64,000 nucleotides of DNA, taken from positions 1,424,001-1,488,000 of the forward strand of contig JAHRHY010000014.1 of NCBI GenBank assembly GCA_019671135.1, given 5' to 3'. The notes beneath the pieces were generated by a model. The model made no database searches, was not told the DNA's origin, and saw only the letters and a program-made list of their open reading frames with translations. The translations under genes were made by a program, and so were the position numbers. Shown one piece after another: positions 1 to 64,000 of this stretch. The DNA comes from Linnemannia hyalina. Taxonomy: Eukaryota; Mortierellomycota; Mortierellomycetes; Mortierellales; Mortierellaceae. Position 1 is the first letter of the stretch. The number at the start of each line of letters is the position of its first letter.

Positions 1-95
1 GAGCGAGTAATTATTATGATTGATATACTTATTTCAACAGAGTTGTCAAGACAATTAACCTAGGCCATCCATGCTTGATGTGTGTAGTTGTAACC

Positions 96-3000
96 ATGTC
101 CTCCTCGTCACCCCAGGGCAATTCGCCTTCACCCCCTCCCGCGCCTTCCTCCGCTCCCCCAGGACATCCGGAAATAACTGTCGATGGGCAGCTTGTCCTT
201 TCTCAACTCGAGGACAACGCAACGCTTGGACGTGCGTCGTCAAAGTCGAGTGACTCTCCGACAATCGATCAAGGATTGGCCACCGTTCAGCTTGGACCTG
301 CCAACCTGTTGAACCTCCTTGGTCATCGCGCCACAAGGGCTGTTGCCACAGACGTTGATCATGGACCAGGTGACACCAGCGATGCCAGGTCGGTATCCAT
401 GGGCCGTTCGTCAAAGTTTGGATTCAAGAAACGCTTATTGAGATTTTTCAAGGGCGACCCCAAAGTCGAAGAAAATGTTCCCGCCTCGGTAGCCTCATCA
501 GCGCCTGCTATACTGGTTGGAATTGAGGTACGCATCCAGTCAGCCGCACCTGATCGTAACACCGTACCTGTCTCGTTGGGACTGCACTCACCAGCACATT
601 CCACTGAAATGTCGTCTACGCCACTCGTTGTCCCAGCTACCCAGCCGCAGCCGAGCCCTGCTGTGAGTGGAACCCTCCGCGTAGACATCTTCCCCGAAAA
701 TGTTATCAACCCCACCTACAAGACCGACTTGCCCAAGCCGCATGCTCGTGTTGACAAGACCCCGCAGCTTGTCTACTGCTGTAGTGTGCTCTCCAAGGTT
801 CCAGGACCGTTGCAACCAAACTCAGACTGCGATGTCTCTCAGGATTCGCCTCTCGACGACAAGGAGAAGGAATGGGTTCGGCTCATTGACCCCGTCTTGC
901 AGGACCGATATCGATGGCTTGTCGAGCAGTTGGTCAGAGCGTTCGCTGACAATCCACTCAAGACATCTGATGTGGTCACCGAGATTGTTCTTGTTGGTTC
1001 CGTCCTTGACCGCGGTACCTACCGCAGCTTGCTCTCTTGTTTCATCTCCAACTTTGAACAGACAACAGCATTGGATGTCACTCTGCTCCAGGGTCTTGTG
1101 CAACTGGTCGAGTGCGCCTCATCTGGATACCTTGTTGACGATGATTTGGTTAGGATCGCCACTGTTCTCTCCAAGGAGCTGTGGATCACCCACATTGGCA
1201 CGAGCGACCACCCCTTGCACCTGACATTGTCGCTCGCTCGAGTTCTTGATGTGATGGTGGCTGGCAAGGTTAAGGATCTGAACCGTGAACGAGACCATCA
1301 GCCGATGCTGCAACTCTTGGACGGTCTGAAGAACAGCGACAATGTTGTCCAGAGGTACGAGGCAACTTACGCCTACCAGGCTCTCCAGTATGCACCTGAC
1401 GGCGAGACTCCGCTCCAGGTGCTGTGGAGATATGCCAAGGTTGCAGCGGCGGGTGCAGGCGCAGTGTCGAGTGCTTTCAAGTTGGATCCAGAGGGACTCC
1501 TCAAAGGCATCGAGAGTCTTCAAGAGATCGGTACAGGGGTTACGGGAGCTATCAGCACTAGAATTAGGGTTATTAAGAGCCTTCGTATTGGTACTAATGG
1601 GGTCGTCTGGGCATCAGAGAACAAGTTCGACTTTATGAAGAAACGCTCGTGGTACCTCGCCCTTCAAGGGACGGCCCTCTTCATCCGCCAGGGAGGACTT
1701 TCGGACTTTAACCTAGTCGTCAGCCAGGCGCCTTGCCGCCACAACGCCAACTTTCAATGGGGGATTTGTCGCCAGGTCGGAGAGATTGCAGTCGACCCGC
1801 TCTGGGATGTTCTTGTCCGTCAACAGGCCGTCGACTTTCTAGGCGAGTTGTTCAGGAGTGGTGCTCACTGGAAACCGCATGTCGATGTCAAGCGCTGGAT
1901 CCTCACCATCCTCATCCAGATCTCGGGGATGTCGGATGTCTCTATCACGGATCGTGCAGTTGCTTTGCTGCTAGACCTGAAGAAGGGCGATATCGCCGAG
2001 TGTCCTGGTTCTTTTCCGTTGAGCAGACGCCTCCCTCTGCCTTCAACCTTTCCGCTTCTTACTAAGGTCCAAGAGATTCCAAAACTCGAGTACGACCTGC
2101 ACGTATTGAGGTTGATGAGGATTGCCGACTACAAGCAGGCGGTGTACGTCGACCCCATGGCCAAACTCAGTCTCCATGACACGGATGACAATTTGTTCCC
2201 TCTCATGGACAAGGTTAGAGACTTTCTTGCCAGCGACACTCAGGTCATGCTGATCCTGGGAGATTCGGGAGCGGGTAAATCGACATTCAACCGGCATCTG
2301 GAACACGAGCTCTGGCAGGAGTACAAGGCAGGAGGCCGCATCCCTCTTTTCATCAACTTGCCATCCCTAGAGCGGCCAGAGAGGGATTTGATTGCGGAGC
2401 AATTGAGGACCTACAACTTTTTGGAAGACCATATCCGTAAGTTGAAGCTGCGCCGCCAGTTTATATTGATCTGTGATGGATACGACGAGAGCCAGCTTAT
2501 ATCGAATCTGCATACCACCAACCTCTTCAACCGATCTGGGCAGTGGGACGTCAAGTTACTCATTACCTGCCGCACTCAGTATCTCGGACGCGACTATCGG
2601 AATCGCTTTGAGCCAAAGGCGGTGGATCAGTACAGTCGTATCGCCAATGATCTTTTCCAACAAGCCGTCATCGCCCCATTCAGCAGAGAGCAGATCGAGG
2701 GCTATGTGGAGCGTTATGTTCCTCTCGAGCCGCGCACCTGGGTCAAGAAGGACTACATGGACAAGCTAGAGGCTATCCCCAATCTGATGGATCTGGCCAG
2801 AAACCCGTTCCTCCTTACGCTCTCACTGGAGGCCCTTCCTACGGTCGTGCAAGGAATAACCGACCTCTCCAGGCTTCGTATCACTCGTGCGGAGCTGTAC
2901 GATACCTTTGTGAGGCACTGGATGGCTGTCAACAAGCGCCGTCTAGAGGATCAAAGGCAAAGGCTGGACAGAGAGAACCAGGTGGCATTCGAAGAGTTGT

Positions 3001-5642
3001 TGGAGGCCGGATTCGAGCAGAGTGGGGTCAAGTTTCAACAGGATCTGGCATCTGCGATTTTTGTGCATCAGGACGGGAGACCCATTGTCGACTACATCAG
3101 CAAACACGAGAAATTTTCCTGGAAAGCAGCCTTTTTCAGCATGGACTGCGAGACGAGTCTTCTCCGTGGCGCCAGTCTTCTCAGTCGAGCCGGCACTCAG
3201 TACCGCTTTGTCCACCGCTCCGTGTTGGAATACTTTTTTGCCTGCACCATCTATGGCCCCCCCAAGCAGCATGATGAATTTGATCCACCTGTCCAATCCA
3301 ATACTCCCGCCACTTCGCCCACCATCAACGCACATCCACTGTCTCAGAGGAACCTTGTCGTAGAGCCTTCAATCGTCCAGTTTCTGGCGGAACGCGTCCA
3401 GCTGGATTCTGGATTCAAGGACGAGCTCCTCGCCATCATTGAGAAGTCCAAGACCGACGACCAAGCAGCTCGATCCGCTGCGAACGCCATCACGATCTTG
3501 GTCAAGGCAGGAGTACGATTCAACGGAGCCGATCTTCGAGGTATTCGAGTTCCTGGAGCGGACATGTCTGGAGGCCAGTTCGACTCTGCACAACTGCAGG
3601 AGGCTGACTTGACAGGTGTCAACCTCACCAAGAGCTGGATTCGTCAGGCGGACTTCACCAAGGCGCAGATGAAGGGAGTTCGGTTCGGGGAGATGCCGTA
3701 CCTGGAGGAGGATGGGTGGGTATTGTCGTGCGCCTATTCTCCTGACGGAACATCATTCGCTGCAGGTCATTCCAGAGGAAGCATCAACATTTATGACACC
3801 TCCACATGGACAACGACTCATACTTTTGAAGGGCATCGAGGCCGCATTAGCAGCATTGCCTATTCGCCAACCAGCCCCCAACTCCTTTCAGGCAGCAACG
3901 ATAGGACAGTACGATTGTGGGACTGCGAGAGTGGGTCGTGCATTTTTGTGCTGGAGGGGCATACCAACGAAGTCTGGACTGTAGCGTTTTCACCCTCTGG
4001 CAAGCAGGTCGCTTCGGCTGGAAAGGATGCGACTGTGAGGCTATGGGATGTTCAGACAGGCGCCAATTTATTCAACTTGACCGGTCATACTGAGGGGATT
4101 CGTAGCATTTCCTACTCACCCGATGGACATGTGGTTGTGTCTGTTGGCTACGATGATATGATCCGGTTCTTTGACACACAGACTGGACAGCCAGGAGACG
4201 TCTGGGTGAGTCAAAGTGATTGGATGTATAGCGTTGTATACTCCCCTGGAGGCCTAGAGATTGCCGTAGGGGATGCCCATGGCAAGTTACTGCTCTACAA
4301 TACAACTACCGGCAAGCCAACGAGGAATTGGAAGGCCCATGACGAACGAGTCGAGAGTATGAGCTTTTCGCCGACCAGCCAATGGATCGCCACATGCAGT
4401 GAAGACAGCACGGTGAAGGTCTGGAGTTCAGCAACAGGATCGGTCCTTTCTGTCTTTACCGGTCATAGTGCTTCTGTCTGTCAAGTAGCCTTTTCGCCAA
4501 ACGGACTCCAACTTGTCTCGTGTAGTTTTGATTGTACCATCCGACTCTGGGACGTGAGCTCACTGGGGATTGGAATGGGTGTGGAGGGCGGATCTGACCC
4601 GTTGACGAGCGTACTTTTTTCTCTAGACGGTCGACTTCTCTTTTGTGGTTCCAAGTCGGGAGCAGTGCGGCAGTTTGATGCTGGATCTGGAGAGTCTGGT
4701 CCTTTCGTTGTTTGCGAAAACAATCCTGTCGAGTGCCTGACGGTCTCCCCAGATGGTCGTCGAATCGCGTCAGTTGGAACGGATAACAGAGTCGTCACAG
4801 TGTGGAACATTGGAACAGGTCAAGCCGATGTTGTCTTGCGCGGCCACAAAGAACGAGTGAGAGCCTTGGCCTTTTCCACCGACGGCTGCCGGATCGCCAC
4901 AGGCAGTGGCGACAATACAGTGCGACTTTGGGACGCTCGCTCAGGGAGACTGGACCGCGTGCTTAAAGGCCATACCGAGACAGTTGTTTGTTTGGTGTTC
5001 TCGCCGAGCAGCCATGAAATTTTGTCGGGAAGTCAGGATGGGACTATTCGAGCCTGGGATTTGGACAGTCGTAAGTATAGAGTCGTTGTGTATGGCGGAT
5101 TTGATAGATATCGCCGTTGGATTATATCAACTTCATGCAATAGCTTGAAGGTTGCTTCTATAACCCATCGCAGCGGTGTTGCTGCTGCTGTTGACATTTG
5201 GGACGCAGAGAGCGGGCGTCGCCAACAAAGACTAAAGCACGGCTACAACTACCACGTACAATGCATTGCATTCTCGTCCTGTGGGCAATGGGTAGGCGTA
5301 GGCTATGGCCGTTCGGTTGGGCTCTGGAATTTCGTCGCTGACACGTCGGCGGAACGAGGAGGAGGAAGTGGAAAGTGGAAGTGTTCGGCGAGTATCCGAG
5401 ATATCTTTGGAGATGTCAAAAGCATTGCGTGGAAACCTGCCACGCTAGAGTTTAGCATCGGATGTAAGAATGGGTGTCTTCAAGTGTGGAGACTGGTGGA
5501 GACGTCGGCGTTGTCGGATGCATGGTCGGCCCAGTTGGTTTGGAGCACTGGAAATCCTGTTCTAGCTGCCTCGGATGCTGTTTTTGCCGATGCTGTTGGT
5601 CTCTCCTCAGTCAATCAGCAACTGCTCACTCAGCGTGGCTAG
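96..5642 (+). CDS. NACHT-pentapeptide-WD40 NLR-like protein (copy 1)
   Basis: Large intronless gene for about 1848 residues, a STAND-class NTPase resembling fungal NLR-like receptors. Order of domains: a polar N-terminus with a basic patch (about residues 105-125); a long helical region of unknown function (about 230-690); a NACHT domain with Walker A GDSGAGKS (about 722) and Walker B FILICDGYDE (about 791); pentapeptide-like repeats (about 1138-1199, e.g. GADLRG, EADLTG); then about 14 WD40 blades, which would form two seven-bladed propellers. The ATG at 96 is chosen over the one at 78 because its context (aaccATGtcc) is better and is conserved in copy 2. Expected role, from the family: NTP-driven oligomerisation after ligand sensing by the WD40 repeats, in the cytoplasm. 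The N-terminal effector domain is not recognised. Ligand and output are unknown. Confidence 0.9.
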   Translation: MSSSSPQGNSPSPPPAPSSAPPGHPEITVDGQLVLSQLEDNATLGRASSKSSDSPTIDQGLATVQLGPANLLNLLGHRATRAVATDVDHGPGDTSDARSVSMGRSSKFGFKKRLLRFFKGDPKVEENVPASVASSAPAILVGIEVRIQSAAPDRNTVPVSLGLHSPAHSTEMSSTPLVVPATQPQPSPAVSGTLRVDIFPENVINPTYKTDLPKPHARVDKTPQLVYCCSVLSKVPGPLQPNSDCDVSQDSPLDDKEKEWVRLIDPVLQDRYRWLVEQLVRAFADNPLKTSDVVTEIVLVGSVLDRGTYRSLLSCFISNFEQTTALDVTLLQGLVQLVECASSGYLVDDDLVRIATVLSKELWITHIGTSDHPLHLTLSLARVLDVMVAGKVKDLNRERDHQPMLQLLDGLKNSDNVVQRYEATYAYQALQYAPDGETPLQVLWRYAKVAAAGAGAVSSAFKLDPEGLLKGIESLQEIGTGVTGAISTRIRVIKSLRIGTNGVVWASENKFDFMKKRSWYLALQGTALFIRQGGLSDFNLVVSQAPCRHNANFQWGICRQVGEIAVDPLWDVLVRQQAVDFLGELFRSGAHWKPHVDVKRWILTILIQISGMSDVSITDRAVALLLDLKKGDIAECPGSFPLSRRLPLPSTFPLLTKVQEIPKLEYDLHVLRLMRIADYKQAVYVDPMAKLSLHDTDDNLFPLMDKVRDFLASDTQVMLILGDSGAGKSTFNRHLEHELWQEYKAGGRIPLFINLPSLERPERDLIAEQLRTYNFLEDHIRKLKLRRQFILICDGYDESQLISNLHTTNLFNRSGQWDVKLLITCRTQYLGRDYRNRFEPKAVDQYSRIANDLFQQAVIAPFSREQIEGYVERYVPLEPRTWVKKDYMDKLEAIPNLMDLARNPFLLTLSLEALPTVVQGITDLSRLRITRAELYDTFVRHWMAVNKRRLEDQRQRLDRENQVAFEELLEAGFEQSGVKFQQDLASAIFVHQDGRPIVDYISKHEKFSWKAAFFSMDCETSLLRGASLLSRAGTQYRFVHRSVLEYFFACTIYGPPKQHDEFDPPVQSNTPATSPTINAHPLSQRNLVVEPSIVQFLAERVQLDSGFKDELLAIIEKSKTDDQAARSAANAITILVKAGVRFNGADLRGIRVPGADMSGGQFDSAQLQEADLTGVNLTKSWIRQADFTKAQMKGVRFGEMPYLEEDGWVLSCAYSPDGTSFAAGHSRGSINIYDTSTWTTTHTFEGHRGRISSIAYSPTSPQLLSGSNDRTVRLWDCESGSCIFVLEGHTNEVWTVAFSPSGKQVASAGKDATVRLWDVQTGANLFNLTGHTEGIRSISYSPDGHVVVSVGYDDMIRFFDTQTGQPGDVWVSQSDWMYSVVYSPGGLEIAVGDAHGKLLLYNTTTGKPTRNWKAHDERVESMSFSPTSQWIATCSEDSTVKVWSSATGSVLSVFTGHSASVCQVAFSPNGLQLVSCSFDCTIRLWDVSSLGIGMGVEGGSDPLTSVLFSLDGRLLFCGSKSGAVRQFDAGSGESGPFVVCENNPVECLTVSPDGRRIASVGTDNRVVTVWNIGTGQADVVLRGHKERVRALAFSTDGCRIATGSGDNTVRLWDARSGRLDRVLKGHTETVVCLVFSPSSHEILSGSQDGTIRAWDLDSRKYRVVVYGGFDRYRRWIISTSCNSLKVASITHRSGVAAAVDIWDAESGRRQQRLKHGYNYHVQCIAFSSCGQWVGVGYGRSVGLWNFVADTSAERGGGSGKWKCSASIRDIFGDVKSIAWKPATLEFSIGCKNGCLQVWRLVETSALSDAWSAQLVWSTGNPVLAASDAVFADAVGLSSVNQQLLTQRG

Positions 5643-5869
5643 GGTGCTGCCGTTCGAGCAACATAGTCCATTGCACAATTTTTTCATGTAGAGAGACATT
5701 AGGCATGGTCGTTGGTAGCCTTTCAATTTTTACTGAAGGCGATGGCGCCAATCAATAGCAAATCGTATTTTTTGATCATTGAATGCGATGCATGTTTTTT
5801 AATCATGAGAGTGTTGATGAGAGTGTTGCTGAGATACGTTTGGTACAAAGAATAAAAGAGAACAGCATA

Positions 5870-6750
5870 CTACTTTGAAGTACCATCCGAATCCCATGTC
5901 CTTCTCTCAAACCCATTCAACCCATCGTGATAATCTCGATAAGTCTCATACACCTCCTCCTGGGTATTCATCACAGACGGCCCAATCTGAACCACAGGCT
6001 CCCTCAACGGCTCCCCCGCTATTAGTACAAATGCGCTGCCTCATCTTTTGTCTGCACCCTGACGGTGCTGGTACTATCCTCGGAGAAGATGATGGTATGA
6101 TGCGCTTTTGCCTCGGTCTCGCTGTTCGGGTTCCCGACGTATGCGGTGCCGCTGAGTACGTAAATGAATACGTTGTATGTTGCTGGGATGGTTTGGGTGA
6201 CGGTTTGGTTCTTGTGCATCTTGAGGTCGAGAAATATTGTCGGTGTGCTGGTATAGATTTGGGACTTGACTCCGTGAGATACTCCGGAGATGACTTTGAC
6301 GACGACACCGTCCTGAGGTCTGGCGCGCGGGATCTGACCGTCGAGGAGTTCTTGGTACTGTGGCTCACACATTTTGTGCTCCTTGGGTAAGTTGATCCAG
6401 AGCTGGAGTCCATGAGCGCGGGTCTGAGACTTGACCGGCATCTCCGAGTGGACAATGGCAGTCATCCACTGCAAGTCGCCAGGTTCAATGATTTCCTTTG
6501 CGTCCTACAAGTCCTCGTGCTGGAACTCACCCTCGAGCATGTAAGTCCCATTCTCGAATCTGCGGTGGGGATGATCAAGGAAGCCGCCGTTCTTGTCGAC
6601 CGAGAACTCACCGAGCACGAGGAAGGGATCGTGGTTACGGAGTTCGGGACGTCCGATGAATCGACGGACACGGTCTCCGACTCACACGGGTTCTCTGGAG
6701 AAGAGAGATGGTGTGATGAAGCAGGAGAAGGAGGTTGATGTAGCAGCCAT
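5870..6750 (-). pseudogene. Pirin pseudogene, copy 1
   Basis: Reading - from the ATG at 6750 gives a pirin-like cupin: RVRRFIGRPELRNHDPF, the HPHR metal-ligand region, GDLQWMTA, IVHSEMP and LQLWINLPKEHKM. Pirins are nuclear or cytosolic iron-binding cupins, some with quercetinase activity. Lesions seen: an in-frame stop after residues SREPV, a second stop after EGEFQHEDL, loss of the residues expected between MTA and IVHSEMP, and a one-base deletion near 6035 that shifts the conserved end (FVLIAGEP to FERRTWDS) into another frame. The open core (about 6022-6474) is intact. The sister copy carries different lesions, so decay was independent or continued after duplication. Confidence 0.82.
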
Positions 6751-7170
6751 GTTGTTTAGTTGTCTTTGTTATTGGATAAGGAAGGGTAGTGTGTGAATGG
6801 GGGTAATGAAAAAGACTGTTGTTGCAGTCGTTTGAAGCAAGCTCAGTCTCTTCCTCTTCCTTGATAAATCAATGATCGAATGGCCAATGAGAAGTGAATA
6901 AGTCAAGATAACCCTTGTGGCTTTTCATGATTAAGCACATGGCATATTTGACCAAGATGCAGGTTCCATACAATGACAGAAAGATAGGTCCCTGATAGAT
7001 GATATCTAAAAGTCCTGAACAATCATCGTCCATGCAATGCAGGTCGCCCAGGTCACCATCGACCATGACGCATTACGTGAGAATAAAGGTCTCAAAAGAA
7101 ACTAGAAGATCTCTCTCTTTCTGCTGCTGAGCAACATCGTGCTCTAGAATAGGCCTTTCCTGTGTCGCGT

Positions 7171-8550
7171 TGGATATCTTTCGTCGATAATCAAATCGGT
7201 CTCACCCAGCGCGATCAGCATCCAACGCTGTGCCTGAAAAGAAGACACGTATTGTTCTATGGACTATATACCTTGCGCAACGGTTACGAATACTTGGACA
7301 AAGCCAAGCCGTTGTCATCGAACTACATACTTCACACCTCGACCTTCCATTTAGAGACCCATTAGAATTGCTTGCGTTCTCGGTCTATGCGCAAAAAGAG
7401 CACACTAAAAATCAAATGGCAATTTTCGCTGTTGAAAGGAAGAAAAGGCAAAATGGAGTGGCGTACATGCATGAATGGGTCAGAGCCCGGACAAAGCAAG
7501 TGGACGAAAAGAGAAAGGATCACGGAAAAGAACCCCCAAGGGCGACATTTCTATTTTCTTCCTCTTTTCTCTTTGGCTCACTCCCTGTCATCATCCTCTC
7601 CACCACCATCTGTGAACCCTCATCCGTCGTCCCTCTCTCTTTTTCTTTCATTACTCACACTCCTCGATTCGACATTCAGCACATTGTTCACATTGTGAAT
7701 TCACCTTGCCTTTGTTCATTCACCACCTCGTTGCTCCATTACCAACATCAACACAGACACATACCGTTCCCTCTTCGTACTCGCTTGTAAAGAGCCTCAA
7801 TAACTCCAGAATAACGCTCGTTTCAACGTTACAGAGGTATGTCCTTCCGTCGTGCGGTGCGTGGATCTATGTGTGTGTCGTTGTATCAATTAAGGAAAAC
7901 AATACTTTTGCACAATGCTAATACACGATTGAACCGCACAGTAGACACTCTCTCCTGCCAGGAACAACCGAGCCTACCAAGAACCCTCATCGTCGCGACT
8001 CATTCAAAAACAATAGACCAGTGCCACTGTTGTCTACAGGTGGAGAAGAGAGACGACTCTTTTGTCAGCTGCACATTCACGAAGCAAAAAACAAAGACCA
8101 GAAAGGTCGGTACCAAGCCCGCACCCAGTAAGTCGAGGACAAGCACAGCAAACAGAATATGCAATTGACAATTGCAATTTCCCTGAGCACAAATTCTGAC
8201 CAATACCTTTTCTACATAGACCAACAAGGCTCGCCAAGCCACAAACAAGCCTAGTCGCACCGAAGACTAAAGAAGCAAAAAAAGGGCCTCTTACTGGTAA
8301 GGAAGGCGAGCGATGCACAACCATTCAATGCATATCTGGTCATAAAATGCCGTCTTGTTTACAAACCTCGCCTAACATTGCACATACTTTTATTGATAGC
8401 TTCGCAGTCTCATACCAACCATTCATCCGCGATCAGCTCCATCGCGACTCTTCACTAGGCAAGTCAGGCTTCAAACCAATGCAAGGCAAAATGAAGAATT
8501 ATGATTGATTGATTTCAGTAAGGTTGTCCAGACTATTAACCAGGGCCTTC
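7171..8550. promoter_or_regulatory. Intergenic and upstream region of NACHT copy 2
   Basis: About 1.4 kb without a supportable gene. It is pyrimidine-rich between about 7560 and 7790. Several GT-AG-like signals (for example GTAAGT at about 8129) could belong to a spliced 5' leader of the gene starting at 8576. The open frames here are short, poorly biased and not similar to anything recognised. Confidence 0.4.
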
Positions 8551-8575
8551 ATGCTTGATGTATATAGCTGTAACC

Positions 8576-11500
8576 ATGTCCTTCTCGTCACCCCAAGCCA
8601 ATTCGGCTCCTTCCCCACCGTCCTCGGCTTCTTCTGAGCACCCGGAAATAACTGTGGATGGACAGCGTGTCCTTCCTCAAATCGAGGACACCGCAACGCT
8701 TGGACGTGCATCGTCAAAGTCGAGTGACGTTCCAACAATCGCTCAAGGATTGGCCGCCATTCAGCTAGGGCCTGCCAACTCGTTGAGCCCTCATGGACCA
8801 GGTGACACCAGCGATGCCAAATCCGTATCCACGGGCCGTTCGTCGAAGTCTGGATTCAGGAAACGTTTGTCACGATTCTTCAAAGGCGACCCCAAAGTCA
8901 AAGACACTGTTCCCGCCTCGGCAGTCATATCAGCGCCTGTTACGCTCGTTGGAACTAAGGGTCGTATCCAGCCTGCCGCACCTGACCGTAACACCGTGCC
9001 TGTCTCGTTGGGACTGCACTCACCAGCACATTCCACTGAAATGTTGTCTACGCCACTCGTTGTACCAGCTACCCAACCGCAGCCGAGCCCTGCTGCGAGT
9101 AGAACCCTCCGCGTAAACATCTTCCCCGAGAACGTTATCGAACCAATCTACAAGACCGACTTGCCCAAGCCGCATGCTCGTGTTGACAAGACCCCACAGC
9201 TTGTCTACTGCTGTAGTCTCCTCTCCAAGGCTCAAGGGCCGCTGCAGCCGATCTCAGACAACGATGTCTCTCTAGGTCCCCCCCTCGACGACAAGGAGAA
9301 GGAATGGGTTCAGCTCATTGATCCAATCTTGCAGGAGCGATATCGATGGCTTGTCGAGCAATTGGTCAGAGCGTTCGCTGACAACCCTCTCAAGGCGTCT
9401 GATGTGGTCACCGAGATCGTTCTTGTTGGTCCTGTTCTCGACCGTGACACATACCGCAGCTTGCTCTCATGCTTCATCTCCAACTTTGAGCAGACAAGCG
9501 CGCTGGATGTCACTCTGCTCCAAGGTCTTGTGCAACTGGTCGAGTGCGCCTCATCTGGATACCTTGTCGACGATGATCTGGTGAGGATCGCCACTGTCCT
9601 CTCCAAGGAGTTGTCGATTACCCACATTGGCACGAGCGACCACCCCTTGCGCCTGACATTGTCGCTCGCTCGAGTTCTTGATGTGATGGTGGCTGGCAAG
9701 GTTAAGGATCTGAACCGTGAACGAGACCATCAGCCAATGCTGCAACTCCTAGACGGCCTGAAGGACAACGAGAATGTCGTCCAAAGGTACGAGGCAACCT
9801 ACGCCTACCAGGCTCTCCAGTATGCACCAGATGACGAGACTCCGCTCCAAGTGCTGTGGAGATATGGCAAGGTTGCAGCAGCAGGCGCAGGTGCAGTGTC
9901 GAGTGTTTTCAAGTTGGATCCAGAGGGACTCCTCAAAGGCATCGAGAGTCTTCAAGAGATCGGTGCAGCGGTTGTTGGAGCTGTCAGCACAGGAATTGAG
10001 GTAGTCGAGGCCCTTCGTGTCGGTGCTGATGGGGCCGCCCGCGCATCAGAGAACAAGTTCGACTTTATGAAAAAGCGGTCGTGGTATCTCGCCCTTCAAG
10101 GAACGGCCCTCTTCATCCACCAGGGACGACTTTCAGACTTTAACCTAGTCGTCAGCCAGGCGCCATGCCGCCACAACGCCAATTTTCAGTGGGGAGTCTG
10201 TCGCCAGCTTGGAGAGATTGCAGTCGACCCGCTCTGGGATGTTCTTGTCCGTCAACAGGCCGTCGACTTTCTGGGTGAACTATACAGAAGCGGCTCTGAC
10301 TGGAAACTCCATGTCGATATCAAGCGCTGGATCCTCACCATCCTCATCCAGATCTCGGGAATATCGGATGTCTCTATCAAGGATCGCGCTGTTGCTTTGT
10401 TGCTAGACCTGAAGAAGGATGATACCACCGAGTTTCTTGGCTCTTTTTCGCTAAGCAGACGCCTCCATCAGCCAACAGCCTCTCCACTTCTCGCCCAGGT
10501 CCAAGAGATTATCAAAGTCGAATATGACCTGCACGTATTGAGGCTGATGAGGATTGACGACTACAAGCAGGCGGTCTACATCGACCCCATGGCCAAACTC
10601 AACCTCCAAGACACGGATGACAATCTCTTCCCTCTCATGGATAAGGTTAGAGACTTTATGGCCGGCGACACTCAGGTCATGCTAATTCTTGGCGACTCGG
10701 GGGCGGGAAAATCGACATTCAATCGTCACCTGGAACACAAGCTCTGGCAGGAGTACAAGGCAGGAGGCCGCATCCCGCTTTTCATCAACTTGCCATCCCT
10801 CGAGCGACCAGAGAGGGATTTGGTTGCGGAGCAATTGAGGACCTACAACTTTTTGGAGGACCAGATCCGTGAGTTGAAGCTGCACCGCCAATTCGCATTG
10901 ATCTGTGATGGATACGACGAGAGTCAGCTTACATCCAATCTGCATACCACCAACCTCTTCAACCAGTATGGGCAGTGGGACATCAAGTTGCTTATTACCT
11001 GTCGCACGCAGTATCTCGGACCGGACTATCGGAGTCGCTTTGAGCCCAAGACGGTGGATCGGTCTGCTCGCGTCGCCAACGATCTTTTCCAACAAGCCGT
11101 CATCGCTCCGTTCACCAGGGAGCAGATCGAAGACTATGTAGAGCATTATGTTCCTCTCGAGCCGCGCACCTGGGTCAAGAAGGACTACATGGACAAGCTA
11201 GAGGCTATCCCCAATCTGATGGATCTGGTCAGGAACCCGTTCCTCCTTACCATGTCACTGGAGGCCCTTCCTACCGTCGTGCAAGGGAAAACCGACCTCT
11301 CCAGGCTTCGAATCACTCGCGCGGAACTGTACGACACCTTTGTGGTGCATTGGATGGCTGTCAACAAGCGTCGCCTGCAGGATCAACATTTGAGCGAGAG
11401 CAGTCAGACAGCGCTTGACTTTCTTTGTGACGACGGGTTCGAGCGCAACGGTATTCTGTACCAGATGGATATGGCGGCGTCCATCTTTCAGAAGCAGGAT

Positions 11501-14068
11501 GGCAGACCTATTGTTAACTACACTCATTTGAGAGACAGGAACACATGGAAGGCTCAGTTCTTTGGCGTTGATCCTGAGAGGGCGCTCCTTCGAGACTCCA
11601 GTCTGCTGAGTCGTACTGGCAACCAATACCGCTTTGTCCACCGCTCCGTGTTGGAATACTTTTTCTCTTGCACCATCTCTGGGCCTATCAAGGAGCATGA
11701 TGAATTTGATCCGCCTGTCCATCCCGAAACCTCCGCCGCCTCACCCAGTATTAGCACCCATCCGTTGTCCCAGAGGAACCTTGTCGTTGAGCCGTCGATC
11801 ATCCAGTTTCTGGCCGAGCGCGTGCAGCTGGATTCTAGATTCAAGGACGAGCTCCTCGCCATCATTGAGCAGTCCAAGACCGACAACCAAGCAGCTCGAG
11901 CCGCAGCGAACGCCATCACGATCTTGGTCAAGGCAGGAGTACGATTCAATGGAGCTAATCTTCGGGGTATTCGAGTTCCTGGAGCGGACATGTCTGGAGG
12001 CCAGTTCGACTCTGCACAACTGCAGGAGGCTGACTTGACAGATGTCAACCTCACCAAGAGCTGGATTCGTCAGGTGGACTTCACCAAGGCACAGATGGAG
12101 GGGGTTGAGTTCGGGGAGATGCCGTACCTGAAGGAGAGCACATGGGTAGTCTCGTGCGCCCATTCCCCTGACGGAACATCTCTCGCTGTAGGTCTTGGAG
12201 ACGGCCGCATCAACGTTTACGACACTTCCATATGGACAACAACTCGCACTTTTGAAGGTCATCAAGGGTGGGTTAACAGCCTCGCCTATTCGCCTACAGG
12301 ACATCAACTTCTTTCTGGAGGCGACGACAAGATGGCGAGATTGTGGGACTGCGAGAGTGGGTCGTGCATTTTTGTTCTAGAGGGGCATACCGAGTATGTG
12401 TTGACTGTGGCGTTTTCACCCTCTGGCAAGCAAGTCGCTTCGGCTGGAAAGGACTCGACTGTGAGGCTATGGGATGTTCAGACAGGCGCCAATCCGTTCA
12501 TCTTGACCGGTCATACAGAATGGATTCGTAACGTTTCCTACTCACCCGATGGACATGCGGTTGTGTCTGTTGGCGACGATGAGACGATCCGTTTCTTTGA
12601 CACATTGACTGGACAGCCAAGAGAAGTCTGGGAGACCCAAAGTGGGGATATGAGGAGAGTCGCATTCTCTCCTGGTGGCCTAGAGATTGCCGTAGGTCAT
12701 GGCAATGGGGACTTAGTACTCTACAATACAGCTACCGGCAAACCAACGAGGAACTGGCAGGCTCATGGCAACGATATCACGGGTGTGAGTTTTTCTCCGA
12801 ACAGCCAATGGATCGCCACATGCGGCTATGACAGCACGGTGAAGGTCTGGAGTGCAGCAACAGGATCGGTCCTTTCTGTCTTCACTGCTCATGGTTCTCC
12901 TGTCTTGCAATTAGCCTTTTCGCCAAACCGACCCCAACTCGTCTCGTGTGGTTTTGATTGTACCATCCGAATCTGGGACGTGAGCTCACTGGGGACTGGC
13001 GTGGATGTAGAGGTCGGATCTGACCCGCTGACGGGCGTACTTTTTTCTCCAGACCGCCGAGTTCTCTTCTGTGGCACCGAGTTGGGAGCTGTGCGACAGT
13101 ATGATGCAGTATCTGGAGCGCCCAGTCTAGATATTCCTTGCAGAGACAATCCTGTCAAATGCCTAGTGGTCTCCCCGGATGGTCTTCTAATTGCGTCAGT
13201 TGGAACGGACGACGAATTCGTCGCTGTGTGGAATATTGGAACAGGTCAAACCGATGTTGTGCTGTGCGGTCACAAACAACAGGTGAATGCCATGGCTTTT
13301 TCAGCCGACAGCCGCTGGATTGCCACGGGAAGTGACGACAACACAGTGCGACTTTGGGACGCTCGGTCAGGGACACTCGACCGCGTGCTTGAAGGCCATA
13401 CCGATCGTATTATTTGTTTGATATTCTCGCCGAATAGCCATCGAGTCGTGTCGGGAAGTTGGGATGGAACTATTCAAGCCTGGGATTTGGACAGTCGTGA
13501 ATGTATAGTTGTTATGGATGCTGGCAGTGGTATACAAAGTTGGGCAATATCGGCTTCATCTGATGGCTTGAGGACTGCTTCCAGAAAGTTTGCCAGCAGC
13601 ACTGTTGAGCTTTGGGACGCGGAGAGCGGGGAACTTCAACAAAGTCTAGAGCACAATGACAACGTACAATGCTTTGAACTCTCGTCCTGTGGTCAATGGG
13701 TAGGCGTAAGCTTCCCTGGTTCGGTTTGGCTCTGGAATTTTGCATCTGACAAGACAACAGAAGGGGGAGAAGGTCGAGGAGAGTGGAAGTGTTCGGTGCG
13801 TATCCGAGATGTCTTTGGAGAGGTCGCCAGCATCGCATGGAAACCTAACACGCTGGAGTTTAGCATCGGATGCTTGAATGGTCCCCTTCAAGTGTGGAGA
13901 CTGGTGGAGACGTCGACATCGTCGTCGGATGTATGGTCGGCCCAGTTGGTTTGGGGCGCTGGAAATCCTGTTCTAGCTGCCTCGGATGCCGTTTTTGCTG
14001 ATGCTGTTGGTCTCTCCTCAGGCAATCAGCGGTTGCTCACTCAGCGTTGCATGGGTGCTGCCGCTTAA
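8576..14068 (+). CDS. NACHT-pentapeptide-WD40 NLR-like protein (copy 2)
   Basis: Intronless gene of about 1830 residues, paralogous to the gene at 96-5642. Walker A GDSGAGKS is at about residue 706, with Walker B FALICDGYDE about 70 residues later. Pentapeptide-like repeats and about 14 WD40 blades follow. Compared with copy 1 it lacks about 14 residues between the N-terminal polar region and the GPGDTSDA segment. It ends with six extra residues (CMGAAA) because the copy 1 stop codon is changed. The segment after VNKRRL up to the YRFVHRSVLEYFF motif is far more diverged than its flanks. Several blades differ at inter-blade loop positions (for example HRGRIS against HQGWVN). The start is chosen as in copy 1 (aaccATGtcc). 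Same inferred sensor role; ligand unknown. Confidence 0.9.
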   Translation: MSFSSPQANSAPSPPSSASSEHPEITVDGQRVLPQIEDTATLGRASSKSSDVPTIAQGLAAIQLGPANSLSPHGPGDTSDAKSVSTGRSSKSGFRKRLSRFFKGDPKVKDTVPASAVISAPVTLVGTKGRIQPAAPDRNTVPVSLGLHSPAHSTEMLSTPLVVPATQPQPSPAASRTLRVNIFPENVIEPIYKTDLPKPHARVDKTPQLVYCCSLLSKAQGPLQPISDNDVSLGPPLDDKEKEWVQLIDPILQERYRWLVEQLVRAFADNPLKASDVVTEIVLVGPVLDRDTYRSLLSCFISNFEQTSALDVTLLQGLVQLVECASSGYLVDDDLVRIATVLSKELSITHIGTSDHPLRLTLSLARVLDVMVAGKVKDLNRERDHQPMLQLLDGLKDNENVVQRYEATYAYQALQYAPDDETPLQVLWRYGKVAAAGAGAVSSVFKLDPEGLLKGIESLQEIGAAVVGAVSTGIEVVEALRVGADGAARASENKFDFMKKRSWYLALQGTALFIHQGRLSDFNLVVSQAPCRHNANFQWGVCRQLGEIAVDPLWDVLVRQQAVDFLGELYRSGSDWKLHVDIKRWILTILIQISGISDVSIKDRAVALLLDLKKDDTTEFLGSFSLSRRLHQPTASPLLAQVQEIIKVEYDLHVLRLMRIDDYKQAVYIDPMAKLNLQDTDDNLFPLMDKVRDFMAGDTQVMLILGDSGAGKSTFNRHLEHKLWQEYKAGGRIPLFINLPSLERPERDLVAEQLRTYNFLEDQIRELKLHRQFALICDGYDESQLTSNLHTTNLFNQYGQWDIKLLITCRTQYLGPDYRSRFEPKTVDRSARVANDLFQQAVIAPFTREQIEDYVEHYVPLEPRTWVKKDYMDKLEAIPNLMDLVRNPFLLTMSLEALPTVVQGKTDLSRLRITRAELYDTFVVHWMAVNKRRLQDQHLSESSQTALDFLCDDGFERNGILYQMDMAASIFQKQDGRPIVNYTHLRDRNTWKAQFFGVDPERALLRDSSLLSRTGNQYRFVHRSVLEYFFSCTISGPIKEHDEFDPPVHPETSAASPSISTHPLSQRNLVVEPSIIQFLAERVQLDSRFKDELLAIIEQSKTDNQAARAAANAITILVKAGVRFNGANLRGIRVPGADMSGGQFDSAQLQEADLTDVNLTKSWIRQVDFTKAQMEGVEFGEMPYLKESTWVVSCAHSPDGTSLAVGLGDGRINVYDTSIWTTTRTFEGHQGWVNSLAYSPTGHQLLSGGDDKMARLWDCESGSCIFVLEGHTEYVLTVAFSPSGKQVASAGKDSTVRLWDVQTGANPFILTGHTEWIRNVSYSPDGHAVVSVGDDETIRFFDTLTGQPREVWETQSGDMRRVAFSPGGLEIAVGHGNGDLVLYNTATGKPTRNWQAHGNDITGVSFSPNSQWIATCGYDSTVKVWSAATGSVLSVFTAHGSPVLQLAFSPNRPQLVSCGFDCTIRIWDVSSLGTGVDVEVGSDPLTGVLFSPDRRVLFCGTELGAVRQYDAVSGAPSLDIPCRDNPVKCLVVSPDGLLIASVGTDDEFVAVWNIGTGQTDVVLCGHKQQVNAMAFSADSRWIATGSDDNTVRLWDARSGTLDRVLEGHTDRIICLIFSPNSHRVVSGSWDGTIQAWDLDSRECIVVMDAGSGIQSWAISASSDGLRTASRKFASSTVELWDAESGELQQSLEHNDNVQCFELSSCGQWVGVSFPGSVWLWNFASDKTTEGGEGRGEWKCSVRIRDVFGEVASIAWKPNTLEFSIGCLNGPLQVWRLVETSTSSSDVWSAQLVWGAGNPVLAASDAVFADAVGLSSGNQRLLTQRCMGAAA

Positions 14069-14287
14069 ACAACATAGTTCATTACACAATCTTTTATATA
14101 TAGAGAGACATTAGGCATGTTCGTTGGTAACCTTTCAATTTTTACTGAAGGCGATGGCGCCAATCAATAGCAAAGCTTATTTTTGTTCTTTGAATGCTGT
14201 GCTGTGTTTTTCATTATTGGTGCTGATAGAGTTGCTATTAGTGGTGCTGAGATACGTTCAGTATGAGGAGTAAAAGATAACAGCACA

Positions 14288-15167
14288 CTACTTTGAAGCA
14301 TCAACCAAGTCCCCTTTTCAACCCCATTCACACCATCGCGATAATCCGATAAGTCTCATTCATCTCCTCCCGGGTATTCATCACAAACGGCCCAATCTGG
14401 ACAACGGTCTCCCTCTACCCCCCCCGCTATCAGTACAAAATGCGCTGCCTCATCCTTTGTATAGACCCTGGCGATGATGGTACTATCCTCGGAGAAAAGG
14501 AGGATATGACGAGCTTTTGCCTCGGTCTCGCTGTTCGGATCCCAGATGTATGCGGTGCCGTTGAGAAAGTAAATGAATTCGTTGTATGTCGCCGGGATGG
14601 TTTGGGTGACGGTTTGGTTCTTGTCCATCTTGAAGTCAAGAAATATTGTCGGTGTTGGTATAGATTTGAGACTTGACGCCGTGAGATACTCCGGGGATGA
14701 CTTTGACGACGACACCATCCTGAGGTCTGGCGCGCGGGATCTGACCGTCGAGGAGTTCCTGGTGCTGTGGCTCACACATTTTGTGCTCCTTGGGCAAATT
14801 GATCCACATCTGGAGTCCATGAGTGCAGATCTGAGACTTGGCCGACATCTCCGAGTGGACAATACCACGATCAGCACTCATCCACTGCAAGTCGCCCAGT
14901 CCAATGGTTCTTTTGCGTCCTAATGTCCCCGTGCTGGAACTGTCCCTCGAACGTGTAAGTGACAGTCTCGAATCCGCAGTGGGGATGGTCAAGGAAGCCA
15001 CCGTTCTTGTCGACAGGGAATTCGTCAAGCATGAGGAAGGGGTCGTGGTTGTGGAGTTCAGGGCGTCCGATGGATCAGCGGACACGGGCACCGATTCACT
15101 TGGGTTGTTCTCTGGAGAGGACGGACTCTGTGATGGGGCGGGAGAAGGGAGTTGATGTGGCAGCCAT
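14288..15167 (-). pseudogene. Pirin pseudogene, copy 2
   Basis: Pirin relic downstream of the second NACHT gene, read from the ATG at 15167. Visible pirin signatures include SIGRPELHNHDPFLMLDEF, HPHCGFETVTY (the second metal-ligand His region, with Arg changed to Cys), GDLQWMSADRGIVHSEM and MWINLPKEHKM. Lesions differ from copy 1: stops within the first 35 codons, a frameshift before GDLQWM, another in the run before NTDNIS, and a G-run frameshift near the C-terminus. Unlike copy 1, the DRG residues before IVHSEM are kept. The upstream 100 bp, including a CCAAT box near 15350, is conserved with copy 1. Confidence 0.82.
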
Positions 15168-15738
15168 GTTGTTTTGTTGTCTTTGTTATTGGATAAGGAA
15201 GGGTAGTGTGTGAATGAGAATAATGGAAAAAACTGTTGTTGTAGTCGAGTGAAGTTTGAAGACGTTTTTGGTGAGATGAAGAGGCAAGATACGTGGAAGG
15301 TCGTTCGCTTTTATACTTTGTCCTTCTGCCTCCATCAATTGATCGATTGACCAATGAGAAGTGACTAAGCATAAATGGGGGGGAGGCTTAGAAATCTTTT
15401 CATGATTAAGCATTACTAGATACGTCCTAAGAAGCAGGTTCCATACAAGGACAGAAAGATAGGGCCCAGATACGGACGATATACGAAAGTCTTGAACAGC
15501 CATCGTCCATGTAATACAGGCCACCATTGACCATGGCACATTACGCGAGAAAATGGAGATCCCAAACGAAACGAAAAGGGTTTTTCATCTTGCTATTGAA
15601 ACGGTGGAGAATATCACATCACACCTTTCTCGTATCGCGTTCCAACAATATTCATTGAAGATCAATATTCCTACAGCAACAACGTATCATCTTTTTATTT
15701 TTCATTATTCTTAGTCCTGTAGATGCGCAAAAGGTATT
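15168..15738. promoter_or_regulatory. Former pirin promoter and 3' spacer of the methyltransferase gene
   Basis: About 570 bp with no gene. The first 450 bp align with about 6750-7170 and represent the ancestral upstream region of the pirin gene, with CCAAT in 'gaccaatgagaagtga'. The rest, up to the methyltransferase stop codon, is A/T-rich spacer. Confidence 0.5.
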
Positions 15739-16784
15739 CTATTTGCGGCGCCAGACACCAATCTTCTCTTTTCCTTGACGCGCCTCAAACGAGGAGCAAT
15801 CATCAACAATGAGGCAATCAAAGTTGGCATCGAGGAAAGAGTGGTACTGGTCGACACTGACGGCGAAGGGAGGTCCGTCGGTGTGATTGCCGATGGGAAA
15901 CATCAATGTGATAAGAATGCCGTCCTTGGGGATGATTTCAGCCATACGACGACCCCAGTCTGCGCGAAGAGTTGGAGGAATTGCGCAGAAGAAGCTATTA
16001 ACCAATGAGATGAACAACACGTTACAGTGAGATTGGGCTGTCCGAAAGGAGATAGGAAGAATTCAATTGGTAACAGTAAGTACACAAGACGATGATGACG
16101 TACGTGTAGTCGTAAACGAGCTGGAAGCCGCCGGCGGGGGTTTCAAACTCGAAGAAGTCGCCAACGAAGAACTCGGCGACCGACTCGGAAATGCCCTTCT
16201 CAGTGCGGATCTAATTACCATAAAGCGTCAAACCAATTTATGTTTGTAAATATTAGTACGCGTCTACTTCCTTACGATCCTCCTATTATGTCACTCCGCC
16301 CTTGTCATACTCCACACTTCGCGTCCACACCGTTTCAGCACCATCTTCTTTCAACTTACATCCTTGCACTGCTGGACAGCAATGGGACTGATATCCAACC
16401 CATAGGCCTTGCGGTGCTCATTTCCGAGGTAAAAAACATCGACACCACGCCCGCACCCAGGGACGAGGACGTTGCCGGACTTGGGGATCTGGGCCGAGAT
16501 GGGCTTCTTTTCGATGACTTCGATCAAGGCGGGGTTGGGGACGGCCTGGTCCCAGGGATGGATGTCGCGGCGCCAGAGCTCATTCCAGCCGTCTGTTAGT
16601 GTTTAGGGCACCGTGGGAAAGTGGGAAAGGAAAGGAAGGAGAGATGGAAGGAGAGTGAGTTTGGTTAGTAAGAGTGAATGAGGAATGTCAATGCAAGAGT
16701 GTGATGGTGGAGGTGACAAATATGGAGAGTATGAGAGTGGCTGTTACCTTTCTGTTTGACGATTTCTTGGGTATCGTTGCTCAT
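15739..16784 (-). CDS. TPMT-family thiol/thiopurine S-methyltransferase
   Basis: Four-exon gene: 16748-16784, 16360-16592, 16104-16210 and 15739-15994. All junctions are GT-AG and in frame, giving 210 residues. It starts MSNDTQEIVKQK. The SAM-binding glycine loop is in VLVPGCGRGVDVFYL, followed by GLDISPIAVQQC. Later family motifs are VYDYTFFCAIPP, WGRRMAEII, LITLMFPI, GPPFAVSVDQY, and the C-terminal FEARQGKEKIGVWRRK. This is the thiopurine/thiocyanate methyltransferase family: SAM-dependent S-methylation of small thiols or thiocyanate, usually cytosolic. The substrate cannot be told from sequence. A 6.4-kb transposon is inserted about 225 bp upstream of the start, so the promoter may be cut short or replaced by the element's end. 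Confidence 0.92.
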
Positions 16785-17000
16785 GGTGATCCGATGGTGG
16801 TTGTGTGTGTGTGTGTTCGTTTGTGTGAAGGGAGGGAGGGAGGTGTGGGGAAGAGTTGCAAAGAATATGAAAAAGTGGGCGTGCGATCCGCCTTATATAC
16901 TTTTTTGTCGACCGGAAGCCGGCAAAATAAGAGTCGCAAACAGCGCAGCGTGTGTTTGTGGGTATGCAGAGAATTCGATCGAAGGCACAGATGGAGAGAA

Positions 17001-17009
17001 GGAAGAAGG
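17001..17009. other. Target-site duplication, left
   Basis: The 9-mer ggaagaagg immediately precedes the left terminal inverted repeat. It recurs right after the right one at 23440-23448. If the terminal T/A pair is counted as target, the repeat can be read as 10-11 bp. Confidence 0.85.
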
Positions 17010-17391
17010 TAGTCTCGCTGCCAGCCCATTTTCACTTTACGTGGGTCGGGATCCTATCCCGAAGCCTTCACGAAGTGAAGGTCTGGGGGAATACAAGGGG
17101 TAGACATGCCTGCACACGAAATTTCCATCCTAAAAAGGAAATAATCTTTGACAGGCAGTGAGAGCACCCTCAAAGGCGCTGTCTTTTTTGCTTCATCATC
17201 CCACCTCTTCTTCATCACCTTCGCCATCCCCCTTCCTTCCCGCCTAAGCATCTGATCCTTTCTCTTTCAGTTCATACTTCTTCTGCGTCGACCCATTCCT
17301 TAAGCAATAAACTACTCTCTCTTTTCCCTCCATCTTTATCTTCACCTTCCATCTGCCTGTTGCCTGGTGCCTGTTGCCTGTCCGTTATGGC
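17010..17391 (+). repeat. Left terminal inverted repeat
   Basis: Matches the reverse complement of 23071-23439. Near the tip are two small palindromes: CGGGA/TCCCG at 17047-17061 and CCTTCAC/GTGAAGG at 17065-17081, likely protein-binding or hairpin sites. The inner end includes the ATGGCC start of the DUF6589-like gene. A short internal duplication of tgcctgttgcctg near 17360-17380 accounts for its extra length. Confidence 0.92.
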
Positions 17392-20300
17392 CAAAGTCAA
17401 AGGATTCAAACAATATCAGGGTCCTAAAAACCAAACCATTCAAAAAACATCTAATGGTATCGACCCTTCTCTCCCGCCTCAGACACCCCCTCGCCCTCCT
17501 TCAACTCCTTCAACACCTGCCACGCCTGCCACGCCTGCCACGCCTGCCACGCCTTCTCGCCCTCCTGCCACGCCTTCTCGCCCTCCTGCCACGCCTTCTC
17601 GCCCTCCTGCCACGCCTTATCGCCCGCCTTCAACACCTTCCCGTGCCTCTGCCACCCCAAGTCGACCCACTGCTACACCTAGTCGGACTTACGGCACACC
17701 CATTCGCGCCGGCCATTATCCAAATATAACCTTTGCTTCTCAAGCATTTGTCAAGAATGCAGATGGCTCCGCGATCAATATCTCGGCTCCTTCGCCTCCG
17801 CCAAGGGGTGTGACAGACCGCAGGCTTTTGGATATTTTCGACATGTTGCATTCCCATGGTTTCAGTATGGGGACGTTCTTGGTGGAAGCTGCCGATTCCA
17901 AGGACCCCGAGGTCAAAAAAAGGTCGACAAGTTCTACCAGCAAAATGGCCCTTCAAGAATCGTCGAATGCTGGGGCAAGCATCTAGAGCGAAAATGGACG
18001 GATTACACCTTCATCGAGAGCGCCGTCAACGTAATCAGAAAGCGAGTTCAGACCGACCTCAACCGGATTGTCAACAAAAAGGCCTTTTGTCATCCTGCCA
18101 ACTCAATCAGCCGCAAGAAGATCCACAACTTTTCTATGAAGCGCCTGAGGCGCACCCTTGAGACAACAGCACCCACTCTCACTCAAGTCCTTGTTGCATT
18201 GATGCCAACAAATGTAACAGCAAAGGCGCAAGATTCGAGTCCGAATATGAATGACGAGGACGTTTTCTCTCTTGCTTCGAGGATAGATCCCGAGGCACCT
18301 CCTTCATTAGTTGCAGCAGCGCCACCGTCCGCCGTGAACCTGGAATTGGAATCGATTGTAGGCTCGGATGACGATTTGTACGCAGATTCAGAATCGGACT
18401 CGCACTTGGCCCTGGACTCCAATTCGGACTCGGACGCGGAGTCAGACGCTCTTGTCGACACTGTAGCGGCTCCAATCACCGTGACCGCTTCAGTCACCGC
18501 GGCCCCTACCCTTGTGGACACTGTTGCCGGTTTAAATACCCTTATAGAAATACCCGACCAGATTCTCGACTTTGAGAAAATGTTACTAATTGAATCGGAT
18601 GCAGAGGACGAGGACGAACACTTATGGGTGGATCAGGAGCGGATATTGGCAAACAAGTCAGACCCTAATCCAGACCCGGACCCAGGCTCCTTTGTTGCTA
18701 CCGTCGGCAGCATGTTGGTGTTTATGAGGAGCGAAAGATCCAACTATCTACAGATGATGATGGGTATGTGAAATATATATTGTTTTGTTGAACCAGAAAT
18801 TTAATTAACAAAAACCGCTCTGTCAAAACCATGCCCACTTAAACATTCATTTTTTTTATTAGGGCTTCATTTGCGTGGAATGTCTTGTCCAAAGCAGTTG
18901 ATCACACTTCTCAGCGTTATGAATCTCTCGATGAGCTACAAGACCACCACGATTGGACTCAAATCGTTGGCGAAGGACCATTATAGACTGCTGCGAGTAG
19001 CAGCACACACTCGCCAGGTACGTATAGAAGTCGGTCGTATCTAGAGCATTAAGACACACATGCAAGTGAGAAGCCATAAGCTGAAGTACCAATTCATCGT
19101 TGGTCTGAACGAACGGTCATTGTTAGGTCAACTAAAACTGGCGCAAATTTATATTGCGGACAAAATTAACCAGTTTTTTTCTTACTTTTTTACCAATCTA
19201 CATCTCTAACACCAGGTTATTTTTTTATACGACAATTTCAACCAAGTGAGATCGGTGCGCCATCAGACCAAGGACCACAAAGGATCGTTTTTAAGTGGTA
19301 CAACTGGAACCATTGTGGTGGGAGAGAATCTCGGCGAGGAGTTGACGTCTCGTGGTCCAATCACACCAGCACTTCTTGATATCATGCTCAACAAATCGGA
19401 TATGGAGCAGTTCAAGGTTGTTTACCGGCATCACCTGTCAAGGGTTCTCAAACCGGGACTCAAAAGTGGTTCTCTATCCACAAGCCTTAGGATCCCCCCG
19501 ATCACACCTTTATCACCCCCGGGTGACGGAGGCTTACGAGATGGCAGCTATGGAGATCGACCAATCGTCCGTGGAAGAAAACATGCTGGTGCTGGAAGAG
19601 ATGCGGAAAGTGATTGGCAAGTGTAAGGGGTCGTTCGAACTATTGAAGATGCTTATTGCTGGGGATCACCTATCAGTCTCTAGGATCCATAGCTTGAAGG
19701 AAAGAAAAATTGGAGACGTTAATCCATTCGACCAACTGCTATGGGCTATTCCAGTCTTACAGCTGTTTCACATGCAGATGATCCTCTGTTCGGCCATTCT
19801 TCGTATACACCATGGACACATTGCTCAACCAGGATCACTCTACTACTACAAAACCAAGTTGGGCCGCAGGAGACTGAACTTGGATTCCCCCTGCCATCAT
19901 TCAGCTGATGAGTTTTTGCGTACTGTGTTTGCTGCAATGGTCAAGCAAATGTGGCAAGCGAAGCATGTAAGTTTTGTTCAAAAAAATGTCTCTGATATGC
20001 TGTTTTCATCTGAATACTAAGGTCTTCAACTTTCATACCATCGCCTACTTTTTAGAATAGCAACCCGCAGGGCGCAGGATCCATACCAGGCGACAACTTT
20101 CTCACAGAACTCAACGACCTCGTCAGCTCCAACTTTTTCGACTCAGACACTCTACGCGGTGAATACTCTACAACAAACGTCAACTGTCTTCTCTTTATAA
20201 GAGATATGGTGGTTTACATTGAGTTTTGTAGCGCCATCAAGGACGGGGATATTGGGCGCATTGAACAGATTCTGAAAAGAATCACAATTATGTTTCAAGC

Positions 20301-20919
20301 CAGCAACAATAAGAACTACGCCCTAGAGTTGCTTCGCCTCAGATACAATATTAAACACAAATGGACCGACACTAGGAAACGCGCCATCTTTTCATCTCTT
20401 TTAATCAACACACAAGGTCTTCCTCACCGATGGATTGCCGGCGACTTGTATCAGGAATTCAACAACCTTCTTACGAAGAGGACCCATGCCACTGTCGGCT
20501 TCAAAACCTCAACAATGGCGTACATCACTCCTTTGATTCGTCTATTCCATGTGATCCACAAAAAAATGCGCGCGGAGTATAAGTTGACAGAGGAGTCAGC
20601 CTTTCATAGGGATGTGACGCCAGAAGGTGATATTCTGATCATCATGAACTCGTTGAAGGAGAGCAATATTTTGGGTGTCGAAAAGTGTCCCGTTGCACAC
20701 GAAGGAGTTGCGCCTGTTCAAGATTTGATGGTGGAGGGTGTGCAAGCTTTGCAGAAGGGAGGCTTTGCGAGATTCGTCAAGCGCATGACGGAGGAAGAGT
20801 CCGACAGGGTCGATAATACTGCGACAGAGTTGGAGGAAGCCTTGTCGGATGAAATGCTGATTCGTCTTGACAAAGAACGCAGTCGAAGTGAGAAATACCT
20901 GAACTCGTTATTTAATTAA
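17387..20919 (+). CDS. DUF6589-like transposon protein (frameshifted)
   Basis: The start ATG at 17387 lies inside the TIR. Suggested exons: 17387-18763, 18863-19017, 19216-19966 and 20056-20919, with good GT-AG introns. The N-terminal region has Pro-Ser-Thr tandem repeats (PATPSRPP type, 17517-17650) and an acidic Asp/Ser stretch. The core contains MRSERSNYLQMMMGLHLRG, KTTTIGLKSLAKD, VIFLYDNFNQVRSVRHQTKD and GDIGRIEQILKRITIMFQ, which I recognise as the pattern of the fungal DUF6589 family. The frame breaks twice: at an A7 run (17915-17921), where a -1 shift restores reading, and near 19440-19490, where KWFSIHKP and LGSPRSHLYHPRVTEAYEM sit in different frames. It may be decayed, carry assembly errors, or use frameshifting at the first site. 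Its biochemical role is unknown. Confidence 0.72.
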
Positions 20920-21092
20920 ATAATATGAAATCAAAAGTGAAAGAGTGAAAGACAGGGCCACCGGCACAATTGTTGAAGTGAAAGAAGACAAAAGGTCACT
21001 CGTAGTTAACCACATGTAAAATAAGAAAACGCATCAGCGGCTAATACACGTTACGTTTTGCCGCCTAAATAAGGTACACACACTCAAACATT
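20920..21092. other. Convergent 3' spacer inside the transposon
   Basis: This 173-bp stretch separates the stop codons of the two transposon genes. It is A/T-rich and presumably holds both polyadenylation regions. No other feature is seen. Confidence 0.5.
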
Positions 21093-23076
21093 TTATTTTA
21101 TTTTTCGACGCTTGTCCTCAACAGCTGTTTTTGTTTGGCGCCGCTGTTGGCGCTTTTGAGGTAACTGAAGTTCAGGTTGGGTTTGAGGTAGTCCTTGAGG
21201 ATGCTGAGAGCTTTCTGGATGCAGGCCCGGCAGATGAATGTTGGCGATTTCCAGGTTGTAACAAATAAGAATATCCTCGAGTCGATGTTGCGCTCCCAGA
21301 CAAATCTCTTGCCAACTGTCGCCAAGGATAGATGAGACGGCCCCACGGCGATCGATGCTCCCAAACTCCTCAACAAGCTTATCGATAGTCTCGGTCTCCA
21401 TAATACACTCTGCAGTGTAAAACTCGCACTCGCTTCTCGACTGTAGAAGCTCCTCCTGCCTCCATCCAAGAATCCTTCGTCTGGCCTCTTTTTGCTGGTC
21501 GCTAGTACGCGGAAGATATGGCGTTTTTGGGATAGGCGTTGAAGTCGGATGAGAATACAGCCTGTTGGAACTGTCTAGCGGTAAGGTGCACAAGTCTACT
21601 GGAGCCATTCCTTTCCTCTTGTCGCAACCATCACAGCAGTCCAGATAGATGGTATGGGGATTGCAGAACACCGTGTTGAAAACTTTCCTGCGGCATTCCT
21701 TGGTGGTGAAGAAGGCATCCAGATGCTGATCTCGTTTTCGATAACCGTTCTTCCTGTTGGTTGTGTACACAATGCCTTGACCTCGAAGTTCCGGATTGCG
21801 TACTGCTCGGCCTAGACGTTGTGAGAGGGCGCTGATAGTCTCGGGACACTTGAACTGGATTACTCGAAAAATATCAGGGATATCACATCCCATCCCTACT
21901 GCATCGGTTGCGAGTAGGATGCGGGTCTTGCCTTCCCTGAAGTCCTGCAAACGCAAGAACTTGGCGTCCTCCGTTAGATCCGACATGAACTCGGCAATAA
22001 AACGCTTCCTGTCAGGGAACATCTGGCAGAAAAGTCGATGAGCCCTCTTGATGTATTTTTTGTCGTCGAAGTATACAATCGTCTTGGCGAGATCCTGTAT
22101 AACGGTCACCATATCCAGGAGGCACTCATCGTTGGTGGACTTCGTTTTGACAAAATACTTGATGTTGGGGCGATCACTATCGGCTTGGACAACGTTGACA
22201 TCTGGACGGAAGTAAAGGCTCGCCTTGACAGTTTGCAAAATTGCCGGAGGTAGAGTTGCCGACATGGCAACAAATGGTAAACCAGGAGGAACAAGAGCAC
22301 GTAGATCCCCGATCTTGGTGTAGGCATGCCTGAAGCTTGGACCCCACGTATGGATGCAATGCGCCTCGTCCACGATTACTGCAAGCAGTTTCGATTTCCA
22401 GCCATCCATGTTCCAGAGTCTTGGGAATCGAGTGATATTGGTCGCCAACTCAGGAGTCATGAAGACGGCCCTATACTCCCCAGCAGACAACCGATCCTCC
22501 AAGTTGCTTGGCGGTATATTGTCGCCGTGAATCGCAATACTGTTGATTTTGGCTTGCTGCAGCTTCCCTTGCTGCTCATTCATCAGCGCCTTGAGTGGTG
22601 AGATAATAACAATGATTCGATCCGTCCAGAGAAGCAAGGGCAGGAAATAGGTCAAGGACTTGCCCCAACCGCAGCCAGCAACCAGAATACAGTCCTTCCG
22701 TAAGGCAATGCTCTCAACGACCTCAAGTTGCTCTTTCTTGGGAGGAAATCCAAAGAACCGAGTACAAATGGCAACTGTATCCTTTGGAAGGGAGAGGTAT
22801 CCTCGAGGAGTCAGATTGCCAGAGTCTACAAAAAGGGTCGAAGTATCGAGATGTTCCGATGTTGAGTTGCTGAGATGTTCTGAATGGTCCAGTCGAGTCG
22901 ATCAAAAACGGGTTCTCTCCACTATGCTGCTGCTCAACCTTGCCCCATAGCTGTCTCCGGACCCCATCGTCCGCAATCATATCGTAGTCGTCCATGTCCA
23001 TGTTCTCGGAAAAGTCGCCGTCATCCGAGAGTGGCTGTAAAGCGCCGATAGGACTGGCCAACGGTGAAGGGGCCAT
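21093..23076 (-). CDS. RecQ-type DNA helicase of the transposon
   Basis: Superfamily 2 helicase starting at the ATG at 23076, inside the right TIR. Visible motifs: motif I LVAGCGWGKSLTYFLPLLL, ISPLKALMNEQ, motif II IVDEAHCIHTWG, motif III FVAMSATLPP, motif V-type ILLATDAVGMGCDIPD, motif VI ALSQRLGRAVRNPE, and a RecQ-like cysteine cluster (CCDGCDKRK). It would unwind DNA in the nucleus, probably serving the element. The first about 80 codons are in a different frame from the helicase core. The change falls between about 22725 and 22900, either a one-base shift at the A/T run 22830-22834 or an intron ending at an AG near 22829 with a weak donor. The C-terminus is Gln-rich and basic. Confidence 0.85.
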
Positions 23077-23439
23077 AACGGACAGGCAACAGGCAGATGG
23101 AAGGTGAAGATAAAGATGGAGGGAAAAGAGAGAGTAGTTTATTGCTTAAGGAATGGGTCGACGCAGAAGAAGTATGAACTGAAAGAGAAAGGATCAGATG
23201 CTTAGGCGGGAAGGAAGGGGGATGGCGAAGGTGATGAAGAAGAGGTGGGATGATGAAGCAAAAAAGACAGCGCCTTTGAGGGTGCTCTCACTGCCTGTCA
23301 AAGATTATTTCCTTTTTAGGATGGAAATTTCGTGTGCAGGCATGTCTACCCCTTGTATTCCCCCAGACCTTCACTTCGTGAAGGCTTCGGGATAGGATCC
23401 CGACCCACGTAAAGTGAAAATGGGCTGGCAGCGAGACTA
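23071..23439 (-). repeat. Right terminal inverted repeat
   Basis: Reverse complement of the left repeat, apparently without mismatches except for the 13-bp difference near the inner end. It carries the ATG of the helicase gene, so both transposon genes use the same promoter and leader sequence from opposite ends. Confidence 0.92.
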
Positions 23440-23448
23440 GGAAGAAGG
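23440..23448. other. Target-site duplication, right
   Basis: The 9-mer ggaagaagg repeats the sequence at 17001-17009 and directly abuts the right inverted repeat. Confidence 0.85.
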
Positions 23449-23873
23449 GTCTGGACCCTCATAGATTCACGCCCTTGGGAAAGGACGCGTTTGTAATCGA
23501 GAAATTGAACAGCCAAAGCGATGGATAGCCAGAGCCAAGAGATCTTCTCTTGGACACGTGGCTGCGACAACGACTAGGACCAATGGTACAAGTGGTATAT
23601 TACTATTACCATGACACACCAAAGACAACTGCGCATCCGTAACCCTCCTCTCTCTCACTCTCTCTTTATCCCAGGTGTGATAAGTGGGTCGAGCGCCTGG
23701 ATCGATCCGTTTCATTTCTCTTTCTCTGCAGTCAGGGCAAATGGCGATGCAGCCTATGCGATCAAAACACGTCACGAAAAGGAAAGGAAACCCTGACTTA
23801 CTTATTCCCATCACTTCTTTCTTCCCCTTCTCATCACTCCTTCTTCATCACACTCACAACACAACAAGACACA
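23449..23873. promoter_or_regulatory. Promoter and leader of the glycolipid transfer protein gene
   Basis: About 425 bp between the transposon and the start codon at 23874. It contains CT-rich tracts (about 23640-23670 and 23805-23850) and a CA-rich leader before the ATG, as for other genes in the window. Before the insertion it was contiguous with the methyltransferase upstream region, so the two genes were once divergent neighbours about 650 bp apart. Confidence 0.5.
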
Positions 23874-25453
23874 ATGGCCACCTACTTCCAGACCACCGCC
23901 CGCAACTACACCGACGTTACCGTCACCTCCGAGGGCATCAACACCGACGAGTTCCTCCAGGCCACCGAGGGTCTCGTTAAGATCTTTGGTACTTCTTTTC
24001 TTATTTTTGTTCCCACTGTCATCTTGCCTCTCATCCTTTAGGCCGCCATCTCTTCCTTCATAGTTAAACGCAACTAACACTTCTTTGCTTGAATAATAGA
24101 CCTTTTCGGCACCGTCTTCTCTGTTGTCCAGAACGATATGAACGGAAACATCAAGGTAATGGCCGACAGCCAACGACACTCACGTTTCCAAGATAATGGC
24201 CCAAGTGTACAAGGCAATCGATACACGCGATCACGATAACCCTTCAACAGGGAACAACAACTCTACAAGGAGAGCGCTCTCAGGACAAGAAGCCTCGTTG
24301 ACCTTACACGACCTGGAGAGACAGGAATGAATGCCCCTCTTTGTGGCTCATGGCACCTCATCCTTTTTCACGCGATGAAAGAAAAAAAAAGTGGAGTATA
24401 AGGACACTCTATGTTAGTCGTTCCTTCTTCCCCAACCTGACCCAACCCAACCCAACCCCACTCAATGCAATTGGACTTTCTTTGACTAACCCAAATTGCA
24501 CACTTCATTGACGGCTCACAACTACGCCAACAATCAACATTGGATAACGACAATAGAAAATTCGCGAGCGTTTCCTCCAGAACCCTGCCGCCAACTCGAC
24601 CCTCCAGAACTTGGTTGATGGCGAGAAGAAGGAGAAGAAGAAGCCCGCCACCGAGGGTCTCTTGTGGCTCACCCGGTATGTTTTTATATAAGGATAGAAG
24701 GAAAAGCAGAAGTAATTGACCGTGGGATATGATGGTGGAGCATGACAGTGTGTTCTTTTAGACATCGTATGATGACGAGTTATTTTTATATTTAATTTTC
24801 CTTTTCATTGCAGCCAGAAAAGGATTTATCGAGATCCAATTGGAACACACCAACACCCACTCATTCTATCTATTACGGGACCCAATTAACCCTTTTCTTG
24901 TCATCGTCTTTCTACATAATAGTGGTCTTGACTTCACCCTCCAGTCCTTGGAGAGGAGCGAGGCCAACCCCACAGAGGAGCTCTCCGTCTCCTTCACCAA
25001 GGGTTACGAGGACACCCTCCGCATGCACCACGGCATGCTCGTCCGCCCAGTCTTTGCTGTACGTCTCACCCTTCATTGCCTTTGGAATAGTTGTTTTTGT
25101 TTGTTATCTGTTTGTCGGGGTAGCACAAAGGATATTTATCTGTGGATTGTACATGGACCGTCTTCTCTTTTTGGTTTCCCACCCTCTCATCTCCTCTTGC
25201 CCCTATGCCCCTATTCTCCTATTTTCATTCTTGCCCTGATCCCATGATACCCGTCACACATACACCAACACTAACCCACACATCTCCTTTCAACCTATAG
25301 CTGGCTATGAAGGCTTGCCCTTACCGTGCTGACTTTTACGCCAAGTTGGGATCCGACCAGGGCTTGGTTAAGCAGGACTTAACTGCCTATTTGGCCGGTC
25401 TCCGCAAGATTGTTGTCGAGATCCAGCAGTACTACACCGCCAACAAGTTGTAA
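23874..25453 (+). CDS. GLTP: Glycolipid transfer protein (GLTP/HET-C2 family)
   Basis: Five exons: 23874-23988, 24100-24155, 24557-24675, 24923-25058 and 25301-25453. All are in frame with GT-AG junctions, giving 192 residues, the usual GLTP length. The glycolipid head-group site is recognisable by alignment with mammalian GLTP: Asp51, Asn55 and Lys58 in NDMNGNIKK, Trp94 in LLWLTRGLDF and His133 in RMHHGML. The rest of the fold is typical (EGLVKIFDLFG, ALAMKACPYRADF). The protein moves glycolipids such as glucosylceramide between membranes from the cytosolic side. The next gene on the same strand belongs to a glucosylceramide/sterylglucoside hydrolase family, which supports a shared lipid substrate. 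The third intron is long for the window at 401 bp. Confidence 0.95.
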
Positions 25454-27040
25454 ATACGATGCACAAACATACACATACCACTACACTACTTGAATTCAGT
25501 TCGGTTCAAGAATGTTGCCTATAAATGAATGAGTTACCTTTTTTCTCTTACACCATCGGCAATAGCTATTGCTTGCTGCTTTTGCTCTCATTGGTTAGGC
25601 TCGTATGGCAAGGGTGGTTGTAATGGGTGTAGATCTACTCTCCAGGGGTAATCAACTTCGAATTTAGTCTGGTTTCTCTTTTTCATGATCTGTCGGTAGC
25701 AACGTGGGTTGTCAAGTGGGGGAGAAAGGCAGATGATAGTAAACTAGGGGGGTGGTTCATCGAAAAAAAAAGTGGAGGGAGTCGAAAAGTGAGAATGGCT
25801 TCCCTTTTTTGACCCGGAAAAAGGGTGAGTGCGACGGTCGAGATTCAGGGGAGACGAATATGAATGGCCACGAGGTCCAAGCCAGCAAGCGCGGTTGACA
25901 TTTAGTAGAGCGTGAACAGGACCAACAGGCTATTACAAAAGTCAGAGATCATCTGGGTTGACGAGTGTCTGTCCACCTGCTTGCCCTGGCTGACGCCTGG
26001 GTGCGTGTGAAGGGAGTGAGTGAAGGAAAGAGGGGTAGACACAGAACAAACAAACAAGACACAGGCAGGCAATAACGAGAAAATTCACCGAGTGGGTGAA
26101 TGAGGGAAGTGAAGGAAGGAGTGGAAGAGGTCATTGTTGTGCCGCACCACGATCCGTTCCTTTATAAAGGACGGCGATGTGTCGTCTTCTTTCATCTGTT
26201 TGCCCAATTCCCTCCTGTTACCCTCGGACACTCCCCATCCACCATTCTTCACTTTCTCTTTTTCCCTCCTTTCAACATACTCAATCCAAGACCGAGACCA
26301 TTGCCTCACTCATCCACCCGTCTTTCTTAGTTAACAATAGTTGCAACACTCAACTCTCGGGACCTGTTTTCATTGTCTGCATTCCTCGATACATATCGCG
26401 GTCATTCCAGTCCCTTCCAGAACTAGCGCTTGAACGCGACCGAGGCACTTGTAAGTCCATCCAAAGGATTTTACTCCTAGTAGAGTCTGATTCCCATCTT
26501 CACCTTCTCGTTCTTCTTACCCTTTCTCCCCTTGATCTTGTTCCTTTGCGCTCCTCGCATCGTCTTTCGAACAGAACTTGTCCGAGGTATAAAGAAGCAT
26601 ATCCTCTTTGATTTCATACTCCCTCCTTTCCTCGAAGACAACCACATATTACGATTCGGACTTGACTTTATTTCGGTAAACGAGAGCACCCTCAATCCCT
26701 TTATTCCCTTGTGGACCTTCTTCCTCATATCTCCCATCTCTATCTCCTTCTTCCGTTTCCATTGGCAAAGTACATGCTTGTTACGTCTGCATCCCTATTT
26801 TTTTCACGTTCTGCGTTCTTCTCTCGTTTTGTCTGCCTGTCTCTGCATCGGTCGCTTTCGAATATTTCTCACATTTTTTGTCCTTTATTCATCCTCCCTT
26901 CCTCTCCTTCGTTTACTTCTTCTACCTCTTCCTTCCTACCTTCCCCTCATTTCCCGCCCTCTGTCTCAGCTCCATCGACATTCGCCTTTCATACAGGACT
27001 ACCAAAGTCTGAACGCTATATATACCAATCTATCACCAAC
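25454..27040. promoter_or_regulatory. GLTP 3' region, then promoter and long leader of the GH5 gene
   Basis: No gene is supported in this 1.6 kb. A TATA-like TTTATAAAGG occurs at about 26159-26170. It is followed by 850 bp of pyrimidine-rich sequence, which would be an unusually long leader, perhaps spliced (GTAAGT at about 26453). Several long + frames here are products of the CT-rich composition. Confidence 0.45.
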
Positions 27041-30000
27041 ATGACGTCCATACCCGAATCAGCATACATATCGCACTACAGCAATGCATGGGAATCAAAT
27101 CGACTGGTAGCCAAGGACGGATGGATCCTCGATCCACAGAACAGAGTCGTCATCCTTCATGGAGTCAACATGTCAGGTGCCACCAAGGTGCCTTTCTACA
27201 AGGCTGCTGCTTCAGAGACTGCAGAGGCCGTAGCAGAAGCCAATATCCGATCTACTGCGATGAACCTTGCGCCCGGGTCGCCGGTCTACTACGGGGCCAC
27301 TCCTACAGCTGCACCCTTATCGCCACCATCTACGGAGGAATCTTCAATAGGAGGAAGACAACACGCGGCGTCAGAGTCGAGTTCTTCGACATCAACGACG
27401 GACAGTGAGAGGATAAGGAATAAGGGCGAGATACCGGGGGTGATGTACTCGTACAAGGACAAGCACTTTTTTGAACACCGGAGTGTCTCATTTGTCAATC
27501 GGCCGTTCCCGTTGGTCGAGGCGGAGATGCATTTTGAGAGACTTGCGCGGTGGGGGTGTCAGGTCCTTCGTGTCTTGGTACCCTGGGAGGCACTCGAGCA
27601 TTCTGGACCGTAGGTTTCTTGTCCTTTTGCTTGTTTGTGCACTGACAATTTTCTTTCCATTTTACCCCTGTTGATCTTTTTCTTTCTAACATACATTTGT
27701 GTTCTACTATTATAGAGGCATCTATGACGAAGAGTACATTGACTACCTCATCCAGCTACTCAAGATCGCCGGCAAGTTTGGACTCAAGTGCTTTCTTGAC
27801 CCCCATGTCGACTGCTGGAGTCGATTCACAGGTGGTTCTGGAATGTAAGTCGTCTATGTCTACGTTTGCCCGCTGTCGCTCAACAGATATGATTTATTCT
27901 ATGTTTTTTGTCCTTGAACCTCGTCCATGTCGTTATTCTAATGTGAACTTGCCAACATAACCTCTTGCGTTTGCATAGGCCTGGATGGACAATTGAGCTC
28001 GCAGGGATGGACGTCACTAAACTTGAGTCCACAGGATCTGCCATCACCCAGAATGTAAGTAGTCATATCATTTCAAGAGAGGAGAAGACGCATGCTCAAT
28101 GCCACTTTCCAACAGCGGACTAACTAACATAATGCCGACATTCATAAAATAGACGTACAAGGACAAGCCGAATTACCCGAGGATGATTTGGGCGACCAAC
28201 AACAGCAAGGTCGCATCAGCAACCATGTATACCCTCTTCTTTGCCGGCCAGATCTTTGCCCCCCAGGCCATGGTTCCTCTCTCTCAGACTGTCCTTGACC
28301 ATTTCCGAAAAGTCCACTCCACTGTCGTCTCGGATGAGGCCTTCCGCAGGGGCATGGTCGGTGGTGTCAAAGCCCCCTCGCCTATTCAGAACCTTGTCGA
28401 GATCCCAAGGGTCGATGCGGAGTTTGTTCAGCGCGGGCAGGTTAATATCCAGCATTTCTTGCAGGCTCATTTCATGGAGGCTTTTGCTCACCTTGCGGAC
28501 CGGATACAGAAGGACGATGCAAGGGTTCTGAGGAGTGGAGGAAGGGGTGGGGAGGTTGCGTTGATGGCTTCGGGGACTGTGATGGGATTTGATTCCTTGA
28601 ATGAGCCGGCGCCGGGGTATCTTAACCATCCGGATTTGAACAAGTTGCTTGAGTTGGAGGATCTGCAGATTGGGACTTGTCCTACGCCAATTCAAGGGAT
28701 GCAGTTGGCGCAGGGAAAGACGGTCGAGTGTCAGGTCTGGGCGACAGGTGCTTTGGGACCGGGCAAGAAGGGGAAAGTCAAGGTTAATACTGAGAACGTC
28801 AACCTCTGGAAACGACCCTACTGGAAATCGAACAAGAATAATAAGCGACATAACCATGACCCTGACGCGATTGGCGAGCACAGGATTCATGCACCGTCAG
28901 CGCCACCTATGACTCTTTCTCATGGAAACGGAGGGTATCACCCCATGGCGTCCCCCTTCCATATCGTCTCTCAGCTCGATATTTCGGCCGCGCAATCTGC
29001 ACTTACGTCCTTCCTTGGCGGTCGTGGATCCAAGCAGCCAGGCGAAACAACGGCGACCAGCGAAGTCACAGAGGCACACATCTCCAAGACCAACTGGCCT
29101 GAACCCGCAGGCTACAGCAACCTCTGCATCTGGGCCGATCACAAGGTCTGGGACCCCGAGACAGGCAAACTACTCCAACCCAACTACTTCCAACGGATAC
29201 CGACCAGGGGATACATACCGCCAGGGTTCCAACCAGGCAAGGAGGTCGAGTGGAAACAGGACTTCTGGCTTCCCTTTGTCAACACCTTTTCGCTCCGTCT
29301 TCGACAGCAGGATCCGAGGTTGACCATCTTTGTGGAGCCGCCCATTAACGAAGCGCCGCCTATGTTCCGGTTGCAGAAGATGCTGATTGGTGGAGCCACG
29401 GATCAGTTGGTGAATATGTTTCGGTCCCTGGTGAGGTGGAAGCCTCCAAGGTCGTTCCATAATCAACATACTACCGCTGCTGTCAGTCGACATGTTGTGC
29501 CTCCTGCGCCTACCAGCGGGACTACAAGGAGTAACAACAGCAGCAGCAGCGGTGATCCGGATCTGGAAAAGGGCAAGATGGCGTCGCAGACTGTCGAGGA
29601 CGATCTGTACGAGAATGCATGCCAGCATCCCATTTTCAACCCTGTCGGCGATGTCAGTGACAACATCGTCGTCGCACCTCACTTTTACGACGGCTACTCC
29701 AATGTCACCCGCGACTTTGTCCCTTTCACTCTGGATTTCCTCGGCTACAAGCGTGGTATCTATTGGTCGGTCCTCGGAGCTCTGAAACTAGGCTGGTCAG
29801 GTGTAGGAGGCGCATGGAAGGACCAAGTCCAGGGGATCCAGTCCGACATCCGCTTCGCAATGGGTTCTCAACACGGCATCCTCATGGGCGAAACCGGTCT
29901 ACCAATGGACATGCACGACAAAGCCAGTTTCAAGCACCGGTACGGGTCACCCAAACAGCAATTCGCCCTCCAGATGCTCCTTGACGCCATGGATGCCAAC

Positions 30001-31509
30001 ATGCTGAGTTTCACGCTGTGGAACTATTGTGACGACAACTCGAATGAGTGGGGTGATCGATGGAATGGGGAGGATTTCAGTGTCTGGTCGCCTGAGAAGA
30101 ATGGCTTTATGCAGCCTGATTTCCCGGGTAGTACGGAGGTTATCCTGGGAAGGATGGAGGAGATGCAGCGGCCTCCGCCTCTTGCTGGTACAAGACCTAC
30201 TGTGACCTTGACAGAGTTGGGGGCCGATGTTGGGTCTGGGAAGGAGACTGCAGGGTGCAGTGAGGGGTTGATCTGGTGGTGCTGTCGACCCAAGAATCAT
30301 ATCTGGACAGAGCGTACGGCACCCAAGCGACTGGTCGTCATCTCTGTGGAACCTTCTCCTACGTCTGAGATGGCCTCAAACCCTCATGGCCTCTCGTCGT
30401 CGACAAGACTTGTTGAAACCACCAAACCAGCACCGTCTCCTCCCCTTGCAAGACTCAAGTCATGGCAGGACCTCTTGCCGCTCTCTTTGCAGATTGAGCG
30501 TGGTCGACAGGAATTCTACAGCGGTCTCCGGGTTGGCGAGTCGTTTGTAAGAGCCTACCCCCTGGCTGTCTGGGGCGAACCTCTCCACTACCGCTTCGAG
30601 CCTGGGCGTCCCGTGTCGGATGCGCAGTTATTGACGAAGGATCATGATCTGGCCAAGAAAAAGACGAACGATGTTGGTAGCTGGGAGAACCGCTTTGACC
30701 TATTCTTTACCCTCGCATGTGACCGTCGATCTCATCGGGATGTCGACAGCCAGACCTGCAGTGGGAAAAGTAATGAGGACACCATTACTCGCACCGATGA
30801 TAACTCCTTGTCAGCACCATCGACAGATATCTTCTTGCCCAGATTCCATTTCGCCCTCGATTCGCCTCTCAACACCGACACCTTCGAATCCCTCCAAATC
30901 GTCCACCAAATAATTCAGGACCCGATATCATCACTTTCGCAGTCACAACTCTCCACGCGACCTATGAAACGCGAAAAGGGCCGCTGGCACCGGATGGACA
31001 TCCAAACCTCCGACGGCCACATCTCCATCCAACCCACCCACCAACGGGCTCAATTCTGGACCTCCCCCCAACCCAAATTCAACCCGCATGACAACCTCTC
31101 CAACACGACCGCATTCTTTGACGCCGCCGAGGCTCGCATCCGGGCCTTGTTCGCTATAGGATGGGATGGGGTTGAAGGGATTAGCACCAAGGCGGAACAG
31201 GAGTGGGTGCAGAGACTGTGGAGCGAGATGCAGAGGGGTGATGCGGCCGCCGAGGCGTCCGTTGCGCCATTCTCGCTGTTCTCTTGTTTCGGTTGTTGTT
31301 CGGGAGGAGGAAGGGGGAAGGAAGGGGAGGATGTAGCGAGGGAGGAGAGGAGGCGGTTGAAATTGAAGGAGCTCCAGCTGAAATGGAGGGAGCGTATGGG
31401 GATGCCAGGGAAGGGTAGTGTGTTCTGTCATGACTGCGGACAGTTGGAGGTTATGCATGTGCATGGGGTGAGGGCTAGTACGCAGATGTGGTCTGGATGG
31501 AGTGAGTAG
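27041..31509 (+). CDS. GH5 subfamily 12-like glucosylceramidase / steryl-beta-glucosidase
   Basis: Four exons: 27041-27609, 27716-27844, 27979-28054 and 28153-31509, with clean GT-AG junctions, giving 1376 residues. The catalytic acid/base is Glu409 in FDSLNEPAPG and the nucleophile is Glu838 in GILMGETGLPMDM. Other family landmarks are VILHGVNMSGATKVPF near the N-terminus, FLDPHVDCWSRFTGGSG, MIWATNN and FTLWNYCDDNSNEWGD. Fungal relatives (EGCrP1/EGCrP2) hydrolyse glucosylceramide or ergosteryl glucoside. The protein is much longer than typical because of low-complexity insertions (about residues 90-135 and 665-720) and a C-terminal extension. That extension ends in a Cys cluster (LFSCFGCCSGGG, a possible palmitoylation site) and a basic helix. 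The start at 27041 has good context (caccaacATGacg). No signal peptide is seen, so it is probably intracellular. Confidence 0.92.
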
Positions 31510-31914
31510 AAAAAAAGTCAAATGGGAGTGGTGTGATGGCTTAATAGATTTTTTCATAGCCCAAGTCAGCCTCGAATAAGTGTGTCATGAAAATACGACG
31601 ATGTGATTGGTGCAGAATAATGAGAGAACAATTTGTTGTATGGAGCAAGCTCCCCTCTTCATCCGTACCATCCGGTGATTCGGTAAGGGGACCCTGCACC
31701 GACCTCACACCAGTCTGTTCGTTGCTCTTGTCTCCCTATTTCTGGAGGGCTTTACGTTACGGCCCAAAATTTGGACTGTTTGGCGGAGACTTTAATTGGA
31801 GTATAAAAGGGCGCTTAAAACGTTAAAAAAAATCTCCAAAAACCAACACACACACGAATAAAACACACACGAATAAAACACACCCACTCACGCTCACACC
31901 CACACTCCTCAACC
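31510..31914. promoter_or_regulatory. Promoter of small-protein copy A
   Basis: TATA box TATAAAAG at 31802-31809, 106 bp upstream of the ATG at 31915, followed by a CA-rich leader with 'acacacgaataaaac' repeated. The same arrangement is found upstream of the copy at 42321. Confidence 0.55.
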
Positions 31915-32121
31915 ATGTCACGCATTCCCCAGCTCCCTCGACCCACTGGGTACACTCCTATCTGGCTTTCCGACGATGTCGTCTCGTACGACGAGTCTCC
32001 CTTCATCCAGTCCCCTCTTATGCAAGACCAATTGGCCGCCGTGCATGTTCAACTGGAAGCCCTGGCCATTGATGCTGCTCAAGAACAAGATGCTGAAGTG
32101 GACCATGCTGTCGAGACCTAG
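31915..32121 (+). CDS. Small acidic protein, SYxExP/VQxQLxALAI family (copy A)
   Basis: A 68-residue ORF with no recognised homologue outside this window. It contains VVSYDESP and then VHVQLEALAIDAAQEQD, the two signatures shared by the other members found here. The C-terminus is acidic. No signal peptide or membrane segment is seen. A TATA box lies 106 bp upstream, and the ATG has a good context (caaccATGtca). Identity with the copy at 42321 is about 90 percent, and most nucleotide differences lie outside the conserved signature. Polyadenylation-like AATAAA occurs only at about 32938. Function is unknown. Confidence 0.62.
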   Translation: MSRIPQLPRPTGYTPIWLSDDVVSYDESPFIQSPLMQDQLAAVHVQLEALAIDAAQEQDAEVDHAVET

Positions 32122-33570
32122 AACATGTAGGTCGATCATGTCGTACATTTTGAGTTGAGGAGGGGACACAACAACAGACGTGATCCACCGTGACCAAATA
32201 ATTTCGTCGTGTATGCTGGCCCAGGCACAGCTCTCTTGTCTCTGTTAGGTCCCCGCGTTCTGCCCTCTCTGTTTGAGCTTATACCCCTATCGTCCTGCTT
32301 ATGGTTCATCTGCCCCTCTGTGTCGCCCATTCACCATTGTCATACCGTCCTTCCGCCTGTACCATCCTGTGTTGTCCGCAAAGGCAGCCCCTCATCTTCT
32401 CCCTTCTGTTGTCCTTATTATTCCTCTTGTTATCTTACCCCATCCTCCTTACTTTTTCTCTCTTGACTACTCAACCCTCCACCCTTCCCTCTTCTTTCTT
32501 TCTTTCTTACTTTCTTGTTCTCTCCCTCTCTCCTTCCTTCTCACACATACATTCGCTCTCGCTGCCTATACGCACAACTCCCTCACACACAATTACCTAC
32601 TTACATACAACATACATACATCCTCTTTCCTCTCGCGTCCACGCATAACTGAACATACAAATACAACAACATACAAACATCACTCTCCTTCTCGCGTTCA
32701 CTCACTGACACATCAACATACAAACACCATCCCCCCTCTCGCGCCCACGCTCAACATTTTTTCCTTCCATCTGCCTCACTCACATCTTTGTGCGACCTTC
32801 ATTCCTTCGTCCCTTGTTACCTCCAAATGGCCACTCCAGCAATCCTACTATTTTGTTCTCACTTTGCCCATCGCCTCTTTGTTCCATAAACTCTATCCTT
32901 TTGGTTTTTATACCCTTTCTGTGATTCTTTTGAAACTAAATAAAGTGTTGGTCTCTTGGTTCTTCCCCAAATAGTCGGATGCCTCGTTGTCATATAGCTT
33001 CTTGATTAACTCACGTTTGATTTCCGTTGTGTTTCATAGTTGAGATCTTACCACGCATCTCCCTCCTGTTATTTCCTTTTTTTTTGTCCCTTCTTTTTTA
33101 AGCCCTTGCAGTTCGGCTCTTGAAAGGAGGATCGAGGATCGAGAGGAGTGACTCCATGAGAAAGTCTCTCTCCCCTTGTATGTTGGTGAGCTCCAAAACC
33201 TTTGATATGAAAAGGGAGACGTTGAAGAACAAAGTGAGCGATCTTGGTGGTCGCTTTATATCTTTTTTTTATCATGGCGTCCGTTTGTGCATGCAATCCT
33301 GATCTTGTTCGATGCAAAAAATGGGCATGTGACTTCATTGGTTAATGATATTTTTGACTTGAGAAACGTGAGAAAGAAACGAGACATAACACGATTAGAC
33401 TTTCATCCTTCCAGCATAGCAGCTTAAAACAAAGTTTCATCCCCCAGTTTGAATGCTTAAAACGGGGGCACACCCTGTTGCCAGAAAAAAACTAGCACAT
33501 CCTATAACAACAGCACCACCAACGCCCATCCCCATACACACACACTCACTCCACATCCACCCCTACTCCT
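32122..33570. other. Long pyrimidine-rich 3' region of copy A
   Basis: CT-rich to about 32930, with AATAAA at about 32938, then a mixed block that is also conserved at 43310-43800. Long + frames exist but are not conserved in frame with the sister repeat, so no protein is called. Confidence 0.5.
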
Positions 33571-33572
33571 AA

Positions 33573-33850
33573 ACATGAACAGCACACGAAGATCGATGAC
33601 GGCAAGAAACTATAGGTATACTTTCTAACGGCAACACTACGAGGAGTTTTGAAAGTGATCTATTCTTTAGTACAGATGATGTCCTCGAGTTTGATATGCC
33701 CCTCCCTGTCCAACAGGCCCCTTCCGAAGTTATACTAAATGTTGTTCAGGACTAATTCCAGGCGTTGGCTATTACCATCCTAGACGACGAAGATGAACAG
33801 CAAGAGGAACAACAAGAAGTACAGGAAGACCCTCGTGAGTGCTGCCGAAG
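33573..33850 (+). pseudogene. Decayed small-protein copy (33.7 kb)
   Basis: Reading from about 33677 gives DVLEFDMPLPVQQAP, then a stop, then FQALAITILDDEDEQQEEQQE. This matches the family pattern of a Pro-rich centre, a QALAI motif and an acidic Gln/Glu tail, but the frame is interrupted by the stop and has no intact start. A related, more decayed version lies in the sister repeat at about 44010. Confidence 0.5.
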
Positions 33851-35796
33851 CCGGGGATAGTTTTGTTGGTCTGGTTGATGAATAGGTTTTGCCTGTCCGT
33901 GCATTCTTTTTTACCTTAAGTCGAACTAAATCTGATGATAGAAACTGATGAAGGATCTTCGATTACTAGCCAATCGCGTTTTAGTAGTAGACGAGAGGTT
34001 ATTCAGTTCCCACACTAAAAAAATGCGTCATTGCATTACTGTTCAAACTTGTTTTCTGGCAAGACAAAAGAGTAACATTTCCATGGTTATTTTGTCGGTT
34101 ATTTTGTCTGAGAACGGTTAATGGACTGGATAATCCATCCCAATCATGCAAAGAAAACAGCAACACCACAATACAATCTCCAAATACTAAGGGTACCTAG
34201 GCTGCACACATAACGTCAAGTTCTACTCAAGGCTGGCTTACCGGTAGAAATTCTCCCTCCTTATTTTTTGATCCGTGCTCCCTCGTTTTTTTTGTCTCAA
34301 ACTTGGACCCGATGTCAATTTGCTGAGTTTTTGTTTATTCATAAACCGTGTCATCAGTTGTATGTAATACCTCTCCCCTTCTTTTTCTCCTCCTCCCATC
34401 CCTTCTTTGTTATCACCCTTATCTTCGTTTTCGTCCCCCTCCTTTCATTTTTTGTGCCTCCTCTTTTTTTTTACCTTCTCACTCCCTCGCTTTCTGTCTT
34501 ACTGCCATCCTTTCGCCATTCCTCTCCATATGTCCGATCATGTCTTTTGCATGACCTGGCATGATTGTGCATTAATTCATTGGGTTAAAGAGAATGTTAG
34601 ACCTTCGCCACAGTCTCAAAAAGGTCCTCAATATCGCAACCATTCTGCTCGCGTCGATTAATATGTATTTCGAGATGTGATCTTAGCGACAATGGCAATT
34701 GACAAAGGGACGTTGTTTTCCTCAGGGCATTGCAATGGCTAAAATGCAGTCTAATACACAATACATTGTCTGTCTCTTGTTTGTTCCTTCATCAGTCAGT
34801 TGGTGCGTAGGAACTGTGGTCGGTGTAACTCTCCGTGGCAGTTTGTGAACACGCTGCACAACGAACAAAACTTCGCCTTCTTTGTTCTGGTTGAATGGAA
34901 CCAATTGAGAGCGTTCAATTTCATGGTCCCGTTCCTTTGTGCCTCGCATCTTTCATCTTGCTCCTTTCTTTTTCCCGCTCGTCGAGTCGACATTTTCTGT
35001 CCTTTCCTTCCTCTTCCCCCTTTCTTTCCTTTCAATTTCCCAATTTTCCTACACCTGCATTGGACCAATTGGCACATTGAGTCTTTTCCTTTTTTATTCT
35101 CGTCGCGCTTGTCTTTTTGTTGATTGTTTGCTTCCTCCCTTTTTTCTTCACTCCCTCGCTCTTCCACTCCATATATATTTCAAAGTGGAGCGAGAACAAC
35201 TCTGCGTCAACTGTCAACTGGCGGCGAAGACACATTAAACACACATAGAGACGCATAATGTACACAGGACACGTCGCATTTCACTGCTTCTCCTCACTCA
35301 TTGTTTACCCAGAATCTATTCAAACCAAACAGAGGAATGGAACTAACCAATAAAGACAGCAGGAATGAATTAGAGGACAAAACAAGAGACGAAGCACCTG
35401 GATTCGAAAAAAGGCGAACAGACAATGCCTAATCAATTAGGTTCTTGCACCCCTTTTTGGTGCGACTTCACTACCTCAATAACTGCCTTTCCTTACCATA
35501 AAACAAGCAGTGGCCGGGGAAGCCTGGAGTTGTGATTAGTTAGCGAAGGGGATGTGTGAGTAGCTGAGCATTGTCCTTTAGTCATCAGGCCTTACCACTC
35601 GTCAGGGTCCAACAAAGGCATGGTCCACAAATGCCATGGTAGCCAGCAACCTACCATCATTTGTCCTATATAAGGATTGCAAAGCATCCTGTTTTCACCC
35701 TCTCTATTCTCCATCTCCTCTCACTCAGTTCAACAGCAACAACAACAAACAACAGCACAAGGCAATCGTCATCGCTATACATCACCACTCTACAGC
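33851..35796. other. Intergenic region
   Basis: About 1.9 kb without a supportable gene. A CT-rich tract spans 34380-34510 and another 34960-35170. Upstream of 35797 is a promoter-like segment with TATATAAGG at 35667-35675 and a CAA-repeat leader (35729-35760). Confidence 0.45.
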
Positions 35797-36033
35797 ATGT
35801 CACACAACTTCGAGCGTATTTACGGAATCCCAAGACACAACGCCAACAACGAGCCAGAGGTCCTTCCAAATACGGTCATTTCGTACAACGAGCAACCATT
35901 TTTTCAGCCCCTATACAACAACAATTACAACATCCAAGTCCAGATGACCATCATCCAAGCCGATCCAATTGTCGTCCCTCGTCGATTGATCACCATTGAA
36001 GTTCTTCTCGCCCTTCGGACGATCCACCCTTGA
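35797..36033 (+). CDS. Small protein, SYxExP family (copy B)
   Basis: A 78-residue ORF beginning MSHNFERIYGIPRHNAN. It carries VISYNEQPFFQP, then NIQVQMTIIQA in place of the VQxQLxALAI segment. It is the most diverged intact member. The MSH start is shared with the 47-kb copy. TATATAA lies 124 bp upstream and the leader is rich in CAA. The C-terminus is not acidic, and PRRLITIEVLLALR may be a short hydrophobic helix. Function is unknown. Confidence 0.5.
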   Translation: MSHNFERIYGIPRHNANNEPEVLPNTVISYNEQPFFQPLYNNNYNIQVQMTIIQADPIVVPRRLITIEVLLALRTIHP

Positions 36034-37360
36034 CCCGGACATGGAGACGTCGGTCATGGAAACTCTTCTGGCCTTGACAAGTAGGCCAAGGCTGTCGCTG
36101 GAGACACGAGTCTAAGAGGACACCGCTCAAGAGCGGCACCAATCTCGCGCAGGCCATACTTCCCTCTTCCCTTTTGGGACTGTTGGCACAGAACCTGGCC
36201 ACCTTGTACCTCCGCCTTTTTGCGTGCCATAAAGACCTTGTTACTTCTCCTTCTCGTTCACTCACTTTTTCGCCACCTCCAACTACACTTATTAAACTTA
36301 TCGCAACGGCTAAACGCCCACACAATATTGATCCTTGTCCACTTTTCCCCTATTGTTATGATGAAAAACCTCCAAACTGACCGCTCAATTGCATGTGCAT
36401 GGTAAAAGGGGAGGAATTAAGTTTTCTATTTTTACATCTCCCTTACGCACAGCCCGGTTCCATTAGTTCCAACATTACATTCGTTGTATTTAACGCTTTT
36501 TCTAAAAAAGACCTTGGTGCACTTGTCCACCTTGCCACTTGAACATGGTTCTAACTTCCCTCACCTGACCAGACTCCCCCCTCCATGCTCCATGGTTGGA
36601 TTACCACGCATTCACTTCTCTCTCATCTCTTAGCAGCTTTCATTCACTGATCTCTCTCATCCCAACAAAACATTCATTCACCGCTCTCTGTTCAAGGCCA
36701 CACGCCCTATTAACACCTCAGCACCTTCTCACCCTGTTGTTGCAAATATCAAAGTCTCCAGAGTTAATGCCTCAATTACTTCATATCGTACGAGAACGAC
36801 AACAGAAAAACAGGGGCAGTTGTATCTACTCTGCTGATTGACCAAAGGAGGAGCACGGCATAGTATGAACATCACTCCCCTTGTGTCGTGATGACCGTAG
36901 TGAGACTCTGTAAGTGCCTCAATCCTGGTGATATATGCAAGGGCGAGTTAGGGCTTGGAAGAATGAAGAAAGCAAGAAAACAATGGCCTATCGGTGTGAT
37001 TGTGAGTGAAAATATCATTAAAGCAATTCATGAAACACACTTGACATTTTTTTGGAACGTCTACCCTTGGATCCAAGAGCGATGCATACCCATTCCCCTC
37101 ATTCAGCATTTAGGGCAGGGGTTCTTAGGGTTTATGGCCAATGGCAAGTTGAGTTTTTCGATTGTTAGGTCGAGGAAAGTTGGGCGTCCCCCTTCCCCCA
37201 TGGCACAGCAAATGCAAATAAATGTGAGCCATCTTGGCCCATTCTGTAAACAAAGAAAAACAGGCGCCCAATTCGATACAAGTCCAGCCCCTTGCAACTG
37301 AGGGAACGTTACCAACAGCACAACACACTATAATCGCTTCCTTTTTGCCAAGTTGCCTAG
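36034..37360. other. Intergenic region
   Basis: No recognised gene. A 137-codon + frame at 36888-37301 has no similarity I can name and no clear promoter. The last 40 bp (ttgccaagttgcctag) match the leader of the small-protein gene at 61242 on -. Confidence 0.4.
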
Positions 37361-37606
37361 ATTTTGCAGAACAGCATATTATCGGCACACCAAGGACTCA
37401 TCATTGATGTAAATGACCTATATCTCTCAGACCCAGAAACTACCATTGCTTCATACGAACCCCCTGCCGTTCTATCACCAAGCATTCGGGATCACCATGA
37501 CGCCGTTCGAGTACAGTTGGATGTTGCTCAAGTTCTGACGCGTGTCCTGGTCGTCGCTGCTATTATGATCGCTATCGCTGTCCTGGTAGTCGTCGCCCCT
37601 GTCTAG
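37361..37606 (+). pseudogene. Small-protein copy with lost start codon (copy C)
   Basis: Homologous along its length to the intact - copy at 61006-61242 (TIASYEPPAVLSPSI, VRVQLDVAQVLTRVL and a hydrophobic Val/Ala tail). The leader 'gccaagttgcctag' is conserved, but the start codon position reads ATT where the intact copy has ATG, and no other in-frame ATG exists. The body has no stop before 37604. Confidence 0.6.
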
Positions 37607-37991
37607 GGACACATCAATGACGACCCAGTCAATCGCGCCGGGAATGGAGGAGGAGGGAAGGGTGATAAGATCGAGATGAAGAGAGAGAGGGAAGGAGGGC
37701 AGACGCCCATGAGGAAGAAAATTATTTTTGGTACTGCGCTGTACATAAAGCGAGATAGAGGTGAGAGGTGACAGATGGTGTTGAAAATATATCTGCTTTG
37801 CCACTCTTGTTTCCCATTTTTCCAAGAGTCCTTTTCTCCCCTCTTTTCTAACAGTCTTTTTCTCCCCTCTTTTCCATACTCATTCTCAACGCCTTCTCGT
37901 CAATCGTCACCTCTAAAATACCCGCCTTCTCCTACTCGACTACCCACAAGCAAAGAACGCAATTGCCATATTGCCATTCCCACTTCATCAG
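37607..37991. promoter_or_regulatory. Promoter of the F-box gene
   Basis: About 385 bp with a CT-rich stretch at 37785-37900 and the leader just before the ATG at 37992. Parts recur in the inverted copy near 60623-61000. On - it contains an open frame ending IPNAW that is also conserved there. Confidence 0.45.
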
Positions 37992-40451
37992 ATGTCGGGC
38001 AACACCCCGGACAACTCACTGCACAAACCCTTTGCAGCGGAACAACTGCCCTCTGTCAACCCCATAAACTCGCCCTCCGTCAACTCCTTAAACTCGCCCC
38101 TCGTCTCTCTTCCACCCAACATCCTCAAGCTTGTCACCTTCTATTTGATCGATCCTCTCGACCTGCTCCGGCTCTCATACACCTGCCATGAGCTACTCTC
38201 GCTCATTACCCCTGCCGACTGGTATTCCCTGGCTACTTACACCTATACCAACTGGGTCCAATCTTGTGGTGGCCCTAACGCAAGAGATTGGAAGACGATG
38301 GTCCTCAGGGACGCTGCCTTAGGGGTCCGTCTTGGAGCTACTCTCCCTCTCCCTGACGTTACTTCGTCCATGTCGTCCCCAATTTCTTCCGCCCTAACGA
38401 CTGTCTCTTCCCACTCGACGTCTGCTATGTCTCTTCCAATCTCAGGGACCTCGCCTACTACAACAACTGACGTCATCCCATCAAAGCCTTCGCCACATCC
38501 CTCACCGTTACCCGCCGACTCTGAATGGCCGCAATGGACGACCGGTGCCTCCCCCCACCTGCCTTCCTCCTTGGACGAGTTTAACCGTCGCCGCCCTCTC
38601 AGAGTCAAACTTTCCGAGGCACAGTTCTTCAAGACTGACTTAGAGACCCAAGATTCCCCTGGTGCCCCGTGGGTACGCATGGGATCCCCAATATACGACA
38701 TTGATCGAGACTCTCACACTGCCATTGCCGCCTCGATGATCACCCGTCCAAAGTCCGTTCTCTCTCAGAGCAACGGTAGCGGTCCTCGCCCTCATGATCA
38801 TGGGATCCTGTTCTACAATTTTCCCGATCTGACGAACCCTATTGCTCGTTGCGGCAGTGATGTGTGGGAGAAGGACATAAAGACCGGCACCCAGGCACAA
38901 CCTTGGTACCATCCCTTCACCCGCGACATGATGCAAGTTGCACAAGTGGTCGAGATCAAGCACTACCCCGAGGATACCGTTGGGGGCATGCGTGTCGTCG
39001 TTGTCATCGCTTTCGGACAGCGTGCTCGTCCTTGGGTCAATAACGCTACCAACTCCCACATCCTTGGCGTTTGGCTGATGCTCAAGGCTATCGAGGTGAG
39101 GGTACCAGTGGCACCCATGACCCGTCTGTCCAACTGGATGATGAATCATTTCCGATCATCGTCAGGTCTTGAACCCAAGGTGGCTAGGGAGTGTTTTCGG
39201 ATCAACCCTGACAGTGTTATCAAGTACGAGAGTATAGATCCTCACCTGGGCGCGATCACAATGTACGGACGCATCGTCAAGCTTTACTCTGCGTTCGAAC
39301 CTCGTCCACTTCCAACGGCGACTACTGAAGATGGTCAGCCATCAACAACTATGGACATGGATACTGGGAGGATGGTTGATTGCATCACCATTTTTAGCAT
39401 CCAGAACTCGGAAATGGCATCGGCGATGATTCTCAAGAAGGTCCTTTTCTGTGATGACGACGCATCGGACCTAGGCAGGAAAACCTGCTCGAACAAGGCT
39501 CTGAGTCGCGGAGTGAGCTGCATGACGTTGTTTCCGGATCACAGTGGATACGGGCACTATCTTGTCTTGATCAACCAGCACGGAAGAGGCATGGTGTGGG
39601 ATTGGGTTCACGAGAAGCAGATCACGCAACTCCACATGCCCATCGATAAGAGCAAGAGCACTGGAGACCGGAGAGTTAACGATGAACCAGCGAACATCGG
39701 AGTCGTTACTGGCAGTGCCTTAGCGACGGCTGGAAACCCGGCGGGCGATGCTATCGTGGACGGGGCTCCTTCTCGTCGCCGCAGAGTGTACTATTGGGGC
39801 GTGCAGGTCAGCGCAGCCCTAGAGGTCTCTTTCCCGGAGGATTTGAACAATGTTGACAACAGCAACGGCACTTTCAGGATTGTCACGATGGCGGATGGCT
39901 CTGACGATGAGTGGGAGTCATGTTGGTGGAACATCACCATCGACGAGTTACAGCAACCAATGGCATCGCTGCCAGCGCCACCGATCATCGATGGGATCAA
40001 GTCAGGATCGAAATCAAATGCGACCAACGCGCCCAAGCCCCCTTTGATTTCGAGCGTCAAGCGTTTTGAGCGCAAGACCTACGGCGTTTGTATCCCCGAG
40101 CAACAAAAGACACATTCGGCCGAAAACAACAAACCTATCCATTTCATTTCCTACGTTATTTGGAATCACTACAGGATCAGTTTGTCGTCGCAAATGGGTA
40201 TTTGCATGATGGATTTGGAAGAGCCCGAGTCTCATCTTGTTGCCGATGGACAGTGGATCACATTCCTGAAGGACCGTGAGGATCTGATCGACATTGCCGT
40301 CTTTGGCCACAATCTCATCGTTACTCTCAAGACTGGCCATCTCGTCTGGTCGTTCTACGGACAAGACAGGACACCGTTCGTGTCCAAGGAAGGACTCGGT
40401 CTCCGCATGCACAAGGGACATAGTTCGGAGAGCGATAGTATGAATATTTAA
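37992..40451 (+). CDS. F-box protein
   Basis: Intronless gene of 819 residues. The F-box-like segment is at about residues 37-80 (LPPNILKLVTFYLIDPLDLLR, LSYTCHELLSLI), followed by WYSLATYTYTNWVQSCGGPNARDWKTMVLRDA. Residues 110-180 are Ser/Thr/Pro-rich. The long C-terminal part (VEIKHYPEDTVGGMRVVVVIAF, HYLVLINQHGRGMVWDWVHEKQ, FRIVTMADGSDDEWESCWWN) looks like a beta-rich substrate-binding region, but I cannot name a fold. F-box proteins usually recruit targets to SCF ubiquitin ligases through Skp1. The ATG at 37992 (MSGNTPDNS) is chosen because the inverted copy keeps the same start (MSGNT). A broken paralogue is at 58140-60622. Confidence 0.82.
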   Translation: MSGNTPDNSLHKPFAAEQLPSVNPINSPSVNSLNSPLVSLPPNILKLVTFYLIDPLDLLRLSYTCHELLSLITPADWYSLATYTYTNWVQSCGGPNARDWKTMVLRDAALGVRLGATLPLPDVTSSMSSPISSALTTVSSHSTSAMSLPISGTSPTTTTDVIPSKPSPHPSPLPADSEWPQWTTGASPHLPSSLDEFNRRRPLRVKLSEAQFFKTDLETQDSPGAPWVRMGSPIYDIDRDSHTAIAASMITRPKSVLSQSNGSGPRPHDHGILFYNFPDLTNPIARCGSDVWEKDIKTGTQAQPWYHPFTRDMMQVAQVVEIKHYPEDTVGGMRVVVVIAFGQRARPWVNNATNSHILGVWLMLKAIEVRVPVAPMTRLSNWMMNHFRSSSGLEPKVARECFRINPDSVIKYESIDPHLGAITMYGRIVKLYSAFEPRPLPTATTEDGQPSTTMDMDTGRMVDCITIFSIQNSEMASAMILKKVLFCDDDASDLGRKTCSNKALSRGVSCMTLFPDHSGYGHYLVLINQHGRGMVWDWVHEKQITQLHMPIDKSKSTGDRRVNDEPANIGVVTGSALATAGNPAGDAIVDGAPSRRRRVYYWGVQVSAALEVSFPEDLNNVDNSNGTFRIVTMADGSDDEWESCWWNITIDELQQPMASLPAPPIIDGIKSGSKSNATNAPKPPLISSVKRFERKTYGVCIPEQQKTHSAENNKPIHFISYVIWNHYRISLSSQMGICMMDLEEPESHLVADGQWITFLKDREDLIDIAVFGHNLIVTLKTGHLVWSFYGQDRTPFVSKEGLGLRMHKGHSSESDSMNI

Positions 40452-42320
40452 GAACCCTCCCCTCCCCCCCCCCCCCACACACAAAACTTACACCTAAAAA
40501 AAGTACAAGATAAAAGAAGACGAAAAAAAGACATGCACCTGCACATGTAGTCAAGACTGTCGAATAGAATAATGAAGGAGGGTTGGTAAAGGATGCGTGA
40601 ATGCATGAAATTGTTTTGTATCCCCGAGCTCTAAAAAACACATCCTGACGAGAACGGAAGATCCATCCAGTTCATTGCCTACGCTGTTTGGAGTCACTAC
40701 AGGATCTGCTAGCCCACATAGCGATGTAAGTCATTATGAGTTCCTTCTCATGACCTACCAGTTTATTATTTGTTGGTTTCCACTTTCATTTCCAATCTTT
40801 CCTTGAAGTATAAAGTCTTCCCATCCTCTGCCCGTATATTCAACCTCTTTCTTCAATCACGACTTTTAAATTCCTTTGCAATTATTACGTTAATTCATAA
40901 ACTCCTTTTTGAATCACAACCACCACGTTTATTTACAATCCCTACATTCAATTACAACCTCTACCTTCATACACTACTGTTACAAGACATAACAGGGTGA
41001 GAAGGTTGTCGGTCATGGTTTTGCGAAGGTTGTGAAGAAAGTGAGTGTTGTGGAGAAGGTACGGGATGTAAAGAAGGCGAAGGGTGAAAGAAAAAAAAAG
41101 CAAAAGGGATGAAAGAGGGCGAGAGGTTAAAAGGAAAAGTAAGAAGGGATGAAATGGGCGTGGGAGTGGTAGAAATGGCGATGAAGATGTGGGAATGGTA
41201 GAACCAGTACACAAACATGTTTCAGGACTCAACAGCATCGATCTCATCGTAGAAAATGTCGGGAGAAGGGTAGAGGGGAGTTCGATATGGGATAGAGAGA
41301 GAAATAGACTGTGAATGAGCCACCAATACCTCGGAGGGTTGTCGACTTTACTTCAGTTGCTGGGGCAAGCACATAAAGATATCAATCGAGCTTCTCTTTC
41401 CGAGTCAATGCAAGATTGTTGGTGAGTTCTTTTTTTTCCTCCAATGATAACCTTCGCCAGGGACGACAAACGTGTCCGTGATCGTAGATCGTTCTCCCAG
41501 CCCTTTCCATTCTAGTTCTCCTTCCTTTGTTACCCTATTTTGGGGTTCGCGGCGTGCTTGCTCGCCAGGTACGGAAAAGAAAAACAACACCGCAAAGGTA
41601 TAAGGGGTGTGCGATTTTTAAAGTTTTTTTTGGCGTTTTCCACTTCTCTTCTCCTTCGCCCCGCACAAATATCTGCTCTTTCTCTCTCTTTAATATCGAT
41701 AGTCGACAGGTACTTCCTTGTATGCCTGCATTAATCCATGTATGTCCTTTGTAAGTGCGGTTGTGAGGAGGATCGACTTGCTAAAAGTGAGGCAGTCGAT
41801 GTTCTTTGAGATGCTCTGTCCAGCGGAACCTGCACGCGATGACGATGACGATGACGCTTGAGGTGAAGAAGTCATGGAGTGAGTGTTGGTGTTGGTATTG
41901 GTAAGGAGGTAGGTAATGTGAGCTGTCTATGGGAGCTATTGGAATTGTACTCCATGATGGGGTTTGAGGAGGGGAAAACAGGGGTGTGAGACCGGAAGGC
42001 AAAGGGTGGGGTGTTGAAAGCAAAAGAAAAAGAACAGTCACACGCACTGGGCCTCTTTAAGTGATTTCAAAAAAAAAAAGGCTGCTATCTATAGCAAGCC
42101 TTCCATTCATTTTAGCCGCTTGCTGCTTCCTTCCAACCTGCTCACTCCCCCATTCACATTCATGCACACCCGCTTACTCTTCCCTGGTCACCCACGCCAA
42201 CATCTCAAATTTTGGAAAACAACACTTGAATATAAAAGGTGAACGCCCCCCACTTGATATATCAAAAAAAATATCTCGCAAACAAACACACGCATGAACA
42301 AACACCCACACTCTTCAACC
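40452..42320. other. Intergenic region with an F-box gene fragment and promoter of copy D
   Basis: A C11-type run lies at 40463. A short F-box gene fragment is annotated separately at 40614-40712. The region 40980-42050 is purine-rich on + and holds no convincing gene. A 61-codon - frame (41690-41875, starting MTSSPQASSSSSSRAG) has a CA-rich leader but no relatives. TATAAAAG at 42231-42238 serves the next gene. Confidence 0.45.
40614..40712 (+). pseudogene. F-box gene fragment
   Basis: About 100 bp similar to 40083-40188 of the F-box gene. It encodes a broken version of CIPEQQKTH...IHFISYVIWNHYRI (here CIPEL, stop, KTHP...IQFIAYAVWSHYRI). It is a remnant of a second copy directly downstream. 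Confidence 0.7.
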
Positions 42321-42527
42321 ATGTCACGCATTCCCCAGCTCCCTCGACCCACTGGGCACACTCCTACCTGGCTTTCCGATGATGTCGTCTCATACGACGA
42401 GTCTCCCTTCATCCAACCCCCTCTTATCCAAGCCCAATTGGCCGCCGTGCAAGTTCAACTGGAAGCCCTGGCCATTGATGCTGCTCAAGAACAAGATGTT
42501 GAAGTGGACCATGCTGTCGAGACCTAG
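42321..42527 (+). CDS. Small acidic protein, SYxExP/VQxQLxALAI family (copy D)
   Basis: A 68-residue ORF, about 90 percent identical to the copy at 31915. The differences are mostly conservative or charge-neutral (for example Tyr to His, Ile to Thr, Met to Ile). It contains VVSYDESPFIQPP and VQVQLEALAIDAAQEQD. TATAAAAG lies about 85 bp upstream. Retention of the full frame after duplication, while the neighbouring small ORF decayed in both repeats, supports a functional product. Confidence 0.62.
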   Translation: MSRIPQLPRPTGHTPTWLSDDVVSYDESPFIQPPLIQAQLAAVQVQLEALAIDAAQEQDVEVDHAVET

Positions 42528-43959
42528 AACATGTAGGTCGATCATGTCGAACATTTTGAGTCGAGAAGGAGACACAACAACAGACGTGATCCACCTTGAC
42601 CAAAAAATTTCGTCGTGCATGCTGGCCCAGGCACAGCTCTCTTGTCTGTGTTAGGTCCGCGTTCTGTCCTCTCTGTCTGTGCTTATACCCTTCCCGTCCT
42701 GCCTATCCAGTCTCCCTGTTATCTGGTTCATTTGCCCCTCTATGTCGCCCATTCATCATTGTCGTACCGTCCTTCCGCCTGTACCATCCTTTGTTGTCCG
42801 CAAAGTCATCCCCTCATCTTCTCCCCTCTGGTGTCCTTTTTATTCCTCTTGCCATCTTGCCCTCATCCTTGCTTTGTCTCTCTTGCCTACTTAACCCTCT
42901 ACCCCTCTCTCCTCTTTCCTTCTTTTTTCTTTCCCTTTTGTTCTCGCCTCTCTCCCTCTCCTTCCTTCTCACATATACTTTCGCTCTCTCTGCCTATACG
43001 CAACTCCCTCACACACAACTACCTACCTACATACAACTTACATACATCCTCTTTCCCCTCGTGCTACGCACAACACCATAGAAACACCATCCTCCCTATC
43101 GCGCCTGCAGTCAATATTTTTCCTTCCATCTGCCTCACTCACATCTTTGTGCGACCTTCATTCCTTCGTCCCTTATTTCCTTTAAATGGCCACTCCAACA
43201 ACCCTTTCATTATGATCTATCACTCTACTGATCGCCTTTCTCTTTCTTCCATAAACTCTATTCTTTCATTTTGTTATCCCTGTTTCTATGCCGTCTCTCA
43301 TTCTACTGAAACTAATAAAGTGTTGGTCTCTTTGTGGATAATCTCTCTTCCTCGAATAGTCGGATGCCTCGTATTCATCCAGCTTCTTGATTAACTCACG
43401 TTTGATTTCCGTTGTGTTTCATAGTTGATATCCTACCAGGCGTGTCCTTCGTGTGATTTTTCTTCCTCCTCTTTTGTTCACATGAATTGTAAATCGTTCT
43501 CCTTCCCCTATACCCTTGCTGCCCGGCTTCTTGAAAGAAGGATCGAGGATCGAGAGGAGTGACCCCGTGAGAAAGATTCTCCCTCCTCTTGCACGTTGGT
43601 GAGCTCCGAGAATTTGTTGAGAAAAAGGAGACGTTGAAGAACCAAGTGAGCGATCTCGGTGATCGCTTTGTAGCTTTTTTTTTATCACGGAGTCCGTGTG
43701 AGCATGCAATCCCAACCTTCTTCGAAGCAAATAACGTTACTCCAAGCAAAAAACCTTTAGTGGTCAACTGCGTCTTGGAGGAGCATAAAAAAGAACCATA
43801 GATCTGCAAACAGAGTTTCATCTTCTTGCGGATAAAAAAGTTATGTAGACGGGAGCAACTTCAGCGCCAGAAAAAAACCAGCATAGTTGACAACAACAGC
43901 GCCATCATCCCCATCCGCCCCCTTCCTCCTTGTTTCCCTCTGACAACACACAACAATCA
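42528..43959. other. Long pyrimidine-rich 3' region of copy D
   Basis: Counterpart of 32122-33570. It is CT-rich with AATAAAG at about 43314. No gene is supported. Confidence 0.5.
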
Positions 43960-44140
43960 ATGGTGGCACGAAAATTTAAGAGCCGCAAATGATCTAATCT
44001 TTTGCATTAGTGATGTCCTCGAGTTCGAAATACTCTATCGTGGTCAAAAGCCGGCGCCCTTTGAAGTAATTCCAGGCATTGATTAATGCACAAGTCCACA
44101 AAGAAGAGCAACAAGCTGAACAAGAAGACACCCATGAACC
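43960..44140 (+). pseudogene. Decayed small-protein copy (44.0 kb)
   Basis: Relic frames give DVLEFEIL, then after a frame change FQALINAQVHKEEQQAEQED, matching the decayed copy at 33.7 kb. The first ATG opens only about ten codons before a stop. Confidence 0.45.
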
Positions 44141-47100
44141 ATGCCAATCTCATTTCCCCTTATTGTGTACCGTTATGATCACGTTTTTTGTTTCAATCGC
44201 CCACGTTCTCCATTGTGCCTTTCTTTTTCTCTTTGCCTTCCTTCTTTTGAACCCTAGTAGACTTTTCATAATCATCTTCACTGCTTTCATCTTCCCTGAC
44301 TTTTTTTCCGACTTTCCTTCGATTGACAAGACTTTTCTCCCTCTTATACCTGATACAACACAACACCAACATTGACCCAACCCTAACCAGCCCTCCTCGT
44401 CTTGACCACCACTTCACACCCCATTGTCACTTTACTCATTGCTGCATCACAAAATAACCAAATCCACCTCACTCATTTCACACTCTTCACTAACACGCAT
44501 ACACCAGTACCTTGTTGATGCCCAACACCCTGCAGCAGTGTCATTGTCAAGAGAGGAACAGAGATAGCACCAGTGGTCCATTCATGCTTAACACTTCTTT
44601 TGCGTCTGTTGGTGTGAGAGAGGATCGTGACAGAGAGGGAGAGAAAAGTTGACGATACAAAAGCAAGAAGGGCAGTGATTTGGTATTGCTTATTGGCCAA
44701 GGTGGAGGGGGAGAAACCAATTCGTGTTTTTTTAACGACATGGATTGAAGAGAGGAATGTGTAGGAAGGGAGGGATTCACTCCAATGTCAGTGCAGTTCT
44801 GTGTCTCTTCGTTAATTTGTTTGTCGTGCATGGGACACAGTGAAGATCAGAAAAGAGGGAAATCGACAAAAAGTGGTAGGACTTACTGGTGAGTATTATG
44901 ACAGAAAGGGAGCGATGGTCCAGGGATTATCCATACATTGCCAGTATGTTAGCACATCGTTCCACCATATTTTTGAGAATAAGGGGGACACAAACGAACC
45001 TCATGGGCTCAGAGACAGCTAAAATCGAAACGGCGAAGCTGTTCCTGACCCGGACCCGGACCCTGTCAAACCATTTCAAGACATTCCCATCTTCATCCTA
45101 ATCGGTACCATCCTGGCCTCCGTCTGGAGGTAGCATCACGCCTTTGTCCGTGAGGATCAAGCCTTTGAACCTCGAATGGTCCTTGCCGCGTTGGATTTGG
45201 CCATTACCCAAGTTCGCGCTCAGTTGGCTGAGAAGAAGCGCCAGAGCGATGAGCGTGAACTCCCACCCTCAGTCGCGCTCCCTTATTGCCCTTCTTTTCC
45301 CCCTCTTGTCCATCTTGTCCGTCGTGCAGCCTCCTCATGGCTTTGTCCCTCTGGGCTACCCGACCTTTTTGTTCCATATTTTCGGTCTCTCCACCCGCTC
45401 TTCCTTTGTTGCTGTTTTCTTACTCTCTCTTTCCCTCTCTCCGTCTCATCCGCGCTATCTCTCTCTATCGAAAATACACAACAACACACACCATTCCCCC
45501 TCTTTCGTATACACACCAAAGTTTCTCTCCCGCTCCCCGTCTGGTTAAAAAAATTGTGTGACGTTTACTTTTTTTATCCCTACGATTGCTGTCTCCTTTC
45601 CTATCAGATGACCTCCAACAACAATCCTTTTTTCGTTCCTCAACCTTTGCTATCAATGTTTACTCTCTTTGCTTTTTATCGCAGACTTTTATCTCCAACA
45701 TCCGCCAGTAACATCTCCTACGCAGACGATACGACACCCTCTTTCTGTTCTACATTCGCTACTATCACTAAACTGACTCAAATAAATAATTAATTGTTGA
45801 TCTCTGATTCTGTCACTCTCGCGTTTGTGACGTTTGTCTCTAGCATTTCTCTGATATTCATTTTCTCGCGTGTCCTTTGTAGGATTGCGGTCGAAAGAAA
45901 AGTCCTCATTTCTCTATTTTTATTCAATGTCTCTGTGCGTGCTACTCTGTATGCAGTCTATGTTAGGGTATCATTGTGGTAAAGTAAAATACAATCCGGA
46001 AAAAGAACTCTAGGGAGAACTTTGGCGATTCTGCTGCCTTGTCTCCCGTCCCAACCTCGTCGACATCACCTTCCAAGATGCTAATTACAGCGCTCTCTAT
46101 TTTCTTTAGGGGTCAAGGAAGACAAAGCCAATCTGCATGAGGGTGCAGATAAATGCTATTGCGGGATCGAGACAGGAAAGAATAAGCCCCTATCTATCGC
46201 ACGTACTGGTACGGCATGTTTTTTCCATCCAAAATGGTCCACCTTCTAGGCCTAACCAGATGGCCTGCTCATATTACATGGTAGACTGAAATATAGGCAA
46301 TAAGTCAATGGCGAAGCTATTACCTTCAATCATGCCCAGGAGCCTCGCCTCGGTGCGGAACAATCTGCATGTACTGTCGACCTTACCTGACCCGCCACAC
46401 ATTCCTTCCCTATGTTCTTCCTCTTCATCTTTACTACCCTCATTTCCCTCTGTTTTGTGCCCCTTTATTTTCTCTCAGCCTCGCTTGGTCTGTTCAGAGC
46501 GTCCTTGCTTTTTTCATTTTAATGTTGCCAAGAGCTGTTGAGTCCTCTCCTGGATATCATGCGACAGGACACTTGCATGTCGTACCTGGCATTCGTGTGG
46601 TTCTTGGAACGCTTGTGCCAGTCAGTTTCACGACCAGCATTCGTTGTTCCCCTTCAGTTTCAGAACTGGATGATCCCTCCTACGGTTCCCTTCTTTTTTT
46701 TTTTTGTTCACCTCTTCTCTTTTGTTACTCTGCACCACCTTTCCGTCTTGTTTCCTTGCAGTTCGTGCTGAGCCCTGCTTGTCCAAAAAAGAGAATCTAA
46801 GGGCAAACTGAAAAGCGAAATTTCATTTCAATTGCTCGGGCAAGTGAACTAGGCTCTTGTTCGCAGGTACTGTGGTACGAGAAGGACAAGATCCCCGAAT
46901 CCCAAGTGTATGATTGTTTCAAGATCGATGCCCACTGCAATGGAGGGCTTGTGGCTCACAAATGCAATGGTTGGAGCAAGACAGAAGTGCCTGGTCACCT
47001 CACCTTTCATCGCCTTTGCCAACAGTCGAATCCAAGAGGGGAAGGCCTTGCACCTTCGTCTTTTGTTTTTGTATATAAATGACCATGGACCACCTTCATT

Positions 47101-47156
47101 CTCCAGGTATCCAGATCACGACCAAGAAAAGTAACGACCCATTCCTTTACGTTTTA
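44141..47156. other. Intergenic region
   Basis: About 3 kb with no confident gene. A short frame at about 45176 (MVLAALDLAITQVRAQLAEKKR) distantly recalls the small-protein signature but lacks the SYxExP part. The tracts 45290-45540 and 46380-46460 are CT-rich. TATATAAAT at 47072-47080 is the probable TATA box of the next gene. Confidence 0.4.
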
Positions 47157-47609
47157 ATGTCCCACCACGACGTGTTCTACCATCACACCACAAGACAAGT
47201 CAACTACCTTCCGTCCTCCCTTCCAGACGTCGTCGTGTCCTATGATGAACCCCCACCGGTTGACCTACCTGCGATCCAACTCCAGCTCGATGCCTTGATT
47301 ATTGCCGCTGATCAAGAATACAATGATGTCGAGCAAGAAGAAGCTGCTGTCGAACCAGAAGAAGCTGCAGAAGAAGCTGCTGTCGAACCAGAAGAAGCTG
47401 CAGAAGAAGCTGCTGTCGAACCAGAAGAAGCTGCAGAAGAAGCTGCTGTCGAACCAGAAGAAGACGATGATACCGTCCTAGAGCTCGAAGATGCCGAGCA
47501 AGGCAACCCTCTTGCCGAGAATGGAGATGATGATGGGGATGATGGGGATGATGGTGCTGTAGTTAATCATGCTGACAGCGCAGAGACCCAAGAATCGGAG
47601 TTGGACTAG
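47157..47609 (+). CDS. Small acidic protein with 33-bp repeats, SYxExP family (copy E)
   Basis: A 150-residue ORF starting MSHHDVFYHHTTRQ. It contains VVVSYDEPPPVDLPAIQLQLDALIIAADQE, the clearest match to the family signature. An 11-residue repeat, EEAAVEPEEAA, then occurs about 3.7 times (nt 47337-47466, 33-bp unit), followed by a very acidic tail (NGDDDGDDGDDGAVV). The upstream in-frame ATG at 47079 is rejected because it overlaps the TATA-like TATATAAAT at 47072. The chosen ATG is 77 bp downstream of that box. It is probably largely disordered apart from the signature helix. Function is unknown. Confidence 0.62.
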   Translation: MSHHDVFYHHTTRQVNYLPSSLPDVVVSYDEPPPVDLPAIQLQLDALIIAADQEYNDVEQEEAAVEPEEAAEEAAVEPEEAAEEAAVEPEEAAEEAAVEPEEDDDTVLELEDAEQGNPLAENGDDDGDDGDDGAVVNHADSAETQESELD

Positions 47610-49424
47610 TACTTGAAGACCGTCAGGTTCTCTTCATGCATTTTTTTGTGTCACGAGTATCGTCTCTTTTTTTTCTGCCCCATGCGTATTTTCTCATGTC
47701 ACTTTTCCTCTCTGAGCTGATAATAAAATTATTCATGAAAACGAACGATGAGGGTGTTCTCTCCTCCTTTTACTTTCCCTCTGCTCCTTCAACTCCCTTC
47801 CGGCCGTTTCATCTCTAATCCCTTTTACTCCATTGGTCAAGGGTCCTCTTTTTTCAAAACATCTCTAATGACTGGTTCTCCTCGGTCTTACATGCACAGC
47901 ATACACCATTACCAACTTACTCATTGCTACATCACAAAACAGCAAGAATTCACTTCTCTCCTCCATCACTTCTTTCACAACACCTCTGCACTCGTACCCT
48001 ATTGACCACTGACACCTCGTTCGGAGGCTCAATTGCTCTTACTTTCTCTGTTATGTCGAGCTGTGGGAAAGAGAGAAAGAATAAGAGGGGAACAGTGGGA
48101 CAAAATGGGGAAGGCAAAAACAAAGGGTGTGTGTGAATATAAGTTCGTTTATGCTCGTTGACTATGGTGAAGGGGGACAAGAGAGAGGTACTCTCCTGTT
48201 CTTTGAAGCCATGGGCAAGCACAGCAAAAGTGGGAACAAAGTCGATAAAGAGGCCGATATTCTTACTTTTGCATCTCAGTTGTTTTTGTTCTCCGTCATT
48301 TGCTTATCTTGTTTAGAGTTGTGTGCGGAGGGGAAAAAATAAGTGGGAGCGAAGAAGTGAAGGTTGTTACAAAGAGAGAGTGGAGTCGTGAGGAAACTAA
48401 CTTGGAATCTGACATCCTTTATTTTTCTTTCCACAAGAAGTGAGTGAGGTAATGGCAAGTGATACTGAGGAAGGTTTGGCCACTGCATTTGCAACAGCAT
48501 GCTCTTATATCCTCACTAGCCCTTTGCACCAATCCCAACAAAAACTGGTTTGTACTGAGAAAAAAACAGATGGCGAACTCGTAGCTAAGAATCATGCTGA
48601 CCAAGAAGGATTAGGTGCTTAGCAAAGCAAACAGCAATTGTAAGATGTGTTAATAAACAATAATGCTCTTCATATTCTCTTCCGTCTTCCCTCCTTCCTC
48701 CTCCCTATTCTTTCTTCCCTCTTCCCTCTTCATTCCTCGTTTCCTTCGCAATATGGTAGTTCTTATGAGCGAAAAATAAAAGGCCATATCCACTAGAGCA
48801 TAAAGAGTTGCATGATTGTGAGCGTGTGCAATTAGACCGACGACTTCAATTGGAGAAAATTCCGGAGATGGTACAAGTGCACCATCTCTGCGAAATGAAA
48901 TAATTTCAACGGCGAAAGAAATAGAGAGCGATGGCATGAGGGAGGACGTGTGCCAAGCGCTCTCTTTCTCTCTTTCTCTCTCAGCGAACGCACCAACGAT
49001 CGAAATTTCCATCTCTACTTGTTCTTTGGGTACCCTAATTTGCACACAGACATTGTCAAGAAGTCAGGTGTCAAAAGAAGGTGGCCGTTACCACAGATAA
49101 CTACGGTTCTCTCTCGCGTATCGCAAACACATGTGCAGCATAGCCCTGTGCTTCTTGAAGCCCTTTTACAACACGAAATGTACCACCAACATCACTTTCC
49201 CATAAGAGAGCATCATGTGGGAAAAGATTAGCTACTCCTCTTTTCTCTTTCATACATTCGCAACTGGTAGGAGAGCAGGAGAGTGCACATGTCCATATAA
49301 ATACCATGCGATGCCCCGGAAAATGAAAATCCACAATAGCCGCCACCTTAACAACAACGACAACAACTCATTACAACAACCACAAAAACATCTACCAAGA
49401 CAACACCTAACATTCATTTCAGCA
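47610..49424. other. Intergenic region
   Basis: No confident gene. A 60-codon + frame at 48440-48622 ends KNHADQEGLGA, reminiscent of the tail of the preceding small protein, but has no SYxExP signature. CT repeats lie at 48960-48980. The TATA-like ATATAAATA is at 49295-49303, followed by a leader rich in AAC/ACA before the next ATG. Confidence 0.4.
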
Positions 49425-49688
49425 ATGGTTTTCAACTTTGCCAGACTCTTTCGACGTCTGAGGCCTGCTCATCCCGAGATCGGTCCTGCGCATCTCCCAG
49501 ATAATATCGCCTCATACACCGAGGACCTGATTACCGAACCCGCCACTGACCAATCACCAGACATTCAAGACGATCCTCCTATCCATTCCCAAGCTCTCGG
49601 CATTGATGCTGCAGTTACTCAAGCCGAGTTCGATCAAGATGTCACTTTTGTTAATGAGACTCCTATTGTCGACTTTACGTGGGAGTAG
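49425..49688 (+). CDS. Small acidic protein, SYxExP-like family (copy F)
   Basis: An 87-residue ORF with a basic start (MVFNFARLFRRLRPAHP), then NIASYTEDLITEPATDQSPDIQ, IHSQALGIDAAVTQAEFDQD and an acidic end. The SY-x-E, QALGIDAA and acidic-tail order matches the other members, though VQxQL is missing. ATATAAATA lies 122 bp upstream and the leader is CA-rich. The Arg-rich N-terminus is unique in the set. An upstream in-frame ATG at about 49312 is possible. Confidence 0.5.
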   Translation: MVFNFARLFRRLRPAHPEIGPAHLPDNIASYTEDLITEPATDQSPDIQDDPPIHSQALGIDAAVTQAEFDQDVTFVNETPIVDFTWE

Positions 49689-50669
49689 GCATCGAAGGAT
49701 CATCATGCCCATGCCGCATCACCATGCCCTTCCTGGCTGCCGTCTGTCCCCCTGGAAGCATGATGATCTTCCCTCCTTTTTTGTACTCTGTGCTTTCCTT
49801 TGTGTATTTACCCGCCCTGTATCATCATTCCTCTCCATGCTCCTCCCAGTTTGTAATATTAATTTGTTTTAGTGACTGAGATCAAGTGACACCTAATCTT
49901 ATCTGATCAAACAATCAAAAGATACACAACGTGATTGGCGGAGCCGTTACCTTTGCTCCCCTTAGGCTCCTGAATCCTATTCGGTTGTGATCTGGGCGAA
50001 GCAACGCAAGAGCCATGGCTAACAGCTTCCCTTTTTTTTGAGTATGACTTGTACTATCATCACCAACGGCGCGTGACCCGGTGACTAGTGCGTTCTTTAT
50101 GCATTCTTATTTTCCTGTAGCCATATTCTTCAGCGGTGATAAAATGAAATACTGTTGGTTCATCTCATTAGAAGGAGGTTCCCAAAAGGCGAATAAGAAG
50201 GATAGCGATAGCGATAGCGACTGCTTTATAGCGCCGTGCGTTGTGTGAGGAAATAGAGAGTGGGTGTGTAGCTTTTCTATTTCCTTCCCGGTTTTGCTAA
50301 GCATTCCCACATTGTAACACTTGCATGTGTTCACTCCCCTACTCAGACAAATGGAAAAACGAGAAACAAAAAAATGGGAGCGAGCGAATTTTTAGGACAT
50401 GGGCAACGACGGACAAGGAGAGAGAGAGCGAGAGAGAGAGAGGGAGAGAGAGACAGAGACAGATACAGAGAGGGGGGCCGCAAAGTTACACGCCATGTCA
50501 TTTGTTGTGGTGTTCACAACCAAATAAAAAAGGACAAAAAGACGCCGACAACGGGTGTTTGACCATTTATGGCAGAGATTAAAGAGGGTCTCTGTCTTAT
50601 CCCTTCGACCGTTGCCAGTCACAAGGATAACTTGGTAAGACCTGTTCGGGGTCTTTACAATTGTGAAGG
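49689..50669. other. 3' flank of the XPG-Fanzor gene and intergenic region
   Basis: No protein gene seen. A GA-rich simple repeat spans 50416-50475. The stretch just beyond the Fanzor stop (about 50400-50669 on -) is where guide (omega/f) RNAs are usually encoded in TnpB/Fanzor loci, but I cannot show an RNA here. Confidence 0.4.
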
Positions 50670-53600
50670 TTAAACGCTGGGCCGAAGGAGAGAGATCGGT
50701 CGAGACTGATCGAAAAGCCATTGCTCAGCGATCAGTGCAATGTTGTGAGCTCCAACCGAGTCCCTGTTGATCCATCGACCACAGGCGAGGCAGACACAAG
50801 ATCTTGAAGTCGGCTTTGCCATCCTGGAGGTCTCTCCTCGGGCAGTGCAAGCTGGGCAAACGGTCGAGGACAGATATTCATCAACCAAAACGACAATGTG
50901 GCCATGTGCTCGCGCCTACGTTAGATAGAAGATTGACGGTTATTGAATGGTCCCATAGCATAACGTTGACAATTGAGCAAGTAAATAATTGTTTGTCGCG
51001 GCATAATGACGGTACCTTCTTGGCAAAATGACTCTGTAATGTCTCATGCTTGGAAGCCAAGTTTATCCCCGTTCGAAACTTGCCGTTGCCAATAGCAATA
51101 AGACACGGCTCCGGTCCACAAAAGCGCAGGATTGCAGCCACAGCCATATCCAGTTCGGCACGAACGGCTTTCTTCTCCTCCCAGGCGGCTTTTTTCATGC
51201 GTAGTGAGCCTTCAAACTCCCGAAGCAAGGGCTCCGTAGACACTCTGACACGAACAGCATCCTCGAAATCCTCCACGGTTACTTGGCCTTTTGGGGGCAA
51301 ACAACTTTCGATCTCCTGGATGGACTGTACGTCTGTCCTGGCTCCCTTTGGATCGACACCCCTCGCCCAAATTCCTCCATCGATACTCTCGCCCGGCACC
51401 ACTTGAAGCTTCCTGTTTTTGACTCTCTCTCTTTCGGATCGCGCTGCAGTGGTGGGAGAGTATAAAGCTGCTCGACGTATCATTAGGTTGGTCACAGGTG
51501 GATCCCCAGGGTCTGGTGCTCCATTCCACTCACGTTCGTGCTCGATCAGACATAAAGCCGCCGTCACCAACTCCCCAGGGTCCCACCCGCGACATTGTGG
51601 TATTTTTCCCTGGAATATCCTGGCGATAGCGTCCTCATCAGGCAAGACTTTTTCGATACGCATGACTGGATCCAGGGCTCCATGTGGCTCGTGTTTGGTG
51701 TCGTAGGCGAGGACCTGCAGCTCCAAGCCGTTACTTCGAATCATATTGTTCAAAGCATAGCGTGATTTTGTACTGGGGTTGGCGGGAAACTCTGGCGGTG
51801 ATTGCGTACATGGTACTCCTTCATCCCGACAGTTCGCAGCAGCTCGAAGGTAGGCCAGCTTCCTGTTACAGTAGTCCTGCAATGACCGATAACCAAACCT
51901 AGAAGGATCACCTTCCGCAAGTTCTGCCATTCTTGTCGTCCGTTTTGCGTAGGGTGTCCGTCTCAGGTCTGGTCCTCCGTCGTTGTCGTGGCCAACGGGT
52001 CTTCTTCGCCCATAGAAAAGCGTCTCAAGCACTTTTCCATAGTCCGAATCAACACAATCCGACGCCTCCGCGCGACTCAAAATCGTCTCCACGATCGTCT
52101 TGGCTGGATTGTTCCTCGCAGTTCCTCCCCATAGAATTCTCCACACTGCTCGCTCCGGTATCATCACAAACGCACCCCGAAGCTTCGGCTGAGGACAGAA
52201 CACAGGTCGCTTCTCTGCAGGTAGCGAGAGTAAGTGGTCCCACCAATCCCTGAGAAAGCCCGCCTTGAACTTGTAGCATCCGTCGTCGTCGGCCGCATAT
52301 TCGTCTGATCCCAGGGGCTCAGTCGTTGGAGATTCGTCTAGAGCGTCGTCGTCCTGCTGTCGTTGGGCTTCAGGAGGCACGTCTCCGTCAACGAGAGGTA
52401 TGATGTCTTTGCTCCATCCCAGTTTTACCATCTACACAAAAGCGCGGGTAAGACATTGTTAGAGTACGAAAAACATTTTGACATTGCATCAAACATAACT
52501 CAAACAAGAAAGAAATAAATACCTTTCCAGTGACAGTAGACGGTAGCTTTCTGAAGTGTGTGTGGAGACATACCATCGTGGCAAGTCCAAACTCCATCTG
52601 CATGTCGCCCAGGGGGATGTCGGTAGTGTTAATGGGCGAAAAGTGGGGAATGATCGTCTTGTATCGGGCATAGACCCTCTGTGCGAGCTCTCGAGCACGG
52701 ATGGACTCGGACTTCTTGCACTTTTTCTCAACAATCTTTCCATTCAAGGCCAACGACATTAATCCACGGATGAACATCTGACCGGAAGCCTTGTTCATCA
52801 CCAGGTCCAGCAGATCGACATTCGTCTCCCCTGAGGCTCCTTGCGGGCTAAACACTGTTGTGACTTCTTCCAGTAAAAACAGCTGTATCATCCTGAACAC
52901 GTGGGGACGAGCTTCATTGATCAGGCTCGTGGCCTTCTCCAGGAGGCTCGCAATGGTGTCGACTTGGTCATCAGAGATCCCGAGGGGTCGAAGGCTACGG
53001 CGCAGGCATCCTTTCAAGGAACCAACTGTCTGGGTTATCGTCGGAAAAGCAAACTTGAAAGCGTCCTTAAGTTTTGGTGCTGTTGGGGTTGCATCGATGT
53101 CGCGTGGTCTCGCGAGTTTTTTCTTGGATGACGCCTTCCGTCTTTTGTTCTTCGACGAGCGGTCTGTCGACGATGACGAGGATGCTGAAGGCGAATCTTC
53201 AACAGCCTTGGGCTGCTTGTCGACGGGTCGCTTTTTTGGTTGTGACGGGGACATTGTCGACAGTTGATTATCAGAAACAGGGGTGGCTGTCGACGGATCA
53301 CTGACTCTGTGGGGAGAGTACCGAACCTGATTGTCAGTGCGAGACTTGAACCTAATTAACCACAAAAAATAATAATTAGAGAGACTTAGAAACATTTCCA
53401 TAACTTGTGCAAACCCGGAGACGTCAATGTGATATTGTCTTACCTGGATTTCCTCCATTTTTTACGTTTCCTGTTCCTTTTCGCTGCCTCCCGGCGAGCT
53501 CGCTGCGTTTTCGCTGTCCTGGTCCGATTTACATTCGTTTTGGGAGCCGGCTTCTTGTCCTCCATCGGTGGTGTGAATCCCATTGCCGCACGTGCCTGAG

Positions 53601-55066
53601 CCTCTGCAACCTTCTGGTACTCAAGATCGAGCAGTGCCCTCATGACAATCTCGTGCGCATTACAGTCTCGCTGCCCTCCCTGCTCAATCGATGTGTGCTG
53701 TTGACTGGTAAAAGGCTGAGGGTGTGGGTTCTGATCAACGGAGGATACGGCATCTTCCTGGACGCCCACAAAGGCAGATAAAGCATGCTCGAAGTCGTCA
53801 ACCGTAACCGATAGCTGCGAGTCGATTCGTTTTCGTTTCTTCCGAGGGACTCTCTCGGAAAGAAGCTGGTGTCGCACTCGAACGAGAAACTCGTGGACGT
53901 ACCAATGAAACGATTCGACGTCAGAGCCGGGTAGCTCCATTTCCCGAATAATCTCGCAGATCTTCTTGATCCCGAAATATGGCACTCCCCGGGTGTAGTC
54001 GTTGCCCGTCACAACAGCCGCGAGTAGTAAATGCCGCTCCGAAGGCAAATCGAGGACCTCCAAAATCGCATCCTTTTCGAAAAGAGTGAGCTCTCTTGAC
54101 TTGCCGATCGGATACAACACTCTCGGCACAGCCCCGAAACAAATCAAGTCCGAATCACCGGAGACAACAATGATGTCCTGGGGATTCAGAGACTGGGCAC
54201 AAAGCTTAGCAATGCAAGTATCCGACTGAAAGCGGCAGAGGCATACATGGCAGTCGTACTTTTTGATCAACTCCGCTATAACTTCTCCTTGAATTACGGT
54301 TGTTGGCTTGTAGAGATTCCTGCACCGTTTGTAAGCAGCCTTTCGACGAGATCCACCCACTACACGTGCTTGTTCGATTGCTTGGTGAAGTGCGTCGGTG
54401 CCCTTACGCAGCTTGTCGTCGCGAGCTCGGTGCTCCGCCTGTTTCTGAATGGATGGCTCTCCATCGAAGTGAAGGGTGACAGATTCGTCTTCGGGAGTAC
54501 AGAACTGAGAAAGCTTCCTGTACAGTTCATCTGCAATGTGACCGAAGAACTATTTCAAGCAAACGACGACATAGCAAATGATAATTAACTAATCAAGTAA
54601 ATAATCACCAGTGGACCCATGCTAAATCCCGCATTCAGTCCTCAAGAAGATTCATTACCATAACTCTCTGTTGGTCCGTGCCATCCTGTAACATCCCATC
54701 TTTGTCAACGACGACAGAGTCGGGGCTGTTGGGTCCACTCGTCACCATAGCAAGCTTATCTTTGAGATCAAAGAGCATGTTCGCACGTCTCAGAAGGTCC
54801 GCCTGGGCATCGTTCGGGTCTGGAGAGGCAGAGTCTGTCGACTCGGGTCGCTCTGGCGCATCCTCCATCTGTGGCATGTGCAGGTTGGCGGGCTCGGTGT
54901 TGCGCGTCAGCGTGGTCGTGTACTTTTGTACGACAGAGTAGGCTCGCGCCTTCATCAACCCGTAGTAGGTACCGTTCATGTCGACGTGAAATTCCTTGCC
55001 GTTCATTTTCGCCGGCGCAATGCCCGTCGCGTTCTTTATCTCTCCTGGGAGTCCGTTGACGCCCAT
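50670..55066 (-). CDS. Predicted XPG/FEN1-like nuclease fused to a Fanzor (TnpB-like) RuvC nuclease
   Basis: Five exons: 54659-55066, 53444-54549, 52523-53351, 51016-52431 and 50670-50915. All junctions are GT-AG and the joined frame is open for 1334 residues. N-terminal part: XPG/PIN-like nuclease with MGVNGLPGEI, FHVDMNG, LHFDGEPSIQKQ (Asp165), FQSDTCIAKL (Asp246), VVSGDSDLI (Asp268, Asp270) and TGNDYTRGVPYFGIKKI (Asp320). A basic linker (KRNRKRKKWRK, then PKKRPV and KNKRRK, likely nuclear localisation signals) leads to a Fanzor-type region: RuvC-I RGWDPGELVTAALCL (Asp1065), INLASKHETL, VDEYLSS (Glu1266, candidate second catalytic acid), zinc finger CPAC...CVCLACG, and RuvC-III INRDSVGAHNIA (Asp1305). 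Known family function is RNA-guided DNA cleavage; the fusion is inferred from splicing. If intron 2 is retained, a stop follows KWRKSR and an XPG-only protein results. A 5' leader intron may end at TACAG just upstream of the ATG. Confidence 0.85.
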
Positions 55067-55200
55067 GACTGACTGTAAAGGAAAGAATGAAGAAAAGCTC
55101 ATCAGAAGATGGAAACAAACACCACATTGGGCGGACAATGTCGGCGGATTTGAAACGTGATAATACCTTAATGAAGCAGGGGCGTGAGCCGTGCGGATGT

Positions 55201-55292
<92 letters not shown>

Positions 55293-55924
55293 AGGGGTGG
55301 GGTGGAGGTCGCAGTGATTGGATGTCAGAAGTTGGTCGATTGAGTCTAATTGGTTTTTTTGTTTGTTGACAATGACGTCAGTACATTCCTTTTGGTTTAA
55401 AGGGTGGGAAGTTGGCTGCCAATCACAAAAAGTCAGCTTACTGTGGCAAGGTTTCTGGCGCGTGAGCAGTTGATCTGTTGACAGAATGAGGTAAAGTCGG
55501 CCATGGGGTTAGCGAGGTCCTGGTATTGATTGGTCATCCAAGCTGACGCCAATAGACGGAGAGCGATGCACTTACAGAAGACTAGGTGTAGCTCTGGTTT
55601 GGATCTCTGTCCTGATCAACGATGTCCACTTAGGATTCCATGAGCGAACTTGGCAAAGGTGTTGGAGTGGGAAAAGGCAGCCCAAGGACATTTTATTTGC
55701 TCCCAAGCGACGCGACGCGACAGGCGGTCTTTTTTTTTTTTTTGGCGTGACCCTGTACCCCTTGACCGTTCACACATTCAAAAAATTCGTGCTAGTCACA
55801 TGCACCGCCATATGTTAACAATCCGAAAAGGCATTAGGGGCCTTTATTTTTTGTTCTTCATATCTGTTATTATCTTGCATTAGTATCAGAGGGGTGCTTC
55901 TCATTACTGGTTAAGCAACTACAA
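55067..55924. other. Promoter side of the fusion gene, with a (GT)n tract
   Basis: No gene seen. It includes the microsatellite at 55201-55290 and ordinary sequence with CCAAT-like (gccaatcac, about 55418) and ATTGG motifs that could serve the divergent side of the XPG-Fanzor promoter. Confidence 0.4.
55201..55290. repeat. (GT)n microsatellite
   Basis: About 90 bp of nearly uninterrupted GT dinucleotides, 135 bp upstream of the start codon of the XPG-Fanzor gene. Open frames here encoding poly(Cys-Val) are artefacts of the repeat. Confidence 0.98.
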
Positions 55925-57855
55925 CTACGATTTATGGAATTCTCTGAAGCAATTGCGGGCCTTTGACATACACAAGGCAACATTGCAGATCTCACAGGCT
56001 ATGACTGTTTGAGTTTTTCTATCGTGGTTTTTGTCGTCGAAGACAGTGGCTCTGAAGCGACAGAACAAGCAGTTGGATTTTTGGTCGAGAATTATGGGTG
56101 AGTGGGGTCCTGGGGTGAAACGGATGGTGGGCAGATCAGAGCAATTTTTGGTAACATATATCTTCTTGGTTGGTTCTGGTTTGGTGGCTCTGTGAACTCG
56201 TGTCCGTTTGCTGTAGTCCATGTGCTGTTTGCTTTCTGCTCCCTTCCTGATCAAATCCCATGCCAACCTGAGACAGAAAGTTTTGTGAGAAAGGGATCCT
56301 TTTTGGACGACATAGATTCGATAGGCGTTGATGATGGTGGTGTCGAGAATCCAAAAAAGAGAGGCATCCACGTCCTGAACACGGCTAATTGGGTGCTGTA
56401 ATATGCCCTGAACTGGTTACTGACATCGACGCCATTCATGTTGTGGTTGTAGTCATCAATCAACTTGGGGATTTTGAGTGCCGCTCTGGGCTTGCCATTG
56501 AATATTGCCCGAGCATTGGCTGCGTTAGTGCTAGTGTTGCGAGGGCAGCGTCGAATACGCTCAATGAAGTCATCATCCGTGTTGATTTTGTGGATGGTAC
56601 TCAGCATGGTGACGGGTGCATTATCCATCCAAACGACGGCAAGAACTTGTTTGTCGATAACAACTCCTGTCAGGGTATTCCATTGTAGTTTCTCACTCTT
56701 ACCCACTTTCAAAGTGTCAGGGAAGCAGGCTGAGTTGATGCGGGTGGTACCACATGCGCCGATGTTGAGTCCACGTAGGTGCTTGAAAAGCGGGATGTTG
56801 GAAAATAGTTGTCCATGTAGATGTTGAATGGACGAGTCTTGTAGGGGAGTGATTTGGCAAGACGAACAACAGCGGAAGAGGTTGGAGTAAGCCCGTTTAT
56901 CCTGTCTATGCCAATGATGGATTTGATGCGAGGGGTGTAGAGGAAGGAATAGGTGTATCCTGATTGACAAAGAGCGAGAATCTTGTAGCCTTCCGGGGGT
57001 AGGCTTACCCTTCATGCGTACGGTGTGAGCACTCCTTCCTGAAAAGCGAACAATCATCTCGTCGATGGACACATTGGTGGAGAGAACGTAGTAACGAGCG
57101 AAGTCGGTAGCGAGTTTGGTCGAAAGAGGTTCTACTTTTGAGAACCAATGTTGCTCAGGCTCGTTGGGGTTGGAGACACGAAAAAAACGCTTCGGTTGTT
57201 CGAAGCGGACGAGGGACATGAAGTTAGTGATGTTGTGTTGAGGACATTCAGGGAAGGTTGACCAATACTCAGAGACAGAGTTCTGCCTGAACACGCCCAT
57301 GTAGACAATGATGCCGAGGAATGTGCGCAGTTCGTCAGGTGTGGTCTTTACCCATTGGCGCGATCCCTCTCTTGTGCCGGCTCCTTTTGATGCTGCATAT
57401 GCGTTAGTGTTGTCTGCCAAATCCGTCAATACCGGGTCGGAGAAGAAGAGTGTGAAAATTGTCAATGGTGATAGTTCGCTGTCGAGTTGAAGTGCAAGGG
57501 GAAGGTTGGTTTGTGCTGAGCATACTGTTTTTTGGTGTTTGAAGACGTCCTTGAAGTCAGGGACGGCTGGGAGTTCTGTGGGTTCGCGGGTGACTTTCTT
57601 GACAGCCCTCTTCGCTTTCTTGACAGCCCTCTTCGCTTTCGCGAGAGCTAAGGGTGCAGGGGACACCTCCTCTCCCGCCGGTTGCTCTCTTTCTGGTGGT
57701 CGCTCTTCATCATCGGAATCATCCTCACCGGCAATCTCTCGAGTTCGGCAAATGACCGAAAACGACAACTCCTCTGTCTCCTCGGAAGTGAGTGTGCTAG
57801 TACCTTGACCGTTAGAAACGTCAAAGGAACGTAGGAACTCGAAGCTTGGGTCCAT
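55925..57855 (-). pseudogene. piggyBac-type transposase pseudogene
   Basis: From the ATG at 57855 (MDPSFEFLRSFDVSNGQ) the frame shows the DDE_Tnp_1_7 pattern: TPDELRTFLGIIVYMGV, SIDEMIVRFSGRSAHTVRMKGKP (first catalytic Asp), YMDNYFSN (second), and YNHNMNGVDVSNQFRAYY (third). It ends with a cysteine-rich zinc finger (CLFC...CEICNVALC, then H). Three single-base indels break it: an extra base after KGKPTP (about 56990), a compensating loss just before FSNIPLF (about 56805), and a loss in the T6 run after WMPLFF (about 56355). Between the first two, about 60 codons are read in the wrong frame without a stop, so a long ORF survives although the protein is garbled. Typical piggyBac ends with TTAA targets were not convincingly located. 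Confidence 0.85.
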
Positions 57856-58139
57856 GAGCAGGTTGGGCGAAGTTTTCTTTGTGAGGGAGACAGTAACGGA
57901 GGCTTTGGAGATGATGAGAGAGAAAAAAAAGGTCGAATTTGACAGCGAAGGTGGTAATGAGGCGAGCTGGGAAACGACAACCCTCGTTGTTTTCATTAGA
58001 CGACACGAGACCCTTCCCAACCCGTTTTATTGGAAACCCTGATAAATTGAAAAAGAAAAATTGGAACCAATTTCGATTCTAAAACGGTTGAAGGGATACA
58101 AAAAAAAGAGTCGGCCCCTTCCTACCTATTTTTATTTTT

Positions 58140-60622
58140 TTAATCTATCATTCTACCTGCGCTACCATATCCAGCTGTGCCCAAATGAGAAATGGAATAA
58201 ACAAGAGTGATGTCACACTGGAATGGCTCCCACTCGTTGTCGGCTCCTTTTGTTAGTGCGACGATCCTGTAGGCCCCGCTGTCCTTGTCAGTCATTTGCC
58301 TGTGTTCCTTTGTCCTGCATGTATCATCCATACCCATATATAGTTGTATGAACCTTTTTTCTTGATCCAGTCCCAGACCTCTCCTCTCCCGTAGTGGTGA
58401 AACATGCCCAGCGGGTGCTCATAGTCATTGCAATCCAGAAACGAGGTCACTTTTGCTGACAACAATCGCCGTTGCACAAATGTAAGTGGTGGATACCAAA
58501 AAGGGTGACTCGAACAATCTTCCCACATGAAAGGATTAGTATCCACGCGAATTATTTCCTGCCTGTTTTTCAGACGGAGCCACAGAAATGGCTCATCGTC
58601 CAGTTGCAGATACGGGCCATGAGTGTCACTGGTACCCTCACCTTGATAACCTTGAGCATCAACCAAACGCCAAGGATGTGGGAGTCGGTAGCGTTATTGA
58701 CCCAAGGACGAGCACGCTGTTCGAAAGCGATGACAACGACGACACGCATGCCCCCAACGGTATCCTCGGGGTAGTGCTTGATCTCGACCACTTGTGCAAC
58801 TTGCATCATGTTGCGGGTGAAGGAGTGGTGCCAAGGTTGGGCCTGGGTGCCGGTCTTCATGTCCTTCTCCCACACATCACTGCCGCAACGAGCAATAGGG
58901 TTCGTCAGATCGGGAAAATTGTAGAACAGGATCCCATGATCATGAGGGCGAGGATCGCTACCGTTGCTCTGGGAGAGAACGGACTTTGGACGGGTGATCA
59001 TCGAGGCGGTTATGGCGGTGTGAGAGTCTCGATCAATGTTGTATATCGGGGATCCCATGCGTACCCACGGGGAACCAGAGGAATCTTGGGTCTCTAAGTC
59101 AGTCTTGAAGAACTGTGCCTCGGAAAGTTTGACTCTGAGAGGGCGGCGACGGTTAAACTCGTCCAAGGAGGAAGGCAGGTGGGGGGAGGCGCCGGTCGTC
59201 CATTGCGGCCATTCATAATCGACGGGTAACGGTGAGGGATGTGGCGAAGGCTTTGATGGGATGACGTCAGTTGTTGTAGTAGGCGAGGTCCCTGAGATTG
59301 GAGGAGACAAAGCAGACGTCGAGCGGGAAGAGACAGTCGTTAGGGCGGAAGAAATTGGGAACGACATGGACGAAGTAACGTCAGGGAGAGGGAGAGTAGC
59401 TCCAAGACGGACCCCTAAGGCGGCGTCCCTGAGGACCATCGTCTTCCAATCTCTTGCGTTAGGGCCACCACAAGATTGGACCCAGTTGGTATAGGTGTGA
59501 GTGGTAAGAGGGTACCAGTCGGCGGGGGCTGTGATGAAAAAAAGTTCATGACAGGTGTATGGAAAACGAAGGAGGTTGAGTGGGTAGACAGCGTAAAAAA
59601 TAAAAGGCTTTAGCAGTAAGGAAGGAGGACTGAGGCGATGCTGGTTCTGTGACGATTGTGAAGGTATGGTAGTCGTCGTTATTAGTGTTGAAATGATGAC
59701 CATAGATGTGTTAATCTGGGTAAAGACGGTTATAGGTGTTTAGGTTGTCTTGAGAGTTTATATGGTGATCGAGGGTGGAGCCTTTGGGGTCGAAGGAAGG
59801 ATGAAGTGAATGTGAGTTTGATTACATCCAATGTTGTCGTTATGATTTTTGGGAGGAATGAGATTTTTTTTACACATGGCACAGTCAATTTTGTGGCGCA
59901 AAATTACCCGTAATTTGAAAGGGGAGGTTTTGATGCCTCAGCAAATGTTTCGCCAGATTGCAGGCTGAGAGACAAGATTGATGGGAAGCGACAAGTGTCC
60001 TTTTTAACTGAAGCCGTCATTCGGTAGAGGATGGCGGCGAATCGAGTTCGAAAAGCATATACGTGGCGCTTCGGTACACCCAGGTGAAAGCACACCAGAC
60101 AGGGAATAGAAAGTCGGATTGTTGGAGTCTGACGACAACACCACAGTTGCACTGAACTGAGCAGAGTCGCAAAATACGATTGACGGTTGGAAAATTGCAC
60201 AACGACCTGATCGCATTGACGGATTGGAACTCGATGCAGTCGACCATAAGAGAACTTGAAACAGGGTGCCATCGAAGTGGATTGTCGAGTTGAGGTACCG
60301 TTTCGGAAAACAGGTGAGAAAGGCGTCCGTCAGGTAAGAAGTCGCCAAGACTGTAGCAGCAGTTACCGACCGAGGTATCCAGGGTCAGGGAAAGTTCTCT
60401 AGTGCAATTCAGTGACGAGAGTGTCCATAGTGACGAGCGTGGAGTGTATGGGGACTAAGTGGGACTTGGGTAAGTGAAAGGAAAGGGTTCTTGACCAGGT
60501 CTCATTTTTGTTGTTTTTTTTGTTTAGGGATGGGACATCCACGGGGCACGAGGTTCTGCTTGTCTGGGATAGATGGACCAAAGATATGTTACAGAACTGG
60601 GCGAATGAGCTGTCTGGGTGTT
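58140..60622 (-). pseudogene. Inverted, broken copy of the F-box gene
   Basis: The start (MSGNTQTAHSPSS, ATG at 60622) matches the F-box gene at 37992. Within about 20 codons the copy is interrupted by roughly 0.9 kb of unrelated sequence that includes repeat copy 1. It resumes at about 59660 with FPYTCHELFFITAPADWYPL and stays nearly identical to the intact gene to about 58570 (NWTMSHFC). Beyond that it turns into a more diverged paralogue (YGRGEVWDWIKKK, YRIVALTKGADNEWEPFQCDITL) with frameshifts, ending at TAA 58141. This suggests a chimera or partial gene conversion. Confidence 0.75.
59935..60545. repeat. Direct repeat R1, copy 1
   Basis: Nearly identical (about 95 percent by eye) to 61525-62145. 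It contains a 114-codon - frame without stops in both copies (here 60004-60348), but that frame has no ATG start and no recognised homology. Confidence 0.8.
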
Positions 60623-61005
60623 GCCCGACATCTGATGGAGTGGGCATGCAACACGGCAACATGGCAATTACGCTCTTTACTTGTGTGTGGTCGAGTAGTG
60701 GAAGGTGAGTGTCTTTAGAGATGAAAACTGAAAAGGCGTTGAGGATGAGTACAGAAAAGAAGGAAGAAAGGACATTTGGCAAAATGGGGACACCACTGTT
60801 TTAAATATAAAAGGAAGGTGACTGTCTGTCTATCACTTATATCCCCCTTTATGTACACCTGTAGCAGGATGTTTATCCTCATGGGCGTCTCCGACTGGTA
60901 CTCCCTTGCGTCTGCCCTCCCTCCCTCTCTCTTCGTCTCGATCTTATCACCCTTCCCCCCTCCTCTATCCCCGGCGCAATTGACTGGATCACCGTTGATT
61001 TGTCC
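60623..61005. other. Spacer between small-protein copy G and the broken F-box copy
   Basis: Counterpart of 37607-37991 in inverted orientation, partly replaced. On + a frame running to a stop at about 61139 (IPGAIDWITVDLSLDSGDDY) is conserved with the opposite strand at 37475-37690. It overlaps the small-protein gene antisense. Confidence 0.4.
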
Positions 61006-61242
61006 CTAGACAGCGGCGACGACTACCAGGACAGTGACAGCGATCATGACAGCAGCCACGGCCAGGACACGCGTCAGAGCTTGAGCAGCATCCAGTTGTA
61101 CTTGAACGACGTCATGGTGGTCCTGAATGGTTGGCGGTAGAACGGTAGGAAGTTCATATGATGCGATGGAGTCTGACAGATAAAAATCATCTTGCCCGCT
61201 GATGAGTCTTGGTGTACCGGAAAATTTGCTGTTGTGCGGCAT
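61006..61242 (-). CDS. Small protein with hydrophobic tail, SYxExP family (copy G)
   Basis: A 78-residue ORF on -, MPHNSKFSGTPRLISG, then SIASYELPTVLPPTIQ, VVQVQLDAAQALTRVL and a C-terminal run of Val/Ala/Ile/Met (about 18 residues) that could be a membrane anchor or tail anchor. It is the intact partner of the start-less copy at 37361. The leader gccaagtagcctag directly precedes the ATG. It differs from the other members in having a hydrophobic rather than acidic end. Function is unknown. Confidence 0.55.
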   Translation of the reverse strand: MPHNSKFSGTPRLISGQDDFYLSDSIASYELPTVLPPTIQDHHDVVQVQLDAAQALTRVLAVAAVMIAVTVLVVVAAV

Positions 61243-62516
61243 CTAGGCTACTTGGCAAAAGGAGATGATTAAGGTGTCGAATTGGATGGGGGTTCTGCTT
61301 TTCTGGAATTGATGGATCAAAGGTTTGCACCGCCGATTTGTTTTTATGCCAGAAAATTGATAATTTTTGTGGCGCAGCTTTAATTTGAAAGGGGGGAAGT
61401 TGTCGATCGTTCGTCGGGAAGAGAATCATAAAACAAAATCGGGAAAACAGAGCAACCAAAAGAGTAAGTGTGTCAATGCTCAAAACGACCATGAACGCAC
61501 AAAAAGGTCCGCGGGAAGGAACCTTTGGTTGATGCCTCAGCAAATGTTTCGCCAGCTTGCAGATTGACAGGCGAGATTGATGGGAAACGACAAGTGTTCT
61601 CTTTAACTGAAGCCGTCGTTCGGTCGAGGATGGCGGCCAGTCGAGTTCGAAAAGCATATATGTGACGCTTCGGTACACCCAGGTGAAAGCACACCAGACA
61701 GGGAATAGAAAGTCGGATTGTTGGAGTCTGACGACAACACCACAGTTGCACTGAACTGAGCAGAGTCGCAAAATACGATTGACGGTTGGAAATTTACACA
61801 TCGACCCGGTCGCATTGACGGATTAGAACTCGATGTAGTCGACCATAAGAGAACTTGAAACAGGGTGCCATCGAAGTGGATTGTCGAGTTGAGGTACCGT
61901 TTCGGAAAACAGGTGAGAAAGGCGTCCGTCAGGTAAGAAGTCGCCAAGACTGTAGCAGCAGTTACCGACCGAGGTATCCAGGGTCAGAGAAAGCTCTCTA
62001 GTGCAATTCAGCGATGAGAGTGTCCAGATTGACGGGTGTGGAGTATAAGGCGACTGAGCGGGCCTTGGGTAAGTGGAGGGAATGGGTTCTTGACCAGATC
62101 TCTTCTTTAATTGTTTTTTTTTGTCTAGGCATAGGGTGTCCATGGGAACAGGAGAGGTTGTAGATCGTTCGTCGGGAAGAGAATCATAAAACCAAATCGG
62201 GAAGGCAGAGCAACCAATAGAGTAAGTGTGTCAATGCTCCAAACGACCATGAACACACAAAATGTCCGATGGAACAAAACGAGCGCATGAAAATTTTCCT
62301 AATGTGAGCCCTTGTGGGATGGACTGGTTTGCCATGGTGGATGCTCCTTGTGTCATAGTGCCAAACAAAAAGGGCGGAAACGTCTGGTGTTTCGACAACG
62401 GCAGTGGTGAGAAATGAGGACTCTTGAAAGGAAATTCGAGTGTATTTTCTTTTAAATAGGGTCCCTGCTCCAGCACCAAAAAAAAAAAAAAAAAAAAAGA
62501 CAATAACCAAACACAC
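61243..62516. other. Repeat-rich spacer
   Basis: Contains repeat R1 copy 2 and two copies of a separate repeat of about 110 bp (61395-61505 and 62155-62268, 'gatcgttcgtcgggaagagaatcataaaa'). A run of 20 A (62479-62498) lies just before the next small gene. TTTAAATAG at 62450 may be its TATA box. Confidence 0.5.
61525..62145. repeat. Direct repeat R1, copy 2
   Basis: Second copy of the 59935-60545 segment, in direct orientation 1.6 kb away. The 114-codon - frame is at 61603-61947. Confidence 0.8.
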
Positions 62517-62825
62517 ATGGCTTCCAACTATCGTCACGTCTTTCAGCTCCCTCTTCAGGTTGATCTCCCTCCTGCACCTCTTCCTGCTACTGTCACCTCA
62601 TTCCCGGACCCTCTTGTCGCTCAGACTCCTCCTCCCCCTCCCCCTCTTCTTCCCATCCAAGAAGCCGGCGATGTTCACCTCCAAGTTCAGCTGTCGGCCG
62701 TTCAACTCCAGCTTCAAGCCCTGGCCATCCATGTGGCTCAGCAAGGTTATCCTGCCGAGGACGGGGACGATGACATGATGATGGTCGATGAAGTCGATGA
62801 TAATGGGTCCGAGGACGAAAAGTAA
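62517..62825 (+). CDS. Small acidic protein, Pro-rich, VQxQLxALAI family (copy H)
   Basis: A 102-residue ORF, MASNYRHVFQLPLQVD, then TVTSFPDPLVAQ (SF replacing SY), a poly-Pro stretch, VHLQVQLSAVQLQLQALAIHVAQQ and an acidic tail (DGDDDMMMVDEVDDNGSEDEK). The helix-forming VQxQLxALAI signature is the clearest in the set and occurs as a near tandem. The ATG follows a CA-rich leader (ccaaacacacATGgct). Function is unknown. Confidence 0.6.
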   Translation: MASNYRHVFQLPLQVDLPPAPLPATVTSFPDPLVAQTPPPPPPLLPIQEAGDVHLQVQLSAVQLQLQALAIHVAQQGYPAEDGDDDMMMVDEVDDNGSEDEK

Positions 62826-64000
62826 TGTTTTTTACTTTTTTTTTCCCGACTGTACCCTGACTCTCATACTGTCATACCACTGTCCTTCGCTCTCCTCCGT
62901 CTTTGTCTCGAACGTCTGTCCCGTTTCCCTAAGCCTCTTTGTTTCCGCAACCTTTCCTTCCTTCTTACTTCCCGTACCTCATTTCATCACTCACTTCTGC
63001 TCCACTCACCCAATTACTTTTTAACTCGTCATCCTTCTTTTACACTTCCAAATCCCCCCCCTCTTCAGTAACATCATCTATGTACTCCCTTCATCTCATC
63101 ACCTTTTTCGACACCAAAAATAAACGTACTTCACTAATTGCGACTATACCCACCACCCGAGACCAGTATGTGAACCACATCCGAATGAACTCACCTTGGC
63201 GTCTTGACAGAATCTACTCTCAGTTGGGAAGTATGAGGTCACGGAAAGAGTAAGCAAGTTATCGAGGCAGAGGCGAGCGTAAGGAAAAAGGGTAGGTCGG
63301 AGAGAAAAGAGAAACCTTCTTTCCTTCCTTGGTTCCTACACCCATCTTGCGACTGGTGTTCGTCTTTCACATCACAGTCATTACCTTCTGTTACTCTGGT
63401 CTTTTTTTATTGGCTGTATCTGCAACTGGCTACTTAATGGTGCCTGAGTCTTGGGACGCGTTGAAAAGTATAGTATCAGCAAGAACAAAGTGGACGCGAC
63501 ATGACGACCTTGATAGCCTGCACCTTCTTATCCTACTTGCAAGCCAAACAAGAAATCGCAGAACGTGGACTAGTGGCGAGTCGGTGTGGATAGTAGATAA
63601 GTACGAGCGAACAAAGTACATTACAATCGATGCAAAACAGGTGAGATATGGATGATAAGGGTTAAGAGTGATAGAGAGAGAGTATGAGTGAGAAATGGTC
63701 CTCGGAGGAACGACCTAGTGAGCTACTTGTTCCCCATTTCACATGTGTTGAGATAGCCTTTCTTTCCACTCGTTCGCTCTCGCTTCTTGTTGTTGTTGTT
63801 GTGGTGGTGGTGGTGGTGAACCATTCACTTCTCGTTAAGCCTTCACTCGCCTTTTCCTCTTTTCCATTCATTTTTCTATTACGTCCTTCCTTCCTCGCCA
63901 TCCCCTGCCCCGACTCTTGCCCCTCCACACTCGCCATCGACCTATTCCTTCCTGCTCCAGTACCCATCACATTTCTCAACACCACACAGCATCCACCATC
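62826..64000. other. Intergenic region to the window end
   Basis: CT-rich 3' region of copy H to about 63110. Beyond it no gene is recognised; a 108-codon + frame at 63329-63655 has no similarity I can name. A (TTG/TGG)n tract lies at 63787-63818. Confidence 0.4.

What the first reader, a model, noticed from the sequence alone, without database searches (positions are those of the whole stretch)
50670..55066. XPG/FEN1-like nuclease naturally fused to a Fanzor RNA-guided nuclease
Seen: five exons with GT-AG borders keep one frame open for 1334 codons, and the XPG/PIN motifs (Asp165, 246, 268, 270, 320) precede the Fanzor RuvC (Asp1065, Glu1266, Asp1305) and zinc finger. Known: Fanzors are TnpB-related RNA-guided DNA nucleases; XPG/FEN1 enzymes cut flaps and bubbles. 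Inference: one polypeptide could make a guided cut and process the resulting flap or R-loop, which might help element copying, homing or genome defence. I do not know of a described XPG-Fanzor fusion.
Basis: partly seen in the sequence, partly recalled or inferred. Interest (0 to 1): 0.93.

Follow-up and report, generated by a model that had tools for sequence, protein, structure and literature searches.

The report
RNA-guided cutter fused to flap nuclease
Soil fungi of the Mortierella family carry many copies of a gene, in this window inside a 7.5 kb jumping element, that is predicted to make one protein joining an XPG/FEN1-type DNA nuclease to a Fanzor RNA-guided DNA cutter; it would likely cut a guide-chosen site and trim the broken ends so that the element is copied back in.

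Summary
The reading holds and undersells itself. The minus-strand gene (55066 to 50670, five GT-AG exons, 1334 codons) encodes an XPG/FEN1/EXO1-family nuclease followed by a Fanzor. It lies in a 7.5 kb element with inverted ends (50598-58098) and a DDE_Tnp_1_7 transposase gene. The host assembly is Linnemannia hyalina (contig lengths).
The fusion is conserved. Of 90 Fanzor zinc-finger places in this genome, 62 have an XPG match upstream on the same strand. The junction intron is phase 2 in all eight families where it was modelled; four have no start codon for a separate Fanzor near the junction. Of 38 homologous proteins 21 match both halves in one chain, under 13 taxon names, all Mortierellaceae. 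Most catalytic residues of both nucleases are kept and the halves diverge together (r = 0.94); dN/dS is 0.25 and 0.22.
No paper in the searched library pairs Fanzor with XPG, Mortierella or PIN domain. Transcripts, guide RNA and both activities are untested; a guided cut followed by 5' resection for homing is inference.

The parts
50598..58098 (-). Whole mobile element (7.5 kb); reads from left end at 58098 to right end at 50598
   Evidence: Sharp right boundary in 8 of 8 assembled copies; left boundary read in 5 copies: window, C11, C22, C4a, C8; not reached in C4b, not found in the piece fetched for C4c, and C33 loses similarity left of about 56370; inverted ends; uninterrupted paralogous sites for one copy
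58083..58098 (.). Left terminal inverted repeat AACGGTTGAAGGGATA (+ strand)
   Evidence: (pair I23, 94% complementary over 16 nt)
50598..50613 (.). Right terminal inverted repeat TATCCCTTCGACCGTT (+ strand); families B and C end in the same AAGGGATA
   Evidence: 3 copies each of B and C
55925..58026 (-). Transposase reading frames: 56251-58026 (DDE_Tnp_1_7) and, in another frame, 55925-56416 (zf-Tnp_2, weak)
   Evidence: PF13843 E = 1.2e-40; PF13842 E = 0.0012, below cut-off
50670..55066 (-). XPG-Fanzor gene, five exons, 1334 aa
   Evidence: conserved gene structure
54659..55066 (-). Exon 1: XPG N-terminal region, first catalytic Asp29
53444..54549 (-). Exon 2: XPG core (Asp165, Gln244, Asp246, Asp268, Asp270, Asp320) and basic linker
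53352..53443 (-). Junction intron (92 nt, phase 2, GTAAGA...TTAG) joining the two nucleases; the apparent XPG stop is inside the donor
52523..53351 (-). Exon 3: FKSRTD junction peptide, linker, Fanzor recognition-lobe region
51016..52431 (-). Exon 4: Fanzor RuvC, Asp1065 (DPG)
50670..50915 (-). Exon 5: Glu1266, zinc finger, Asp1305 (Cas12f1-like TNB)
   Evidence: PF07282 E = 5.3e-10
50598..50747 (-). Predicted guide-RNA scaffold at the element's right end (overlaps the coding end); the guide would be the flanking DNA just below 50598
   Evidence: Last 150 nt fold with z = -3.2 in this family, but -0.6 and +0.6 in families B and C; inference by analogy with Fanzor elements

Best explanation
A gene inside a DNA transposon of the fungus Linnemannia hyalina is predicted to make one 1334-residue protein with an XPG/FEN1-type nuclease at the front and a Fanzor RNA-guided nuclease behind it, which would likely cut the element's empty target site and then chew back the 5' ends so that repair copies the element in. 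Shown by sequence: the two nuclease families, their order and strand, the conserved splice junction, mostly conserved active-site residues, similar selection on both halves, and residence in a multicopy element with inverted ends. Inferred: that the mRNA is spliced as modelled; that a guide RNA arises from the right end with the flanking DNA as guide; that the Fanzor half makes the break; that the XPG half, held at the break, acts as a 5' exonuclease or flap nuclease. Resection would push repair from end joining, which would spoil the target site, to recombination with an element-bearing copy, so the element would be restored after cut-and-paste loss or spread to an empty allele.
For: One frame across five GT-AG exons. 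XPG half: profile matches to XPG/FEN1 chimera 6vbh 2e-8, Rad2 6e-8, EXO1 5e-7; Fanzor half: PF07282 5e-10. Foldseek's 32 best hits for the XPG model are FEN1, EXO1, Rad2, XPG or T5 FEN (best E 1e-3), and its 6 best for the Fanzor model are SpuFz, GtFz and PpFz (best E 5e-6) (low-confidence models). 44 of 69 locus groups hold both halves on one strand with XPG before Fanzor; 2 of these 44 also have a Fanzor piece before the XPG. 62 of 90 TNB places have XPG upstream on the same strand against 3 downstream and 1 on the opposite strand. Junction intron phase 2 in 8 of 8 families; in B, C, G and H no Met lies in the open frame upstream and the first Met of exon 3 is at residue 114, 137, 87 and 59. 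21 of 38 homologues match both in one chain, 13 taxon names. In 19 fused proteins: FEN1 D86-, E160-, D181- and D233-equivalents 19 of 19, D34- and D179-equivalents 16 of 19 each, RuvC Asp 18, Glu 16, Asp 18 of 19. dN/dS 0.25 (XPG), 0.21 and 0.22 (Fanzor parts), 0.56 (linker) over 8 copies. Distances of the two halves correlate, r = 0.94 over 19 proteins and 0.79 in clade 2 alone, 0 of 2000 permutations each. Transposon ends and uninterrupted sites. Exo1 does long-range resection that gives 3' tails for recombination (PMC7555059, passages).
Against: No RNA or protein data were available. Gene models in databases are predictions, and none seen spans the whole window-type gene. Clade 1, including the window copy, has Gln in place of one XPG glutamate (6 of 19). 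XPG_I is below Pfam's cut-off for the window protein. Structure models are poor (pLDDT 43.5 and 44.9). 5 of 8 window-type copies carry a stop, a frame-breaking insertion or exon deletions. Families A and F do have Met codons in the open frame inside the junction intron. The guide-RNA fold is not significant in families B and C. 9 of 38 homologues match only the Fanzor half and 28 of 90 TNB places have no XPG match upstream. Two of the 19 fused proteins have lost residues of both sites (P0023, P0025). No self-targeting or homing event was observed.
Confidence: 0.5

Rival explanations
1. The XPG half serves the transposase, not the guided cut: it would process flaps, gaps or hairpins left by excision or insertion of the DDE transposon, and the fusion merely keeps the two accessory nucleases together.
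For: The window element carries a transposase gene beside the fusion; XPG nucleases have been described in another DNA transposon superfamily, Academ (recalled; the listings showed no paper on it).
Against: XPG is fused to the Fanzor in each of the eight families whose junction was modelled, and the distances of the two halves correlate at r = 0.94. Whether other families sit beside a transposase was not tested properly: only plus-strand frames of about 1.4 kb upstream were listed for a few of them, and none looked like one by eye.
Confidence: 0.2
2. The XPG half is mainly a DNA-structure-binding module that holds the Fanzor on bubbles, R-loops or forks, with little or no cutting of its own.
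For: Gln244 in clade 1 (6 of 19) and loss of the D179-equivalent in 3 of 19 proteins.
Against: Four carboxylates are invariant in 19 of 19, and all 13 clade-2 proteins keep Glu-x-Asp; 8 of these 13 have all seven carboxylates.
Confidence: 0.15
3. Two neighbouring genes, not one: XPG stops at the TAA at 53440-53442 and the Fanzor starts at its own ATG, for example near 53254 or inside the intron.
For: The unspliced XPG frame does end at the donor in 7 of 8 families; families A and F have Met codons in the open frame within the intron.
Against: That stop lies inside the splice donor; in family C there is none for 49 codons; in B, C, G and H there is no Met in the open frame upstream and the first Met of exon 3 is 59 to 137 residues in; the peptide on both sides of the junction is conserved in A to F; 8 of the first 9 homologues are modelled across it.
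Confidence: 0.06
4. The fusion is a genome-defence or competitor-cutting nuclease: guides would be aimed at other mobile elements.
For: Three window-type copies (C22, C11, C8) sit beside sequences found at 3' ends of other XPG-Fanzor families, so their flank-derived guides could match those elements.
Against: Such nesting is also what insertion into repeats would give; no guide RNA was observed.
Confidence: 0.09

Closest known systems
Fanzor1 (SpuFz1/SPu-1, PpFz, GtFz)
   Same: RuvC Asp/Glu/Asp with zinc finger; low-confidence fold search ranks SpuFz, GtFz and PpFz first; sits in an element with inverted ends and TA at the borders; SPu-1 has inverted repeats and putative TA duplications (Bao and Jurka 2013, PMC3627910, passages).
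   Different: SPu-1 encodes a single 633-aa Fanzor; here about 500 residues with an XPG nuclease precede the Fanzor, and a DDE_Tnp_1_7 transposase gene is in the element.
FEN1 / EXO1 / XPG (Rad2) nucleases
   Same: Core motifs and carboxylates; profile and fold matches.
   Different: Inserted loops, Gln for one Glu in clade 1, fusion to an RNA-guided nuclease, multicopy transposon setting.
piggyBac-type transposons (PF13843)
   Same: Transposase domain E = 1.2e-40, terminal inverted repeats.
   Different: Borders read TA, not the TTAA expected of piggyBac (recalled); carries XPG-Fanzor.
Engineered Cas9 fusions made to favour homologous repair
   Same: Same design idea: a guided cutter tethered to a repair factor (yRAD52-Cas9 in PMC7555059, passages; PMC6503098, start of abstract in the listing).
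   Different: Natural, conserved across a fungal family, and with an XPG/EXO1-type nuclease as partner.
Academ transposons with XPG nuclease (recalled)
   Same: An XPG nuclease carried by a eukaryotic DNA transposon.
   Different: No Fanzor and a different transposase, as recalled; not checked in any call.

Membership tests
Fanzor1 | RuvC catalytic Asp, Glu next to the zinc finger, Asp | tested here: met
   Asp1065, Glu1266, Asp1305; 18, 16 and 18 of 19 fused proteins
Fanzor1 | TNB-type zinc finger | tested here: met
   PF07282 5.3e-10; 14 of 14 members of A5
Fanzor1 | Overall fold like solved Fanzors | tested here: inconclusive
   Top six Foldseek hits are SpuFz, GtFz, PpFz, but the model has pLDDT 44.9; no sequence-profile hit in the PDB for A3
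Fanzor1 | Residence in a transposon | tested here: met
Fanzor1 | Guide RNA from the right end | tested here: inconclusive
   Structured 3' end in family A (z = -3.2), not in B (-0.6) or C (+0.6); no RNA data
Fanzor1 | RNA-guided DNA cleavage | not testable with these tools
   needs biochemistry
XPG/FEN1 nucleases | Sequence-profile relation to XPG/FEN1/EXO1 | tested here: met
   2e-8 to 5e-7; XPG_I precomputed by the database in P0013, P0014, P0015 and found at E up to 1e-3 in 4 of 14 members of A5
XPG/FEN1 nucleases | Seven active-site carboxylates | tested here: inconclusive
   Six of seven in the window protein, Gln for E158; all seven in 8 of 13 clade-2 proteins
XPG/FEN1 nucleases | 5' exonuclease or flap endonuclease activity | not testable with these tools
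   needs biochemistry
piggyBac element | DDE_Tnp_1_7 transposase | tested here: met
piggyBac element | TTAA target duplication (recalled) | tested here: not met
   None of the five copies with both flanks read has TTAA at its left or right border; all read TA there; so it is not filed as a canonical piggyBac

The most novel reading that the evidence does not exclude
A natural cut-and-resect enzyme: one polypeptide in which an RNA-guided nuclease makes a programmed double-strand break and its own XPG/EXO1-type domain immediately resects it, committing repair to recombination. Nature would thus have built the guided-nuclease-plus-repair-factor fusion that genome engineers have tried to make, and would have used it across the Mortierellaceae to home transposons.
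Probability: 0.42. Interest if true: 0.94.

Novelty: new variant of a known kind. Interest (0 to 1): 0.87.

Why it matters
How Fanzors help their transposons is open. A second nuclease, fused and under selection like that on the guided cutter, is a direct clue that what happens to the DNA ends after the cut is part of the job, and it makes that question testable by mutating one active site at a time. It would also offer a ready-made guided cutter that steers repair to recombination. XPG upstream of 62 of 90 Fanzor zinc-finger places in one genome and 21 of 38 homologues matching both halves make this a lineage-wide architecture; names seen on such records were 'hypothetical protein', 'Exonuclease 1', 'XPG-I domain-containing protein', 'PIN domain-like protein', 'Cas12f1-like TNB domain-containing' and 'putative transposase'.

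Tried and rejected
Two adjacent genes: rejected (see rivals). Chance linkage of an XPG gene: rejected, 62 of 90 upstream and same strand against 3 and 1 (it used all 67 matches and 58 of the 101, recounted; the rest repeat loci or were short overlapping pieces). Fanzors lacking XPG as an equal partner type: 28 of 90 TNB places have no XPG match upstream; I read 3 of the 28 and all are truncated or full of stops; the other 25 were not read. Exact target duplication: the joined C11 flanks and the four empty paralogous sites differ by 2 nt, so TA is likely but not settled; TA could also be the element's own end. Joined C22 flanks found no uninterrupted site. Guide-RNA fold: significant only in family A. 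Family C's representative has a premature stop at residue 476, in the XPG half, and was left as it is. L019 and L023 did not show the junction motif: a diverged family whose XPG match is broken into pieces, and a copy in which the XPG frame runs straight into RuvC sequence. A search of solved structures with the Fanzor profile A3 found nothing, and with the single exon only a chance hit. Protein searches scored only the roughly 8000 candidates sharing most words, so absence outside Mortierellaceae is not shown.
Full report
WHAT WAS CHECKED. The finding is real. Two things were not in it: the gene is cargo of a transposon, and it is one member of a large family.

THE TWO HALVES. Residues 1 to about 400 belong to the XPG/FEN1 superfamily. 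By single sequence the match is weak (XPG_I E = 0.09, 5_3_exonuc_N 0.004), but a profile of seven diverged family members matches the solved XPG/FEN1 chimera (2e-8), Rad2 (6e-8) and EXO1 (5e-7). That alignment puts Asp165 on FEN1 D86, Gln244 and Asp246 on E158 and E160, Asp268 and Asp270 on D179 and D181, and Asp320 on D233 (FEN1 numbering recalled). The C-terminal part has the Cas12f1-like TNB finger (5.3e-10), a DPG RuvC-I Asp, the Glu next to the finger, and the final Asp. A profile of 14 database proteins of a second clade matches Rad2 with positions 76-286 and LaTranC (a TnpB-like nuclease, as recalled) with positions 1165-1228: one profile with both ends, at the modest E-values of 7e-4 and 5e-3. 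AlphaFold models were poor (pLDDT 43.5 and 44.9); even so, Foldseek's 32 best hits for the first are all FEN1, EXO1, Rad2, XPG or T5 FEN entries (best E 1e-3) and its 6 best for the second are SpuFz, GtFz and PpFz (best E 5e-6). I treat that as supporting only.

ONE GENE, NOT TWO. The unspliced XPG frame ends at a TAA, but this TAA is part of the splice donor GTAAGA. I modelled the junction in eight families: A (window), B, C, D, E, F and two of a distant second clade, G and H. In all eight the junction intron is phase 2, 92 to 107 nt long, with a GTRAGN, GTATGT or GTAATT donor. In A to F the peptide across it is conserved (KWRKS-RFKSRTD and variants) although the XPG parts are only 27-41% identical among families A, B, C, D and F. 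In family C the XPG frame runs on 49 codons past the donor, so there is no stop codon to conserve. In B, C, G and H there is no Met in the open frame upstream of exon 3, and the first Met inside it comes at residue 114, 137, 87 and 59; A and F do have Met codons in the open frame within the intron, and D and E have one 23 and 32 residues into exon 3. In A, B, D and F the four introns lie at matching places with phases 0, 2, 0, 0, chosen by me from scored candidates; the third intron of B had tied, weak donors. Database gene models agree: 8 of the first 9 homologues are modelled across the junction, and P0010 (KI688_002751) equals my model of H over 1335 residues. For the window family itself no single database model spans the whole: P0002 covers residues 1-730 and P0001 covers 439-1334, both crossing the junction.

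HOW COMMON. Grouping XPG and Fanzor matches gives 69 loci: 44 with both (2 of them with a further Fanzor piece before the XPG), 6 with Fanzor only, 19 with XPG only. With the zinc-finger family as a probe, 90 places pass the cut-off; with XPG matches from two queries 62 of the 90 have XPG upstream on the same strand (median gap 3.07 kb), against 3 with XPG downstream and 1 on the other strand. Three of the 28 without were read; all are decayed. Three protein searches gave 38 homologues; 21 match both halves in the right order, under 13 taxon names: Linnemannia hyalina, schmuckeri, gamsii and elongata, Entomortierella parvispora, Haplosporangium gracile, Podila verticillata, Gryganskiella cystojenkinii, and Mortierella sp. 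14UC, GBA35, AD031, AD010 and GBAus27b. In 3 of the 21 (P0008, P0009, P0028) the XPG match is a piece of 81 to 122 residues; dropping them loses no taxon name. Of the other 17, 7 match XPG only, 9 Fanzor only and 1 neither. One species of each of the six genera was looked up and all are Mortierellaceae. The searches scored only the candidates sharing most words, so wider absence is not shown.

SELECTION AND CO-INHERITANCE. Over 8 window-type copies dN/dS is 0.25 for XPG, 0.21 for the recognition part, 0.22 for RuvC plus finger and 0.56 for the linker; 3 of 8 copies keep the whole frame (window, C4b, C33), and GT-AG is kept at all four introns in all 8 (a ninth copy, C1, was left out of the counts because its Fanzor half was not fetched). 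In 19 fused proteins (4 own models and 15 of the 21; the other 6 were left out as more partial) four XPG carboxylates are in 19 of 19, the first Asp and the D179-equivalent in 16 of 19 each; the E158 position is Gln in the 6 clade-1 proteins and Glu in the 13 of clade 2. RuvC residues are kept in 18, 16 and 18 of 19. P0023 and P0025 have lost both the D179-equivalent and the RuvC Glu, which may be decay or loss of both activities together. Pairwise distances of the two halves correlate at 0.94 (19 proteins) and 0.79 (13 of clade 2), with 0 of 2000 permutations as high.

THE ELEMENT. Eight window-type copies diverge abruptly beyond 50598; the left end at 58098 was read in five of them, was not reached or found in two, and C33 loses similarity left of about 56370. 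The ends are inverted repeats, TATCCCTTCGACCGTT and AACGGTTGAAGGGATA; families B and C end in the same AAGGGATA. A transposase gene (PF13843, 1.2e-40) lies upstream of the fusion. All five copies with both flanks read have TA at both borders. For the C11 copy four uninterrupted paralogous sites exist at 85-87% identity, with a 2-nt ambiguity over the exact duplication. The fungal Fanzor element SPu-1 also has putative TA duplications and inverted repeats (PMC3627910, passages).

MECHANISM. Shown: two nuclease families in one conserved, co-inherited gene structure, inside a mobile element in the window family. Inferred: the mRNA is spliced as modelled, the right end gives the guide RNA, the Fanzor half cuts the empty site, and the XPG half resects or trims the 5' strands at that break, so that repair uses an element-bearing copy. 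This follows from what Exo1 does at breaks (PMC7555059, passages) and from the known RNA-guided cutting by Fanzor (PMC10432273, passages). Service to the transposase, a binding-only role and competitor cutting are the rivals.

LITERATURE. No paper in the searched library holds Fanzor with XPG, Fanzor with Mortierella, XPG-I with TnpB or Fanzor with PIN domain. In four Fanzor papers (PMC10711439, PMC10432273, PMC11423790, PMC3627910) I searched for terms and read passages, not whole texts; words such as flap or fusion gave nothing about a nuclease fusion. Subscription papers are mostly not in the library.

VERDICT. A real, apparently undescribed, conserved fusion: a new variant of Fanzor. The architecture is nearly certain (about 0.93); the mechanism is a reasoned bet (about 0.5).

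Noticed in passing
C22, C11 and C8 copies (flanks): Window-type elements sit beside sequences found at 3' ends of other XPG-Fanzor families: the C22 right flank holds family D's 3' sequence; C11 and C8 flanks hold GGTGACGTAATT, found after clade-2 Fanzor genes. Could be target preference or nesting.
   Followed up: partly
P0023 and P0025 (Mortierella sp. GBA35, AD031): Both nuclease sites have lost a catalytic residue in the same two proteins.
   Followed up: no
window 24-5642 and 8540-14068, + strand: Two paralogous giant ORFs with a P-loop motif and WD40-like repeats, by eye, like fungal NLR proteins.
   Followed up: no
window 21093-22901, - strand: DEAD/Helicase_C protein, RecQ-like by eye (PF00270 6.4e-20).
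   Followed up: no
window 58585-59583 and 38154-39152: Inverted duplicate, 93% identical over 999 bases, of part of the gene at 37917-40451, next to the element's left end.
   Followed up: no
window 59930-60401 and 61529-62000: Direct repeat, 94.9% identical.
   Followed up: no
window about 56360, transposase frame: A T-run differs by one base between copies, which shifts the transposase frame between them; described only.
   Followed up: no
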